Positions 1-64,000 of a stretch of DNA of 64,000 nucleotides are shown here, one piece after another. Both the position numbers and the translations under genes were made by a program. Source of the stretch: Hexactinellida sp. DTS-2022 (taxonomy: Eukaryota; Porifera; Hexactinellida). Within the stretch, counting starts at the first letter, position 1; each line of letters starts with the position of its first letter. The stretch covers positions 1,178,001-1,242,000 of the forward strand of contig JAPNXP010000016.1 of the NCBI GenBank assembly GCA_028753945.1. Reading direction: 5' to 3'. Below the pieces are notes generated by a model. That model was not told the DNA's origin and did no database searches. It saw only the letters and a program-made list of their open reading frames with translations.

Positions 1-854
1 CCGAATATATTTGGTTAACCGAAAAGTGATGTTCATTTGACCAAATATCGTTTTTTGTATTTGTTATTATCGTTTAGGAGAATAAGGTCACCGTTTATCA
101 CAATTTGGTCAAACGAATGACCAAATATATTCGTAAAAACCAACAGCATTAAAGTAGCGCGCTCCATTTTTAAAGAGCGCAAGGTGGAGCGCCTTTTTTA
201 ATTAGAGGAGCGGAAGCTGGAGAGCGCTCAAATTTTCTAAGAGCGCGAATACTGGAGCGCACTCATTTTTCAAATATCACAAATCCAATACAAAATTACC
301 TAAATACGTAATAGAGTAATCACGAAACATAGATTGATTGGATACTTACATACATAGGCAGAAGGAATTTGATTATGTACTCAATAGATAACATATATGT
401 ATACATATATATATGTATATTCATTTCTATCAATTTACTATTTCGTTACCTTGCACTTACAATTATATTATATAAACTAGGGCACGTATAATTTGATACG
501 TAAATATTTATAGATATAAATCTAAATAATATGAACCTAACTAAGTTTCCATGAGGTTTCCGCAGTTTTTAAACGCGAAATCAGAATTAACTAGATACAC
601 ATCTTTGTTTATCTAGTTACTAAGTACATTTGGTGCACATAAATGAAGGAGCGCAAAGTGAGCGAAAGCTCCTCTTTTTTTATCAGAGGAGCGAAAACAT
701 CAGCGCCGCTCCTTTTTATTATTAGGAGCGCCGAGCTCCAAAATGCCTTTCCAACTAAATACCATTACAGATATTCGCGAGGCAACCGAATATCAAATAT
801 TTGGCAAATAGTATTTGGGCAAACAGAATATTTAACTATTCCGTAGCAACCTTG
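1..854. repeat. Right part of a CAAGG-terminated element, cut by the window edge
   Basis: Both ends are rich in short motifs of the type ACCGAATAT and CCAAATAT. The right end, GTAGCAACCTTG at 843-854, is the inverted counterpart of the left end of the element at 42922-43509 (CAAGGTTG). Two GC-rich inserts sit inside, around 150-265 and 640-745, made of variants of GGAGCGC. No coding capacity was recognised; the ORF at 643-846 lies in this repeat. The left terminus is outside the window. Confidence 0.45.
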
Positions 855-1026
855 GTTTAAAGTAATTGTAATAAACTGTTGATACTCGACTATTTTAGGT
901 GATAGTATATCACTAGGCATAGAAAATTAGAATGACATCGATTTAAGTTTTAAGAAAGGCTTAATTTTTCTCAAATTTCTAGCTAGCCATAGTCGCTCAA
1001 CGGTTCGGACCGATCACGGTCTGGAC

Positions 1027-1695
1027 CAGTGGCGGCGCTACGGGGAGGCAAGGGGGAGCCCCCCCTCTGAGCCCCCCCCCCCCTCCGAGCTGCAATAGAA
1101 TATCATCCTCATAAGGATATTACATTCATGTTGTCCCTGTACCTTTGAATTAGAATGAATATTTGAAAATTAAAGCATATACAATAGTCATAGGCGTCGA
1201 ACCTGACGGGGCCAAAGCCACGTGGCCCCGTCAGGTTTTGTTGATTTATAGTTGTGTCTTCTAGTAGTTTATGCTTTTGCTTAGTTTTTGTTGGCAAAAT
1301 TTAAATTTCGACGTAATGAACCCCGAAGTCTAGTGGGCCTGGCCCCGTCAGCTTTAACCCGAAATCTAAAAAGTTCGACGCCTATGACAATAGTAATTGG
1401 AATTTGGAATTCATTTGTTTTCATTTCGTAATCGCTGATTCACTATTTAAGTCATATAATTCATTAAAAAATGGCAAACAATTTTTATTATTTCTTTTAT
1501 GAAATTTTCAAGTATTCCTAAATGCCTTCACCGCTATACCAATCGACAATTCCCTTTCTGTTGTAGCTCCTTTATTACTATAAATTTGATGGTTTCTTAA
1601 ACTTTATACTATAGTCTTGTAATGGAGCATTAGAAAATATTCATTAATTGTGCCCCCCAGAGCCCCCCTGATTAAAAATCCTGGCGCCGCCACTG
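1027..1695. mobile_element. hAT-like MITE with 8-bp target duplication
   Basis: The ends are inverted repeats, CAGTGGCGGCGC... and ...GCGCCGCCACTG. They are flanked by an exact 8-bp direct repeat GTCTGGAC at 1019-1026 and 1696-1703. CAGTGG-type termini and 8-bp duplications are the known signature of hAT transposons. There is no transposase, so the element is non-autonomous. A second copy of the family lies inverted at 21716-22184. This copy is longer because another element (1189-1386) has inserted into it. Confidence 0.88.
1189..1386. mobile_element. Nested 198-bp MITE (CATAGGCGTCGAAC ends)
   Basis: Perfect terminal inverted repeats CATAGGCGTCGAAC / GTTCGACGCCTATG are flanked by the 8-bp direct repeat ACAATAGT at 1181-1188 and 1387-1394. 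The paralogous hAT MITE at 21716-22184 lacks this insert and keeps the uninterrupted target, read on its other strand as ATACAAAGTAATTGG. Related ends recur at 28096-28240 and 41994-42151. Confidence 0.88.
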
Positions 1696-1799
1696 GTCTG
1701 GACCATAGAGCCACGATCTGGACCGACAAACAGTAATTACGGACAAGACAGGAACCGTTGGTCTGGTCCGGTTGAAGTCTGGACCGCGGTTTGGTCGCA

Positions 1800-2215
1800 T
1801 CCCTAATAGAAATACTGCAATTAAATAGTAGCCTCCTCGATTTCACAAGTTGAATTAACATTTTTCGCATGTTAAAGATTAGAGTAATATTTAACTAGTT
1901 GAATCATTCTAATTATTAAAAGATGGAACAATTAAATTAAATTTAACAGTTTACTGAATCTTAAGTGTAAGAAAACAAAGAAATTTGGACCCCAATTATG
2001 TCAAATTGAAAATTAATGAACTTCCAATTTGTAAAATATTATTTCACACTTCATTATTTCATGTACGAGCCATAATTAGTATAGGTATTAAAAACGTCTT
2101 GTAAAAAAATCGTGATCCCAGGTGCAAATTAAATAGTAACTACGCATCTATATCCAAATTTTAAACCCTTATTGTATAAAGGTGTGGCCTGGGCACCGTG
2201 TCTACGGAGTAATAA
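1800..2215 (-). repeat. Diverged copy of the hairpin/CTCCGTAG repeat family
   Basis: Read on the minus strand, it carries the family landmarks CTCCGTAGACACGGTGCCC, a 'gtgcaaatt' block near 2120, and the 'cactt...ctgaa...aacag' block near 1960. These occur in the same order in the tandem array at 34728-38690. The hairpin part is absent here, so this is a truncated, old copy. Confidence 0.5.
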
Positions 2216-2375
2216 TTTATATAATTATAATATATATTAATATATTATTAATTAATTAATTAATAAAAATAATAAAAATACAAGCAATAATCTTATTACG
2301 TAGTAGTCTTCACAGTAAATAGTATTATCTGTGTGTTTGCAACATGCTTATATATTCTTTATTTTCTCTCTTTAG

Positions 2376-2425
2376 AAATCCCAAATTGGTTAGCAGATTA
2401 CAGTAAAGAGGAATCCATGCTACAG
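2376..2425 (+). CDS. Internal exon (50 bp) of an unrecognised + strand gene
   Basis: A strong pyrimidine tract and acceptor (tattttctctctttag) precede position 2376, and a CAG|GTACC donor follows 2425. The exon reads in one frame as two bases completing a codon and then IPNWLADYSKEESMLQ. It ends in phase 0, which matches the phase-0 start of the candidate last exon at 6625. The intervening 4.2-kb intron is filled by a 2.4-kb transposon (2707-5127). The previous exon, ending in phase 1, must lie left of the window or was not recognised. I do not recognise the protein. The exon rests only on splice signals, phase and coding-like composition. Confidence 0.45.
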
Positions 2426-2962
2426 GTACCTCTCATTATACGTACTTATTTTTTCATCTAAATTTCATAATCTAATTCTCTACTGGTCCACTTCTATAAT
2501 TGTTTACTTTTTTTATCCTGTGGATATTAATTTAGTCATTGTAGTATATGCGAGAGTATTTCTATAAAATCGATATTATTTAAGCTAACGTCCACATGGT
2601 GACCCCCTAACTACAGGTGGACTCTTAAAAGACCAGATTTCCTAACGTATTACATACGTTTAGCTAATAGTCTCTATATATCCTCGATTATATTTGTTTG
2701 TACGTACTGTATATGAGATTCTTACTACCATGAGATTCTTACTACTTTGTATACAAGGACCATGGATGTTACATTGCTATGAGATTCTTACTACCATGAG
2801 ATTTCTACTACCACTGTTATTCTTTCTCACCTGTTTTCTCAATATCTATTCTCAATATAATTAAGTGTTAACCACATGAAAACCAATTTATAATGGAATA
2901 ACAAGAGTTTGATTGTGATATTGAGGTGGAATATATTCCATTTCAATATCTCAATTTGCTAA

Positions 2963-3140
2963 TACAGTGGAAGCCGCTTAATCGGGACGCCTCGGGAGTA
3001 GGAATTTAGTCCCGTTTATCCGGTTCTCCCGATTAACCGATATACTTTATACTATTTGATACGAATTGGTTTCCAAAGCCTCGTCCCGAATAACCGAATT
3101 TCCCGATTAACCGTCTCCCGATTAAGCGGCTTCCACTGTA
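2963..3140. mobile_element. Pogo/Tigger-like MITE
   Basis: Inverted termini CAGTGGAAGCCGCTTAATCG and its complement are flanked by TA on both sides (2963-2964, 3139-3140). The interior repeats variants of CCCGATTAACCG. TA duplication with CAGT... ends is typical of the pogo/Tigger branch of the Tc1/mariner superfamily. No coding sequence. Confidence 0.75.
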
Positions 3141-4055
3141 TACGTATAATTATTACTACAATATTTGTTCTTATTGACAGTATCAATTTATATTTTAAAA
3201 TCGTTCGTTATGTGCATTTGTATCTGTTTGTTTATTTTCAACTATGTACATAGATCGGCTAAGAAATGAGAACACTTAAAAAATTTAAAATAGAATAATA
3301 TTTTATATCCAAAAACCAAAATATTTTAGGAAATTTTTCCCAAAATTTTTAAAAAATGTTTATCTATTGTCAAAATGTTAAAAATGTTTGTATAAAGTTG
3401 TTTTCAATAGATATACATGAATTTACCAATTATATACATGGCCTAGGACACAATACTTTGACATAATGCAATCATATATACTCACTTTATCGGAATTAAA
3501 AGATTATCATAAGATCTTCAAGTTGACAATCGTGCAACTACCGCTTATAGACCTCAAGGGAATGACCACAACAAAATTATTAATTAATTGAGAATTGATT
3601 ATTGTCCAATTTCTCCGAGAATTAGAAATTTACACAATTAATATCGCTATCTATCTACGTACTAGGAAAAAAGATTCTAGCGGAGGCTGGTATAGAGTTA
3701 CATAAAATGTTACAACCTCCAGTATGTATTATCAGTAAACAGTAAATAAAAACGTGGCACTGGTTATAGTTCGTTCTACCTGATATTGGAAGTGAATTCT
3801 ATTTTCTCTTGCCCCTTCGATAATTATATTCGAAATAGGAATAAAACACTGTAGCAAATGACGAAAATACTTGCTGTATACTATTTTCTCTAACTTCCAT
3901 TCCAACTTTCCAGTAACTATAGTGAGTCATTAGTGACAAATATCAAAATGCAACCTACTTGATTATTAATTCCAGCAATTATTGGCAATGTTTATTCCAC
4001 TCGCCCAGAGAACTGTTTTTTCTAGCAATATCTGCTGTATTCGGAAAAAATACAC

Positions 4056-4521
4056 TACAGTAGATGCCGGTTATAAGAACATCGTCGGGAACTGCATATC
4101 AAGGCTGGATTCGGTAAACCGTTGCTAATATCGGTTAGCGGTTACAGATCTCGTTAGCGAGGTTTCCGTTCTGTTGAAAATCAGCAGTATTAGTTGGAAA
4201 TTATTGAATAAATAATTAAAATTATCTTAATTGTGTTAGAAAATGATATCATAAATCCATTTCCCATCACGGCATCACCGCATAATATATTTTAATTGTT
4301 TATTTTATTTTAAATGTATCAATTAATGTAGTATTTTTGGGTAATACTTTTTAAAGCTGAGTCTTATTCAGTAGTATAATCTGGATTTTCTAAAGGATTA
4401 GTTGTATTGAGTAGCATGGGCGGTTAACCGGTTAACCATGTCGATAAATCGAATCGCAACCGCAGCCTAAGAACGGTTAATGTTCTTATAACCGGCGTTC
4501 TTATATCCAGCATCTACTATA
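4056..4521. mobile_element. TA-flanked MITE with a nested CAAGG element
   Basis: Ends CAGTAGATGCCGGTTATAAG and, inverted, GTTCTTATA...CATCTACT, each beside TA. Nested inside at about 4102-4475 is a truncated member of the CAAGG family (start CAAGGCTGGATTCGG), with subterminal GGTTAACCGGTTAACC. The same family recurs at 27180-27992 and 48590-49025. Confidence 0.6.
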
Positions 4522-5129
4522 TATATAAAGAATTACAGATTCATTGGAATACAAGGAGTTGGATTTATTTGCCTGGAAGTCAAGTTAGTGGACACTCACC
4601 AGTCACCAACAGAATATCTTCAGAATTCTTAAATTAATTCTGGTCAGATTTGTCAACCGATGTACAATTAGTGGATGATTCGTACTAATTATCATTTAAA
4701 TATAATGAACACGTGGAGAAAACACCAGCCAAGCAATATTGTTAGCAAATTTTGATCACCATTTTCAGCCTGTTGCTGAACTCATAAAGGTCGTTAGCCT
4801 TCATATTTTACGAATTACAGTTTTAGCAATGTATGTATTTTCAATTTAGAATTTAGTTAGTACGTAACTAAATAATACTAATTGTATTAGCAAATGAAAT
4901 TTATTCCACCTCAATATCAATCAAACTCTTGTTATTCCATTATAAATTGGTTTTCATGTGGTTAACACTTAATTATATTGAGAATAGATATTGAGAAAAC
5001 AGGTGAGAAAGAATAACAGTGGTAGTAGAAATCTCATGGTAGTAAGAATCTCATAGCAATGTAACATCCATGGTCCTTGTATACAAAGTAGTAAGAATCT
5101 CATGGTAGTAAGAATCTCATACAACAGTA

Positions 5130-5749
5130 CAAATACTTTAACTATACCGTATGTTAGTATATTATGTATACTTGATGTTACTTAAGGCTAAATTCTTTAA
5201 CATGTTCTCTAATAGTCCACCTGGGTCCTTTTACCTACTGGTGGACTATTAGAGACAATATACTTCTTGATTTCTAAGGAAATTGTCGTAAACAGCGTAA
5301 ATGACGATTTAAAGTGTCACTGTGTTTATAACTAGACTCAGATAGCTGATGAAGTCGAACAAGGGGTCACTCAATAGGTTTAGATAAAAATTTGAGAAAG
5401 GAATGTTATCACATTCCTAAGACATTCTTGCGTTTCAATGGATAAACTGTGGGAAAGTGACCCTTTAAACGACGTCGAATTTCATGTGGACAACGAATCT
5501 GGTCGTTAAAAGTTGACCAGAATAGATTTTGAAAAGTTCGCGTTTGGGTAATATCGGCGAATTAGTAGAGAGCCGCAATTTAAAACCCCAAAATGACATC
5601 GAAAATATATCCGTCCGTCGTTGGGCCGCTGAAAATTTTGATGCCGGGGTCATAAGGTTTACGTGTAAAAATTTGGTGCTTTTGTCCAGCCTGTCCCGAT
5701 TCAGCCAAATTTCGATGTTAAGCGTTAAGCGTGGTGAATTAAAAAAAAT
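5130..5749. other. Intron sequence; one strong short hairpin, otherwise nothing recognised
   Basis: The only clear structure is an inverted repeat TCTCTAATAGTCCACC / GGTGGACTATTAGAGA at 5206-5221 and 5240-5255, with an 18-bp loop. Around 5400-5430 there is a short match (aggaatgttatcacattcct) to the large palindromic element at 11412-12477. Opposing ORFs at 5465-5762 show no recognisable domain. Confidence 0.4.
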
Positions 5750-6365
5750 GACCTTGGTATAAATTCTTTTTCATTTGCGACAAAAGTTCTCAATAATATT
5801 GATTCGTACCCTCCATGAAGTACCAGGTACTTCATGGGTGTGCTTTCCAAAATGGAACCCACCACCTGGCTATGCAAGGGGGGGGGTCAATCTTAAGAAT
5901 ACTAACCCATAGGTGACTTCATGGAAAAATATATTTTTAGGGCATACCCACCCACCCCCCCTCACGAAGTACAAAGTACTTAACGAATTTATTGCTTTTG
6001 GACCCCTACACCCATTCAGTATTTGCCACAAGTGACACTCTGGAGTTGTCACCTGTGTCAGGTTAGCATAAATTGATACGAAGTTAATTACATCTGGTCC
6101 CTGAAGTCCTCCTATGAGCATTTTTACCCAAAACACACTTTTTAATTTTTTTACAATTTTAATTAGTCAGCAATTCTCACCTTTAGGTGTGATCAAATTA
6201 AAAAAAATTACCCTTAGTGTAAATTCTTGGTAATTTGCTGCAAAATTTCGAAATAATATTGATTCGTACCCTCCATGAAGTACCAGGTACTTCATGAAAT
6301 ATTTTTTTAAATGGGACCCACCACCTGGCTATGGGTCAAGTATCTGCCGATTGACCCCCCCCTGC
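5750..6365. repeat. Dispersed repeat with GAAGTACCAGGTACTTC core, one full and one partial unit in tandem
   Basis: A partial unit (5750-5880) is followed by a nearly complete unit (5878-6365). Both end with ccatgaagtaccaggtacttcatg and 'cacctggctatg', then a G/C run. A second near-complete copy lies at 19483-19952, with the same order of landmarks (poly-G, GTCAATCTTAAGAATACTAA, the 'cacaagtgacactctggagttgtcacctg' block). No coding sequence. The ORF at 5870-6136 lies in this repeat. Confidence 0.7.
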
Positions 6366-6624
6366 TTTTATTAACATTTTTGAAAAATTGTTTGCCTTAA
6401 GAACTCGTAAGAACTTGCAAAAATGGTGCAAGAACAATTAATGCTAGTTCTATTAACTTTATGATATAAATATTATTTATAGGCCACTTTGTATACAAAA
6501 TTGATACACTTTCTGCTAAAGACAGCAAAATTATGTCTTTTAAAATAAAAAGATTGAGTACTTTTAAGAGATTCTTAATTTAAAATAATGGCGTTACACA
6601 AAATGTTTAATCTTGATTTTTTAG

Positions 6625-6834
6625 TTCTATTGGCAAGATTGTAAAGTTGATGATTTAATCTGTTGGATAACCCTGTTAGGACGACTCTATAAGAAAGAAC
6701 TAGAATTTATTATTCAAAAATATGAAGATTGCAGGGATGATCTAATAAAAATTATTGAAGAAAGGAGTGAGGAATTAGTAGAGGAAAGAATTGCTCTAGA
6801 AAATGCATTAATTTCAGAAGAGACCTACGTATAA
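6625..6834 (+). CDS. Candidate last exon of an unrecognised + strand gene
   Basis: An acceptor (cttgattttttag) precedes 6625. From there 69 codons run open to TAA at 6832-6834. The peptide starts FYWQDCKVDDLICWITLLG, continues with a strongly charged, heptad-like stretch rich in E, K and I (for example KELEFII, KIIEERSEELVEER), and ends ALISEETYV. It looks like the end of a coiled-coil protein. Phase 0 at its start agrees with the exon at 2376-2425. An ATTAAA at about 6976 could serve as a polyadenylation signal. No family was recognised. The gene would converge with the cadherin gene whose stop is at 15636. Confidence 0.5.
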   Translation, partial: FYWQDCKVDDLICWITLLGRLYKKELEFIIQKYEDCRDDLIKIIEERSEELVEERIALENALISEETYV

Positions 6835-7024
6835 ACGTTCTACATTACACTAGTTTCCTTATTATTACACAGTGAATACAATGTATTTTCTGTATATTTT
6901 GTTACTCTTATTCTCTAGATTTTGTTACCTTTTGAGTATATAGTGTTTATAATACACGATTAATTTATGGCCTTTATTAAAATTATAATCCAGGCGCTTA
7001 TCTGTATTATTAATTAACGAGGCA

Positions 7025-8878
7025 CATGGCCTACTATATAATACGGCTTGATAAGTGTAGTATTCGATGTTATATCATTCGTTCTGAAATGAGATTGTGT
7101 GAGAGACACTTCAATATTTTGGTAACTATAACACCTGAATTCTTAACAAGAGGTATGGATGAAATAACAAACGGGATCAACTTCCTGAGAGGCTTGACAG
7201 TTGCCAATCGAGGGGGATTTAAGTTTACGCAGAAGTGAGCTGCTTGGGAGAGGGATGTATTTTTAAGGAACTATATGCTGAATTAGAGGTGTAACTCAAT
7301 ACCAGAGAAAACCTAAGAACTTGGGATGAGCAATTGCAATTGGTCTTCCGCAAGGGCTGAAATAACAAAGTTTAAGTAGTTCTTTGACAACATCTACACC
7401 CAACTTTGAGTTAAAATTCCGACAATAATATGATAAATTTCGAGAGCATCAAGATTAGTTAATTTGTGATCAGTAGAATCGTGAATATAACTTGGCAGAG
7501 GAATCGGCGATCCTTCATAACTAAGTTGTTCACGGTAGTCTATGTAGAATTGTAGATAGTTATAATTCCTTTACAGATGCCACGCCAAAGCAGATAACGA
7601 GATGGTAAGCAGTTAAAAAACTTTTTTGATTGTGTACGTAGTTTAAAATAGACATATTGTGGAGCTTGTTTGAGTATTTCTAGGAATTACCTAAATCTTA
7701 ATTATCCTTGAAAATAGAAATCTTGTCTGGCTGGAAGATGCGTTCTGATCAATAACTTTCAAGTAACTTGGATCAAAGTGTTGTGAATAGATGAAATAAT
7801 TATTTGTTACGACATAATCTTCTAGTCTGTTGAGAAAGCAACCATTTATCAACAAGGTCTTGCTTCTGTGGAAACTTGAAACGAGGAGATAATTCGGTCC
7901 ATTCTTATAACCCGAATTACAATCAACAACAGAAGTTCGATCTTAAGACCGAACTTTAAGCAACTTAGAGGTGTCTTAAGTATTGTATTTGATTCGATTT
8001 TCACTAATTACTTCATAAACCTTGTTCAAACTTACTTCTATCGAACATTTAATCTACCTTGATTGATATTAGACTTCAAATAAACTTTAAATATTTCTAC
8101 TTTGTTCATAATAATTTCACATTAATTGCCTCAACTGTTGCTCAAAAATAAAAATCAAGAAATATATATTTTACTAGATCAATAATAAATAAACACTTGC
8201 CATAACTAAATTATATATTAGTTTTGTATTTAATTAGGATAATGCTCTATTCTAATCATATTTACCTTAAAGTTATTTTTAAGTTCGATCTTAATTCTTA
8301 GTGAATAGCTCTAAGTTCGGTCTTAAGACTTAAGACTGATCTTAGTATTTAAGTTCTTAGTGAATACGGTCGCTGCAGGTATCGAAACACTCAGAAGTGT
8401 AAAAAGAAAGGCTAAGGAGAACAATTAGAGACAATAACAAAATTATATGTTTTTCACTTTTGTGTAATTATATTCTTACAAAATTGAATTTATTATGGTA
8501 CATCAAAATCAATATATAATATAGAACTTAAATATAATACAGGATATTTGGACATATTATCACAAATTGCAATGGATAATTGACAACATGCCAGATGGAT
8601 ACTGGAAAGAATAAAAGTACTCATTTTATAATTAATTAAATAGTTTAAAGTAATAATTACTATATATGGATATAAGTATTTGATCACATCATAGCGGTTA
8701 AATCCAGTGAGAAATCATTCTCAAGAGTCTTCTAGTTGTTTCCAGCCTACTTGAAAACCTAAGTCTGATTCCATAACAGTAGGTGATTATAATTACAAGC
8801 AAACAGAAAGTAAACAATGCCCTGGAAATGAATAGTCAAATACTACACTTATCAAGTCGTATAATATAGTAGGCCATG
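7025..8878. mobile_element. Element with CATGGCCTACTATATAATACGG inverted ends
   Basis: The first 40-50 bp (catggcctactatataatacggcttgataagtg) recur inverted at 8830-8878. A third copy of this end, with about 200 bp of its interior, is at 51850-52070. No clear target duplication and no recognisable transposase. Inside, 7895-8370 holds palindromic motifs such as AAGTTCGATCTTAAGACCG and ends with TTCTTAGTGAATACGG. That 16-mer recurs, exactly or nearly so, at 11258-11273 and 20663-20678, so a further nested MITE is likely. Confidence 0.45.
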
Positions 8879-9719
8879 CCGTGGCCTCCATTCATTTTCT
8901 TCAATGTAAGATAATCAAAATTTTCAAACTTATGTATATGTTGCAGGCCAAATGCGTTTTCCAGTTTGATATAATCATCATGGGTTTCTTGTGTTATTAA
9001 CAGTCAGGTCTGCTTATTGTGTACCCAATTTAACAACTTACGTAGGGTTTGTATTAAGTTGAGTTCGCTTATTATGAACACAATGTTTGGTCCCTTGAAT
9101 GTTCAACAAGAACCTGACTGTATCTCTAAATACTGTAAAGTTTATATAGTAATTAGTGGCTACCACATTATATAATGCATTGAGTGGTAACTGTGCTCAT
9201 CTACAACTCAAGTAATGTAATTTCACGGTCTTAAAACGTAGTTACGTCATAACTTTATTAAGATATGTAAGGAATTTGTGACACTGAATTACTTGTCAAG
9301 TTTGAATCTATGTAATTTAAACTTCCGAGATAAGGCATCAACGGGAGAATATTTTTGTGCTGTATCTCGGATGGTGCCCTTATAGCCTTAAGTACATACT
9401 TATGTACAAAACTTAAGTAACCTACTAAGTTAACTTAACTTATAAGAATTTACTCTTATTGACCTTAGACGTTGGTGTTTGATTAGAACATTGTACATGT
9501 ATTATATTTCTAGTAGTACTTCCTTTACTTTAGGGGAAGTTTATGATTCTATTTTCAACATTTATTACCATTGGTTGTTGTTTTTTCTCAAGCACGCAAA
9601 TCGCAGGAACTTCAGAGAATATTCTTTTTAAAGTTAAAAGAATACAGCAAGCTATTACAATAGCATTCCATAATATGCTATGCTATTAATTATAATTTAA
9701 TAAATATAATTCAATTTCG
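8879..9719. other. Intergenic, nothing recognised
   Basis: AT-rich sequence with no convincing open frame, element terminus or RNA gene. Short palindromic runs (for example around 9385-9415, TTAAGTACATACTTATGTAC) resemble those that follow at 9720-9830. Confidence 0.4.
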
Positions 9720-9990
9720 TACTTAAATACGTACTTAGTCTACTATGTACTTAAGTACACCAATATTTCTTCGTGAATACGACTTAAAAATGTACTTAAA
9801 TAAGTACGAACTTAGTACTTAAGTAACATATCATATATGTTATGTCGATTTACAAAATCAACATCCAAAATATCGATTTTATAAAATCGATATTTTTAAT
9901 TAGTTGATTTTGTAAAATCGACATTTCAGAATGTCGATTTTATAAAATCGACATATTTTATTCGTTGATTCTGCAAAATCATCCTGGAAT
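9720..9990. repeat. Short palindrome arrays (GTACTTAAGTAC; TCGATTTTATAAAATCGA)
   Basis: From 9720 to 9830 there are variants of TACTTAAGTAC. From 9840 to 9990 there are units of about 36 bp built on the perfect palindrome TCGATTTTATAAAATCGA, alternating with TTGATTTTGTAAAATCGACA. A remnant (gttgattttgtaagatcaac) lies at 10530-10555, beyond the element at 10050-10435. This suggests that element interrupted the array. Confidence 0.55.
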
Positions 9991-10049
9991 ATTTTCATTC
10001 TAGTAAAAATTTCATTTTGGTAAAGAATTTCTTCATACAAGTTGGTATA

Positions 10050-10435
10050 TACCGTATTTTCCCGAATAAGCGCCGGGTCAATAAAAATGACATTGGTATG
10101 ATAAAATTTAAACACATTAGTAGATCACTGTAATGTAATTCCATTGATTTTGGCAGCTTCAGTAGGTATACTGTTGGTGGAAACCATTAGAACCCACCTA
10201 AATACAGGGCCGTAGCCACTGGTCAGGTTGGTCAGGTTTCAACCTGACCACTTTTGGTTGGTTGGACAGGTTAACCTGAACCCTTGGTCCTGTTGGTACT
10301 GTATCCAGCCCGGTCTAACCTGACCACTTTTAATTGGTGGCTACGGCACTGAAATATTATTTTCTGGATTTTTCACAAAATTTTGGCTCACGAAAATAAT
10401 AAGCGCCGGGGGCGCTTATTCGGGGAAATACGGTA
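10050..10435. mobile_element. TA-flanked MITE (CCGTATTTTCCC ends) with nested GC-rich element
   Basis: TA|CCGTATTTTCCCGAATAAGC at the left and its complement |TA at the right. The same kind of end occurs at 14103-14343, where an empty site proves TA duplication, and as a single end near 55695. Inside, 10205-10351 is bounded by CAGGGCCGTAGCCAC / GTGGCTACGGCACTG and is made of variants of GGTCAGGTT; its target duplication is unclear. Confidence 0.7.
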
Positions 10436-10577
10436 CTTGGATAAAGCGAATTCTGAACAAAATGCAATAAAACCTAGGCATATCCGAGTAATATAGCCAA
10501 AGTCGAACACTTGTTTTGGTTCCGTTGATTCAGGTTGATTTTGTAAGATCAACATTTGACAAAATCGACATAACATA

Positions 10578-10762
10578 CAGGCTTTCATCCAGGCAAAATT
10601 TCCCGCGCGCCTAGATTATGTTAGAGCTCGCTCACACGCGCCTAAAATGCTCAATTTGTATTACGTTTATGGGAGCATCTCTCAATTTTCGCGCGCCTAG
10701 AAAAGTTTCCTTTTGAAATTACGCGCCTGCAGGCGCGTCTCATACGCCTGGATGAAACCCTG
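10578..10762. mobile_element. hAT-like MITE, 185 bp
   Basis: Inverted termini CAGGCTTTCATCCAGGC / GCCTGGATGAAACCCTG are flanked by the exact 8-bp repeat ATAACATA (10570-10577 and 10763-10770). The interior is GC-rich, with repeated GCGCGCCTAG. It is non-coding. Confidence 0.88.
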
Positions 10763-10792
10763 ATAACATATATACTTAGTACTAACTTCAAG

Positions 10793-11249
10793 CAGGGTGA
10801 AATCAAATCATTTTAATCGGAAAATCAATCTATTTTTTAACTGATTTGATGGAGTTATTCAATAGGAAATGATTGAACTGCAATCATTGAACTGCCTACA
10901 ATTTGAAATGATCTGAAAATGAGATTTTGATCTTGGGAACTGAATATTATCTTTATTTGATGTTACACGTATGACATTTGAATGCAAATTATGCAATTAT
11001 TTTCTTTTATTTAATCTAAGATTCCAAGTAGTATAACTTTTACTGTAATTAATATGGATTTAAGTTGAAGAAAAGATAAATTAATTTTTGATCTGAAAAT
11101 GAGGTTTTAACTATATATTATTTGAGTTGATCGATTTACAAAAGTTAAATAATTGATTTGATTGAACTTCCCTTGCAATTTATGATTGATCTGAAATATA
11201 ATGAACTAAATAAACTCATTAAATGATCTGTGACCGTTCGTTCACTGGT
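10793..11249. repeat. ATCAAAT-rich element copy
   Basis: Ends CAGGGTGAAATCAAATC (left) and CCGTTCGTTCACTG (right), with many GATCTGAAAATGAG-like units between. A second copy in inverse orientation has inserted into the DIRS remnant at 31633-32000. No clean target duplication was seen here. Confidence 0.5.
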
Positions 11250-11313
11250 ACTAAGTAATCTTAGTGAATACGGGGCCTGAGAAATTTATTGAATATTGAA
11301 ATATTGTAATATC

Positions 11314-12590
11314 CAGGGTTGCCGTGGGAATGGAATTTCCGTTCCCATTCCCATAGGAATTCTGTGGGGACCCCATGGGAAAGCAAAGCCGATTAGTATC
11401 AATGGTAAAGCCATAGCATTCTATACTCTAAGGCAATGCCGCGGTTGAATGGACTTGGACCATGGATGAACTAGTATAGTCAACTAAATATATGCAATGC
11501 AATTATTCTTCGAAATAAGTAATCCAGGGTGCTTCTACTTATGTAATTGTTTTATATAAAGGTAGTCATGTACAAGACGCATATTTTTGAGGTGCCACTT
11601 GTCGAAATGACGTCACCGTATTATCTAATAGGCAAAATATGCCAAAACTTTGAACGCATGTAAAATGTTCAATTTCGCTTTTTCAAACAAATTGGTGTGA
11701 TTAACCCATCTAGGAGCTATTTTACATAAAATATCTCAGAATCAGTTAAGGAATGTTATCACATTCCTCTGTTGCCTTGGAAACGTGAATTCAATGATTG
11801 AGGTAATATCTCGAGTAGGAATATAGTCACAGCTTAGTCAATGGATCCAATCGATAGCCCGTCCTTAACTTCCTATTCAATGATAATACATTTCGATGCT
11901 CTATCTCCAACCAATTTTATGTAAAACGTGTATAATCATTTGATTGTATTTTACAATAATCACAAATCTGAGAAAATTGGTTGGAGATAGAGCATCGAAA
12001 TGTATTATCATTGAATAGGAAGTTAAGGACGGGCTATCGATTGGATCCATTGACTAAGCTGTGACTATATTCCTACTCGAGATATTACCTCAATCATTGA
12101 ATTCACGTTTCCAAGGCAAGAGGAATGTGATAACATTCCTTAACTGATTCTGAAATATTTTATGTAAAATAGCTCCTAGATGGGTTAATCACACCAATTT
12201 GTTTGAAAAAGCGAAATTGAACATTTTACATGCGTTCAAAGTTTTGGCATATTTTGCCTATTAGATAATACGGTGACGTCATTTCGACAAGTGGCACCTC
12301 AAAAATATGCGTCTTGTACATGACTACCTTTATATAAAACAATTACATAAGTAGAAGCACCCTGGATTACTTATTTCGAAGAATAATTGCATTGCATATA
12401 TTTAGTTGACTATACTAGTTCATCCATGGTCCAAGTCCATTCAACCGCGGCATTGCCTTAGAGTATAGAATGCTATGGTAAAGCCTATATTAATTAAGGA
12501 TGACCTAATGAAACCATATTCGAATATCCCATGGGGATTCCTATGGGGATCCCCACAGGGAAAAAATCTTTCCCATTCCCACGGCAACTG
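11314..12590. mobile_element. hAT-like MITE hosting a large palindromic element
   Basis: Ends CAGGGTTGCCGTGGGAATGG and, inverted, CCCATTCCCACGGCAACTG. The 8-bp duplication GTAATATC is exact on both sides (11306-11313 and 12591-12598). Only about 210 bp belong to this host element (11314-11411 and 12478-12590). The remainder is the palindromic insertion at 11412-12477. Confidence 0.9.
11412..12477. mobile_element. Fold-back element: 1.07-kb near-perfect palindrome
   Basis: Arms 11412-11918 and 11973-12477 are inverted copies of each other with only a handful of differences, separated by a loop of about 54 bp. The ends read CATAGCATTCTATACTCTAA and its complement. The target GTAAAGC(C) is duplicated at 11405-11411 and 12478-12484 (7 or 8 bp depending on how the end base is assigned). 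Near-identity of the arms implies a recent origin. A single solo arm end lies at about 16757-16828. No open reading frame. Confidence 0.9.
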
Positions 12591-12775
12591 GTAATATCAC
12601 TTCATTCACCATGAAACTATAATATGACAAAGAAATGTCAGTCCTCGCTATGATCTTGGAATATTTATTATTCAAACAATGGTAAATACATAGATATACT
12701 TAATGTAGCAAATATTTATTTCGAATACTAATTGTGATTTCGTGGCCAATCGTAAGATTTACAATACTCATAGAG

Positions 12776-13044
12776 CAGTGGTTCTTAACCTTTTTTTATG
12801 TCATTTCCCCTTTTAGCCAGTTCATTCTACCCGATTTCCCCCTTATAATTAAAAAAGTAGCCTTGAATTACAAATTATTAGCTGTCTGGCGATAACTGCT
12901 TCTTGGCCACCAGTGGATCAATCTTAGGAGGTATTATTTTATTTGGGAAGTATTATTAGTATTAATTTTGTCTAAATTGATTTCCCCCTTATATTTCCGA
13001 AATATCCCCCCAGGGGGAAATTTCCCCCAGGTTAAGAACTAGTG
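12776..13044. mobile_element. hAT-like MITE (CAGTGGTTCTTAACC ends)
   Basis: Ends CAGTGGTTCTTAACCTTT and GGTTAAGAACTAGTG, with the 8-bp duplication TCATAGAG at 12768-12775 and 13045-13052. CAGTGGTTCTYAA termini are widespread among animal hAT (Charlie-type) elements. The interior contains C-rich blocks (TTTCCCC). Confidence 0.9.
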
Positions 13045-13058
13045 TCATAGAGTATATA

Positions 13059-13598
13059 CAGGGAATGAAAGGTTCACGAACGGACAGAATTGACTCAATT
13101 CAGTTCATCTTAAATTGACGCACGTTCAGTTCGTTCAAGTTCACCTCCTAACTTCAGCTCCACCAGCGTTCGTTCAGTTCGTTCACGGGCTAACCCGCGT
13201 TCGTTCAATCCGTTCAATTCGGTTAGTTCAGTTCGTTCAGTGTACACTGAGTGGGTCGAAGTATTCCGTTTATGATAGACTGTTCGGTCCTCCAAACTGT
13301 TATTGAAGTTCAGGTTAAGAAGCTAGAACCTAAGCTGAGAGACATGAGTCCACTAGGGATGTCCGGAATTAGCACTTTTGCAGTCACCTATTATATCTAA
13401 TGGATCTATATTTATAATTTATCTTTATTCAGTTTAGTTCGTTCAATCCGTTCAATTCAGGTCGTTCAGTTCGTTCAATTGCCGTTCCGAAACCGTTGGC
13501 GTTCGTTCAGTTCGTTCACCGTGAATCCCTTAAAAGCCCTGCGTTCAGTTCGTTCAGTTCAAGTTCAATAAGTTCGTTCGTGAACCTTTCATTCCCTG
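13059..13598. mobile_element. hAT-like MITE with TTCAGTTCGTTCA iterons
   Basis: Ends CAGGGAATGAAAGGTTCACG and complement, duplication AGTATATA (13051-13058 and 13599-13606). About 150 bp next to each end consist of many variants of GTTCAGTTCGTTCA. The open frames at 13110-13306 on both strands are products of this repetition, not genes. The sister copy is at 20116-20594. Confidence 0.92.
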
Positions 13599-14102
13599 AG
13601 TATATAGTATGTTGCCCAAATATTTCGTTCTCCTATTTAAAGGTGGACATAGCTATTAGTTACACAGGTTAGCCTCCCTAGTTTGTATTAGCTTCCGCCG
13701 CCACTGTACCTCCATCAAGACCAACCACAGAGATAACATTACATGATAACAAACAGTAAACAAAGAGTGTTAAGATTACTTCAACTAGCAGCATAACCAA
13801 AATATATAATTGCCTATCGTATATTCGAACTTCGAAGAAGGATCGTAACTCCAGGTGCATATACTATGTAACTCAAGAAAACATTTATGCTGAAATTTCA
13901 GCTCTTAGGCATTCAAAGTACTGTTGTATGACAGTTTTACTACCATGGCAGACTTACTACCTCTATTACTAGTACCATGGATGTTCTCTATCCATGACAG
14001 ATTTACTACCTTACATGACAGAATTACTACTCTTTGATCTTGACTTGACTATTACTATGCACTTTTAATGGTTTCTTTCTTTCTTTCTTCTACTTGACTA
14101 AA

Positions 14103-14343
14103 TACCGTATTTATTCGAATAATCGCCTACCTCCAATAAACCCCCTAAAGTAGCAAATAAAAATTTATTACGCTACCCGGAGTAAACATTTATATCTAAT
14201 ATAACTCACAATACGATTATCAACCGATTATCATAAATAAATTGTAATAAAATGTGATATTCTAGAAAATTGCTCAAAATTGTTGGTCCAAAAATGGAGT
14301 AAAAACAATAATCGCCTAGGCTACTATTCGAGTAAATACGGTA
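14103..14343. mobile_element. TA-MITE inserted in the left arm of the 13921-15436 element
   Basis: TA|CCGTATTTATTCGAATAATC ... complement|TA. The right arm of the host, on the opposite strand, reads CTTGACTAAATACAAACAGC uninterrupted. The left arm reads CTTGACTAAATA, then the insert, then TACAAACAGC. The host therefore contains its own empty site, and the TA duplication is proven. Confidence 0.92.
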
Positions 14344-14656
14344 CAAACAGCATGTATTCAATATAGCAAATATTAACTTGTATCTTTAAAATTTTTTATT
14401 GAATTTGACTTGCTCAATTATTTATATAATTGACATTTCCAAATCCGCCTTCCCCGTATTCATTATTCACTAGGTTAATTAATATGTTTAGCATTGTGAA
14501 CGGTATAGCAAATAGACAATTATTCTAACATTGGAGATAGGACCTTTTAATGGATTTAACGATACATAACCTATTGGGAAATCTGATAATATATTAGCTC
14601 TACTCAATAATCATTGCATCACTGAAGCTGTCTGTGTAAAAAAGTTGTAGTACGAC

Positions 14657-14970
14657 CAGGGGCGTCAGAAGGGGGGGGGGGGGGGGGCGCGTGCCCCCCT
14701 CAAAAATCTCGGTGCCCCCCCCCCACGGTGCACCCCTCATCTGTGCATCCCCTCGCCTGTGCCCCCTTCCCCTGTCCTAATAGATGAAATAACAACACCA
14801 ATGATATACATGAGTTCAAATGTCATGATACTACTGCTCTTATTCGATGTGAAACTATCAAAAAAGACATAAAATCACGTGGGTTTTATACTACTAAGAA
14901 TTAGTTTTGGTCTGTGCCCCCCCTAAATTCTGATTGCCCCCTCCCCGATTTCACGCTTCCGACGCCCCTG
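14657..14970. mobile_element. hAT-like MITE (CAGGGGCGTC ends)
   Basis: Ends CAGGGGCGTCAGAAGGGGG and CTTCCGACGCCCCTG, 8-bp duplication AGTACGAC at 14649-14656 and 14971-14978. Contains long G and C runs just inside the ends. It is nested in the 13921-15436 element. Confidence 0.92.
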
Positions 14971-15635
14971 AGTACGACTATGTATCATGTCAATAACTTC
15001 ACCAAGTTGATAGCCTGAGGCACGCATTTTAAAATTTCGTCTCACGAATTTTGTTGAGTTCAATAAATCGCTCGGCAAAATTACATGGAAAAGAAAATTC
15101 ACAAGCTTTGAATATTCAGAGATATCTATTCATTATTGTATGTGATTTCTTGAATCAAGGCTATAATTTGTGTACTTCCTTAAATTGATGAGTAGAATAA
15201 ATAATATAAATGAATTACCATTTCCTATATTATATTGAATATATGCTGTTTGTATTTAGTCAAGTAGAAGAAAGAAAGAAAGAAACCATTAAAAGTGCAT
15301 AGTAATAGTCAAGTCAAGATCAAAGGGTAGTAATTCTGTCATGTAAGGTAGTAATTCTGTCATGGATAGAGAACATCCATGGTACTAGTAATAGAGGTAG
15401 TAAGTCTGTCATGGTAGTAAAACTGTCATACAACAGTACAAAGGAAATTTACCTTATAAAATACCAACCAAGCAGTGATTTCAATAATGATCCCCGTCAA
15501 CACATAAAATAAATGAAAATTTAATTGAAAAATATATAAAATTAAAATATAGATATAAAATTATAATAAATTCAATGCAATGAAAAAATTTGAAAATAAT
15601 TAAATAGTGTCAAAAGAAACGGCAAGAACTAGTCA

Positions 15636-15742
15636 TTAAATAGAGGAAATTGAAACATTTTGATCATCTTGAATAGGATCTTCTAGTACTGCTTCAAGAA
15701 AAGAACTTCCGTGAATAAAATCACTATTCGAGATATCCGAAC
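15636..15742 (-). CDS. Cadherin-23-like, terminal coding exon
   Basis: The acceptor (ttttttag) lies directly above 15742. The first two bases complete a glycine codon left by the exon at 21164-21372. The frame then reads SDISNSDFIHGSSFLEAVLE and runs on to ...NVSISSI and TAA at 15636-15638. It is acidic and serine-rich, as expected of a cytoplasmic tail. The last residues, S-S-I, fit the class I PDZ-ligand pattern (S/T-x-hydrophobic-COOH). The downstream strand shows only a weak ATTAAA-type signal at about 15520-15525. The exon was too short for automated ORF calling and was found by phase matching. Confidence 0.85.
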
Positions 15743-15800
15743 CTAAAAAAATGGATTATGAATGCGGAATTAGGCAACACAGATGAAGTATACCCATAGA

Positions 15801-15900
15801 CAGGGGTGGCGCTAGGGGGGAGGCAGGGGGGGGGGCAATAGCCCCCCTCCCGTCGGGGATCTTAGCCCCCCCCGTCGGGGAAAACCTGACGCCACCCCTG
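15801..15900. mobile_element. 100-bp MITE (CAGGGGTGGCG ends) in the last intron
   Basis: Ends CAGGGGTGGCGCTAG and CTGACGCCACCCCTG, with imperfect 8-bp repeats CCCATAGA / CCCATATA on the two sides. The interior is almost pure G and C runs. It lies only 59 bp upstream of the terminal cadherin exon. Confidence 0.75.
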
Positions 15901-15989
15901 CCCATATACTACTTTAATAAAGGACTGTATGCTGCCAGCTCGGGTCCTGGAACTTAGTCCATTGTGTCTTATTGATATCTCGTAATCCG

Positions 15990-16190
15990 CTAATGCTAGA
16001 CACAGGAAATGTATTATTGTCGTATAGGAAGTCATATTTTGGGAGTCCATTGGTCACATTGCCTAATCTCAAATATTTGTGGAATGTGAATTTGGCGGGT
16101 TTCACACCTTTTCCATATATGGTAATAATCTCAAATTCTCGAGTTAGACATAAGAAATGTATTATAGTCGAATAGGAAGTCACATGTAAG
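15990..16190. repeat. Two direct copies of a 40-bp unit
   Basis: The segment around 15994-16033 (agacacaggaaatgtattat...aggaagtca) is repeated at about 16143-16183 (agacataagaaatgtattat...aggaagtca). The overlapping short ORFs on both strands follow from this repetition. Function unknown. Confidence 0.5.
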
Positions 16191-16222
16191 GAAGATATTT
16201 GCATATTGACTATCACTAATTA

Positions 16223-16383
16223 GCAGTGCTCGACAAATTAGGTGGTTTTTGTTATTAGTATTAGTGTTGTTTTATGGCATTAGAAGTTTATTAAACCAGC
16301 CGTTGTTTATTCTTTAGCCACCATAAAAAGTGAGGTGGTGGTTTAATTAGTCACCATCAAAATTACATTTTGTCGAGCACTGC
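16223..16383. mobile_element. hAT-like MITE (GCAGTGCTCGACAAA ends)
   Basis: Inverted ends GCAGTGCTCGACAAA / TTTTGTCGAGCACTGC are flanked by ACTAATTA and AGTAATTA (7 of 8 identical). It is non-coding. From 16392 to 16756 nothing else was recognised. At 16757-16828 there is a solo copy of the end of the fold-back element described at 11412. Confidence 0.75.
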
Positions 16384-16973
16384 AGTAATTAGTTTAATAA
16401 CTCGTAGTATCATAGTTTACCTTACTTATATTACACCTCCCGATGAGATCAAAGTGATTTTTTCCCAGTGTAACGAGTTAGAGATAGTTAGTGATTCACA
16501 TTCTTACAGATTTATAGTTAGAGATTCATACTTGGCATAAACTTAGAATGTCCAGTTGCGATCATCATTCTGTTTGTGTACACATCACATTATCTTTACA
16601 AAAACCATCCTACTAGTATCTACAAGTTCTCGTGAGAAGACATACAGAGGGCTTAGGGTGGGTGTCTGCCCACTTCTAGATCCGCTACTTAAGAGGATAA
16701 ATCGAAGAGTGTACAAATGATAGTATATTTATATGGTTAAATTTATTGATAGTATAGTCATAGCATTCTAACTCTAATGCAATGCCGCGGTTGAATTGAC
16801 TTGGACCATGGACGAACTAGTATAGTTATACATTCTTGCCAAACATTGTTTCAAATTTGAATTTTGTCTCCAGAATTAATTAAGTACTATAAACTGAAGA
16901 ATATAATAGGTAGTCTTAGGGAATTCTTGTACTGAAAAAAAAACCTTTCAATTTCACTTTCGAGAATATCAAT

Positions 16974-19295
16974 TAATGATACTCGCCAAATTGAGAGTCT
17001 ACTCTATGAAGTTGACAAGTTTTCGCCGATATTAGAAACTGTTTCCTCTTCTTTTGAACTTTCAATTAACTATCTTGTCAACATTGCCATCCGTCAGCTA
17101 GAAAACGCAATTGGACTTATTGAAGGTGATTCGTTTGATTTAGACACTGGTGACAGTTCAAATTCCAATAGTGAATCTTTGAAAATATCACTTCTCTTTT
17201 TATAGGACAACTTACTAATTTGACAAATTCGAAAAATAATAGAAGTTATAACATTTTAACGCAGGTTTTCTCACTTAAAATTTATGGGATATCACCGGCT
17301 TGTTACAGATTTATTCATTCATCTATTGCTGAGTTTTACAACACGAACGAAAATTACTTGCTACAAAGAACATGTTAGAAATAGGTGGCGAGTATTTCCA
17401 AATACTTAAGGAAATAACATCTAAGTTCAGTCCCGAGAACGTCATGTAATCCTTCAAATGGACTAAGTCCATAACCGCAGTGATGCATCCTATAAGGGAG
17501 GTAAGATTCTGGACTCAATTGACAATCCAAATGACCCCCCTATAACTGTATATTAAATGAGGTTTCGAGTTTAATGAAAAGTTTTCCACCATTGTACGTT
17601 TAATACCACTGGGGTCTTCTTCTGCTGCTGACCTACACCCAATAGTTAGACAAACTATATTTGATATCGAGAGCTGTGGTCTATTTGTAGAAGCAATATG
17701 TATCGATAATTATCCTTTGAACGTTAGCTTGTATAAGTTATTGTCAGATGATGGAAAAGTATTGCATCCTAAGGTTGTACATCCATGTAATCCAGCTCGA
17801 AATCTTATATTATTTTTTGACATTGTCCATATCATTAAGTCAATCCGTAATAACTGGTTAAATTTGAAAGATTTTGAGGAACCTTTGTGTATCCCAAATT
17901 TGAGGACTACACTTTTAAACAGTCTCATCCAGTCAATCTACCTTGCACTCAGTTAAAAATATCTTTACCCATTGCTAACATTTCCTGAATTCTGCCAAAT
18001 TCACGAAGTCAAATTATCCTTCAATCAATTATGCAGCATTTAAAGCCGACAAATTCTCCATAATTAAGAGAGCCCCAAAATTGACATCTAAAGCATGTTG
18101 GCCATCTCACCTAGAACGCCAAAATGTAAAATTGGCTCTAAAGGTTTTTCATGAATATACAGCTGCGGGGCCTGGCGGGGCTCTCAGGTTTCAATCATGA
18201 GAATACAACAGGTGAAAACTGTCATAATGTCGAATTCATAAACCTGATAAATCGAATTTGGAACATTTTTAATGTAACTGGGTCGGAAAAGATATTCGTT
18301 TCAATAAATCCCATTACTAGCTCCGCTCCATCTTAACGACCAGAGATTGTTTTTCTTGGATAATGTTGTACAATGGCTAGATTTTTGGAGGGATATGCCT
18401 ACATCCAGTGGGAAGCTTACACCGCAAACATTTACAAGTTTTAGACACACCTGTATTGCTCTCCCACTCTTAGTTCGTAGATTGACCGTAGAATGTGGTT
18501 TTGAATATTTGTTGACATCTCGGGTACGAAATGATCCATTAGAACACCACTTTGGACTATATCGTCAAATGTCTGGCTCCAACTATAATATATCTTACTC
18601 TCAAATTTTAGAGAGTGAACGTCGCCTTCAGTTATCAAATATTATTAAGTTCTTTTTCTTTTATATTAAACAACAAAGTGATACCATTTCTCTTAAGGAA
18701 TATTTACAAACTTTCACAGAGGATGATAATGTCGATAGAATGCATTTAGAAAATAATTTTGAATATTTTACTAATGAATTATCCAATATTTTTAGCCCCA
18801 TATTTGATAATTCACAAACAGACTGCTTAAATTATGTTGCTGGATATGCAGTATTTTCTTATTTGAAACTATCTGCACATTGCAGACTGTCAGAACTTTT
18901 TAACTTCCCCCAAAGATATTGAAGTTGACAACGACACTGGATTTTCACTGATCGATTTGCCGGACAGAGGTTCCCTTAAATATCCATCAGAGTGTTTTTG
19001 AATCTGTTTTAATTATTTATGAAATATTTCTTAAGAATGATAATAGTTCACGTTTAAGTAGATTATTTTATGAGGGTTCCTGTCGCCGAAATTTAGTCCA
19101 GTTAGTCATACTCGATGTCGAAATGAATCAGGTGAAATTTTGAGGGGGAGGTGTGTTTGTATGAATTTGAAATGGGAAATTCTAAAAAAGATATTTACAA
19201 CTGTGGCGAATTGTATTTTATCAAAGAAAGTGAGAAATTTTAATGATATGGTTGTTGACCGCAATAATGCCAAGCTCAAGAAATTCAGTTCCTAG
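16974..19295 (+). pseudogene. Decayed P-element / THAP9-type transposase
   Basis: Fragments in several frames follow the order expected for a P-superfamily transposase. An N-terminal helical part is at 16974-17360 and includes FSLKIYGISPACYRFIHSS. The central block at 17717-17956 contains HPCNPARNLILFFDIVHIIK followed by RNNWLN. A middle part is at 18120-18336. The C-terminal block at 18347-18922 contains RNDPLEHHFGLYRQMSG. The C-terminus, around 19100-19295, ends KKFSS and TAG. Stop codons and frameshifts break it into at least five pieces, so it is inactive. P elements encode a GTP-using DNA transposase. An N-terminal THAP zinc finger and terminal inverted repeats were not found. It lies in the last intron of the cadherin gene, on the opposite strand. 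Confidence 0.8.
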
Positions 19296-19482
19296 TTTCT
19301 CTTTCTCTTTAACTTTTAGGTATCCAGTTCAAGTAACATCCTGATGCACTACTCTTTCACTTAACTACCAACACTTAGAGATGGACTTGTTATGATGACA
19401 CTTAGCTCAGCAATTACTCTGCTCTTGAATACTTCGTTCTTGTTATTTTACTATACTATATAATATTCGGTATCAGTTCAAA

Positions 19483-19952
19483 GCAGGGGGGGGGGGGGGG
19501 GGTCAATCTTAAGAATACTAATAGCCCATAGACCCCCCCTCACGAAGTACCAAGTACTTAACGAATTTATTTCTTTTGGAGTAAATTTGGACCCCTACAC
19601 CCATTCAGTATTTGCCACAAGTGACACTCTGGAGTTGTCACCTGTGTCAAATTAGCATAAATTGAGACGAAGTTAATTACATCTGGTCCCCGAAGTCCTC
19701 CTATGAGCAATTTTACCCAAAACACACTTTTTTAATTTTTTTACAATTTTAATTATTCAGCAATTCTCACCTTTAGGTGTTTTTAAAAATTACCCTTAGT
19801 CTAAATTCTTGATAATTTGTTGCAAAATTTCTCAATAATATTGATTCGTACCCTCCATGAAGTACCAGGTACTTCATGGGTGTACTTTTCAAAATGGGAC
19901 TCACCACCTGGCTATGGGTCAAGTATCTGCCGATTGATCCCCCCCCCCTGTT
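19483..19952. repeat. Second copy of the GAAGTACCAGGTACTTC dispersed repeat
   Basis: Landmarks and order match 5878-6365: poly-G tract, GTCAATCTTAAGAATACTAA, 'cacgaagtaccaagtacttaacg', 'gtgacactctggagttgtcacctg', and the terminal 'caggtacttcatg...caccacctggctatgg'. The region just after it (about 19958-20045) carries clustered GGATCCGGATCCG motifs, which may belong to a different short repeat. Confidence 0.7.
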
Positions 19953-20115
19953 CAAAGCGGATCCGGATCCGATTATTTCTGTTCGGCCGGCCTCGAAAAT
20001 CCAGGATCCGGATCCGGCCGTATCTCAAAAAAGTGGATCCGGTGCATTTCTATTCATAACCAAACCAAGCAAATTATAACATTAGCGTACACAAATAATC
20101 GATATACAAGAATAC

Positions 20116-20594
20116 CAGGGAATGAAAGGTTCACTAACGGACTGAATAAACTCAATTCAGTTCATTTCAAAATAACGCACGTTCAGTTCGTTCACGTTCA
20201 CCACCTAACTTCAACACCACCAGCGTTCGTTCAACGGGCTGACCCGCGTTCATTCAGTTCGTTCAATTCGTCGTTCGTTCAGTTAAGATGAGTTGGTGGT
20301 GGTTATTAGGTATGACAAGCAGGTATGAGTAGTGATCTATTTATATTTACTTTTCTAGAAATATATTAATATTCTACGTTTGGGTTAATGATTCAGTATT
20401 TCTAATTTATCGATATTTAGTTTAGTTCCTTCAGTTCGTTCGTTCAATTCGTTCGTTCATTCAGTTCGTTCAGTTCGTTCAACTGCCGTTCAGGCAACCG
20501 TTGGAGTTCGTTCAGTTCGTTCAGCGTAAATACCATAAAAGTCCTGCGTTCAGTTCAAGTTCAATAAGTTCGTTCGTGAACCTTTCATTCCCTG
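20116..20594. mobile_element. hAT-like MITE, sister copy of 13059-13598
   Basis: Ends CAGGGAATGAAAGGTTCAC and complement, exact duplication AAGAATAC (20108-20115 and 20595-20602). The same GTTCAGTTCGTTCA iterons lie next to both ends. The middle differs from the sister copy. Confidence 0.92.
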
Positions 20595-20602
20595 AAGAAT
20601 AC

Positions 20603-21163
20603 CTAAGCAACCTCCCTAGCTTGCTTAAGTACGAAATTAAATCGTAGTGAATACGAATTAAGTTCTTAGTGAATACGGCAACATAATTTTTATAATATAA
20701 TTGCCTTTTAGTGATCAGAAATATAGTCTTTAATTAATACCTCCATAAAATACAAAATACATAAATTTTGCTATTGTTTTATGTAAATAGCCATGTTGAA
20801 GTATCCGCCAATATTATAATATGTTGCATTGTTGCTAGAAGCCTGCAGTGTAGTGTATAATCTCAATAACATAGCAAAACACGATTATGTACTGTAATTA
20901 CAAATATATGGTTAGTAATCGGTTGAAATAACTTAAACCCAGTTCCATGAGCAATTCTCAGGGGTACCCTGGGATTGAGTTAAAAATAGAAGTTCGTAAA
21001 TTTTTTTAATTAAAACTTTACGTAAAATAACAATAAACAATGGAATAACATTGCAAATGTGACAGTGTTTTAATTAGACTAAACACTGAGATTTCGATGT
21101 CAATCGAGTGACTATTTTTAATCAAACATTAATCCCAATAATTGTTAGAAAAAGAGCACTTAC
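20603..21163. other. Cadherin intron, no element resolved
   Basis: AT-rich. Contains one exact copy of TTCTTAGTGAATACGG (20663-20678), shared with 8354-8369, and an imperfect one at about 20640. This suggests the end of an unresolved MITE. Nothing else is supportable. Confidence 0.35.
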
Positions 21164-21372
21164 CACTAATAAATTCCTCTTCAGGAATTTCTTCGAGAAA
21201 CAAATCCATTTTCAATTCTTGGGATTCATATGTAAACTCCTCCCTTATAGGGAATGGTCCAGGGATAGTTACATTTGTCCCATCTTGGAGTGTTGTTGTA
21301 AGGACGTCCAAACCTTCCATTCCACCATAAATATAATCTTCTGTTCGTTTTAAACTTCTTTTTCCAAGGATT
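21164..21372 (-). CDS. Cadherin-23-like, cytoplasmic-tail exon
   Basis: Acceptor (acattctactag) above 21372 and strong donor GTG|GTAAGTGC below 21164. The exon enters with one base completing an arginine codon (phase 2 from the transmembrane exon). It then reads ILGKRSLKRTEDYIYGGMEG... and a long acidic stretch ending ...EEEFIS, leaving the first base of a glycine codon. The basic start just after the membrane helix fits the cytoplasmic side (positive-inside rule). No catenin-binding motif is visible. Reading through the donor would give only eleven more residues before a stop, a less likely alternative. Confidence 0.87.
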
Positions 21373-21715
21373 CTAGTAGAATGTTAAAATAAAACTGGAT
21401 AATGTAACATATAATTACAAATTAGACCAACACATTAAGTTCAATGTACATGTATATACAAGTATACAACAAAGATTGTAATATTAATTACATTTTTACC
21501 AAACGGTTATTCATCCGATTTGTATGACCGTTACAGATGTATTTGTCTCAATCTAAAAACTCCAATTCTAAATTATTTTTACTGTGCCGATTAATATGTA
21601 GTGGGTCACTTCTAAAATTAATGCCATGGTTTATTATTAGTTATCATCCAATCCACACAAGATAGTTTGATTTACTAAGCTAAGAACGCAAAATTTAGGA
21701 TAGGTGTCTCATGGG

Positions 21716-22184
21716 CAGTGGCGGCGCCAGGATTTTTAATCAGGGGGGGGCTCTGGGGAGGGGGACAATAAATAAATATTTTTTAATGCTCCATTACAAG
21801 ACTATAGTAGAAAGTTTAAGAAATCCATCAAATTTATAGTAATAAATGAGCTATAGCAGAAAAGGGAATTGTCAATTGGTACAGCGGTGAAGGCATTTAG
21901 GAATACTTGAAAATTTAATAGTTAGAATAAATACAAATTATTTGCCATTTTTTAAATGATTACGAAATGAAAACAAATCAATTCCAATTACTTTGTATAT
22001 GCTTTCATTTTTCAAATATTCATTATAATTCAAAGGTAAAGATCAATATAAATGTAATTTATATAATACAACCTCGTACAGAGGTTGTAATATCCTTATG
22101 AGGATGATATTCCATTGCAGCTCCGGGGGGGGGCTCAGAGGGGGGGCTCGAGCCCCCCCTTGCCCCCACGTAGCGCCGCCACTG
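21716..22184. mobile_element. hAT-like MITE, empty-site copy of 1027-1695
   Basis: Ends CAGTGGCGGCGC... / ...GCGCCGCCACTG, exact duplication CTCATGGG (21708-21715 and 22185-22192). It is inverted relative to 1027-1695 and lacks that copy's 198-bp nested insert. It lies in the cadherin intron between the transmembrane and tail exons. Confidence 0.9.
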
Positions 22185-22529
22185 CTCATGGGTAACACAT
22201 TTTGATTATTGTTTTGGACACATTTCTACACATATTTAAAGTCAAAACAGGAAGAATAAGCAATCCCAGAATATTCAATTTATATGCATTCGATAAAGAA
22301 TTTGAATTCTACACCTTTTCAGAGTGCATAAATTTTCATATTGGGCTTAGTTTGCGCGATTAATGATTTGATAATTTTCCTTTATTTACTAACACATATG
22401 TTTTAGTATGGTCAAAATCTAAGATTCCGTGACCAACCTCTGGCAAGTTAAGTTTTATGCCTGATTCTGATACTTTATCGTATATCTCGCGATTTAAGCT
22501 CCCATGCTGGCTCGAAAATTTGGGCAACT

Positions 22530-23060
22530 TTTTATAGCGACAAATTCAAAGGGTCTCAAGGCAATCATTTTGAAAAATTAAGTCCCCTATCTGAACATTT
22601 CATAAATTGAGATTAGAGTGTTCTTGGACAGTATACAATAAGTACTAGCTGCACTGAAAATTTCAACTCAATCGGGACTATACTTAAACTTAGCACTTTG
22701 ACTCTTCTGGGGATCTCACATGGGGATGACGAAGCAAGAAAAATTGACCCATAATCGTTTTTTTCACCCACTTTTATCACAATTTTGACGTCAATGGACT
22801 GGATTTTTGAATAATTTGTATAGTCAAAGTGCTAAATTAGGTCTATTACCGAGATTTACATGGAGACATACTACATAGCCAGTTAAAAGGTTATTGGATG
22901 TATATAGGATAAGATATGCTTCAAATCCCTTAAAAAAATAGTTAAAGAAGGAACCTCCCATGGTGACAAATGACGTGGGAATGTTCAAAATGTTATTACA
23001 TTAAAAGAATAGTCCCGATTGAGTTGAAATTTTACAATAAATCGACTACCATTATTTTTT
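22530..23060. repeat. Dispersed fold-back-like repeat
   Basis: The segment from about 22530 to 22685 (atagcgacaaattcaaagg ... caactcaatcgggactat) matches 52549-52700. The segment 22850-23035 matches 52700-52870 in inverse orientation, so this copy is rearranged. Between them lies a smaller palindromic part with CTTAGCACTTTGAC / GTCAAAGTGCTAA. From 22193 to 22530 and from 23061 to 23485 nothing was recognised. Confidence 0.55.
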
Positions 23061-23485
23061 AAGAGATATATAAATCTATTCGATACATCTTATGAAAAAA
23101 AAGAGATGTTTTTATGTAATAGTGTAAGAGATTCATGATTATGCAACTTAGGATTCACAATATTAATCACTCTAAAATTCAGCATTGATAAGAACGGTTA
23201 AAATTATAATCATATCCAACTAAATTGTCAATATTGTTCGAATTTAGTTGTCTGTCAAAATATTGATCCAGTGAATATCTTAAATACGTATAATAAAAAC
23301 CCAAATGTGGATCGGAATGTGAAAACTGAAACTGGGGGTTTTTCTATTCATAATTTAGACCCCAAGCCAGCTTAGGAGTTAATTAATTAAGAACATAAAT
23401 AAGTAGAGATTTACAAATATCAGTTGATATATTATAATTATAATGCAGTTAACAATGTCAAATACAACCCAATGAAAATACAAAC

Positions 23486-23676
23486 CTCTGATAAAGTGCA
23501 AGAAAGTTAGTTAATAATCCACAAAACAAAATAACAACACAGACTGTGATAATGAGAAGAATCTGAATATTGGAAGATTGTTTATCGATAATTGGTTGAG
23601 TAATTTGGTTAACCAATGAAACTGTTTCCACTTTACCATCACATATGTCAGCAAGATCACCAAAGTTGTCGTCAAT
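23486..23676 (-). CDS. Cadherin-23-like, membrane-adjacent end plus transmembrane exon
   Basis: Acceptor TTTAG above 23676, donor CAG-AG|GTTTGT below 23486. It reads in phase 0 from IDDNFGDLADICDG. After a helical stretch (VSLVNQITQPIIDKQSS) it has an uninterrupted hydrophobic segment of about 23 residues (ILLIITVCVVILFCGLLTNF), the only membrane helix of the gene. The exon ends with two bases of an arginine codon. The segment before the helix completes the membrane-adjacent region begun in the two preceding exons. The exon was missed by ATG-based ORF calling. Confidence 0.88.
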
Positions 23677-24477
23677 CTAAAGTAGAGCGAGGAGATAAGT
23701 ATTTGGTAGTATTACATTCCTTAGACAAAAGACGAAAAATAGTGATATATCGTACAAGGATGGTAGAGATGCTGTTAACCGCCAATTTTGCTGATAATTG
23801 TAAACAGCATCTAATTTACTGTTAATAGCGTTGTTAACAGCTAACCTTTCCTCCTCAGAGCATTAAGTTTACATCCTTCCACATTTAAATCTTACCGTGT
23901 TGTACAAGCAGTTTTTAGCTAGTAAGAGCACGTGATTGTTATCAAGAGTTAGCGAACAGCTGATAACTATTCGATGCAAATTTGTTGTTAACAGCAAGCT
24001 AGCAACTCTTAACGGCATTTTTGATCTCGCTCGCGCACATCTTCTTTTACATCCAAGACATATTTATTTTAGCCGTTTTGTTTTGTGAGGGAAAAATTAT
24101 TCGTATTTATGCACGAATATGAAAGATCAAAAAATCCTGTAACAGCAAAATTTGATATTTGCTGTTAACAGCACCGAGCTGATTCTACCCCTGAATATAC
24201 ACTAACAGGCCAAAAGTATTTGAACAACAATAATTTGTATTCATGCATTCAAGCTTCTAGCAGGATAATACCATTAGTAGAAGCTTCAACATGGCTGTTT
24301 ACATAAAAGGATATATAAAGTATGTATAATAAAATAGCAATATTTTGAATATGTAAAACTCTAACTATATAATGAGCTAATTAAATATATAATTTCTGAT
24401 CATTATGAAGCAAATAAAATATACAAATTCTGATTTCAGATTTAACACTACATGGTCAAATTAGTATAGTGGTTTAA
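23677..24477. other. Cadherin intron with GCTGTTAACAGC palindromes
   Basis: Several copies of the palindrome core TGTTAACAGC, some imperfect, occur between 23770 and 24180. Others are near 61885 and 61990. They look like parts of a short inverted-repeat element whose borders I cannot fix. Nothing coding; the small ORF at 23616-23825 overlaps the exon antisense. Confidence 0.4.
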
Positions 24478-24925
24478 TCTATACTATTAAAAACACAAGG
24501 GTGGGTGTGTGTAAATGTGTATATGTTGTAGGCGAAATTGAGTACCAGGCGAGATTGAGTCTCAATTTCGCCTGAAACTCAATTTCGCCTGCGAGGGTCA
24601 GGCGAGATTGAGTACCAGGCGAAATGGAGTCATAATACTTATAGAAAATTTATAACTAAATATTATGGGTTGTTAAAAATTGATTATATCCCAGATCTAA
24701 TCCAGTTATTCGTTCACTTATCATACTAGGTAAACAAAGTATGCTGAATACGAATTTGACACTCACAAGTTTCTAATACAAATATTTATTGTTGTTATTG
24801 ACAATATAGGTAAACAAGTTTGTAAAATATTAGAATTTACATAGAGATTAGACGATTATTTTAAGTAATTGCATATGCTAAATACGAATTTAGAATTAAC
24901 TACTTGCAAATAAGGGCTGTTTGTT
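24478..24925 (+). mobile_element. Helitron-like 5' end, CAGGCGAAATTGAGT family
   Basis: Begins A|TCTATACTATTAAAAACAC, the TC start and host A typical of Helitrons. A GT-rich stretch follows, then an array of CAGGCGAAATTGAGT in both orientations (24530-24640), then sequence with AGTATGCTGAATACGAATTT. An inverted copy of the same block lies at about 28295-28740. The 3' end could not be located. The stretch 24926-26690 shows nothing I can name. Confidence 0.5.
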
Positions 24926-26689
24926 GTTAAAGTTGGGGAATTAATGACTAAGAATAAGATTGAGATTTTAAAATATAACTAAGTAAGCAAACTAGTATCA
25001 TATAGTTACGTATATAGATTAATATTGAAGACTTGACAAAAGGAATACGAATCCTTTTGTAAGTTAATTATATTGCGTTGTAAAGTGTAAATTATACATG
25101 ATAATTAATTAAGTGGAATAGTTAAGTATTCCCTAGCAAAAGCGAACGAGATTATACTGTAGGCTCGTATTGCCTCCTAATAAATATTTATCCTAATCTA
25201 CTCGCGAATTCAAACCATTTAACTCAAGCCACCAGTTTAATCTCCAATACATATAATTTTCAATACATTCACCATAAACAGAACATAATTAATCGCGACA
25301 CATTCTCAAATTAATGTTGAGTTTATTGATAAGCTGGTTGTGTTGTTAGTTGGTTTAATAGCTGGTTTTGCTGTTAAATCAGCTTATCAATATCACTCAG
25401 TTGAGAATGTATAGTGAGTAAATGAGTAATTACCTTCTAGTTATGTAGTAAATGTGTTTAAATGTGCATCTATAAATTAACAATACAAAGGCGTAGGCTC
25501 TGGTATGGTTGGTAGGGCCATGGACATACAAAAGTTTGCCAATTGAATCACCAATGTGCAATGGCCTCCCAATGTCACCGTAATGGACTAACCTATGGGC
25601 CCTACTAATCCCATTCTGAGACTACGTCAAACTCCGTATGTGGGAATTCTCCGAATCTAAGATGTTGACATTTTTCAGACTACTTTCTCAATATTGGAAA
25701 ATAGTCTAAAAATAACAATTGTTATAATATGCAACCAGAGATGAGGCCAAATCCCTATGGAAATTATAGTTTAAAAGATTTTAAGATTAATCCCAGTCCA
25801 TTCAGAATGGGATTGGGAATTAATCAGAAAATCTCAAACTCAAGGTCAGTGTGTGGGAATTAAGGAACTTCTAAATGATATTATTTCGAAACTGCTCTGA
25901 ATTGGTGAATGACAAATACGAATGTTAATCCAAGTTATTTAATTTAATTCTGCAATCTACACAAATTTGCATGTCTACAGGGTCTGAAAGTCATTTCGTT
26001 TCTCGTACCTTCAAACAAACAATAAATGTGTATTGTAATTATATGTAATATAAATTATATAATTGATAATAAAAATTATTTAGAAGCTTCATTACATTTT
26101 ACTTTCACTAAGTAATATAATCTTTGGACAGGTGCGAAGTCAGCCCTAACTATAGTGGGTGTCAAGTGCGTAGGAGTAAGTTATAGCCAGCGACCCTAAT
26201 GGGGGCTCAGCAGAAAACCTCTTACACACTAAGAGGCCTTGTTAAATGTTAATTCAGGAGCACTTTCTATAAAAAAGGTGCTATGTAACGACTGAAAAAG
26301 AAATAGCACAGTAACACATATTGACTGTGAAAGCTAACTAATATGATTACATTCTTGACTGAGCTTAGCTAAAAAGAGCACTAGCCTAGTACATTGATTA
26401 TCTTTCTTTTGGATACAAACAACTTGTGACCTTCATATGTTCTATATTTTGAACAGCGATTTTATTTATATTGAGCCAAAGTAAAATCCATGTTAATTTA
26501 AATATCAATTACTAAATAGCATTAATATATTTATTATACGTATTCTATTATTAGCCAATATATCATCTTTAAATAAAACACAAGATCTGAAAAGTACATA
26601 TATCAACAAAAATTGTGCTGAGTGAAAACATAAATAAATTACAACTGTTATTGAATACTCACATTGCGATACTTAATAAACAGTCGGAG

Positions 26690-26933
26690 AAATGCCAGCA
26701 TAAACATAGAGACAAAGTAGTCGGAAAATTCTAAACATTTGATATTTGGAATTTTTGACAAATGCCGACTTACGGAGCCGGACAAATGCAGGCCTCTAGT
26801 TAGTTTTTATCTCAAATAGAGATGCGTTTTTTATCTCCGAATTACTTTAATGTAATCCGGACAAACACATACCTACTCACACACACACACACTCACAAAG
26901 AACTATTGTGCTTTAGCGCTTTTAATATATAGA
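26690..26933 (-). mobile_element. Helitron-like 5' end on the minus strand
   Basis: On the minus strand the sequence starts TCTATATATTAAAAGCGCTA just after a host A, followed by a (GT)n stretch and TTTGTCCGGATTACATTAAAG. The start, GT-rich stretch and GTCCGGATT block recur at 40432 on the same strand. The 3' terminus is not identified. Confidence 0.5.
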
Positions 26934-27179
26934 TTATTGTGGTCTGCTTAAGCACTGCCGGATTTGGTAGCCCGCGAGACCATAGGCGGGCTAACAATAG
27001 TGCATTCTTAAGGATAAGGTTATCCACCAGTTGTAATTCTGGTAGTTCAATAATTGTTTTGCTATCTCGTAACCTATCTTATTCAAGAGGTTTTGATCCG
27101 GGGTCCCGGCTGTCTATTAACGGCCACCCCAAATAATATTATGAGGGACGAAACGATACCTACAGACTAGACTCAATTC

Positions 27180-27992
27180 ACAGGTCTAGACTAAATTCGG
27201 TTAGCCGGGTGACCGCTTAACAGCTGCTAATATTGGTTAACTGTTACAGATTTAATTGAGCAGTTAACCGCTCTGTTAATCTAGTTAAATAATATCAATG
27301 TAATTGCGTATATAAAACACTAATTTAAATTATATTAATTTTGTTAGAATATGGTAATCTTAAATATATGCAATTCCATATGTATGTAGTAAATTCCTAT
27401 AAACCAAGGGTGGGGTTGGTTAACCATTTTGAGGCCACGGTTACGATTATCTTCACACTACGGTTAACCGGCACTGAAAGTTATAACAAAATATATAGAC
27501 ATTTCTCAGAAAATATCTAAATTGTAGTAACGAAAAACACATTCTTTTAGCCAAGTACTCTATTAGTACAATTAACTGCGGTACAAGTTTATCACTTCAG
27601 GTTACTTCTACACTGTGTTGTCACCAAAATATATCTGTGACTATGGGTAATAAGTCTAAATAAGATAAACAATTATTATATTCTGAACAAAATGCGTGCA
27701 AATTCACACTGTTATCCAATAATTTGTACTTCTAATTGTAAATTGTAATATTAACATATCGGTTAACTGATCACTAAAATCCGTAACAGTTAACCGGTAT
27801 TAGCGGCGGTTAACCGAATTCAGCCTTGATTTAATATTTTCTGAAGGACGAAATGTAGCAGTAGTAAGGATACTAAGGAATAAAAACAAAGCTGAACCTT
27901 ACTAATTATGTAGTATAAATAATGTTCTACTGTGGTGATCAGCATGGGCGGTTGACTGGCTAACCGTGGCGAGAAATTGAATCGTAACCGTA
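27180..27992. repeat. Overlapping or nested CAAGG elements with GGTTAACCG repeats
   Basis: An inner copy at 27405-27828 begins CAAGGGTGGGGTTGG and ends GAATTCAGCCTTG. It is flanked by parts of a second copy (from about 27180 and up to 27992, ending with 'gcgagaaattgaatcgtaaccgtag'). Subterminal motifs GGTTAACCG are frequent. No target duplication is recognisable. Family members: 4102-4475 and 48590-49025. Confidence 0.5.
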
Positions 27993-28095
27993 GCCCCAGA
28001 ATTTACCATTGAATAAAATATTGAGAACAACAAGATACTCTCCCCTGACTTGAGGGTGGGGTCGACACCTCCCTCCTGACGCTATACAGTAAGTG

Positions 28096-28240
28096 CATAG
28101 GCGTCGTAAATGCAAAGGTCAATCCTTCGGGCAGCCAGGAAATTCCGGGGAAACTCCGGGGATAGTATTAGTAGCATAAGGGCAACCCTTCCGGGCCGCC
28201 CGGACATTTCCGGGCAGCCGGGCGAGTAACGACGCCTATT
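28096..28240. mobile_element. MITE with CATAGGCGTCGT ends
   Basis: Ends CATAGGCGTCGTAA and GTAACGACGCCTAT are inverted repeats. The interior is GC-rich, with repeated TTCCGGG. The flanking sequences AGTAAGTG and AGTAACTT match only in part. Same terminal class as 1189-1386 and 41994-42151. Confidence 0.6.
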
Positions 28241-28294
28241 AGTAACTTAGTAAGTGGCTTAGAAATTAGTATGTATCTCAAATACAAGTGTCAC

Positions 28295-28740
28295 TAAGTG
28301 TCTCTTTAACAACAAACAGCACTTATTTGCAAGTACATATGTAGTTAATTCTAGACATAAATTCGTATTTAGTATACTATGCAATTACTTAAAATAACCG
28401 CTAGTCTCTATGTTAATTTGGAATATTCCTTAATTTTTTTACCTATATTGTAAATAACAACAATAAATAGACATAATAGAAATTTGTGAGTGTCAAATTC
28501 GTATTCAGCATACTTGATTACCTAGTATTAACATTTGGAAGTGAACAAATAGCGGGATTAGATCTGGATATAATCAATTTATAACAACCCATAATATTTA
28601 GTTCAAAATTTTCTATAAGTAATATGACTCCATTTCGCCTGGTACTCAATCTCGCCTGACCCTCGCAGGCGAAATTGAGTTTCAGGCGAAATTGAGACTC
28701 AATCTCGCCTGGTACTCAATTTCGCCTGCGACATATATAT
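28295..28740 (-). repeat. Inverted copy of the CAGGCGAAATTGAGT block
   Basis: The reverse complement of this segment follows 24530-24925 closely: array of CAGGCGARATTGAGT in both orientations, then ACTAAATATTATGGGTTGTT, then AGTATGCTGAATACGAATTT. Its outer end is cut at an (AT)n run that leads into the TA-MITE at 28744. The two copies point at each other across 3.4 kb. Confidence 0.6.
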
Positions 28741-28743
28741 ATA

Positions 28744-28848
28744 TACAGTCAACATCCGGTAACTCGAATGCCCGTTAACTCGAACATTCGCTATCTCGAA
28801 CGGATTTTTCATTCCCCTGAGGGTTCGAGTTACCGGATGTTTACTATA
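28744..28848. mobile_element. TA-flanked MITE (CAGTCAACATCCGG ends)
   Basis: TA|CAGTCAACATCCGGTAACTC at the left and its near complement at the right. It is followed at once by the start of a second, truncated copy (TACAGTAAACATCCGGTAA, 28847-28865). The interior is a run of variants of AACTCGAA. Confidence 0.65.
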
Positions 28849-28864
28849 CAGTAAACATCCGGTA

Positions 28865-29350
28865 ATTATTAGGTAATGGCTCACTATCTCAAAAAATATT
28901 CATCGATAATACATTTTCTATGCCTAACTTCAATAATATTTGAGATAGTGAGATAATTAACACTTAATTCATTATTAGGTAATGGCTCACTATCTCAAAC
29001 ACATTTTAGGAAATATACATTTTCCATGGCAACCGAGTAATGTGTCAACATTCCATTTACAAATTCGATATATTTTATTCTACTACTTCTGGGTATAACT
29101 ATGTTCCAGTTTTGAACATTTATAATGCGTTTAACTATGTTAAAAGTATGCTAGAAAAACAAGATAATTCGAAACCAAAATTACCATAACGTCATCAGAT
29201 GATGACATATCGCAATTCTGGAGGGTGCTATGTATACCTGGATACCATATTCTTATATAGTTATAATACACTTTTCAGCTCTATCATTGCTAATTATTGG
29301 AATAAAGATCAATTCTCCATTTTTGAATGCACTTTAAGTAATCCATGGTA
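28865..29350. repeat. Dispersed repeat, mate of 46455-47010
   Basis: Contains inverted motifs ATTAGGTAATGGCTCACTAT and 'gagatagtgagataattaac'. These are followed by about 270 bp (acattttaggaaatatacat ... taagtaatccatgg) that are highly similar to 46668-47010. The ORFs at 29199-29459 and 46862-47113 both start inside this repeat and share their first 50 or so residues. That reflects duplication of the repeat, not a gene family I can name. Confidence 0.65.
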
Positions 29351-29744
29351 CACAAATTTTCGCTTAGCACTCCGGCCTTGTAATCGAAGGTCACGTAGTA
29401 ATGTATATTTAGCTGAACAATTTATTAATAATATGTTCATCAATATCGTTCCTAGTTAAGAGGATATTGCGAATTTAGTGTAAGGATGACGTAATAGAAT
29501 AAAAATATGGAATTGACCATATTTGGGTGTGACTACGCCTTTTTGCCAAAATTAGGGCGGGGAGGAGTTTTTGAACCATTAAATTGTCATTTTTGATTCA
29601 GCGCCCAAAGATTGTGTAGGAAACCAAATTTAGTGACTAAAAATACAGAATTGACCATATTTTCAGTCATACAATGTTCAGCCTATGCATTTTTGACTGT
29701 GGTTTGGCTTTGTCGCGTCCGGTAATATAGTAGTCCGTGATTTA

Positions 29745-29965
29745 ATATATATGTTTCTGGTATATATATATATATAAATCATGGCCCTATATCTCCAGAT
29801 TTAGGGACATATTTATGAAAAATACTCCATAAAAACACACTTTTATGGAGAATTTCCTTATAGGGAATCGAGCTTTTTTTTACCTAAATTGTGTTGAAAA
29901 AAAAGCAAACTTTTAAAATATGTCCCTATATCTGGAGATAAAGGGACATGCTTTGTATATATATA
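29745..29965. repeat. Inverted-repeat element ending in (AT)n runs
   Basis: ATATCTCCAGATTTAGGGACA near 29790 is matched inverted by TGTCCCTATATCTGGAGATA near 29920, with (TA)n runs outside both. A short MITE inserted in, or bounded by, TA repeats is likely. Superfamily not determined. Confidence 0.5.
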
Positions 29966-29967
29966 TA

Positions 29968-30361
29968 TACAGTCAACTCCCGTTATAACCAAGTCGGATA
30001 TAACGAAGTCATCCAATGGTCCGGAAATCCTTTTATCTTATTACATTAATAAAACTTCTGTTACAACGAAATGGATATAACGAAATTCCGCATATAACGA
30101 AGTCATTTAAATCCCATATAGCCTCTAAGCTTTTGAATTTACTCAGGTTATAACGTACTCCGGTTATAACGAATTCTGCTTATAACGAACTCCGGTTATA
30201 ACGAAATCCGTTTATAATAAACTCCGGTTACAACGAAATTAAACTTATAATGAACTCTTTATAGATCGAACTCCGTACCGAACTGTGGTTATAACAAACT
30301 CCGCTTATAACGAAATGAAACTAAGGTCCCGAGCACTTCATTATAACAGGAGTTGACTGTA
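29968..30361. mobile_element. Pogo-like MITE made of GTTATAACGAA units
   Basis: TA|CAGTCAACTCCCGTTATAAC ... complement|TA. The whole 394-bp interior is variants of CCGGTTATAACGAA, so the element is essentially an array of its own terminal motif. The sister copy is at 61398-61748. Confidence 0.8.
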
Positions 30362-30734
30362 TGACACATTTACAATTTGAACTTGTAACCATAAATATAT
30401 TGGAAACTTTGCAAGTTTCATTTAAGGTATTAAATATAAGTGATATAATTTCATAATTATTGTCTCTATTGCCTATTGGTGTGAAGCTCTAATAAATTTT
30501 GTGATATGTGGAACAATGTTTGCAATCAAAGAATAACCATTATTACACAGTGAAATAATATGAAGTGATAAATCCATCAGAGCCTAAAAGAACGAGCCCC
30601 GGGATGTAAAATATATATTAAACAATATAAGAAATGCGCCATCAGTTAATGTTGTGCGCCGGTTGTGCGCTCCCAGTTCAAAAACTCTAGCTACGCCCCT
30701 GCTTCTAGCGCAATTCTACACTCTTCAATAACAA

Positions 30735-32780
30735 CATCATGAGCGAACCTTACGAACCCGGGTCTCAAATTTCCTCCTACTCCGGGGCGAAGATTCAAAA
30801 GATGGAGACTCCTACAACGACCTTATCTCGTTGTCACAGCCTTATACGCACCCGCTTGCTACCCCGGCAGCAAGTCCTAGGTCTGCCAGGCTATTGGACA
30901 GGTCAGCCCTGGTTGACTCCTTCATGCCCAGAACTGACGTAGCGGGTCAGCCCGCCTCTGTAACGTCAGATGCACACTTGCCTGACCAGCAAAGGGCATT
31001 AGTGCCCCCGAGCACATCATTGACAGGCCCAGTGCCTACCACGAATAAAGTCTGCCCCAGGGTAGCAAGCTAATGCGCTTAGCACATTGCAAGCACTACT
31101 AAGCGAGACCCTGTATCACCTACGGTCCTGCTCTACCCCTCAGAGCGCTATCCAGGAAGTCCCTGCGGAGATTGGTGCGATGTCTATGGCACCCCAGACC
31201 TCCCACGATCCTGACAAACATAACTCTTCGACCCATCAAACTTAGTAGAACGAAAGTTCTTCACCGGGTCTTCTGAAGAAATATGCTCCTATCTGAGCAA
31301 ACTACTTTATCAATGGCCTTGAGCCCGAACAAAGGCTGGAAATGGTCAAACGATACAAACGTCAGATATCCCTTCCATAAGGGTACAAAAGCTGGACAAT
31401 CTCTTCTAGCGTCAGACCTCAATGCGGTCTAAGCGAGAGACGAAACCTAAAGGACATACAACGTGCTATATTGTTCTAAGTCGGCCCACTATCTGAGCTA
31501 CTGGGGAAGCTTACAACTGGCGAGTCGGTCCAGCCGGCACAAGTCATAGAGCACGTCTCTACCTCCCCTATCCTAATCGGAACGGTGGTGGCATCCACAG
31601 TTCGCACGCGCAGAAAACAGGGTCTCAGCCTGCAGTGAACGGTCAAAGATCATTTAATTGATATAGTTCATTATAATCTCAAATCAATCATACATAGCAA
31701 GGGACGCTCAATCAGATCAATCATTTGACTTCTGCAAATCGATCAACTCAAATCAATTTATACTAAACTCATTTTCAGATCAAAACTCAATTTCAGATCA
31801 AAAACTCAATTTCAGATCAAAACTCAATTTCAGATCAAAAACTCAATTTCAGATCAAAACTCATTTTCAGTTCAAAACTCAATTTCAGATCAAAAACTAA
31901 TTTTCAGATTATTTCAAATTGCTAGCAGATCAATCAACTCAATCATTTTAATATTCACAAATTCAATCAAATCAATTCAAAAAGTGATTTATTATTCAGA
32001 TCATAAAGATTTAACTTCAAAGAAGAGCCAGGAGCATAAATTACTCTCTAGCAAGCGAGTTGACACTGTAGTTACCGACCCAGACCCCACCTTCTTGTTT
32101 GGGGCTAACGCGCTCAAAAGACTCAGAGAAGTGAATAATGAGCAACTCCAAATTACAAGCTGTCCAAGTCACCGAACCAGAAACGGGCCAAAGCTCGGGC
32201 TATGATAAGCATCCTAAGCAGCATAGGCCAGTTTTTTCGGAAAAGATCCCACTGGAGCAGCGGGCTCCAGTGGGACGAGCCAGCCTAACCGCTCAGCTCA
32301 ATATCCCAAACAAGGCCAATACACAAGCAAATACAAGAAGCGACTGAAAGGGAACTGGATGGCCAAGATAGATCTCAAGGACGCCTATCTTACAGTAGGA
32401 GTGCCATAGAAATCCCGGAGGTTTCTCCAATTCCTCTGGAAGGGTATGATTTACCAATACAAAGCAATGCCAATCGGGTAAATAGCCCCGTACGTGTTGA
32501 CCAATTTGCTGAAAAACCTCTCTCCTTGCTCAGATCCCACGGGATCAAGATCATTATAAATCTGGACGATATGCTCCTAACAGTGGGCAGCAGGAAACTC
32601 CTAATGGATCAGGTCATGGCCTACTTAATATACGGCTATATATGTCGCCGAGAAGGCCATAAAACAAAGAGGCCAGTTTCTAATTTTCATTCTAGGATAA
32701 ACTATGCCTCCTATTGTTATTATTTGGGTTGTATATGGGATAATCAACCATTGCGAGTCCAATGGAGCCACTTTTGAGAA
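30735..32780 (+). pseudogene. Decayed DIRS-type retrotransposon (gag and reverse transcriptase pieces)
   Basis: A GC-richer island with broken frames. Gag-like pieces occur at 30739-31640 and 32040-32345 (for example PDPTFLFGANALKRL). A reverse-transcriptase part occurs at 32350-32780 and includes WMAKIDLKDAYLTVGVP, SRRFLQFLWKG, IYQYKAMPIG and, in another frame, IKIIINLDDMLL. DLKDAY..., 'FLWKG' and the L-D-D core are characteristic of DIRS/Ngaro reverse transcriptases. Stops and frameshifts are frequent, and no tyrosine recombinase part was found. An ATCAAAT-rich element (31633-32000) has inserted into it. It lies in the 15.6-kb cadherin intron. Confidence 0.7.
31633..32000. repeat. ATCAAAT-rich element inside the DIRS remnant
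   Basis: Starts CAGTGAACGGTCAAAGATC, the inverted counterpart of the right end of 10793-11249. It contains seven or so tandem units of TTCAGATCAAAACTCAAT (31765-31905). The right border is not certain. Confidence 0.5.
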
Positions 32781-32984
32781 TCTCAGATTGTGGTTAAGCT
32801 GTTTATGCGCTATTTAATGATGACGCGTGACCTACGTTATAACAAGGCCTGTTCATTAGTGATAAATTTTGGACCATGGATGTCGGTTAAGTCCATTGAT
32901 TCTTTTTACAATAAATGCTATAGTTAGAGATAATTAACCAAGTAGTAATATTTGTGTTTCATTGATTACAACAAATCATCCAGA

Positions 32985-34443
32985 GTCCCAGGGGTTTATC
33001 TAGGTGCCTGGCAGGCGCATTAGGTGCCGGCCAGGCATCAGTTGAGCTGAAAAGGTGCGTGAATTGCGATTCAATTTAGGTGCCGGGTTGGCACTTAATT
33101 AGGTGCCGGGTGTATGGCCAGATTTTCTGGTCCAGAAATGCGTGGATAAACAACTGTTTGTGCACCGTAGCAATTTACCTCCTTAAAATAGGAGGTAAAT
33201 TGCCGCATCATTGAATTATACTGATTATTTATTATGGCTAATACCTTTATGGTGCCGAAAAATTTATACCTCCATAATAAAGTGCCAGCCACGAAAATCC
33301 TAGAAAAACTCCTGATCCAGACTAAACCTAAGCGACTGCAAACACCATTTTTGATGATGCTATTCAATTCGCAGCTATCTTTAACCTATATATCAGTATA
33401 GTCGTCCAGCGGCATAGCCATAAAATTTTAACAGATTGTTCATTTTTGTTGATAAAACACCAAAATTTGTACAAATGTACTTTGATGTAGTGCGAACATT
33501 TTTTGATATTGAGACAATTGAAGAGTGTCTATATCGGCCATAACAGCTCGTCAAAGTAACCACGCCCGATAGTGTTCGCCGGACTTGTCTCCACTAAAAA
33601 ATTGTTCAAATTAAGTTATTCCGTCTTTTTAGTGTGCTTCTTCTAGTAAAAAACGTTATATGTAGGGTCCTACTATAGTTATATACTATAAGTGCACACT
33701 ATTGAATTTACCTCTGTCGGACTTCCGGCCGGCCGGCCGTACGCGATGGCCTGACTAGACCATTGGTGATAGAGATTTAACATTTGGACAGTAGATATAG
33801 AATTTCCTGAAGATGATCACCTCGAAGCCCGAATTCTCAATTTCGCTTTTGTTCATCAGTTATATCGAAATTTGTATTCTGATCCAGTGACTCTTTAATA
33901 ATTCGAATTATCAATTGAAATTATAGAGGTTGTATTCTCCTAAGGATGTTCTTTCTATTTATCAATTAAAATGAATAGGTCGCTAACCAACTCTAGGTTT
34001 TATTAACGATTATTTACATAAATCAGCCATCTTCTCTATATTGTAATTACTCTCTAGTATACTGAATACTATAGAACATAGTATTACATAAGCCTACTAT
34101 CTGCTAGATAATGACTGTTATTAATTGGTTTGTGAGTGAATATGTGTTTCATACAAGTGCAATGAAAACACTAGGAAGTTGAACATTTACAAGTTGTTGA
34201 TGATGTCAAATAATGAATTCTATTATTCAAATAGTAACGTAATTACTACACGTATTCCTAATTCTATTTGTAATAATTAATCTTTAATTAATTTAAACAT
34301 TTGAAGTCTTCACAATTCAAACATTAATTAAATTATATTACACTAAAATGAAATGTAATTTGAATATTGAAATTCTAGTTAAATTAAACATTGGGGAAGT
34401 GCAATCAGAAGGAGCACACTCCCATCCCGTCTGTGAGGGTTTT
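32985..34443. other. Cadherin intron: short GC-rich repeat, then nothing recognised
   Basis: 32985-33120 holds a possible MITE beginning CAGGGGTTTATCTAGGTGCC with several TAGGTGCCGG units. A similar start is at 60738. From 33121 to 34443 there is no recognisable gene or element. A GC-rich patch with GGCCGGCCGGCC is at 33730. The ORF at 33095-33367 has no coding character. Confidence 0.35.
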
Positions 34444-34723
34444 TACTGTGCCGACTATACTATAGTATAGTGGCCCAGTATTGGAATCACTGCCTTTATT
34501 ATTATTTTTATTATTTTATTTTTACTGTGCCGACTATACTATAGTATAGTGGCCCAGTATTGGAATCACTGCCTTTATTACTGTGCCGACTATACTATAG
34601 TATAGTGGCCCAGTATTGGAATCACTGCCTTTATTTATATTATTATTATTATTATTACTGTGCCGACTATACTATAGTATAGTGGCCCAGTATTAGAATC
34701 ACTGCCTTTATTTATATTATTAT
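34444..34723. repeat. Four tandem copies of a unit with palindrome ACTATACTATAGTATAGT
   Basis: The unit runs TACTGTGCCGACTATACTAT, continues through the palindrome, then TGGCCCAGTATTGGAATCAC and TGCCTTTATT. Copies are separated by ATT runs of different length. Single copies of the palindrome with CTGTGCC/GGGCA flanks also lie at 49335-49370 and 52285-52315, each beside a member of the hairpin family. The unit therefore seems to be a terminal part of that family. Confidence 0.75.
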
Positions 34724-34727
34724 TATT

Positions 34728-37700
34728 TCTCCGTAGCAGGTGCCCTGGCCACACCTGTATACATAGAGGGCTGAAACTTGGCATGTAGATTCGGAGTCGA
34801 CGTCTAATTTGCACCTGGGGTTACGATTTTGTATTAACAAATTTTTGACACATCTTTAACACCTTTCAAAATTTGTCTGGTCCATAACTCAAAAAATGTT
34901 TTACTAAACCCCAAAATTTTATTTCACATTTGGATTCGCCATAAAATTCTGCGTCTGATGGGAGAAGAAAACTTTCAATAAAGAGTTCTATTTCTGCCAT
35001 AAATGGGGGTTGAAATTTCTTTGTTTACTCACACTTCAGTTTCAGTATAACTGTTAAATCAAATTCCATTGTTTCAACTTGTAATAATTATATTGATTTA
35101 ACTTGTTAAATCTTACTCTATTGATTCAACTTGCGATAATTAAATTGATTTAACTTATAAATTCCAGCTGGCTTCTATTTAATTTTAGTATTACTATACA
35201 ATTGATTAAATTAAATAATATAATATAAGGAATTTGTTGACTCAACTCAACCAACCATGGATAACATTGCTAAAATAAATAACTAATAATATAATTTATT
35301 ATCAATACATAATGAATGAATGGCATTAAACTAAAGATGGTTTATGATAGAACCGTTAAGATTTTACATTCCACAACAACGACAGATTAAGTGATTATAT
35401 TTATTTCGGCGAGAATATTCTTGCACAATTAATGTACTGACATATTTAATTCTAATTAATTCGCTCTGTGTTTACCGTATAGAGATGGTTCAAAATAGAT
35501 TATTGGGGTTATCGAGTGCGTGGAATTCAAATATTATAGTGAAATTCAATTTAAATTAATAATAATTGCAAATAATTGAACTTAATTTATTTTGCTGTAT
35601 ATAATAATGGTGTTAAATAATTAATAAATTAATTAAATATTTATACTAATTAGCTAAATTTCATTAATCTCAGAGATGATACAAGATAGAAACAAACTTT
35701 CAATTTATCAATTGGTCCTTATGCCAGGTACCACCTATACAAGTGGGTCTTGACACCTTGAGGTGATTATGACATCGTCAAAAAAATGTACTTTTACAAT
35801 TTTTTTAATTCGATATTTAAAATGGGTTAGTTGATGTTGGGTGATGACCCAACACACACATAAAAAATGCTGAGTCATCAGCTATTATATTCTACTCAAA
35901 CTTGAATATCTCTAAAATTATATGAACTAAATGGAAACTTCCACCACTCTAAGGGTCGATGCCTTCTGTAACACCTTTTTGAAATAATTTAACACCTTCA
36001 TAGTGATGATGACATGGCGAAAAAAAATCCAAAATTGCAGCCTGCGCCGACAGAATGTTCTTTTGGAGGCACTATAAATAAACAACCAACAAAATGTAGT
36101 GCCACCAAAGGAACATGTGTCGGCACAGGCTGCAATTTTGGATTTTTATTTTTTTTTCTCCGTAGACGGTGCCCTGGCCTGAGCTTTATAGTTGATGGGC
36201 TGAAACTTGGCATGTAGGTGCGTATGGACCGTCTAATTTGCACCTGGGGTTACGATTTTTTATTAACAAATTTTTGACACATCTTTAACACCTTTCAAAA
36301 TTTGTCTGGTCCATAACTCAAAATATGTTTTACTAAACCCGCAAATTTTATTTCACATTTGGATTCACCATAAAATTCTGCGTCTGATGGGAGAGGAATA
36401 TTTACAAAAATATGTTTAATTTCTGCCATAAATGGGGTTTGAAATTTCTTTGTTTACTCACACTTCAATTTCAGTAAAAGTGTTAAATCTAATTCTATTG
36501 TTTCAACTTGTAATAATTATATTGATTTAACTTGTTAAATCTTACTCTATTGTTTCAACTTGAGATAAATATATTGATTCAACTTATAAATTCCAGCTGG
36601 CTTCTATTTAATTTACCATACAATGGATTAAATTAAATAATATAATATAAGGAATTTGTTGACTTAATTCAACTCAACCATGGATAACAATGCTAATATA
36701 AATAACTAATAATATAATTTATTATCAATACATAATGAATGAGTGGCATTAAACTCAAGATGGTTCAAGATAGAAACAAACTTAACATTTATCTACCGTT
36801 CCTTGTGACTCTGACCAATTAACAAATGCTTCTTCACACCTTGGGCGTTGATGACTTGGCGAAAAAAAATCCAAAATTGCAGCCTGCGCCGACAGCATGT
36901 TCCTTTGGAGGCACTATCAATAAACAACCAACAAAATATAGTGCCACCAAAGGAACATGCGTCGGCACAGGGTGCAATTTTGGATTTTTTTTTATTATTA
37001 TTTTTATTTTTTCTCCGTAGACGGTGCCCCTGCCACACCTTTATACATTGAGGGCTTAAATTTGGCATGTAGATGCGGAGTGCCCTTCTAATTTGCACCT
37101 GGGGTTACGATTTTTGATTAACAAATCTTTGACACATCTTTAACACCTTTCAAAATTTGTCTGGTCCATAACACAAAATATGTTTTACTAAACCCCCAAA
37201 TTTTATTTCACATTTGGATTCACCATAAAATTCTGCGTCTGATGGGAGAAGAAAACTTTCAACAAAGAGTTTTATTTCTGCCATAAATGGGGGTTGAAAT
37301 TTCTTTGTTTACTCACACTTCAATTTCAGTAAAAGTGTTAAATCTAATTCCATTGTTTCAACTTGCGATAATTATATTGATTAAACTTGTTAAATCTTTC
37401 ACTATTGATTCAACTTGAGATAATTAAATTGATTTAACTTATAAATTGCAGCTGGCTTCTATTTAATTTACCATACAATGGATTAAATAAAATAATATAA
37501 TATAAGGAATTTGTTGACTTAATTCAACTCAACCGTGGATAACAATGCTAATATAAATAACTAATAATATAATTTATTATCAATACATAATGAATGAATG
37601 GCATTAAACTCAAGATGGTTTAAGATAGAAACAAACTTCAAATTTATCTACCGTTCCTTGTGACTCGGACCAATTAACAAATGCTTCTTCACACCTTGGG

Positions 37701-38690
37701 CGTTGATGACTTGGCGAAAAAAAATCCAAAATTGCAGCCTGTGTCGACAGCATGTTCCAATGGAGGCACTATCAATAGACCACCACCAAAATATAGTGTC
37801 ACCAAAGGAACATGCGTCGGCACAGCTGCAATTTGGGATTTTTTTTTTCTCCGTAGACGGTGCCCTGGCCAGAGCTTAATTGTTGATGGGCTGAAACTTG
37901 GCATGTAGGTGCGATGGGACCGTCTAATTTGCACCTGGGGTTACGATTTTTCGTTAACAAATTTTTGACACATCTTTGACACCTTTAAAAATTTGTCTGG
38001 TCCATAACTCAAAAAATGTTTTACTAAACCCCCAAATTTTATTTCACATTTGGATTCGCCATAAAATTCTGCGTCTGATGGGAGAAGAAATCTTTCAATA
38101 AAGGGGTCAATTTCTGCCATAAATGGGGCTTGAAATTTCTTTGTTTACTCACACTTCAATTTCAGTAAAGTGTTAAATCTAATTCTATTGTTTCAACTTG
38201 TAATAATTATATTGATTTAACTTGTTAAATCCTACTCTAGTGATTCAACTTGCGATAATTATATTGATTTAACTTATAAATTCCAGCTGGCTTCTATTTA
38301 ATTCTAGTATTACTATACAATTGATTAAATAAAATAATATAATATAAGGAATTTGTTGACTCAACTCAACCAACCATGGATAATATTGCTAAAATAAATA
38401 ACTAATAATATAACTTATTATCAATACATAATGAAAGAATGGCATTAAACTCAAGATGGTTTATGATAGAAACTAACTTTAAATTTATCTACCGTTCCTT
38501 GTGACTCCGACCAATTAACAAATGGTTCTTCACACCTTGGGCGTTGATGACTTAGCGAAAAAAATCAAAAATTGCAGCCTGCGCCGACAGCATGTTCCTT
38601 TGGAGGCACTATCAATAAACAACCAACAAAATATAGTGCCACCAAAGGAACATGCGTCGGCACAGGCTGCAATTTTTGATTTTTTTTTAT
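34728..38690. repeat. Tandem array of about 0.85-kb units, each with a long hairpin
   Basis: Units begin TCTCCGTAG at 34728, 36157, 37012 and 37848. Spacings are 1429, 855 and 836 bp, and the last unit is about 842 bp. Each unit ends in a hairpin of about 120 bp, with arms AAAATTGCAGCCTGCGCCGA... and the complement, at about 36023-36147, 36865-36990, 37721-37842 and 38561-38680. Sequence between units is highly similar. The first unit carries an extra 0.6 kb that is also present in the relatives at 43960-44340 and 47840-48200. The ORFs at 35998-38713 are readings of the hairpin. Confidence 0.85.
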
Positions 38691-38754
38691 TGTTGAATTC
38701 GGTTTCGAAGTAAAATTTCCGATAATTTGATAAAGTGGAAATAGATTTTACTAG

Positions 38755-39025
38755 CAGAGATGGAACCGGTCGGGATTTTCATGACCCGACCCGACCGGTG
38801 CAGTTGGAAATTTTACCCGACCCGACCGGCCGGTCGACCGGTCAATCATAGCTAGCAATAATTTATTAATAATAGAAAACAAACTATGATATTATGATAT
38901 CGAATAGATCATATAGAGATCTCGACCGGCCGGTCTGGGTTCGACCGGTCGGTCAAGGTTCCGACCGGTACCCGACCCGAACCGACCCGACCGGTGCCGG
39001 TCAGACCCGACTGGTTCCGTCTCTG
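38755..39025. mobile_element. MITE rich in CCGGTCGG motifs
   Basis: Ends CAGAGATGGAACCGGTCGGG and CCCGACTGGTTCCGTCTCTG. Both terminal thirds are dense in CCCGACCCGACCGG and GGCCGGTCGACCGG, and the middle is AT-rich. The flanks TTTACTAG and GATTTTAG match only partly. hAT-like by its CAG...CTG ends. Confidence 0.65.
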
Positions 39026-39262
39026 GATTTTAGACTATTCAGTTTGGTATGAACTGGCAATAAACTTTTAGTTTTGCGGCATGTACATGGCATGAACTTT
39101 TAAAGGTGTGTGGCATGAACTGTGCGTACATCATCTGGCACCACTGCTAGTAGAAACCATACAAATATAGTTGCACTTATGAACGGTATATAGCATGTTA
39201 TCTAAAATATTTACATATTAAATAATAATTAATACGTACTTGAATAAGAAAATATAATTTAC

Positions 39263-39397
39263 CTTTCGGATTAAAACAGATTGAGTAACAAGAGTTAAAG
39301 TATCTCCAGAAGATTGAAATGCGTAAATAAAAAGATCAGTCTGAAGCGGAAAAACAGTCAGTCCCACCATGCGCTCTCGAATATCAAATATATGTAT
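39263..39397 (-). CDS. Cadherin-23-like, membrane-adjacent exon
   Basis: Acceptor (atcaattttag) above 39397, donor AAG|GTAAAT below 39263. It is exactly 45 codons, phase 0 at both ends. It begins IHIFDIRERMVGLTVFPLQT, continues DLFIYAFQSSGDTLTLV..., and ends VLIRK. Alternating strands and helices with no EC signature (no LDRE, no DxNDN) agree with the membrane-adjacent domain that follows the last EC repeat in CDH23 and PCDH15. The intron on its lower side is 15.6 kb. Confidence 0.82.
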
Positions 39398-39539
39398 CTA
39401 AAATTGATAAAATGAAAGAATAGAATATGTAGTAATATCGAACAAAAATTGTTAATTTCAATCTACAAAGTAGTAATGTTGTCATAATACCAACATGCTG
39501 TATGCAAATTACCAACATATACAATCAATATATAGCTGA

Positions 39540-39980
39540 CAATCTGCAGACACTTGCAGGGGGCGCTACGGGACGCTACGGGGCGCAAGGAGGGGCGCAA
39601 GCCCCCTACAGGAACGCTCAAAAATAAGAGGTATCACGTTAAAATCGGCTGTTAGCAAGCTGGCAATTTAGTAGCAAAATATTTAAACAATAATATTCAC
39701 CGTTTTAAACTCAAAAATTATCACCTTTTCAATGATCAAAATACACATATACCAGGAATAAGAGAAAGGGGATAAATTATGCACAAAAATGATACGTACT
39801 ATCAAATTCATAAAATGTAGTTAATGTTTTCTAAATTAGATATTAAGGCAGATACTGACTTCCTTAAGACCTGAACCAATGATCCAGACACTTGACTTTG
39901 GCCGAGACATTCAAAGAAATTTCTATGTTTTATTTAATCATTTCAGATTTCATACATCATGGCAAAATTAATAATTACGA
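39540..39980. other. Cadherin intron with one GC-rich patch
   Basis: 39555-39625 holds GGGGGCGCTACGGG and related G-rich words that look like one end of a MITE of the CAGTGGCGGCGCTACGG class, but no partner end was found. The rest is AT-rich without recognisable content. Confidence 0.3.
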
Positions 39981-40432
39981 GCCCTTCGGTCTCGGTCGCT
40001 TTGCGACGGATCGGTGCTACGCACCTCAAGTTAACGGCCACTATGCGGCCTTACTCCTCACCCTTTCCACCAGGGAGGATATTATATACATCCCTTTATA
40101 CATTTTTGCATAGTTTCAATTTGTTCACCAATAATACTCGTTGAAAACAAACTTCTAGGTTGATTTTAATTTTTTCATTAATTTGTTTAACTATTTTTGT
40201 AAAGAACAACAACAACAAATATTCATATTATAAATTTATAAATGCGAAATTCGTGTTCAGCATACTTGTTTACCTATTATAACATTTGTTTACATATTAT
40301 AACATTTGGAAGTTAGTTTCTATCAAAATTATAAATGCGGTTTCTATTCCCCCATCACTTAATACAATCCGGACAAACACACACACACACACACACAAAC
40401 AAACACACAACAATCGAGATTTAATAATATAG
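39981..40432 (-). mobile_element. Helitron-like element, minus strand
   Basis: On the minus strand the 5' end is TCTATATTATTAAATCTCG, followed by a long (GT)n tract and TTTGTCCGGATTGTATTAAG. The interior shares AGTATGCTGAACACGAATT with 24478-24925. The GC-rich, hairpin-forming segment at 39981-40030 (cggtcgctttgcgacgg) would suit a Helitron 3' end, but a CTRR terminus is not clear. The interval 40433-41229 shows nothing recognisable. Confidence 0.45.
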
Positions 40433-41229
40433 ATAAGCACAAAATATCAAGTTTAACTTTTTTGTTCATAAAGTGTAAATTGCAAACACGATTGATGATC
40501 AAACATATACAAACAGAATTTCGCCACAATAAATATTAGAACGGTTTAACCTGACACTGGATACTTCTGGTGAAATAGTATTACTTAGAAGCACCATTTG
40601 AAAAGTCCATACGTAAGAAGGATTTAAACCCAAGTGATAAAATTATAGACCAAATTTTGCATGCTCGCTAAATTTATTCATATCATATCAACTTGTTTAA
40701 ACATATTGTATTTTCAATCACATTTCAGTACGGTTATTTGTTAACGTATCACATAGAGTTTTATATATGCAAAAAAAATAGTCGTGAATGAGTATTTTTT
40801 ACTAATAATAGAATAAACACTTGAAACTCAACTTTCTCCATACCTGGTCCAAAGGCCTTATAGTCTAATAGGTTATGATAATACATTAGTAAGATTGAAC
40901 TAAGTTAAATGTTTGGGTATGTATAGTATTTACTTTCAGTAAACCAAAGTAATATAAGCTATTGTATTTGTTTGGCTACTTAATAATCGAAAATTTCCAC
41001 TTAATTTGTTTCCTTTTGTGAAATATGGTAGAATCTTCTTCTTAATTCTCTTCTTGCCTACAGTGCATTTTTCAATTGTAAGTTGAAATTATCTACTAAT
41101 ATATTCTCTAACAGTCCATACCTAATGATAGAAATTTACTCGTCAAATTGTTTGATAGTGGTATTAATATTTAATAGTACATGAGCAATAGAAAAAAAGC
41201 TTGGGAATAGTACAACCTTCAGTATTTAC

Positions 41230-41509
41230 CTGAAATTCTGTAATTTCCTCTAATTTGGAAACGAGTAAGTTGGCACATAGTTGTGTCTTCTCCACACTTT
41301 GATCCAATACTATTTGAATAAGATATTGATTGTCAATAATACTAATTACAATAGTTACTGAAGAACTTCTTTTATTTGCCACTGCTTGATCTGAAGCGGT
41401 AGCACTAAAAGTAAGAATCTCACCAACTCTTCCAGAAAATATTACGTTTGTTTGTATTATGCCTGAAATCTCATTAATAATAAAGTCTGAAGTATCTGAT
41501 ATTGAATAC
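41230..41509 (-). CDS. Cadherin-23-like, last EC repeat and start of membrane-adjacent region
   Basis: Acceptor (atatcctag) above 41509, donor CAG|GTAAAT below 41230. One base completes a leucine codon from the previous exon (phase 2), followed by 93 codons. It starts YSISDTSDFIINEISGIIQT, the usual middle of an EC repeat. It continues to LTFSATASDQA and VTIVISIIDN, where the linker has lost the DxNDNxP form, as expected of the final repeat. The remaining residues (QYLIQIVLDQSVEKTQ...EITEFQ) begin the membrane-adjacent region. The donor matches the phase-0 start of the next exon. Confidence 0.87.
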
Positions 41510-41993
41510 CTAGGATATAAAAATTAATAAAACTACACTGTAAATAAAAATTTTGGGATATAAGTTGACTTCGTTTAATCAGTTCGTGTATGTTAGGGAA
41601 TGTTGATCTAATTAAGCAAGAACCAATTAACATGTGGCTCTATTAAGCGGTGTATTAAATAAACAACTCACTCTGGAGTGAATTGCCTTGTGTAAAATAA
41701 AATAAAGAATTTGAAGAAAGTGCACAAACTCGTGTGGAGAATACTGAAATAAAAAAAGCTAAAAGTTTACTTAATATGATAAATTGAGGTGCTTTATCAT
41801 CATTCAATGGTAGAATTTATTATTAAATCTGTATTTTATAGTTTTGGTAGTGAGTTTTGACGTTAGAATACGTACATGAAATAATTATTAAATTGTTTAA
41901 TAGGTAAAATTTAGTCCACATATTACGTATAATACGTATAATACGTAAATACGTAGTATTATAGTATAACTAGAAAACTAAGGTTGTCATATT

Positions 41994-42151
41994 CATAGGC
42001 GCAAACTTTTGACCTGTAGCCAAAAGTGCCAGTGGTGCACCTCCATACAAAGTACAGGTGGACCTAGCACCACCTTGCACCAACAGCACTTCTATCGCTG
42101 AGTGCCGGTGGTGCACTTGCACCACCTGCACCACCGTACTTTGCGCCTATG
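41994..42151. mobile_element. hAT-like MITE (CATAGGCGCAAA ends)
   Basis: Ends CATAGGCGCAAA / TTTGCGCCTATG, exact 8-bp duplication GTCATATT at 41986-41993 and 42152-42159. The interior is variants of GTGGTGCACC. Same terminal class as 1189-1386. Confidence 0.9.
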
Positions 42152-42599
42152 GTCATATTCTTAGATTAAATTGGATGAAGGGAATTACAATACTTTAGCA
42201 ATAAATATGTTAGCTGTCACAATATACCTATTATGTATAATAATAGCACAAATTATATATTTACACTATTTATTTCTTCAAATTCATAATACGCGTATTG
42301 AACAACTTAGAAAATAAAAGCAACAAAATATATTAGTTTTAATCATTACATGCAGAAAAGTATATGGAGCTAATTGCTCTTCACGATCTATTAAATTCGA
42401 CCTAATTTTCCTGATAATAAAGGTCAAAGTTGCCACTATTCACCCTTAACTATATAAAATCGAAAAATCATAAATATTCAAATATATGTAATCATTTCGT
42501 GTTACAATCTACCAACATGAATAATTAATTAGATTCAATGTTACTACTATTGAAATATTGCAAATCGATTCCTGATATCATAGTCACGATAAAGTATTC

Positions 42600-42870
42600 T
42601 ATTATAAATGAAAAAAACGAAAAGTGCAGCTGTACCGACAGCATGTTCCTTTGGAGCCACAATATTTTAGTGGTTGGGTATTGATAGTGCCTCCAAAGGA
42701 AAGGAAATGCTGTTGGCACAGCTTCAAATTGGGGTTTTTTGTTCTTCGTGAACGGTGGCATCAATGCCTCAAGTTGTTAACTTAAGACCCATTTATCAAG
42801 TGGTCACAAGCCACAAGGAACGATTGATAAATTGAAGTTTGTTTCAATCTTAAACCAACATTGAGATTAA
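42600..42870 (-). repeat. Hairpin-family relative
   Basis: Hairpin at about 42611-42740 (GTGCAGCTGTACCGACAGCATG ... CTGTTGGCACAGCTTC). It is followed by the family block 'caagtggtcacaagccacaaggaacgattgataaattgaagtttgtttc' in the orientation seen at 47690-48200. Truncated. Confidence 0.65.
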
Positions 42871-42921
42871 TGACATTAATTATAGTATATGTATAAATTA
42901 ACAATTATGTATATATTATTA

Positions 42922-43509
42922 CAAGGTTGAAACCGAATACTGATATATTTGGTTGAACCGAATATTATTTACCGAATAGTTGATATTTGGTTGCCAACCT
43001 GATATCAGTATTTGGTATTCGGTTGCCAACCTGATATCACTGTTCGGTATTCGGTCTCCTGACCGAATATTATCAGTGCAGTATTCGTATTCGGTTGACG
43101 TAACAGAATATTATCAGTATTTGTATTCGTTTGACGTAGTATTATCAGCGTTCGTATTCGGCAGTGTATTATACAGACATTTGTAAATACGCCTAAAGCA
43201 CAAATTAATGTTACGGTATAGGAAAAGATTCCTATTTTTCGCGCTCCTAATTAATATTTTTCATAAATCTTACTCCAAAAGGAGCGTCTCGCGCACCTGG
43301 ATAATTCCCTAGTATTCGGTTGACGTACCAAATATTATCAGTTTTTGTATTCGGTTGACGTAACCGAATATTATCAGTATTAGTATTCGGTTGACGCAAC
43401 CGAGTATGATCAGTATTCGTATTCGGTTACTCAACAAATATCAGTATTCGTATTCGGTAGGGCAACTATTCATGAATACTGATATTTGGTTCGAGCGGTT
43501 TCGACCTTG
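42922..43509. mobile_element. CAAGG-terminated element with TATTCGGTTGACG repeats
   Basis: Ends CAAGGTTGAAACCGAATAC and, inverted, GGTTTCGACCTTG, beside a short direct repeat TTATTA. Most of the 588 bp is an irregular array of about 35-bp units such as GTATTCGGTTGACGTAACCG. A GC-rich segment at about 43215-43312 (GGAGCGTCTCGCGCACC) interrupts the array and looks like a nested MITE. Confidence 0.7.
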
Positions 43510-43954
43510 TTATTATATATTAAATATCGTTGGCAATATATCCACAGTGAATTTAAAGAAGTCTAAATAAATTCCTTTATTACATTTGGTTTGCGTATAT
43601 TAAACATTTCGTATAAGTTATGGAATAATTAAATTAATACTAAAAATGCTAATATTATAAACCATGTTAGCATCATGCATATTATATTGTTATACACATG
43701 TATTTGATCATTAGATTATACAATATTATAGTGAAATTTCCTATAAAAGTAAAGACACATATTTTAAATATTTAAGGTTTTGAGCAGTTTTGTTTAATTT
43801 TTAGGCTTATGACAGGCCGGATTAAACCGGGTTTAAATCACCTAGGCAAAAACCTACCAACCCTGGCTTTAATTCATTGTATATATGTACTACAATTAAA
43901 TAGAAGCTACTTCGAATTCACAAGTTATGACAACATAGTTAGCGCAAGTGAAAA

Positions 43955-45250
43955 AATACTGTCGACACAGCAGCAATTTTAGATTTTTTTCGGAGTGTCA
44001 TTATCTCTAGAAAGGTGTTTCGGAAGCTAGCTGCCTTTGTTGGAATTCCATTTTAGCCCACTTCATTCCTGAAATATACCAGTTTCAGTAAGAATATTAT
44101 AAAGGATGAGTCAGCATTTTATGTGGATGTTAGGTGTTCGTCCAACGCCAACCAACACATTAGAAATATCGAATTCACAAAATTGTAAACACAATTTTTT
44201 GATGATGTCATCATAACCTCAAAAGTATCAAGGCCCAATTGTTGAGGAGTTGCGTGGCATAAGGATGTATTGATAAATTGTAAGTTTGTTTATATCATGA
44301 ACCATATCTGAGTTAATTCACATTAATTTAATAGGTATATATTAGAAGTACATGCATTTGTCTGAATTTTGGAGTTGGCATTTGTCAGAATTATCATGAC
44401 CTTCACTGGTCCGAATCAATATTTGTTCGACTGTCACATGTCCGAATCAATAATTAGTTAGAATATGACGCCAAAGTACATTTACCAACAACGCGGCCGA
44501 AAGCTACCATTCGAAGTCAAATTCTATTGTAAAACTTTCCACCAACAAATTTGGACGTTTATGTCGATATAAATGAGGTAACTGCAGTTACGGACAATGA
44601 TATTGGACGCTTAGCCAGGGGCGAGAAATATCCAGACCTAGAAAGAAGAAAGACCTTAAAAATGATGATTATAGGTTGGCATGCAAACAAAAACTTCAAG
44701 ATGGATTTTACAATCCGTGGCAATTTTTGAAATCAATAAGCAATTCAATCGGTAACATAGCGTATGATAACACCTCTTCAAGCGATTTCCGAAGATGAGA
44801 TTGAAGAAAATAATGCATTAGGAATCAATGTGTTGTTTGACTTAGACCCCGTACTGAGACATGGGTATTTATGTCATGTCGGCATGCAAACTGCTGCAAT
44901 ATATGTGTACAAAGAATCGATGACCTTGGGCAACCCTGTCTCATGTGCCGTTCCTTTATAGAGTCTAGATTTTAGATTTTCACAAATTAAAACAGCTGTT
45001 CCGAAAGCATGTTCCTTTAGAGGCACTAAACTTGGGCGGTTTGTGTATTGAAAGTGCCTCCAAAGAAAATGCCGTCTGCAAAGCTGTAATTTATTTTTTG
45101 CCATGTCATCATTACTAAAAGGTCTTGAACCATTTCAGAAAGGTGTTTCGGAAGGTAACGACCCTTATTGTGTAGGAAGTTTCCTTTTAGCTTACTTCAT
45201 TTCAGAGATTAACAAAGTTTTAGTAGAATATAATAGGTAATGATTCAGCA
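43955..45250. repeat. Two broken hairpin-family copies with unassigned sequence between
   Basis: 43955-44340 holds a half hairpin and the family block (ggtgtttcggaag ... caacgccaaccaacac ... gatgatgtcatcat). 44985-45250 holds a full hairpin (AGCATGTTCCTTTAGAGGCAC) and the start of the same block. Between them, 44340-44985 shows repeated AATTCGGACAAATG-like words and an open frame at 44764-44961 with no recognised domain. Confidence 0.5.
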
Positions 45251-45279
45251 TTTTTTTCTGTGCATGTTGGGTGTTCACT

Positions 45280-45590
45280 CTCCCGCATCAGCCCCGCATC
45301 TATTGGCGATTAACCCACCCACCCACCCGCAAGACAGTGCTATAACCTATGAAGCGCACGAACTAACAATAACCCGATCCCAACCCGAACTAACCCGCAC
45401 CAACCCGAAATGACCAGGATTCTCGTCAGGGTTATATAGTACTATAAAATAGTAGGGGGTACACACTCGGCGCACAGTGCGGGCACAATTTTTTTCACAT
45501 CACAACCTTAAGGAAAAATGAAGACGGTAGTGCGTTTTTGGGCGGAAATTTGAACAGCGAATTCCGAGTTTATTATACGGGATGGGGACC
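45280..45590. repeat. AACCCGC-rich segment
   Basis: 45280-45420 and 46265-46440 both consist of short words AACCCGCA, ACCCGAAC, CCCGC. They flank the element 45600-46145 and probably belong to one older GC-rich repeat interrupted by later insertions. Borders not resolved. Confidence 0.35.
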
Positions 45591-45599
45591 AGTGTTGTA

Positions 45600-46145
45600 A
45601 ATCAAATCAAATATTTCAAATATTTGATTTGATTTGATTTGATTTAAGAGAATTTGAATTCTCAAATGATTTGATTTGATTTGATTTGAAATTATTTGAA
45701 TCCTCAAATGATTTGATTTGATTTGATTTGAAAATATTTGAATTCTCAAATGATTTGATTTGATTTGATTTGAAATTATTTCAAATCATTTTCAAATCAT
45801 TTTCGAATCATTTTTCAAATCATTTTTCAAATCATTTTCAGATCATTTTCAAATAGTATTCGGTAAATCATTTTCAAATCGTTTCCAAATCGCTTTAGTA
45901 TTATTTCACGTCATTTTCAATTAAATTTCAAATATATAAGATCATTTTCATAATTTCTATACGTTTTGACAGTGATTCAGAAATGATTTGAAAGTTTCAA
46001 ATATTTCAAATATTTGATTTGATTTGATTTGAAATGATTTGAAATCTCAAATGATTTGAAATGATTTGATTTGAAATGATTTGAAATCTCAAATGATTTG
46101 ATTTGATTTGATTTGAGAAAAAAAAATGATTTATTTACAACCCTG
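45600..46145. mobile_element. hAT-like MITE filled with ATTTGATTTG repeats
   Basis: Ends CAGTGTTGTAAATCAAATC and TTTATTTACAACCCTG, exact duplication ATGGGGAC (45592-45599 and 46146-46153). The interior is almost only TTTGATTTGATTTG in one half and TCAAATCATTTTCAAATCA in the middle. Confidence 0.92.
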
Positions 46146-46454
46146 ATGGGGACCAATTATAGTATACAATTCCTTCGATTGCAACCTTCTGCCATCTTCA
46201 GATAATATTGATCATTAAGTATGTTTAGGCAATAGGGGGCACTATGCCCCCAAAAGAGGCTTAGCGAGAACACTGGCGCCAACCCGCAAGAAAAATCTAT
46301 GACCCACACTCGCCAAGCAAGAAAAATTCGTCACCCGCAGCCGCCCAGCCCCGCAAAATATTCAGTTCATTTGACCCGCAAGAATCCGCGAGATGCGGGT
46401 CCGCAATCCGCATTTATTAATTCGCCCCACGCAGAGGTCTAGTCCGATACTTTC

Positions 46455-47010
46455 CATAATACATTTTATATGCCTAACTTCAATAACTTTTGAGATAATG
46501 AGATAATTAACACTTAATTCATTATTAGGTAATGACTCACTATCTCAAAGATGATTGAAGTTAGGCATATAAAATGTATTATCGATGAATAGGAAGTTAC
46601 CTATTCCGGAGGGATCAGTACCAGCCTAGTTTACATAACATTCATAGTTTTTTGAGTTATGGCACATTTTAGGAAATATACATTTTCCATGGCAACCGAG
46701 GAATGTGTCAACATTCCATTTATAATTTCGATATATTTTTTCCAACTAGTTATGGGTAAAACCATGTTCCAATTTTGAACATTTATAACGTGTTTAACTA
46801 TGTTAAAAGTTTGCTTGAAAAACAAGATAATTCGCAACCAAAATTACCATAACGTCATCAGATGATGACATATCACAATTCTGGATGGTGCTATGCATAC
46901 CTGGATACCATATTCCTATATAGTTATAATACACTTTTCAGCTCTATCATTGCTAATTATTGGGATAAAGAACAATTCTCCATTTTTCAATGCACTTTAA
47001 GTAATCCATG
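46455..47010. repeat. Dispersed repeat, mate of 28865-29350
   Basis: Same landmarks as the mate: ATTAGGTAATGACTCACTAT, then 'acattttaggaaatatacat', 'ggcaaccgaggaatgtgtcaacattcc', 'cgtcatcagatgatgacatatc' and 'taagtaatccatgg'. It additionally carries 'aatgtattatcgatgaataggaagtta', a motif also present in the fold-back element at 11412-12477. Confidence 0.65.
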
Positions 47011-47689
47011 GTTCAAAGTAGTGATCAGGCCTTATATATCGAAGGTCATGCACCAATATAAATTTGACTTACAATTTACAACTAAAATTATTAAGTTTAA
47101 TAATTTGGAATAAATATTAAATCAAAATGAATTCCCTTACAATATTAAAATTCAGCACACTCGACTAGCCCAATAGGAAATACGACAGTTGTGTGCAGAG
47201 ACATTTGTGTACAAGACTAGTGCGACACTTGTGTACAGCTTAGTGCAACATTTGTGTACAACATTGGTACGACATTTGTGTACAGAGATCTTTGTGTACA
47301 GCCATATTTGTGTACAGATTGTATAGCTGTAAATGGGTCACATTAATCCTTAATAGCATCTATTTTGATCAAATTATCCGTATGGAGTGTTCAGCGACAT
47401 TTGTGTACAGATTTTTGTGCATGGGACACTTGTGTGTGATAAGGACAGTCGCAGTCAACCCGGTAAGGTTAAGAGATTGTCTCATTAAAATGTATGCAAG
47501 TTTAACTTTACTAAAATAAACATTTTACAAGTTTTATTTAAGTATAAATAATAAACAATTTTTAAGATAACAGTCAGATTCTTTTATTCTAAACATTCAT
47601 GAACCAAAATTGTGTTCGTGATATATAGAGGCTTCTAATAAGCAAACTCAACTCAAACAAACCTCAGTTGTTAAATTGGGAGCCGTTGT

Positions 47690-49370
47690 TCATTATATTT
47701 ATAAAATCCAAAATTGCAGCTATGCCGACGCATTTCCCTTTGGTGACACTATCTTTTGTTGGGTACTGGATGGGTAATTGATAGTGCCTCCAAGGAAAAT
47801 GCAGGCACGCTGAAATTCTGGATTATTTTCGCCATGTATCATCACTATGAAGGTGTTAAATTATTTCAGAAATGTGTTTCAGAAGGCAACGACCCTTAGA
47901 GTGGTGGAAGTTTCCATTTAGCTCACTTCATTTTAGAGATATTCAAGTTTCAGTAAAATATAATAGGTGATGAGTCAGCATTTTTTATTACGTGTTGGGT
48001 GATCACCCAACGCCAACCAACCCATTTGAATTATATAATTCACGAAATTGTAAAACACATTTTTTTGATGATGTCATCATCACCTCAAGGTGTTAAGACC
48101 CACTTGTATCTATAGGTGGTATGTGGCATAAGGACCAATTGATCAATTGAAAGTTTGTTTCTATCGTATATCATTTCTGAGAGCTAATTAGTATAAATAT
48201 TTAATGAATTAATAAATAATTTAACACCATTATTATGTACAGCAAAATAAATTAAGTTCAATTATTTGCAACAATTATGAATCTAAATTGAATTTCACTA
48301 TCATATTTGAATTCAGTGCACTCGATAACCGCAATAATCTAATTGGAACCGTTTCTATAAGTTAAACACAGCGATTAATCAGAATTAAATATGTCAGTGT
48401 ATCCATTGTGCAAGAATATTCTAGCAGAAATAAATATAATCACATAATCTGTTGTTGTTATGGAATGTAAATCTTAGTTTTCAATTAGAAATAGAAGCCT
48501 ACTCGATTTCACAAGTTTAATCAATATATTTATTACAAGTTGAAACAATGGAATTTGATTTAACAGTTTTACTGAAACTGAAGTGTGAGCAAGGGTGGGG
48601 TTGGCTAACCGAACTGAGGCAACGGTTACAATTCGATTTCTCGCCACGGTTAACCGGTTAACCGCCTATCCTACTCAATACAATAAATCCTTTATAAAAA
48701 TTTGATTATACTACAGAATAAGACTCAGCTGTATAAAGTCTAGCCGCATAATTATATTAACTGATACATTTCGTGCTCTAGGTAAATTTAAATCAAATGT
48801 AGTCCAATAAAATCTATTAAGTGGTGATGAGAAATGGATTTAGGACTACATATTCTGATAAAATTCAAAAAACATTAATACTTTATAGTTTATACATTAA
48901 TTTCCCAATAACTCTGCTGTTATTCAACAGACCGGCTAACTGGTTAATAAAATCTCTAACCGTTAACCAATGTCAGCAACGGTTAACCGGTTAATCGGTT
49001 AATCGGTTAACCGAATCCAGCCTTGGTGTGAGTAAACAATTAAATTAAAACCCCCACTAGTGGCATGAATTAAAGCCATTATAAATGTTGTCTTCTCCCA
49101 TCGGAAGCAGAATTTCATGGTGAATCCAATGGTGAAATAAAAATTGCAGGTTTAGTATGACATTTTTTGAGTTATGGGTAAAAAAAATTGTTTTTCAAAA
49201 ATTTGGCTCGAGATGCACATCTGTAACATATGGGACACCGATGCTAAAAATTTTGAGCTCCGGAGAAATCTAACTCTGGCCTGTAGAGCGGATACGGACT
49301 AATTTAAAAAAAACCAAGGCAGTACGATTAGAACTGGGCCACTATACTATAGTATAGTCGGCACAGTAAT
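47690..49370 (-). repeat. Long hairpin-family copy inside the Mutator-like element
   Basis: From the hairpin (47705-47835) through the full 0.6-kb middle block and the 'gttgaaacaatggaatttgatttaacagt' block to the palindrome ACTATACTATAGTATAGT (about 49335-49370). It is collinear, inverted, with 34444-36150. It shows the most complete form of the family in the window, apart from an inserted CAAGG element (48590-49025). Confidence 0.7.
48590..49025. mobile_element. CAAGG-terminated element with GGTTAACCG repeats
   Basis: Ends CAAGGGTGGGGTTGGC and CGAATCCAGCCTTG. The target GTGTGAG is duplicated on both sides (7 bp, or 8 with one mismatch). The uninterrupted target AAGTGTGAGTAAAC is preserved on the other strand in the array units near 35035, 36460, 37310 and 38150, so the insertion is proven. 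Confidence 0.88.
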
Positions 49371-49799
49371 AATTTCATCAGCAGACGAAAACTGTTCATA
49401 ATAAGTAGACCTGATACTGACTATCAGTTTCTTTTTTTTCACCCTTCATCCTATTAACAGTTAATTTAGATTCTTTTAAATTCAGTCTTCTACTCAACTC
49501 AACTCATTAATCGATTGCCTTATATCTAAAATTATAATTCCTAAATAAAGATAGATTATCGTTTATTTGTATGTTTGATCAGATAATTAAATTGAAATAA
49601 TACGAATAAAGTTGATATCGTAAAATAAAAAGAATGGGTCATTATCCATCACTTAATGTGACCCATTTACAGCTATACAATCTGTAAACAAATGTCGTAC
49701 CAAAGTTGTACACAAATGTCGAACTAAGCTGTACACAAATGTCGCACTAGTCTTGTACACAAATGTCTCTGTACACAAGTGTCTCCCTCCGGCCCAATA

Positions 49800-50115
49800 A
49801 ACAAATTGGAGGTGTCTCTATATGTTAAATACAGACTTAATTAAATTGAATTAAAACGTTAGTATATTCATTCATAGTGCAAGAGTTTTCTTGCAGAAGG
49901 AAATATACTCACATAATCTGTCGTTGTTATGGAATATATAATTTTAGTTTTCAATTGGAAAATAGAAGGGGAAAGCGGAATATGTCCGACGAAAATATCG
50001 GGAAATGTCCTACAAACAATGTAGGAATATGTCCTACAAACAATGTAGGAATATGTCCTACACCAATTTCGGAATATGTCCTATATATTTTCTGATGTAG
50101 GAATATGTCCTACAC
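49800..50115. repeat. Hairpin-family fragment, then AATATGTCCTACA array
   Basis: 49800-49965 resembles 48330-48500 (the block 'cacataatctgtcgttgttatggaat'). 49975-50115 and 50437-50520 form one array of GGAATATGTCCTACA with interspersed ATGTAGGA, split by the hAT MITE at 50116-50436. The ORF at 49877-50095 is repeat sequence. Confidence 0.6.
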
Positions 50116-50436
50116 CAGTGGTTCCCAAACTTTTTAAAAGAATGGCATTTTGGTCCCAATATTCAATTTGGAACGTCTTGCAGTCCCCTATGAAAATATA
50201 TACAAAAATTGCTAAGCTTGTAATTTAAATACTTTGGAAAAAAAACAACTAAATTATGACAGAAAAAGCGAAACTATGGTTATACTACATATTAAACCTG
50301 TATTACTAAAAGATTTTGGTAACAAGAAATGAATATTAATACAAAATTTGCAAAATATCTCACTATAAAAAATGTTTTAATTATATCTCGCGGTCCTACA
50401 AAAAGTGCCTCGCGGACCCCAGTTTGGGAACCCCTG
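50116..50436. mobile_element. hAT-like MITE (CAGTGGTTCCCAAAC ends)
   Basis: Ends CAGTGGTTCCCAAACTTTTT and CCAGTTTGGGAACCCCTG, exact duplication TCCTACAC (50108-50115 and 50437-50444). It contains 'cctcgcggacccc' near the right end. These termini are typical of animal hAT (Charlie-type) elements. Confidence 0.95.
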
Positions 50437-50736
50437 TCCTACACCAATTCCGGAATATGTCCTACATAATTTCTGATGTAGGATTATGTACTACACCAAT
50501 TTCAATTTCTGATTGATTGAATTGCTAGTATATTTATTGAAACTGAAATATAATTGGCAAAATAAACGAATAAGACTGAAATATAATTGATAGTACAATG
50601 GGAATTAAAAATAAAATGAATATATGTATGACTAAAGTATAATTGGTATTATAGTAAAATGGATGAATATAAATGAAGAGTATAGTGAGAATGGATCTGT
50701 TATGAACTTATGATAAGAAAACGACTGACTAATCAA

Positions 50737-51028
50737 TCATTCAAAGATTTTTAACACACAATTTATTTTGATTTCACAAATTGGGCAATTTGCGTTTAGT
50801 TCTAAAAGACGAATTGAACATGATTCACAAAATCCTCCGTGAACGTACTGGTCATGCAAGAGTGCAAAATTTTGAGTTCTGGGTAAAAAGACAAACATGA
50901 CATCGATCGCCATTGATTTCTTCTTCATCTGCTGAAAGGTCTGAAAAGTCATTAGAAATATCCAAACTATTTGCTGGTACAGTGGTAATGTCTGAGCAAA
51001 AGTTCCCATGGCCAATTGTTAGTGCCAT
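50737..51028 (-). pseudogene. MDM2-type C2H2C4 RING finger, frameshifted
   Basis: From ATG at 51026-51028 one frame reads MALTIGHGNF..., an acidic stretch (DFSDLSADEEEINGD) and CHVCLFTQNSKF, then meets a stop. The frame shifted by one base continues LLHDQYVHGGFCESCSIRLL...NCPIC...VLKIFE to TGA at 50737-50739. Across the shift the metal ligands are spaced C-x2-C-x(10/11)-H-x4-H-x3-C-x2-C-x10-C-x2-C, the pattern of the MDM2/MDMX RING. An acidic stretch upstream and a short hydrophobic C-terminal tail also fit. MDM2-type RINGs are ubiquitin-ligase domains. A stop codon 15 bases before the ATG and the absence of other domains indicate a truncated retrocopy or captured fragment. It lies in the third cadherin intron. 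Confidence 0.6.
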
Positions 51029-51179
51029 TGATTCAAGAAATCAATTGAACTAAAGGAGTTATTCAAATATTTTCTTTATATTCGTTTCTTCGAGATGTTT
51101 TGTATTTAGTAATGGAATTAGGTCCTCTGGTAGTTTCGTGATTTTCGAGCAATCGTTGTAGTTCTATGTCGTAATCTGT

Positions 51180-51822
51180 TACAGTAGAACCCCGCATAAC
51201 GGGGCAGGCGCGTATCGGGGCAGTAGATTGGGGATTTGCTCTTTTCCATTTAAAAATAACCCCGCGTATCGGGGCGCCATTCACTTATCGGGGCACTCCA
51301 CATTGGACTTTTTATTATTAGTAACTGCTTTTTACGTTCGAGCAGCTTAGTATTATTTGTAATTGAAAATATTCCGTGAATTATCAGAACGTTGTGACTC
51401 CTAGTGTAGGTAGTAGTAGTATAATGTGAAAGAGAATGCATATACAGAGCTGAGCTTTGTAGAGTTCAGATTTTTTCCCATACTAAAAGCCCAGGCTTAC
51501 TTTCTAAAGGTCAATTTCAAAGCTTGGGAAAAACTGACCTTTCTCAGTGCCTGAATACACATAATGAAAAACTGAACTCTACTAGAGCTGAGCTCTATAT
51601 AAGTAATTTCAATGTGAAATTGTAATGTGTAATACTGCTGAAATATCAACCTTAACTCTAGGTTTTGACTATTTGTGTATGTTTTGTTGTGTAGGTGCTA
51701 ACTTAATTATCTTCACCTAACATATTGGAGTTATCTTAGAATCCCGCATATCGGGGCACTCCCTCGAATTGGGGCGCTTTCCGCTTGGACGGAAGTGCCC
51801 CGATCCGCGGGGTTCCACGGTA
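51180..51822. mobile_element. Pogo-like MITE (CAGTAGAACCCCGCATAACG ends)
   Basis: TA|CAGTAGAACCCCGCATAACG ... CGCGGGGTTCCACGG|TA. The terminal thirds consist of TCGGGGCRC variants. The interior includes a smaller self-complementary part (about 51440-51600, GAGCTGAGCT). It lies just upstream of the RING pseudogene. The ORFs at 51063-51441 run through it and are not genes. Confidence 0.8.
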
Positions 51823-51849
51823 TAACGTTATTCAAAGTCCCATAATTTC

Positions 51850-52070
51850 CATATGTTAGGATGGGGTGTTTTAAAGTAAGATCCGATGAGAAATCATTCT
51901 CAAAAGTATTTTAGATGTTTCTGGCGTATTTGAAAACCTAAGTTTAGTTTATTCCATGACAATAGGTAATTCATTTTACGAGCAATTAGAAAGTAAACAC
52001 TGGCCTGGAAATGAAATGAGCAAATACTTGACTTATCTAGCCGTATTATATAGTAGGCCATGCCCGAACC
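51850..52070. repeat. Copy of the end of the 7025-8878 element
   Basis: From 'tccgatgagaaatcattctcaaaag' to 'ccgtattatatagtaggccatg' it matches 8703-8878 in the same orientation. The left part of that element is missing here. 52080-52280 shows a single pogo-like end (ttcggattagggagggtgtactgta). Confidence 0.6.
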
Positions 52071-52284
52071 AAACTTGTCCAAAGCTTTTTAATCCAAATT
52101 AAACATATAGTGATACTAAGTAAATACTTGTCTTTTAAGACTTATTTTTTTATATTACATTGTAATATTCAAATATTTAAGATTTTTTCCCAAATTTATA
52201 CGAAAAATAATTCTGGAACTCTTGTTCGGACTAGCGAGGTTCGGATTAGGGAGGGTGTACTGTAGTAAGATTAGAAGTGGGCAA

Positions 52285-52560
52285 CTATACTAGAGTATAG
52301 TTGGCACAGTAAAAGAAAAGGCAGCGATTTAAATACTAAAAATGCAAAATTGCAGCTGTGCAGACAGCATGTTCCTCTGGAGGCACTATATTTGGTGTTT
52401 GGATAATTGATAATGCCTCAAAGGAAAATGCTGTTGGCACAGCTGTAATTTGGGATTTTTTCGCAATTTATCATCGCCTCAAGGAGTTAATACCTATTTG
52501 TCAAGTGGTTACGAGGCACAAAGAACGATTTATAAATTGGTAGTTTGCTTTTTTATAGCG
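52285..52560. repeat. Hairpin-family relative with its palindrome
   Basis: Palindrome ACTATACTAGAGTATAGT (with a mismatch) at 52285-52305, then 'ggcagcgattt', then the hairpin at about 52345-52465 (AGCTGTGCAGACAGCATG ... GCTGTTGGCACAGCTG), then the start of the family block. It shows palindrome and hairpin as direct neighbours. Confidence 0.65.
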
Positions 52561-52870
52561 ACAAATGCAAAGGGCCTCCGGCAATCAGTTTGAAAAATTA
52601 AGACCCTCTCTGAACATTTCATAAATTGAGATTAGTGTTTTCGAACAGTATACAATAAGTACTAGCTGCACTGAAAATTTCAACTCAATCGGGACTATAC
52701 TTTTAATGCAATAGCCTTTTGAAGATTCCTACGTCATTTGTCACCATGGGAGGTCCATTCTTTAACTATTTTTTTAAGAGATTTGAAGCATATCTTATCC
52801 TATATACAGCAATAACCTTTTAACTGGCTATGTATTATGTCTCCATGTGTATCTCGGTAATAGACCTTGA
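52549..52870. repeat. Copy of the 22530-23060 dispersed repeat
   Basis: 'atagcgacaaatgcaaaggg', 'caactcaatcgggactat', 'catttgtcaccatgggagg' and 'ttttaactggctatgta' are shared with 22530-23060. Here the two halves are collinear, so this copy probably keeps the original order. Confidence 0.6.
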
Positions 52871-52959
52871 GCTCAATCATGCACATACAATACTCAATTT
52901 GCATTACGTCTATTGGAGTATGTAATTAAATACAACCGGCCTTTTATTTGAAAAGGCAA

Positions 52960-53215
52960 GTGTTTTAAATACAAGCGAGGGCCGCAGTCCCGAGTGCAAT
53001 TAGTAAAACGCGCGTAGCGCGGACGAGCAGCTTGTATGTATAAATTACCATTGAATTACATAATAAATATATTTGTGCGCCCATAATCAATAAAAACTCA
53101 TACACACACAATAACATCGTGTATTCGCGAACACACAAAGTTTGAAACTGTGTGTTCGTGAACACACAGTAAATATTGTGTGTTCGTGAACACACAGAAG
53201 TTTCTAATACACTGC
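52960..53215. repeat. GC-rich patch and three TGTGTTCGTGAACACA palindromes
   Basis: 52975-53035 has the tract 'acgcgcgtagcgcggacgagcagc' between ACAAGC and GCTTGT. 53118-53205 has three 19-20-bp palindromic units (GTGTGTTCGTGAACACACA and variants) spaced by 9-12 bp. A stem-forming Helitron 3'-type terminus is one possibility. The ORF at 52965-53195 reads through it. Confidence 0.45.
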
Positions 53216-53346
53216 AACATATATATCATGAATATTCACAGTGAATTTAGTTTAGTCAAACAATGTCCTTCATTATATTTTATTTGCTCTTAATCCATCG
53301 TATAGAAATACACAATTAAATAGAAGCCAGCTCGAATTCAATAGTA

Positions 53347-53845
53347 CTAGCGCGCTTCGCTTGCTAGGTCGCGCTCGCTTCGCGGCAGAACACAACTACA
53401 CACCAACCGCTTCGCGGTTGGTGTGTGGTTTATACACTTCTAACATTGAAATTTATAAAGCGTAAATAGGCCTAAATAGTCAAATTTAACAATGTGAAAT
53501 TTTACTGATTAAGTCATCATGCGATACTGAGTAAGCATATTGGCAATCTGGTGTGACCAACGTGTCCGCATCATTAATGTGCATGTTCTATTAAATTTTC
53601 AGATTTTATCTCTTAGAGGGCGCGAATTATGGGCGATTAAGTGAATTTTCAGGGTTCTCGAAATGTGACAATGACGTCATAACTTGGCGAGGTGTGAGAA
53701 ATTTCGAGTGGTATCCTCAACTTGTTGGCGGGTGCCTCAAGTTACCCCTATATGTCAAAAATCACATTTGGAAACCGTCCACTTTCTTCAATCAACTCGT
53801 AACATACAAACAAATATATACAGGTTTGTGTTTTAATAGTATAGA
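53347..53845 (-). mobile_element. Complete short Helitron-like element
   Basis: On the minus strand it starts A|TCTATACTATTAAAACAC and ends ...GCGCGCTAG|T. Near the end is the hairpin CACCAACCGCTTCGCGGTTGGTG. A 5' TC start, 3' CTAG terminus, 3' hairpin and insertion between A and T are the canonical Helitron features. At 499 bp it is non-autonomous. A related, interrupted copy is at about 60127-61397. Confidence 0.75.
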
Positions 53846-55183
53846 TAAATACGGTCAATTTTAGTTTGGGTAAATAAAAAATGAAGTATACTATCCAAGA
53901 ATACAGAAGAAGCGTTGGGAAGACAGAAGAAGCGTTGCGAAGACAACGAAGCGTCCAACATTACAGAGAAGATTATTTATCTTAAATGTAGTTTATTAAT
54001 GAGCAGTTATAAGGGAACTATTAGAGTTAACCGTGAGAGAAACTTAATCACTTAACCTGAGAAAAATATTTTCTAACAAAACACGAGATCATCCTTCTGC
54101 TTGCTATGTTTCGTTTAGTGAGTGTGAATCGAGCACGTACCGTTCATGTTCGCGAATGAAAAAATATTAGTAGGCCGAGAAAAAATAAAAAACATCAATA
54201 ACGATGAAAAAGAAGAATTTGCAAAGAAAACTTAGAGATGGACATATACTCCAAGGGAATATTTGCAAGCGATCAGTCACACTATTGGGAACTAGAGTAG
54301 TGCGGGAGAACTGTTCTCAAGCGATTAAGATAGTTCAGAAGAGCTACTAATATAAGTGTATATGTATATTACTAAAATACTGATGAAGGACAGCCACAAA
54401 CGGTTGTAATACCTTTTGATGGTCGAATAGCATACCACTACGGTATAGTTTATAACTAGGGGAATTATTTAACTGAGCTCGTTATTAAAAAATAAGCATA
54501 AATTAAGGCCAATTAATTTGTCGAAAAACCTCCACTTCCAAGATGAAAAGGTTGTGATTTTGACAGAAGGTTAAAAGAGTACAAAGAACCATGGAAACGC
54601 CCCATGGAAACGCTCAATGCTCCACTCAAAAATTAGTGAGCGGAAGGTGGCACAGCCCATTTTTGGCCGAGAGTACAGACTGGAGGGCGCTCCTATCTTA
54701 ATAGGTATTTCTGATAAATATTGATAAAATAAATATTTTGCGTATTTTTTAGCCAAAAAATGTTGGAAATACTTATACATGAAACTATTAGTACATAGCA
54801 AGGTATTTTAGACAACAAAATAATAATCTTCGTCCAAATACCCATTTCATTTCTAGGTTGCAAAAAAGAACCATATCGGACCTGAACCTACATTATGTAA
54901 ATGTGTAAATGTACGAAATGTCCGTTCATTTATTTTTTGATGAAGCGGGGTCGGGAGCGCGCACCTTTGAAATTGGAATTTAGGAGCGGAATGGGTGTGT
55001 AGTCCTTTTTGAGATATGAAACGTTCCAAAGAGAAAGGACTACGTATACTATTATGTACTAAATTAAGGTCAAAATCATCATCAAATCAAAGTGAAAAGT
55101 AAAATTTGGAGCATATATTGCAACAAAAATATTGAAAAACTAAGGGAATAGTAATAATAATGCATCTAGATTTTAAGACTCAC
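53846..55183. other. Cadherin intron, little recognisable
   Basis: 54595-54710 carries GGAGCGC-type words like those in 1-854, and 54950-55010 similar ones. Otherwise AT-rich sequence with direct repeats of 'gaagacagaagaagcgttg' near 53905-53945. No exon with cadherin character and no element with both ends was seen. Confidence 0.35.
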
Positions 55184-55425
55184 AGGATTTTACCAAAAGT
55201 TGATAGATCATAATCTATTGCATCAATGAATCCTACTTCTGAATTGTATTGCACACTTTCCAAAATAGCAAAATTGAACGTTGAAGAGGAAAATATAGGA
55301 GTGTTGTCATTAATATCAAGTACTGTGATGTAAACAATGGCATTATGGTAAAGTCTGCACTGATTAGACTCAAATCTGGCTCTAGTTAAGTCAAGAGGAT
55401 TACAAAATGAACCAACACCTATCGC
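55184..55425 (-). CDS. Cadherin-23-like, EC repeat junction exon
   Basis: Acceptor (cttttttcttttag) above 55425, donor CT|GTGAGT below 55184. It reads in phase 0 from AIGVGSFCNPLDLTRARFES through CRLYHNAIVYITVLDINDNTP, the calcium-binding linker of the second-last EC repeat. It continues into the last EC repeat (IFSSSTFNFAILESVQYN...) and ends phase 2. The stretch with two cysteines before the linker replaces the usual loop of an EC repeat. Joining across the donor gives FGKIL|YSISDTSD, a normal EC core. Confidence 0.88.
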
Positions 55426-55757
55426 CTAAAAGAAAAAAGAAAATGAATATAATCCACAAAAACTAATTATTAAACCCTGTACTTCAGGAAACAGTGTGGG
55501 GGGTTGTAAAACTGATCGATAAATATATTATTATATTCATTCAAAGCTTTGATTGATTATAATCAAAATTTAGAAGAAAGATTCCCTTTAGAACTTATTA
55601 GTCATAATTATCTTTACTGAATTACGTCGATTTACAAATTAAGATTTACACAGTTATAATTATATATCAGTGTGTGGTACTCTTCGAGTAAATACGGTAA
55701 CTAAATAAATATCCCGCCTATGTATAATTAGGTACAATAAATATGTAAATAACTTAC
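55426..55757. other. Short cadherin intron
   Basis: 332 bp. It contains one isolated MITE end (ACTCTTCGAGTAAATACGGTA, up to about 55696), related to 14103-14343. Nothing else. Confidence 0.5.
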
Positions 55758-58700
55758 ATTATTTATGACTTCAACATTAAGTGTATAGTTATCTCTGATT
55801 TCACGGTCGAGGCCAATGTTAACATACAATTCACCATTATCAGTAACACTAAATTCAGGAAATGAATAAGGTGAATCTGTTGCCAATCTAAATGTTGATC
55901 GCTGAAAATTAGTATCTGAATCGCCGTCAGTAAAATATAATGTAACTAAGAGTCTCGAAAAACCATTTTGACTAGAAGGATCCAAATCCTCTGGATATGA
56001 TATATAATATACAGAATTGTTGAAGGTAGGAGGAATATCATTTTCATCTAACAACACAATAGATATCATAGATGTACTGGACAGGCTAGGATTACCCTCG
56101 TCATTAACTACTGCCTTGGCAGTATACCTATCCTGTGTTTCTCTATCTAAGATTCCATTAACCTCTAGTATACCATTCGAGTTAACACGAAAAGAACGAT
56201 CAAATTCAGCAGAATTCTCTGAAGCACTAGAAAATGAGATACGCCCATTTCCTAAATTAGGGTCATCGTTATCGCTAGCTTCTAGGATAAGAACTTGGAA
56301 TCCTAATTGTGATAATTCTGATATATTCATAGAATAAAGAGGACGAGTAAAATATGGAATTTCATCATTAACATCGGTGATAGTAATTAGTATTTCAGCG
56401 CTGCCCTCTAGCAAAATATTAGCATTGGGATTTATGGCTTTGACAACAAGTGTTTGTAAACTAGAAACTTCACGATCAAAACTAGATATAGTAAGAATTT
56501 CACCAGTGACAGAATTAATAGAAAAATCATCCATAAATAAAGTGGGAATGCTAAAAGAAATTACTGAATTAACAGTATTTTGAACGTCAGCATCGGATGC
56601 AGTTACAGTTAATAGAGATGTTCCAGAAGGTGAATTTTCAGGCAGATTTACATAGTAAGTAGAGTGTCCAAAAAGTGGAGCGAATTCATTTACGTCAATA
56701 ATACCAATAACAAGAGTTTCAATGCCCATGAGAGGAGGAATCGCGCTATCGGATGCTTGGATTAATATTTCGTAACGAATTATTCTCTCAGAGCTCAAGG
56801 AATTGTTCACATGTAAGGTTCCAGTATCAGGATTGATGAGAAAATCACCATAGTGACCTCCAAGAATAGAAAAAATTATTCTAGAATTTGTTCCCTCATC
56901 TATATCAGTAGCATCAACATTAAATGCAATCACACCAACGTTCGTATCCTCCTTTATTTGAGTTGTAAACTGAGTGATATCAATTATTGGAGAGTTATCA
57001 TTCACATCTAATATTGTAATATTAACAGTAGCACTTGCCGACATTGACGGTATACCTGCATCTTTTGCAATGATCTCTAACTGATAGAAATCTATGATTT
57101 CGCGATCAAGTATTCCGTTAACAATAATTTCTCCAGTAATTTGTTCTACGCTAAATATAATATTACCAGACATTTTCATAAAAACAATGTCACCATTTGT
57201 ACTTGAATCTAAGTCTGTAGCAATAACTCTTCCAATAGTAAAGTTCGCAGTTCTATCTTCTAACACAGTGAAGATGTAAACCGACTGACTAAAGATTGGC
57301 GCATGATCGTTAGTATCTGTTATGGTTATTGTTACACCTACATTGCTGCACAATATTGTTTCTCCTTTATCACATGCTTCTACAACAAGATTGTAAGATG
57401 ACTGTGTTTCTCTATCCAAATTTGTAACATTTACGAAAATATGGCCAGTATTAGCATCAATAGCAAAGTGGAATGCATTCAATCCCGAAATAAACTTATA
57501 AACTAGTTCGGCATTGGTTGTAGCGTCATCATCAGTAGCAGAAACATCTATTACAAAAGAAGACATTGGAAGATTTTCCGGAATAGACATTTCATAAGGT
57601 GGCATGAAAAGTGGAGCATGATCATTAATATCAATTATGGAAATAAATATGTTCGAAAGAACAGATTTAGGAGATAAGCCTTCATCACTGGCTTTAATTT
57701 CCAAGGTAAATGACGCTTGATTATTAAAGTTTAAAGAAGCAATTGTAGTGATTTGTCCAGTTTCTGGTTCAATCCGAAACACATTATCATTATTTCCATT
57801 AGTTATTTCATAATTAATATCAGCATTTTGCGAAATATCGGTATCATTGGCAACAACCCTGAATACGTTGGTTCCACCAAATGTACTTTCAAGCAGATCA
57901 ATAGAAACAGGCAAATTAATGAAATCAGGAATTCCGTCATTTTCGTCGGTAATTGTAATAGAAGCAATGATAGGCAAACTTTGAAGCGGAGGAATGCCCT
58001 TGTCGGTAATTGATAACACGAGAATATAATTGTCGTCTTTTTCTCGGTCGAGTACAGCAGTAAAAACTACTATATATGCAGTTGATGCCCCTGTGTTCTG
58101 CATGATTGCGAATGCACTTTCATCATTCCCAGAATCTATAATAAAAGAAAATTCTCCATTAATTCCTGTATCCTTATCTGAACCACATATCTGTCCAACT
58201 GTTGAACCAACAGGGGAGTTTTCTAATATAGAATACTCATAATCAGCAGTCTGACAGAAAGAAGGGGGATTATCATTCGTGTCAGAAATCTCTATATGGA
58301 GAGATGTTAAACTCGATTTGCTGTTGTCGCCTGATTCATAAGCTCGAACAGTTAGCTCAAATATTTTGTTAATGAGGTTAAAAAGTTGCAACACATTGGA
58401 AACAATTCCCGTATCTTCATCTATTGAAAATAAAGCCTCGAGATTACCACCGACAATATCATATTTGATAGTACCACTAGTATCACTGTCCGTAGCAATA
58501 AGAGTAATAATAATAGTGCCCACAGTTGTATTCTCAGGAACAGAAGTGGTATATAAAGAAGAATCAAAAACAGGTACATTATCGTTTTCGTCCAAAACAG
58601 TAATAATAACATCAACACTTCCTGTTAATGGAACAGAACCTCTGTCAGTCGCCACAAGGTTAAGTTGATACAAATCAAAACCGTTAGGTCCACTCGAATC

Positions 58701-59786
58701 AAAGTCAAGAGATTGAATAAGTTGAATTTCACCAGTTGTATTATCCACAGAGAAGATAGCAGAAACAGGATCAAAAGAATATTCAATTGTCCCCCCATTA
58801 CCTAAATCAGGATCTATAGCAACTGGAGAGAGGATAATGGTTGTTATACGTGTAGTTTCTTGAATACTTGTTCTGAAAGAAATAACACCGGGGAAGGATG
58901 GAGCAACATCATTCAAATCATTTATATATATAATTACGTTGGCAGTAGCTGTTAACTGATTGAGTGTTATAATAGCATTATCGCGAACAATGACCTCAAA
59001 ATTGTAAATATCAATAGTTTCACGATCAAGTGGTCCACTTATTGATATTTCACCAGAATTACTATCAATAGTAAAAGGTAATGAACTACCAGCAATAGCA
59101 TCTTGGTAGCCAAATATCAACTCAGCATTTTTATTCAAATCAGAGTCGGTTGCATCAAGGATTATAACAACATTACCCATACTATTTTCATCAACATTGC
59201 CAGAATATAGAGATTGAGTAAAAACTGGCTTGTTATCATTAAAATCGTCAATATCTACACGTACGGTAGCTGTTCCGGTATTTATCGGAGGACCACTATC
59301 ATATGCAACAATTATTAAATTATAAACATCAGTTACTTCTCTGTCAAGTGACCCTGTTGTTTTTATAAGACCGCTCACATGATCAATTTCAAAGTTGCCT
59401 TCAGATCCAGAAAAAATAAAATAAGATATATCTTTGTTAGCACCAATGTCAATATCTTCCGCAAATACAGTTGTAACCGAAGTACCACTTTGAACAAGTT
59501 CATTTAATGAAGTTGAGTACATATCTGGACTAAAAATTGGAGGATTATCGTTAATATCTTCTACAGAAATCGAAAGAATAGCACTTGAAGTTAACTTAGG
59601 AATACCCATGTCAGTCGCAACAATATGAAATTCATAAAATGAAATTGTTTCACGATCTAAAGAAGCTGATGGATTAAGGGTTATTGTCCTAGATGCAGAA
59701 ATGGAAAAAGTAGTAACATCATCCAAACTGAGAGTTATATCAGAATTAACGCCTTGATCAACATCAGAAATCGCAATAGGAGTATT
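55758..59786 (-). CDS. Cadherin-23-like, 4.03-kb exon with twelve EC repeat ends
   Basis: Acceptor (attctttttatag) above 59786 and donor AAT|GTAAGT below 55758 bracket 1343 codons, open throughout. Twelve calcium-binding linkers follow at about 100-residue spacing: DINDNPP, DFNDNKP, DLNDVAP, DENDNVP, DTNDNPP, DENDGIP, DINDHAP, DTNDHAP, DVNDNSP, DVNEFAP, DVNDEIP, DENDIPP. LDRE appears in most repeats and A-x-D-x-G/DxD motifs are common. Cadherin repeats of this type bind calcium and make the ectodomain rigid for adhesion. The repeat at the ...DENDGIP linker and several others deviate from the consensus, so some linkers may be calcium-poor. ORFs on the other strand here are shadows. Both boundaries are phase 0. 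Confidence 0.96.
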
Positions 59787-60126
59787 CTATAAAAAGAATA
59801 AATTAATATTAAAAAAGGACTTTAGTATACATTACAGCCCGTTGACTAAATATTTATTAAATATGAAATTTCTTTCTTTAAATTTGTTAATAATTTTCTC
59901 AGGATAGTTGTATTCTATCTTTTAGGAATTACAGTATCCCTTTGAATAAGCAAAAGTCATATTGTGCACGAAATTTGCTTGCTAATAAGTGAACTTGCTA
60001 TTAAAGGAATATAAATAAAAATTATATGTTCGCTTGGGATAAAAAATAACTTGCTAATAGAGGAATATTGCTTTCAGGGAAATTGCTGTTAGGCGAACAC
60101 CACTGTACACAATACATGAACAAGCG
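59787..60126. other. Cadherin intron, repeated TTGCTAATA words
   Basis: 59960-60105 contains several variants of ACTTGCTAATARAGGAATAT. It ends in GCGAACACCACTGTA, which resembles a pogo-like MITE end beside TA. The partner end was not located. Confidence 0.4.
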
Positions 60127-60481
60127 CGCTTCGCATGTTAGCTCGCCTCGCAACGGACGCACCCACACAACAACGCTAAACAGTTGTTGTGTGTAATGCA
60201 CTCGGCACTTCGTGCTTTGAGGCATCTACGTATTTTACGGAAATATCGTTCAGGACTTTATCCTTCAAACGTTGATGATACTATTAGGTTGTGAACTCCA
60301 TCGTCTAATAATAACATTCAAATTGGATTAAAGTGGGACAAATTACACATGTAAGTCAATATATTTACTTACACTTGAGGTCGGATTATTTTATATCTAT
60401 TTACCCCTAATTTGATATTTCTAATAACATTATAAATAGGACTAAAAGGTCAAATTTAGCAAATTTCAAAGTAAATTTAAA

Positions 60482-60669
60482 TACAGTCGACTCCGCTTAA
60501 TAGAGTCATCTCGGGACAAGGTTACTTTGACCCGATTAAACGGACTAATCTATTAACCGAGAATATTTTAGGCCAAACTGTCATTCCGTCCTATAAATCC
60601 TTTGAAATTTTAACCCGATTAGCGGCAAAATAAATTAACCGCTGGCTCTATTAAGTGGGGTCGACTGTA
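60482..60669. mobile_element. Pogo-like MITE (CAGTCGACTCCGCTTAATAG ends)
   Basis: TA|CAGTCGACTCCGCTTAATAG ... complement |TA. The interior has CCCGATTAAACGG variants. Same structural class as 2963-3140. Confidence 0.8.
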
Positions 60670-60737
60670 ATCATAAAATTTACATTATTATTTCATATTT
60701 CGATAATGAGTATGCATAATTATAATATGGTGTGGAC

Positions 60738-60930
60738 AGGGGTTTATCCAGGAGCGCGCCATACGCCTAGAGGCGTATAAATTTGGCTATGTTTGCGTTT
60801 AGGAGCGCGAAAACTGCCGAAACTCCCCGTAGAGTAATACAAAACTAACCTTTTAGGCGTACAAAATACATACTCTAGTGACCTTAGGGCAATTAGGAGC
60901 GTTCAATTTGAGTCCTGTATAATTCCCTGA
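60738..60930. mobile_element. MITE-like GC-rich segment
   Basis: Begins CAGGGGTTTATCCAGGAGCG and ends GTCCTGTATAATTCCCTG, imperfect inverted repeats. The interior has CGCCTAGAGGCG and GGAGCG words as at 32985 and 43215-43312. No target duplication is visible. Confidence 0.5.
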
Positions 60931-61397
60931 TTTCGGATCATTATGAGGCAATTAGAATATACAAATTCTGATTTCAGATTTGTAAAGGCCAATTACTCAA
61001 GGTACTAAATTTCTAATCACAATCTACGATTATTTTCTACTGAGATACAGGCACATTCCCATTTGTGCCACAAGTGGCACGTGGTAGGGAAACTATTCCA
61101 ATTCATTGACATTGGCTGAAAATTACCTAAAATCACAATGTTTTAAAGTTAATAAATAAAGCAATATATTTAAAGTCATTTCAGGGTAGTAAATGGCATT
61201 TAATACGCTGTTAGAAGATTTATTGTATCTGCAATCCAATGCCTATTGTTCAAATACTTTTGGCCAGGGAGCATACAGTATAAATATCTATTACATACAG
61301 ATACAGTTGCAAATTATGTGCGATTAATAAATATCAAGGCTGTTCTCAAAAAACTGTCAACTTTCTTCATTCAGCTCGGAATATACAAACAAAATTC

Positions 61398-61748
61398 TAC
61401 AGTCAACTCCCGTTAAAACGAAGTGCTCGGGACCGTAGTTTATTTCATTACAAGTTGAATTTCGTTGTAACCTGAGTCCATTATAAACGGATTTCGTTAT
61501 AACCGGAGTTCGTTAGAAGCAGAATTCGTTGTAAGCGGAGTTCGTTATAACCGGAGTAAAATCAATAGCTTAGAGGCTATATGGGATTTAAATTACTTCG
61601 TTATAAGCGGAATTTCGTTATATCCATTTCGTTGTAACCGAAGTTTTAATAATGCAATAAGATAGAAGGATTTCCGGACCATTGAATGACTTCGTTATAA
61701 GCAAGTACTTCGTCATATCCGACTTAGTTATAACGGAAGTTGACAGTA
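61398..61748. mobile_element. Pogo-like MITE made of GTTATAACCGGAGTTC units
   Basis: TA|CAGTCAACTCCCGTTAAAAC ... CGGAAGTTGACAG|TA. Same family as 29968-30361, in the opposite relative orientation. The interior consists of variants of CGTTATAACCGGAGTT. Confidence 0.8.
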
Positions 61749-62090
61749 TTAGTAAAGTAATATATAATATAATACTTAAATAATTAAAAACTAGGGGAAG
61801 CTAAGAGCTTCCCGATTGAGCAAGTAAATAAATTAAAAATGTCAATGTTTTAACAGTAATCAGTCAATATTAATATTAATAAGTGTTGTTAACAGCAACT
61901 AACTAATAACAAATAAAAGCAGTAATTAGTGTGGTAGAATAGGAACTTGGAAAAATTCAAATTGGATATTATAGGAATAAAGTTAGCTTTAATAGTGCTG
62001 TTAACAGCATATAATATTTATTATTAATATTGATAAACGGTGAATAGAAAGTAAACAATAAAATTATACATCTAATAAGTTTGTGCATAC
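61749..62090. other. Cadherin intron with TGTTAACAGCA palindromes
   Basis: Two palindromic words, TGTTGTTAACAGCAAC (about 61880) and TGCTGTTAACAGCA (about 61990), as at 23770-24180. No other content. Confidence 0.4.
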
Positions 62091-62324
62091 CAAAGTAACA
62101 GTTGCTCCTGCAGGTGAATTTTCAGAAATAATACCGCTATATTGAATTGGAGAGAAATTTGGAGCATTATCATTGACATCAAGAATTGAAACGAGTACTA
62201 CAGATGTACCCTGTCGAGTTGGAATACCATGATCCTGCGCAGCCAAAATGAGTTCATAACTTGATTGCAATTCACGATCAATATTAGCTTTAGCAACTTG
62301 TACTTGGGCACTGGCCGAGTTGAT
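62091..62324 (-). CDS. Cadherin-23-like, most upstream exon seen
   Basis: Acceptor (ttctaacttattag) above 62324, donor TTG|GTATGC below 62091. It is 78 codons, phase 0 at both ends. It starts INSASAQVQVAKANIDRELQ, the second half of an EC repeat. It passes YELILAAQDHGIP and the linker DVNDNAP, and ends within the next repeat (SENSPAGATVTL), which the 4-kb exon continues (NTPIAISDVDQGVN). The preceding exon is not within 62325-64000 as far as I can see, so the amino terminus is outside the window. Confidence 0.92.
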
Positions 62325-63428
62325 CTAATAAGTTAGAAAAGGGTAAATTGTAATAACATAAATACATAAATATTTGAAAAGGCAATTTGTATGCTAAAAT
62401 TAGGCTAGTCACCACTCTCTAGACTCTAGAGTCTTCACATAGAATAACTAATTGCAAATAAAATTTACTCACAGTAAACCTCAGTAATATAAAATTGTCT
62501 GTACATAAATATACAATGGTAGGCTCCCAATGCAAATTTAAGAGATGGTGCAAGTAGTATGGGTACTAGAAAGCGCATTCGAATTGTTCCCATCAATGCA
62601 CTAATGTCAGGAAGTTCTGGGACTCACTCCATCGTACTGCCACCACAACATTTATAAAGTTCACGAGGTGTCACCTAATTCGGAAGGGTTTCGGCTAAGA
62701 ATAGGCTTCATCGAGATTCCCATTCCTCTACCTTCTTGCAGTCCATCGCTTTTGGGCTTTATCGGCTCTGATTATGTCAAGAGCAAATTGGATTGTAATT
62801 GTCAAATTAAAAATGTGATATCTTCAAACAAACATGCAAAGTCCCTTTACCCCAAACTAAAGGTAGAAAAAAGTTTATTTCACGTGCCCGATCTTGTTCG
62901 AACAAAGAAATCAAATACTTTATTGAATTGAAACAGTAGTTGAAACCAGTTGAAACGACCCAGCTTCTTTCGTACGATTTTAAATATTGATACATGTATA
63001 ACAACTGTAACTGGATGGGTGCATTTGCGTATATAATTCAATAGCATCATAACAAAACAGATACGCATTATAAAAACCAGGGAAATTCACCAACAGATGA
63101 TGACAATATACATTAGGGGGGGGGGGGGGGGGTTAGTAAAAAAGATTTTTAAGAATTTGAGATTTATTTTCTAAGTGCATTTAGCCTACGGGCTAATTAA
63201 ACATTTCTTTCTCTCTTTTTTCTTTATTTCTGTAACTTTTTATCATTAATTTGAAATATATAAACCCAAATTACACTAGCATGGGAGTTTGGTTGTAATT
63301 TACTGGAGTAAACCTATGTAATCTGGTTTCGATAATAGTACAATTACGAAATGGCGGACTCCCCATGCAATCTGATGATACAGATGGTACAAATGTTACG
63401 GATACCGGAAAGTGCATTTCAATCGAAC
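62325..63428. other. Cadherin intron, partly repeated, no exon found
   Basis: 62520-62600 and 63340-63420 share words (ATGCAAATTTAAGAGATGGT / ATGCAATCTGATGATACAGA; GGAAAGTGCATTTCAATCG), suggesting two copies of an unknown repeat. 63117-63132 is a G16 run. Short ORFs at 62668-63068 lack any domain. Confidence 0.35.
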
Positions 63429-63584
63429 CAGAGGCGGCGCGGCTTTTGGGGGCCCCCGGGTGATCGACCTACTAGTCCCCTTTGTCCAGGGCCCCGTGGG
63501 GCCTGAACAAGGGGCCCCCCTTTGTAATCGATTGAGGGGCCCGCGGGTGAATCACCCGTGCGGGGTGCGGCCGCGCCGCCCATG
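63429..63584. mobile_element. hAT-like MITE, very GC-rich
   Basis: Ends CAGAGGCGGCGCGGC and GCCGCGCCGCCCATG, exact duplication AATCGAAC (63421-63428 and 63585-63592). The interior has GGGGCCC-type palindromes. The open frame 63419-63679 exists only because of this element. The rest of the window to 64000 shows nothing recognisable. Confidence 0.88.
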
Positions 63585-64000
63585 AATCGAACGATCAATC
63601 TGAAATCTTGTTCGAGAGTAAATTTAATGTATAGAATTAAAATTCGTGTAGAAAATTGGTGTCTCTGAGACAGTAACACTTCATTGATAATTGAGGTGCT
63701 GGGGATGAACTCATTATCGAGATAATGAGATAAATTATCCTAAAAGAGAGATATCACTAAATCAACTATAAATTACGTTCAGAACACGGAAAACAAAATA
63801 TATAGAGATATTTACAATAAGTTACTCCATGGAAATGGTACGGAAACTCAGAAAAATATGCCAAATTAATTGTCTACAAAATTGTTTGTTCTTATACTTT
63901 TGCCAGGTTAGGGTACAGTAGAAAAATACGGGAAGGATTATGTTTCCCAATTTATTGAATTAAATGTCAATACGTATAATATGCTGGCCATATGCGCTAA

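What the first reader, a model, noticed from the sequence alone, without database searches (positions are those of the whole stretch)
23486..41509. Cadherin with a CDH23/PCDH15-type membrane-adjacent region, found only after exon assembly
Seen: the exons at 41230, 39263 and 23486 join in phase. They give about 120 residues between the last EC repeat and the membrane with no EC, EGF or laminin-G features. Known: CDH23 and PCDH15 have a membrane-adjacent domain in exactly this place, and most large cadherins (Fat, Dachsous, CELSR) do not. Inference: this is a CDH23/PCDH15-related gene, possibly relevant to the origin of tip-link-type cadherins.
Basis: partly seen in the sequence, partly recalled or inferred. 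Interest (0 to 1): 0.7.

Follow-up and report, generated by a model that had tools for sequence, protein, structure and literature searches.

The report
Giant cadherin with tip-link-type membrane domain
The window holds the membrane end of a very long cell-adhesion protein that carries, just outside the membrane, the same kind of domain as the two proteins of the hearing tip link, in an unnamed early-branching animal (probably a sponge), which bears on where such link proteins came from.

The parts
62091..62324 (-). coding exon (EC repeats), upstream of the large exon
   Evidence: collinear with a paralogue exon; GT-AG and phase fit, sites chosen jointly in both genes
55758..59786 (-). large exon, about 12 EC repeats
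   Evidence: 1352-aa open frame, 12 Pfam Cadherin stretches, E 7.8e-195; 60% identical to the paralogue
55184..55425 (-). exon D: end of EC35, first half of the last EC repeat (EC36)
   Evidence: Pfam Cadherin over the joined D+A region E 4.3e-05, below the curated cut-off (24.3 of 28.8 bits)
41230..41509 (-). exon A: second half of EC36 and first part of the membrane-adjacent domain (MAD begins about 41331)
39263..39397 (-). exon B: middle of the MAD
23486..23676 (-). exon C: end of the MAD (to about 23641), linker, transmembrane-like helix (about 23491-23571, by eye)
21164..21372 (-). exon E: cytoplasmic tail with motif YESQELKMDLF; the motif class is in all nine tails examined
   Evidence: 61.5% identical to the paralogue, E 6.9e-27; splice check; motif count
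15636..15742 (-). exon F: last coding exon with stop; C-terminal PDZ ligand ISSI at 15639-15650
   Evidence: found by pattern and likeness to the paralogue's end; splice and frame check

Best explanation
[quoted passage not shown] It is one of a tandem pair, within a family of at least six MAD cadherins in this genome. Most likely mechanism: the 36 EC repeats form a Ca2+-stiffened filament (36 x 4.5 nm, about 160 nm) reaching another membrane; the last EC and the MAD pair two chains into a collar at the membrane, as in PCDH15; the tail docks on a PDZ scaffold (harmonin type) and so on actin. It would thus be a long lateral link between microvilli or apical membranes. Shown: gene anatomy by sequence and paralogue, homology of the MAD, purifying selection, conserved tail motif and C-terminus. 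Inferred: the fold of the window MAD itself, dimer collar, scaffold binding, site of action, mechanical role, and that the animal is a sponge.
Against: The window MAD itself was not folded (it exists only after splicing). Its direct similarity to CDH23/PCDH15 is not significant (HMM E 6.4; hhalign 0.14), and the two paralogues alone hit nothing in the PDB at E 10 or less. In one search the weakest PCDH15 entry (0.031) is level with an unrelated lectin (0.034). The cousin models rest on three-row alignments; the five models of each run had mean pLDDT 65 down to 37 and 59 down to 37, and AlphaFold was trained on PDB structures that may include PCDH15 (recalled). Two PCDH15 cryo-EM rows score no better than Nup54. 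Pfam ECD (PF18432, recalled to be the PCDH15 linker model) does not match the genome (controls silent). MADs also occur in CELSR1 and PCDH24. The two paralogues lack the NP[LM][WY]..PY tail block that the seven other tails have. No expression, localisation or binding data.
Confidence: 0.65

Rival explanations
1. A Fat/Dachsous-like giant cadherin for cell-cell adhesion or planar polarity that happens to carry a MAD; the MAD is an old, general membrane-proximal cap and says nothing about microvillar links.
Against: No EGF or laminin-G match between ECs and membrane. The MAD profile lists CDH23 and PCDH15 but not CELSR1 among its nine PDB hits at E 10 or less, and the best fold scores are higher for CDH23/PCDH15. 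PDZ-ligand terminus in 9 of 9 tails. MADs of Fat and Dachsous, if any, were not tested.
Confidence: 0.22
2. A true orthologue of CDH23 (or of CDHR2/PCDH24) whose EC array has expanded.
For: CDH23 MAD is the best PDB sequence hit and best fold hit of the C18 cousin. The cousin tails carry NP[LM][WY]..PY, which I recall from CDH23 but could not test; PDZ-ligand end.
Confidence: 0.1
3. The membrane-proximal stretch is an unrelated ferredoxin/SEA-like stalk that converged on the same fold.
Against: Sequence-profile homology through the cousins, same place between last EC and membrane, and the top five structural rows of both cousins are CDH23 or PCDH15.
Confidence: 0.03

Closest known systems
Cadherin-23 (EC1-27, MAD28)
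   Same: long EC array, MAD before a single transmembrane helix; best PDB sequence hit of the family profile and best fold hit of the C18 cousin; PDZ-ligand C-terminus (recalled for CDH23)
   Different: 36 instead of 27 EC repeats; the window tail lacks the NP[LM][WY]..PY block present in the cousins; tip EC1-2 not specifically similar
Protocadherin-15 (EC1-11, MAD12/EL)
   Same: same MAD place; best fold hits of the C1 cousin
   Different: 36 instead of 11 EC repeats; LHFPL5/TMC partnership unknown here, although TMC and LHFPL family matches are in the genome
Protocadherin-24/CDHR2 (EC1-9, MAD10), intermicrovillar link
   Same: MAD before the membrane (PMC8691648 passages)
   Different: 9 EC repeats; MAD10 sequence not available here, so not compared
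CELSR1 (EC1-9, predicted MAD, then further domains to GAIN)
   Different: in CELSR1 the MAD is followed by further extracellular domains and seven helices (recalled); here by one helix

Membership tests
MAD-bearing non-classical cadherins (CDH23/PCDH15/CDHR2 group) | long tandem array of EC repeats | tested here: met
   36 EC repeats in each of the two paralogues by a home-made EC profile; 12 Pfam Cadherin stretches in the large exon
MAD-bearing non-classical cadherins (CDH23/PCDH15/CDHR2 group) | MAD homologous in sequence to CDH23/PCDH15 MAD | tested here: met
   six-sequence profile to CDH23 E 3.8e-10, PCDH15 0.006; hold-out E 1.4e-7. Only through the cousins: direct test E 6.4
MAD-bearing non-classical cadherins (CDH23/PCDH15/CDHR2 group) | ferredoxin-like fold of the MAD | tested here: inconclusive
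   predicted for two single-exon cousins, not for the spliced window domain itself
MAD-bearing non-classical cadherins (CDH23/PCDH15/CDHR2 group) | MAD followed by one transmembrane helix, no EGF/LamG | tested here: met
   114 residues then one hydrophobic stretch, judged by eye; no EGF or LamG match in Pfam
MAD-bearing non-classical cadherins (CDH23/PCDH15/CDHR2 group) | tail ending in a PDZ ligand | tested here: met
   S-x-I at the C-terminus in 9 of 9 tails; binding not tested
Cadherin-23 orthologue | 27 EC repeats (EC1-MAD28 in PMC8691648 passage) | tested here: not met
   36
Cadherin-23 orthologue | EC1-2 tip of CDH23 type | tested here: inconclusive
   EC1-2 profile hits many cadherins (164 sequences at E 0.001 or less, 60 shown), CDH23 not preferred
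Protocadherin-15 orthologue | 11 EC repeats | tested here: not met
   36; 11 from PMC6092121 passage
Protocadherin-15 orthologue | assembly with LHFPL5/TMC | not testable with these tools
   matches to both families are in the genome; association needs experiment
Classical cadherin | catenin-binding cytoplasmic domain (Pfam Cadherin_C) | tested here: not met
   no Cadherin_C match at E 10 or less in either full tail

The most novel reading that the evidence does not exclude
If the animal is a sponge, this family is the missing set of intermicrovillar-link cadherins of collar cells: MAD-plus-PDZ-ligand link cadherins, together with TMC and LHFPL proteins in the same genome, existed before nerves and hair cells, and the tip-link kind of cadherin arose from collar-microvillus links.
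Probability: 0.3. Interest if true: 0.85.

Novelty: new member of a known kind. Interest (0 to 1): 0.58.

Why it matters
Pena et al. 2016 (PMC4942974; abstract and passages) found no obvious sponge orthologues of the cadherins that link microvilli in gut and ear, and could only point to at least four unassigned choanocyte-enriched cadherins. A sequence-defined family with the CDH23/PCDH15 membrane-adjacent domain and PDZ-ligand tails gives concrete genes to test for that role, if this animal is indeed a sponge. It also shows how such domains hide: in the window gene the MAD is split over three exons across about 18 kb, it gives no Pfam hit, and it was only recognisable through its cousins.

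Tried and rejected
Single-sequence searches of the joined region: Pfam nothing in the MAD, PDB phmmer only weak EC matches, two-sequence profile nothing, C1 cousin alone only calcium homeostasis modulator noise. Pfam ECD in the genome: no match, controls silent. CDH23+PCDH15-only HMM against the window gene: not significant. EC1-2 tip profile: generic. C18 tail against the PDB: no meaningful hit. The tblastn inside one search returned nothing, apparently because of an option it does not take; rerun.

Organism: I considered Xenoturbella bocki (111 Mbp, 18 scaffolds) and rejected it: 43% GC and an 8.76-Mb largest scaffold (PMC11521371 passages) against 33-35% GC across this window and a 17.6-Mb contig C1. 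No Hox-like homeodomain (three matches, best 46% identity to an Antp-type homeodomain), no innexin and no Wnt match fit a sponge, and the missing Wnt fits a glass sponge (PMC10280926 abstract and passages). For innexin and Wnt nothing rang in the control genomes either, and the search is exon by exon, so these absences are weak. TMIE: no match. Rows not used: C3:156557 (MAD-like, E 0.006) and members whose MAD was not fetched (C6:730595, C1:10447103) were left out of the MAD profile; C4:256450 (E 1.2) was taken as chance.

Literature: in the listings of searches over an open-licence library, and in the passages I opened, I saw no report of a MAD in a sponge cadherin; De-la-Torre 2018 and Nichols 2012 are not held. 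An Oscarella study mentions a 'Cadherin 23-like' gene in passing (PMC8380372 passage). Of PMC3899209 (CDH23 in sea anemone hair bundles) I saw only abstract and outline.

Full report
What was checked. The window is C8:1178001-1242000 of an unnamed 112.4-Mb genome in 18 contigs. They encode the second half of an EC repeat, 114 residues, and a transmembrane-like helix.

The gene around it. A search of the genome with the joined residues found the window exons and, on the same contig, a second set of the same exons. Comparing the open frames of the two regions gave 34 collinear exon pairs. Splice sites were chosen jointly for both genes, with equal phases required, and gave two proteins without a stop, 4,118 and 4,115 residues before the last exon. 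The last exon of the window gene is 15636-15742, ending ...DDQNVSISSI-stop; with it and the start codon the model has 4,154 residues. A methionine and a signal-peptide-like start (MRV...SSQDNRPPIF in the window gene; MRV...FSQDNIPPIF in the paralogue; judged by eye) lie at C8:1350091 and C8:1397974. Each protein has 36 EC repeats by a profile trained on these proteins, with no gap over 26 residues apart from the signal peptide; Pfam independently finds 12 in the large exon. The window gene spans about 156 kb, so the window shows its C-terminal part only.

Why the domain was hidden. In the paralogue the introns D-A, A-B and B-C are 262, 341 and 482 bp; in the window gene they are 13,674, 1,832 and 15,586 bp, with many tandem repeats. 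Exons A, B and C are 280, 135 and 191 nt in both genes, so a missing exon between them is unlikely. Codon differences at positions 1/2/3 are 77/56/126 over 201 codons.

What the 114 residues are. Neither the joined protein nor the pair of paralogues finds a known domain there alone. The paralogue, however, hit weakly (E 1.1) a cadherin on contig C1 at the stretch between its last EC and its membrane helix. That cadherin led to relatives on C18, C14 and C6 with the same layout in one exon. A profile of these six sequences (A3) searched against 177,635 PDB sequences gave nine hits at E 10 or less: mouse cadherin-23 EC25-MAD28 first (E 3.8e-10, 102 residues), then five protocadherin-15 sequences (E 0.006-0.031, the MAD12/EL domain), then three unrelated ones (0.034, 0.11, 1.5). 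CELSR1 was not among the nine.

Tail. The window gene, its paralogue and the seven other tails examined share YE[ST][QK]E[LF]x[MI][DE][LM]F and end in S-x-I, 9 of 9; NP[LM][WY]xxPY is in 7 of 9, missing in the window pair. Four of the nine (C14, two on C6, one on C1) are near-identical copies and are not independent. A class-I PDZ ligand at the very C-terminus is the way CDH23-type cadherins are held by harmonin (recalled); binding was not tested.

Mechanism. Committed reading: a filament of about 160 nm (36 repeats, 4.5 nm each after PMC8691648 passage) that reaches from one membrane to another, paired at its base by EC36 and the MAD, and tied to actin through a PDZ scaffold. Shown are the parts; the pairing, scaffold and place are inferred from CDH23, PCDH15 and PCDH24. 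The main rival is a Fat-like adhesion or polarity role; MADs are not limited to link cadherins (PMC7857726 passage).

Organism and context. No Hox-like homeodomain, innexin, Wnt or TMIE match was found, but TMC and LHFPL family matches are present (three and two places). A sponge, perhaps a glass sponge, fits best; this is an inference from weak absences. In sponges the link cadherins of collar microvilli are unidentified as of PMC4942974 (abstract and passages), which is why the family is of interest.

Verdict. Observation confirmed. The CDH23/PCDH15-type domain is confirmed by homology; its supposed exclusiveness is wrong; orthology to either tip-link cadherin is not supported by the EC number; function is open. 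New member of a known kind.

Noticed in passing
C8:1350091 to C8:1350792 (outside the window): The window gene's start codon lies about 700 bp beyond the stop codon of its tandem paralogue; the two 36-EC genes are head to tail.
   Followed up: partly
window 17561-17956 and 18308-18922, + strand: Two open frames inside the last intron of the cadherin gene, on the opposite strand; transposase-like by eye only, no Pfam or NCBIfam match.
   Followed up: partly
window 32289-32777, + strand: Open frame in the 15.6-kb intron, retroelement-like by eye only, no Pfam or NCBIfam match.
   Followed up: partly
L042, L043, L044, L046 (C14:405402, C6:4498811, C6:730595, C1:10447103): Four near-identical MAD-cadherin tails on three contigs; next to three of them (L043, L044, L046) lies a similar open frame that looks NHL-repeat-like by eye (the matching strand of L042 was not looked at), so a whole segment seems to have been copied recently.
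   Followed up: partly
C7:3362037, C1:4044721, C17:52349 (TMC); C10:749756, C18:6202307 (LHFPL): Matches over the Pfam cut-off to two families of the hair-cell mechanotransduction complex in the same genome.
   Followed up: no
window 31765-31909, 45625-46116, 49976-50117: Tandem repeat arrays in the introns.
   Followed up: no
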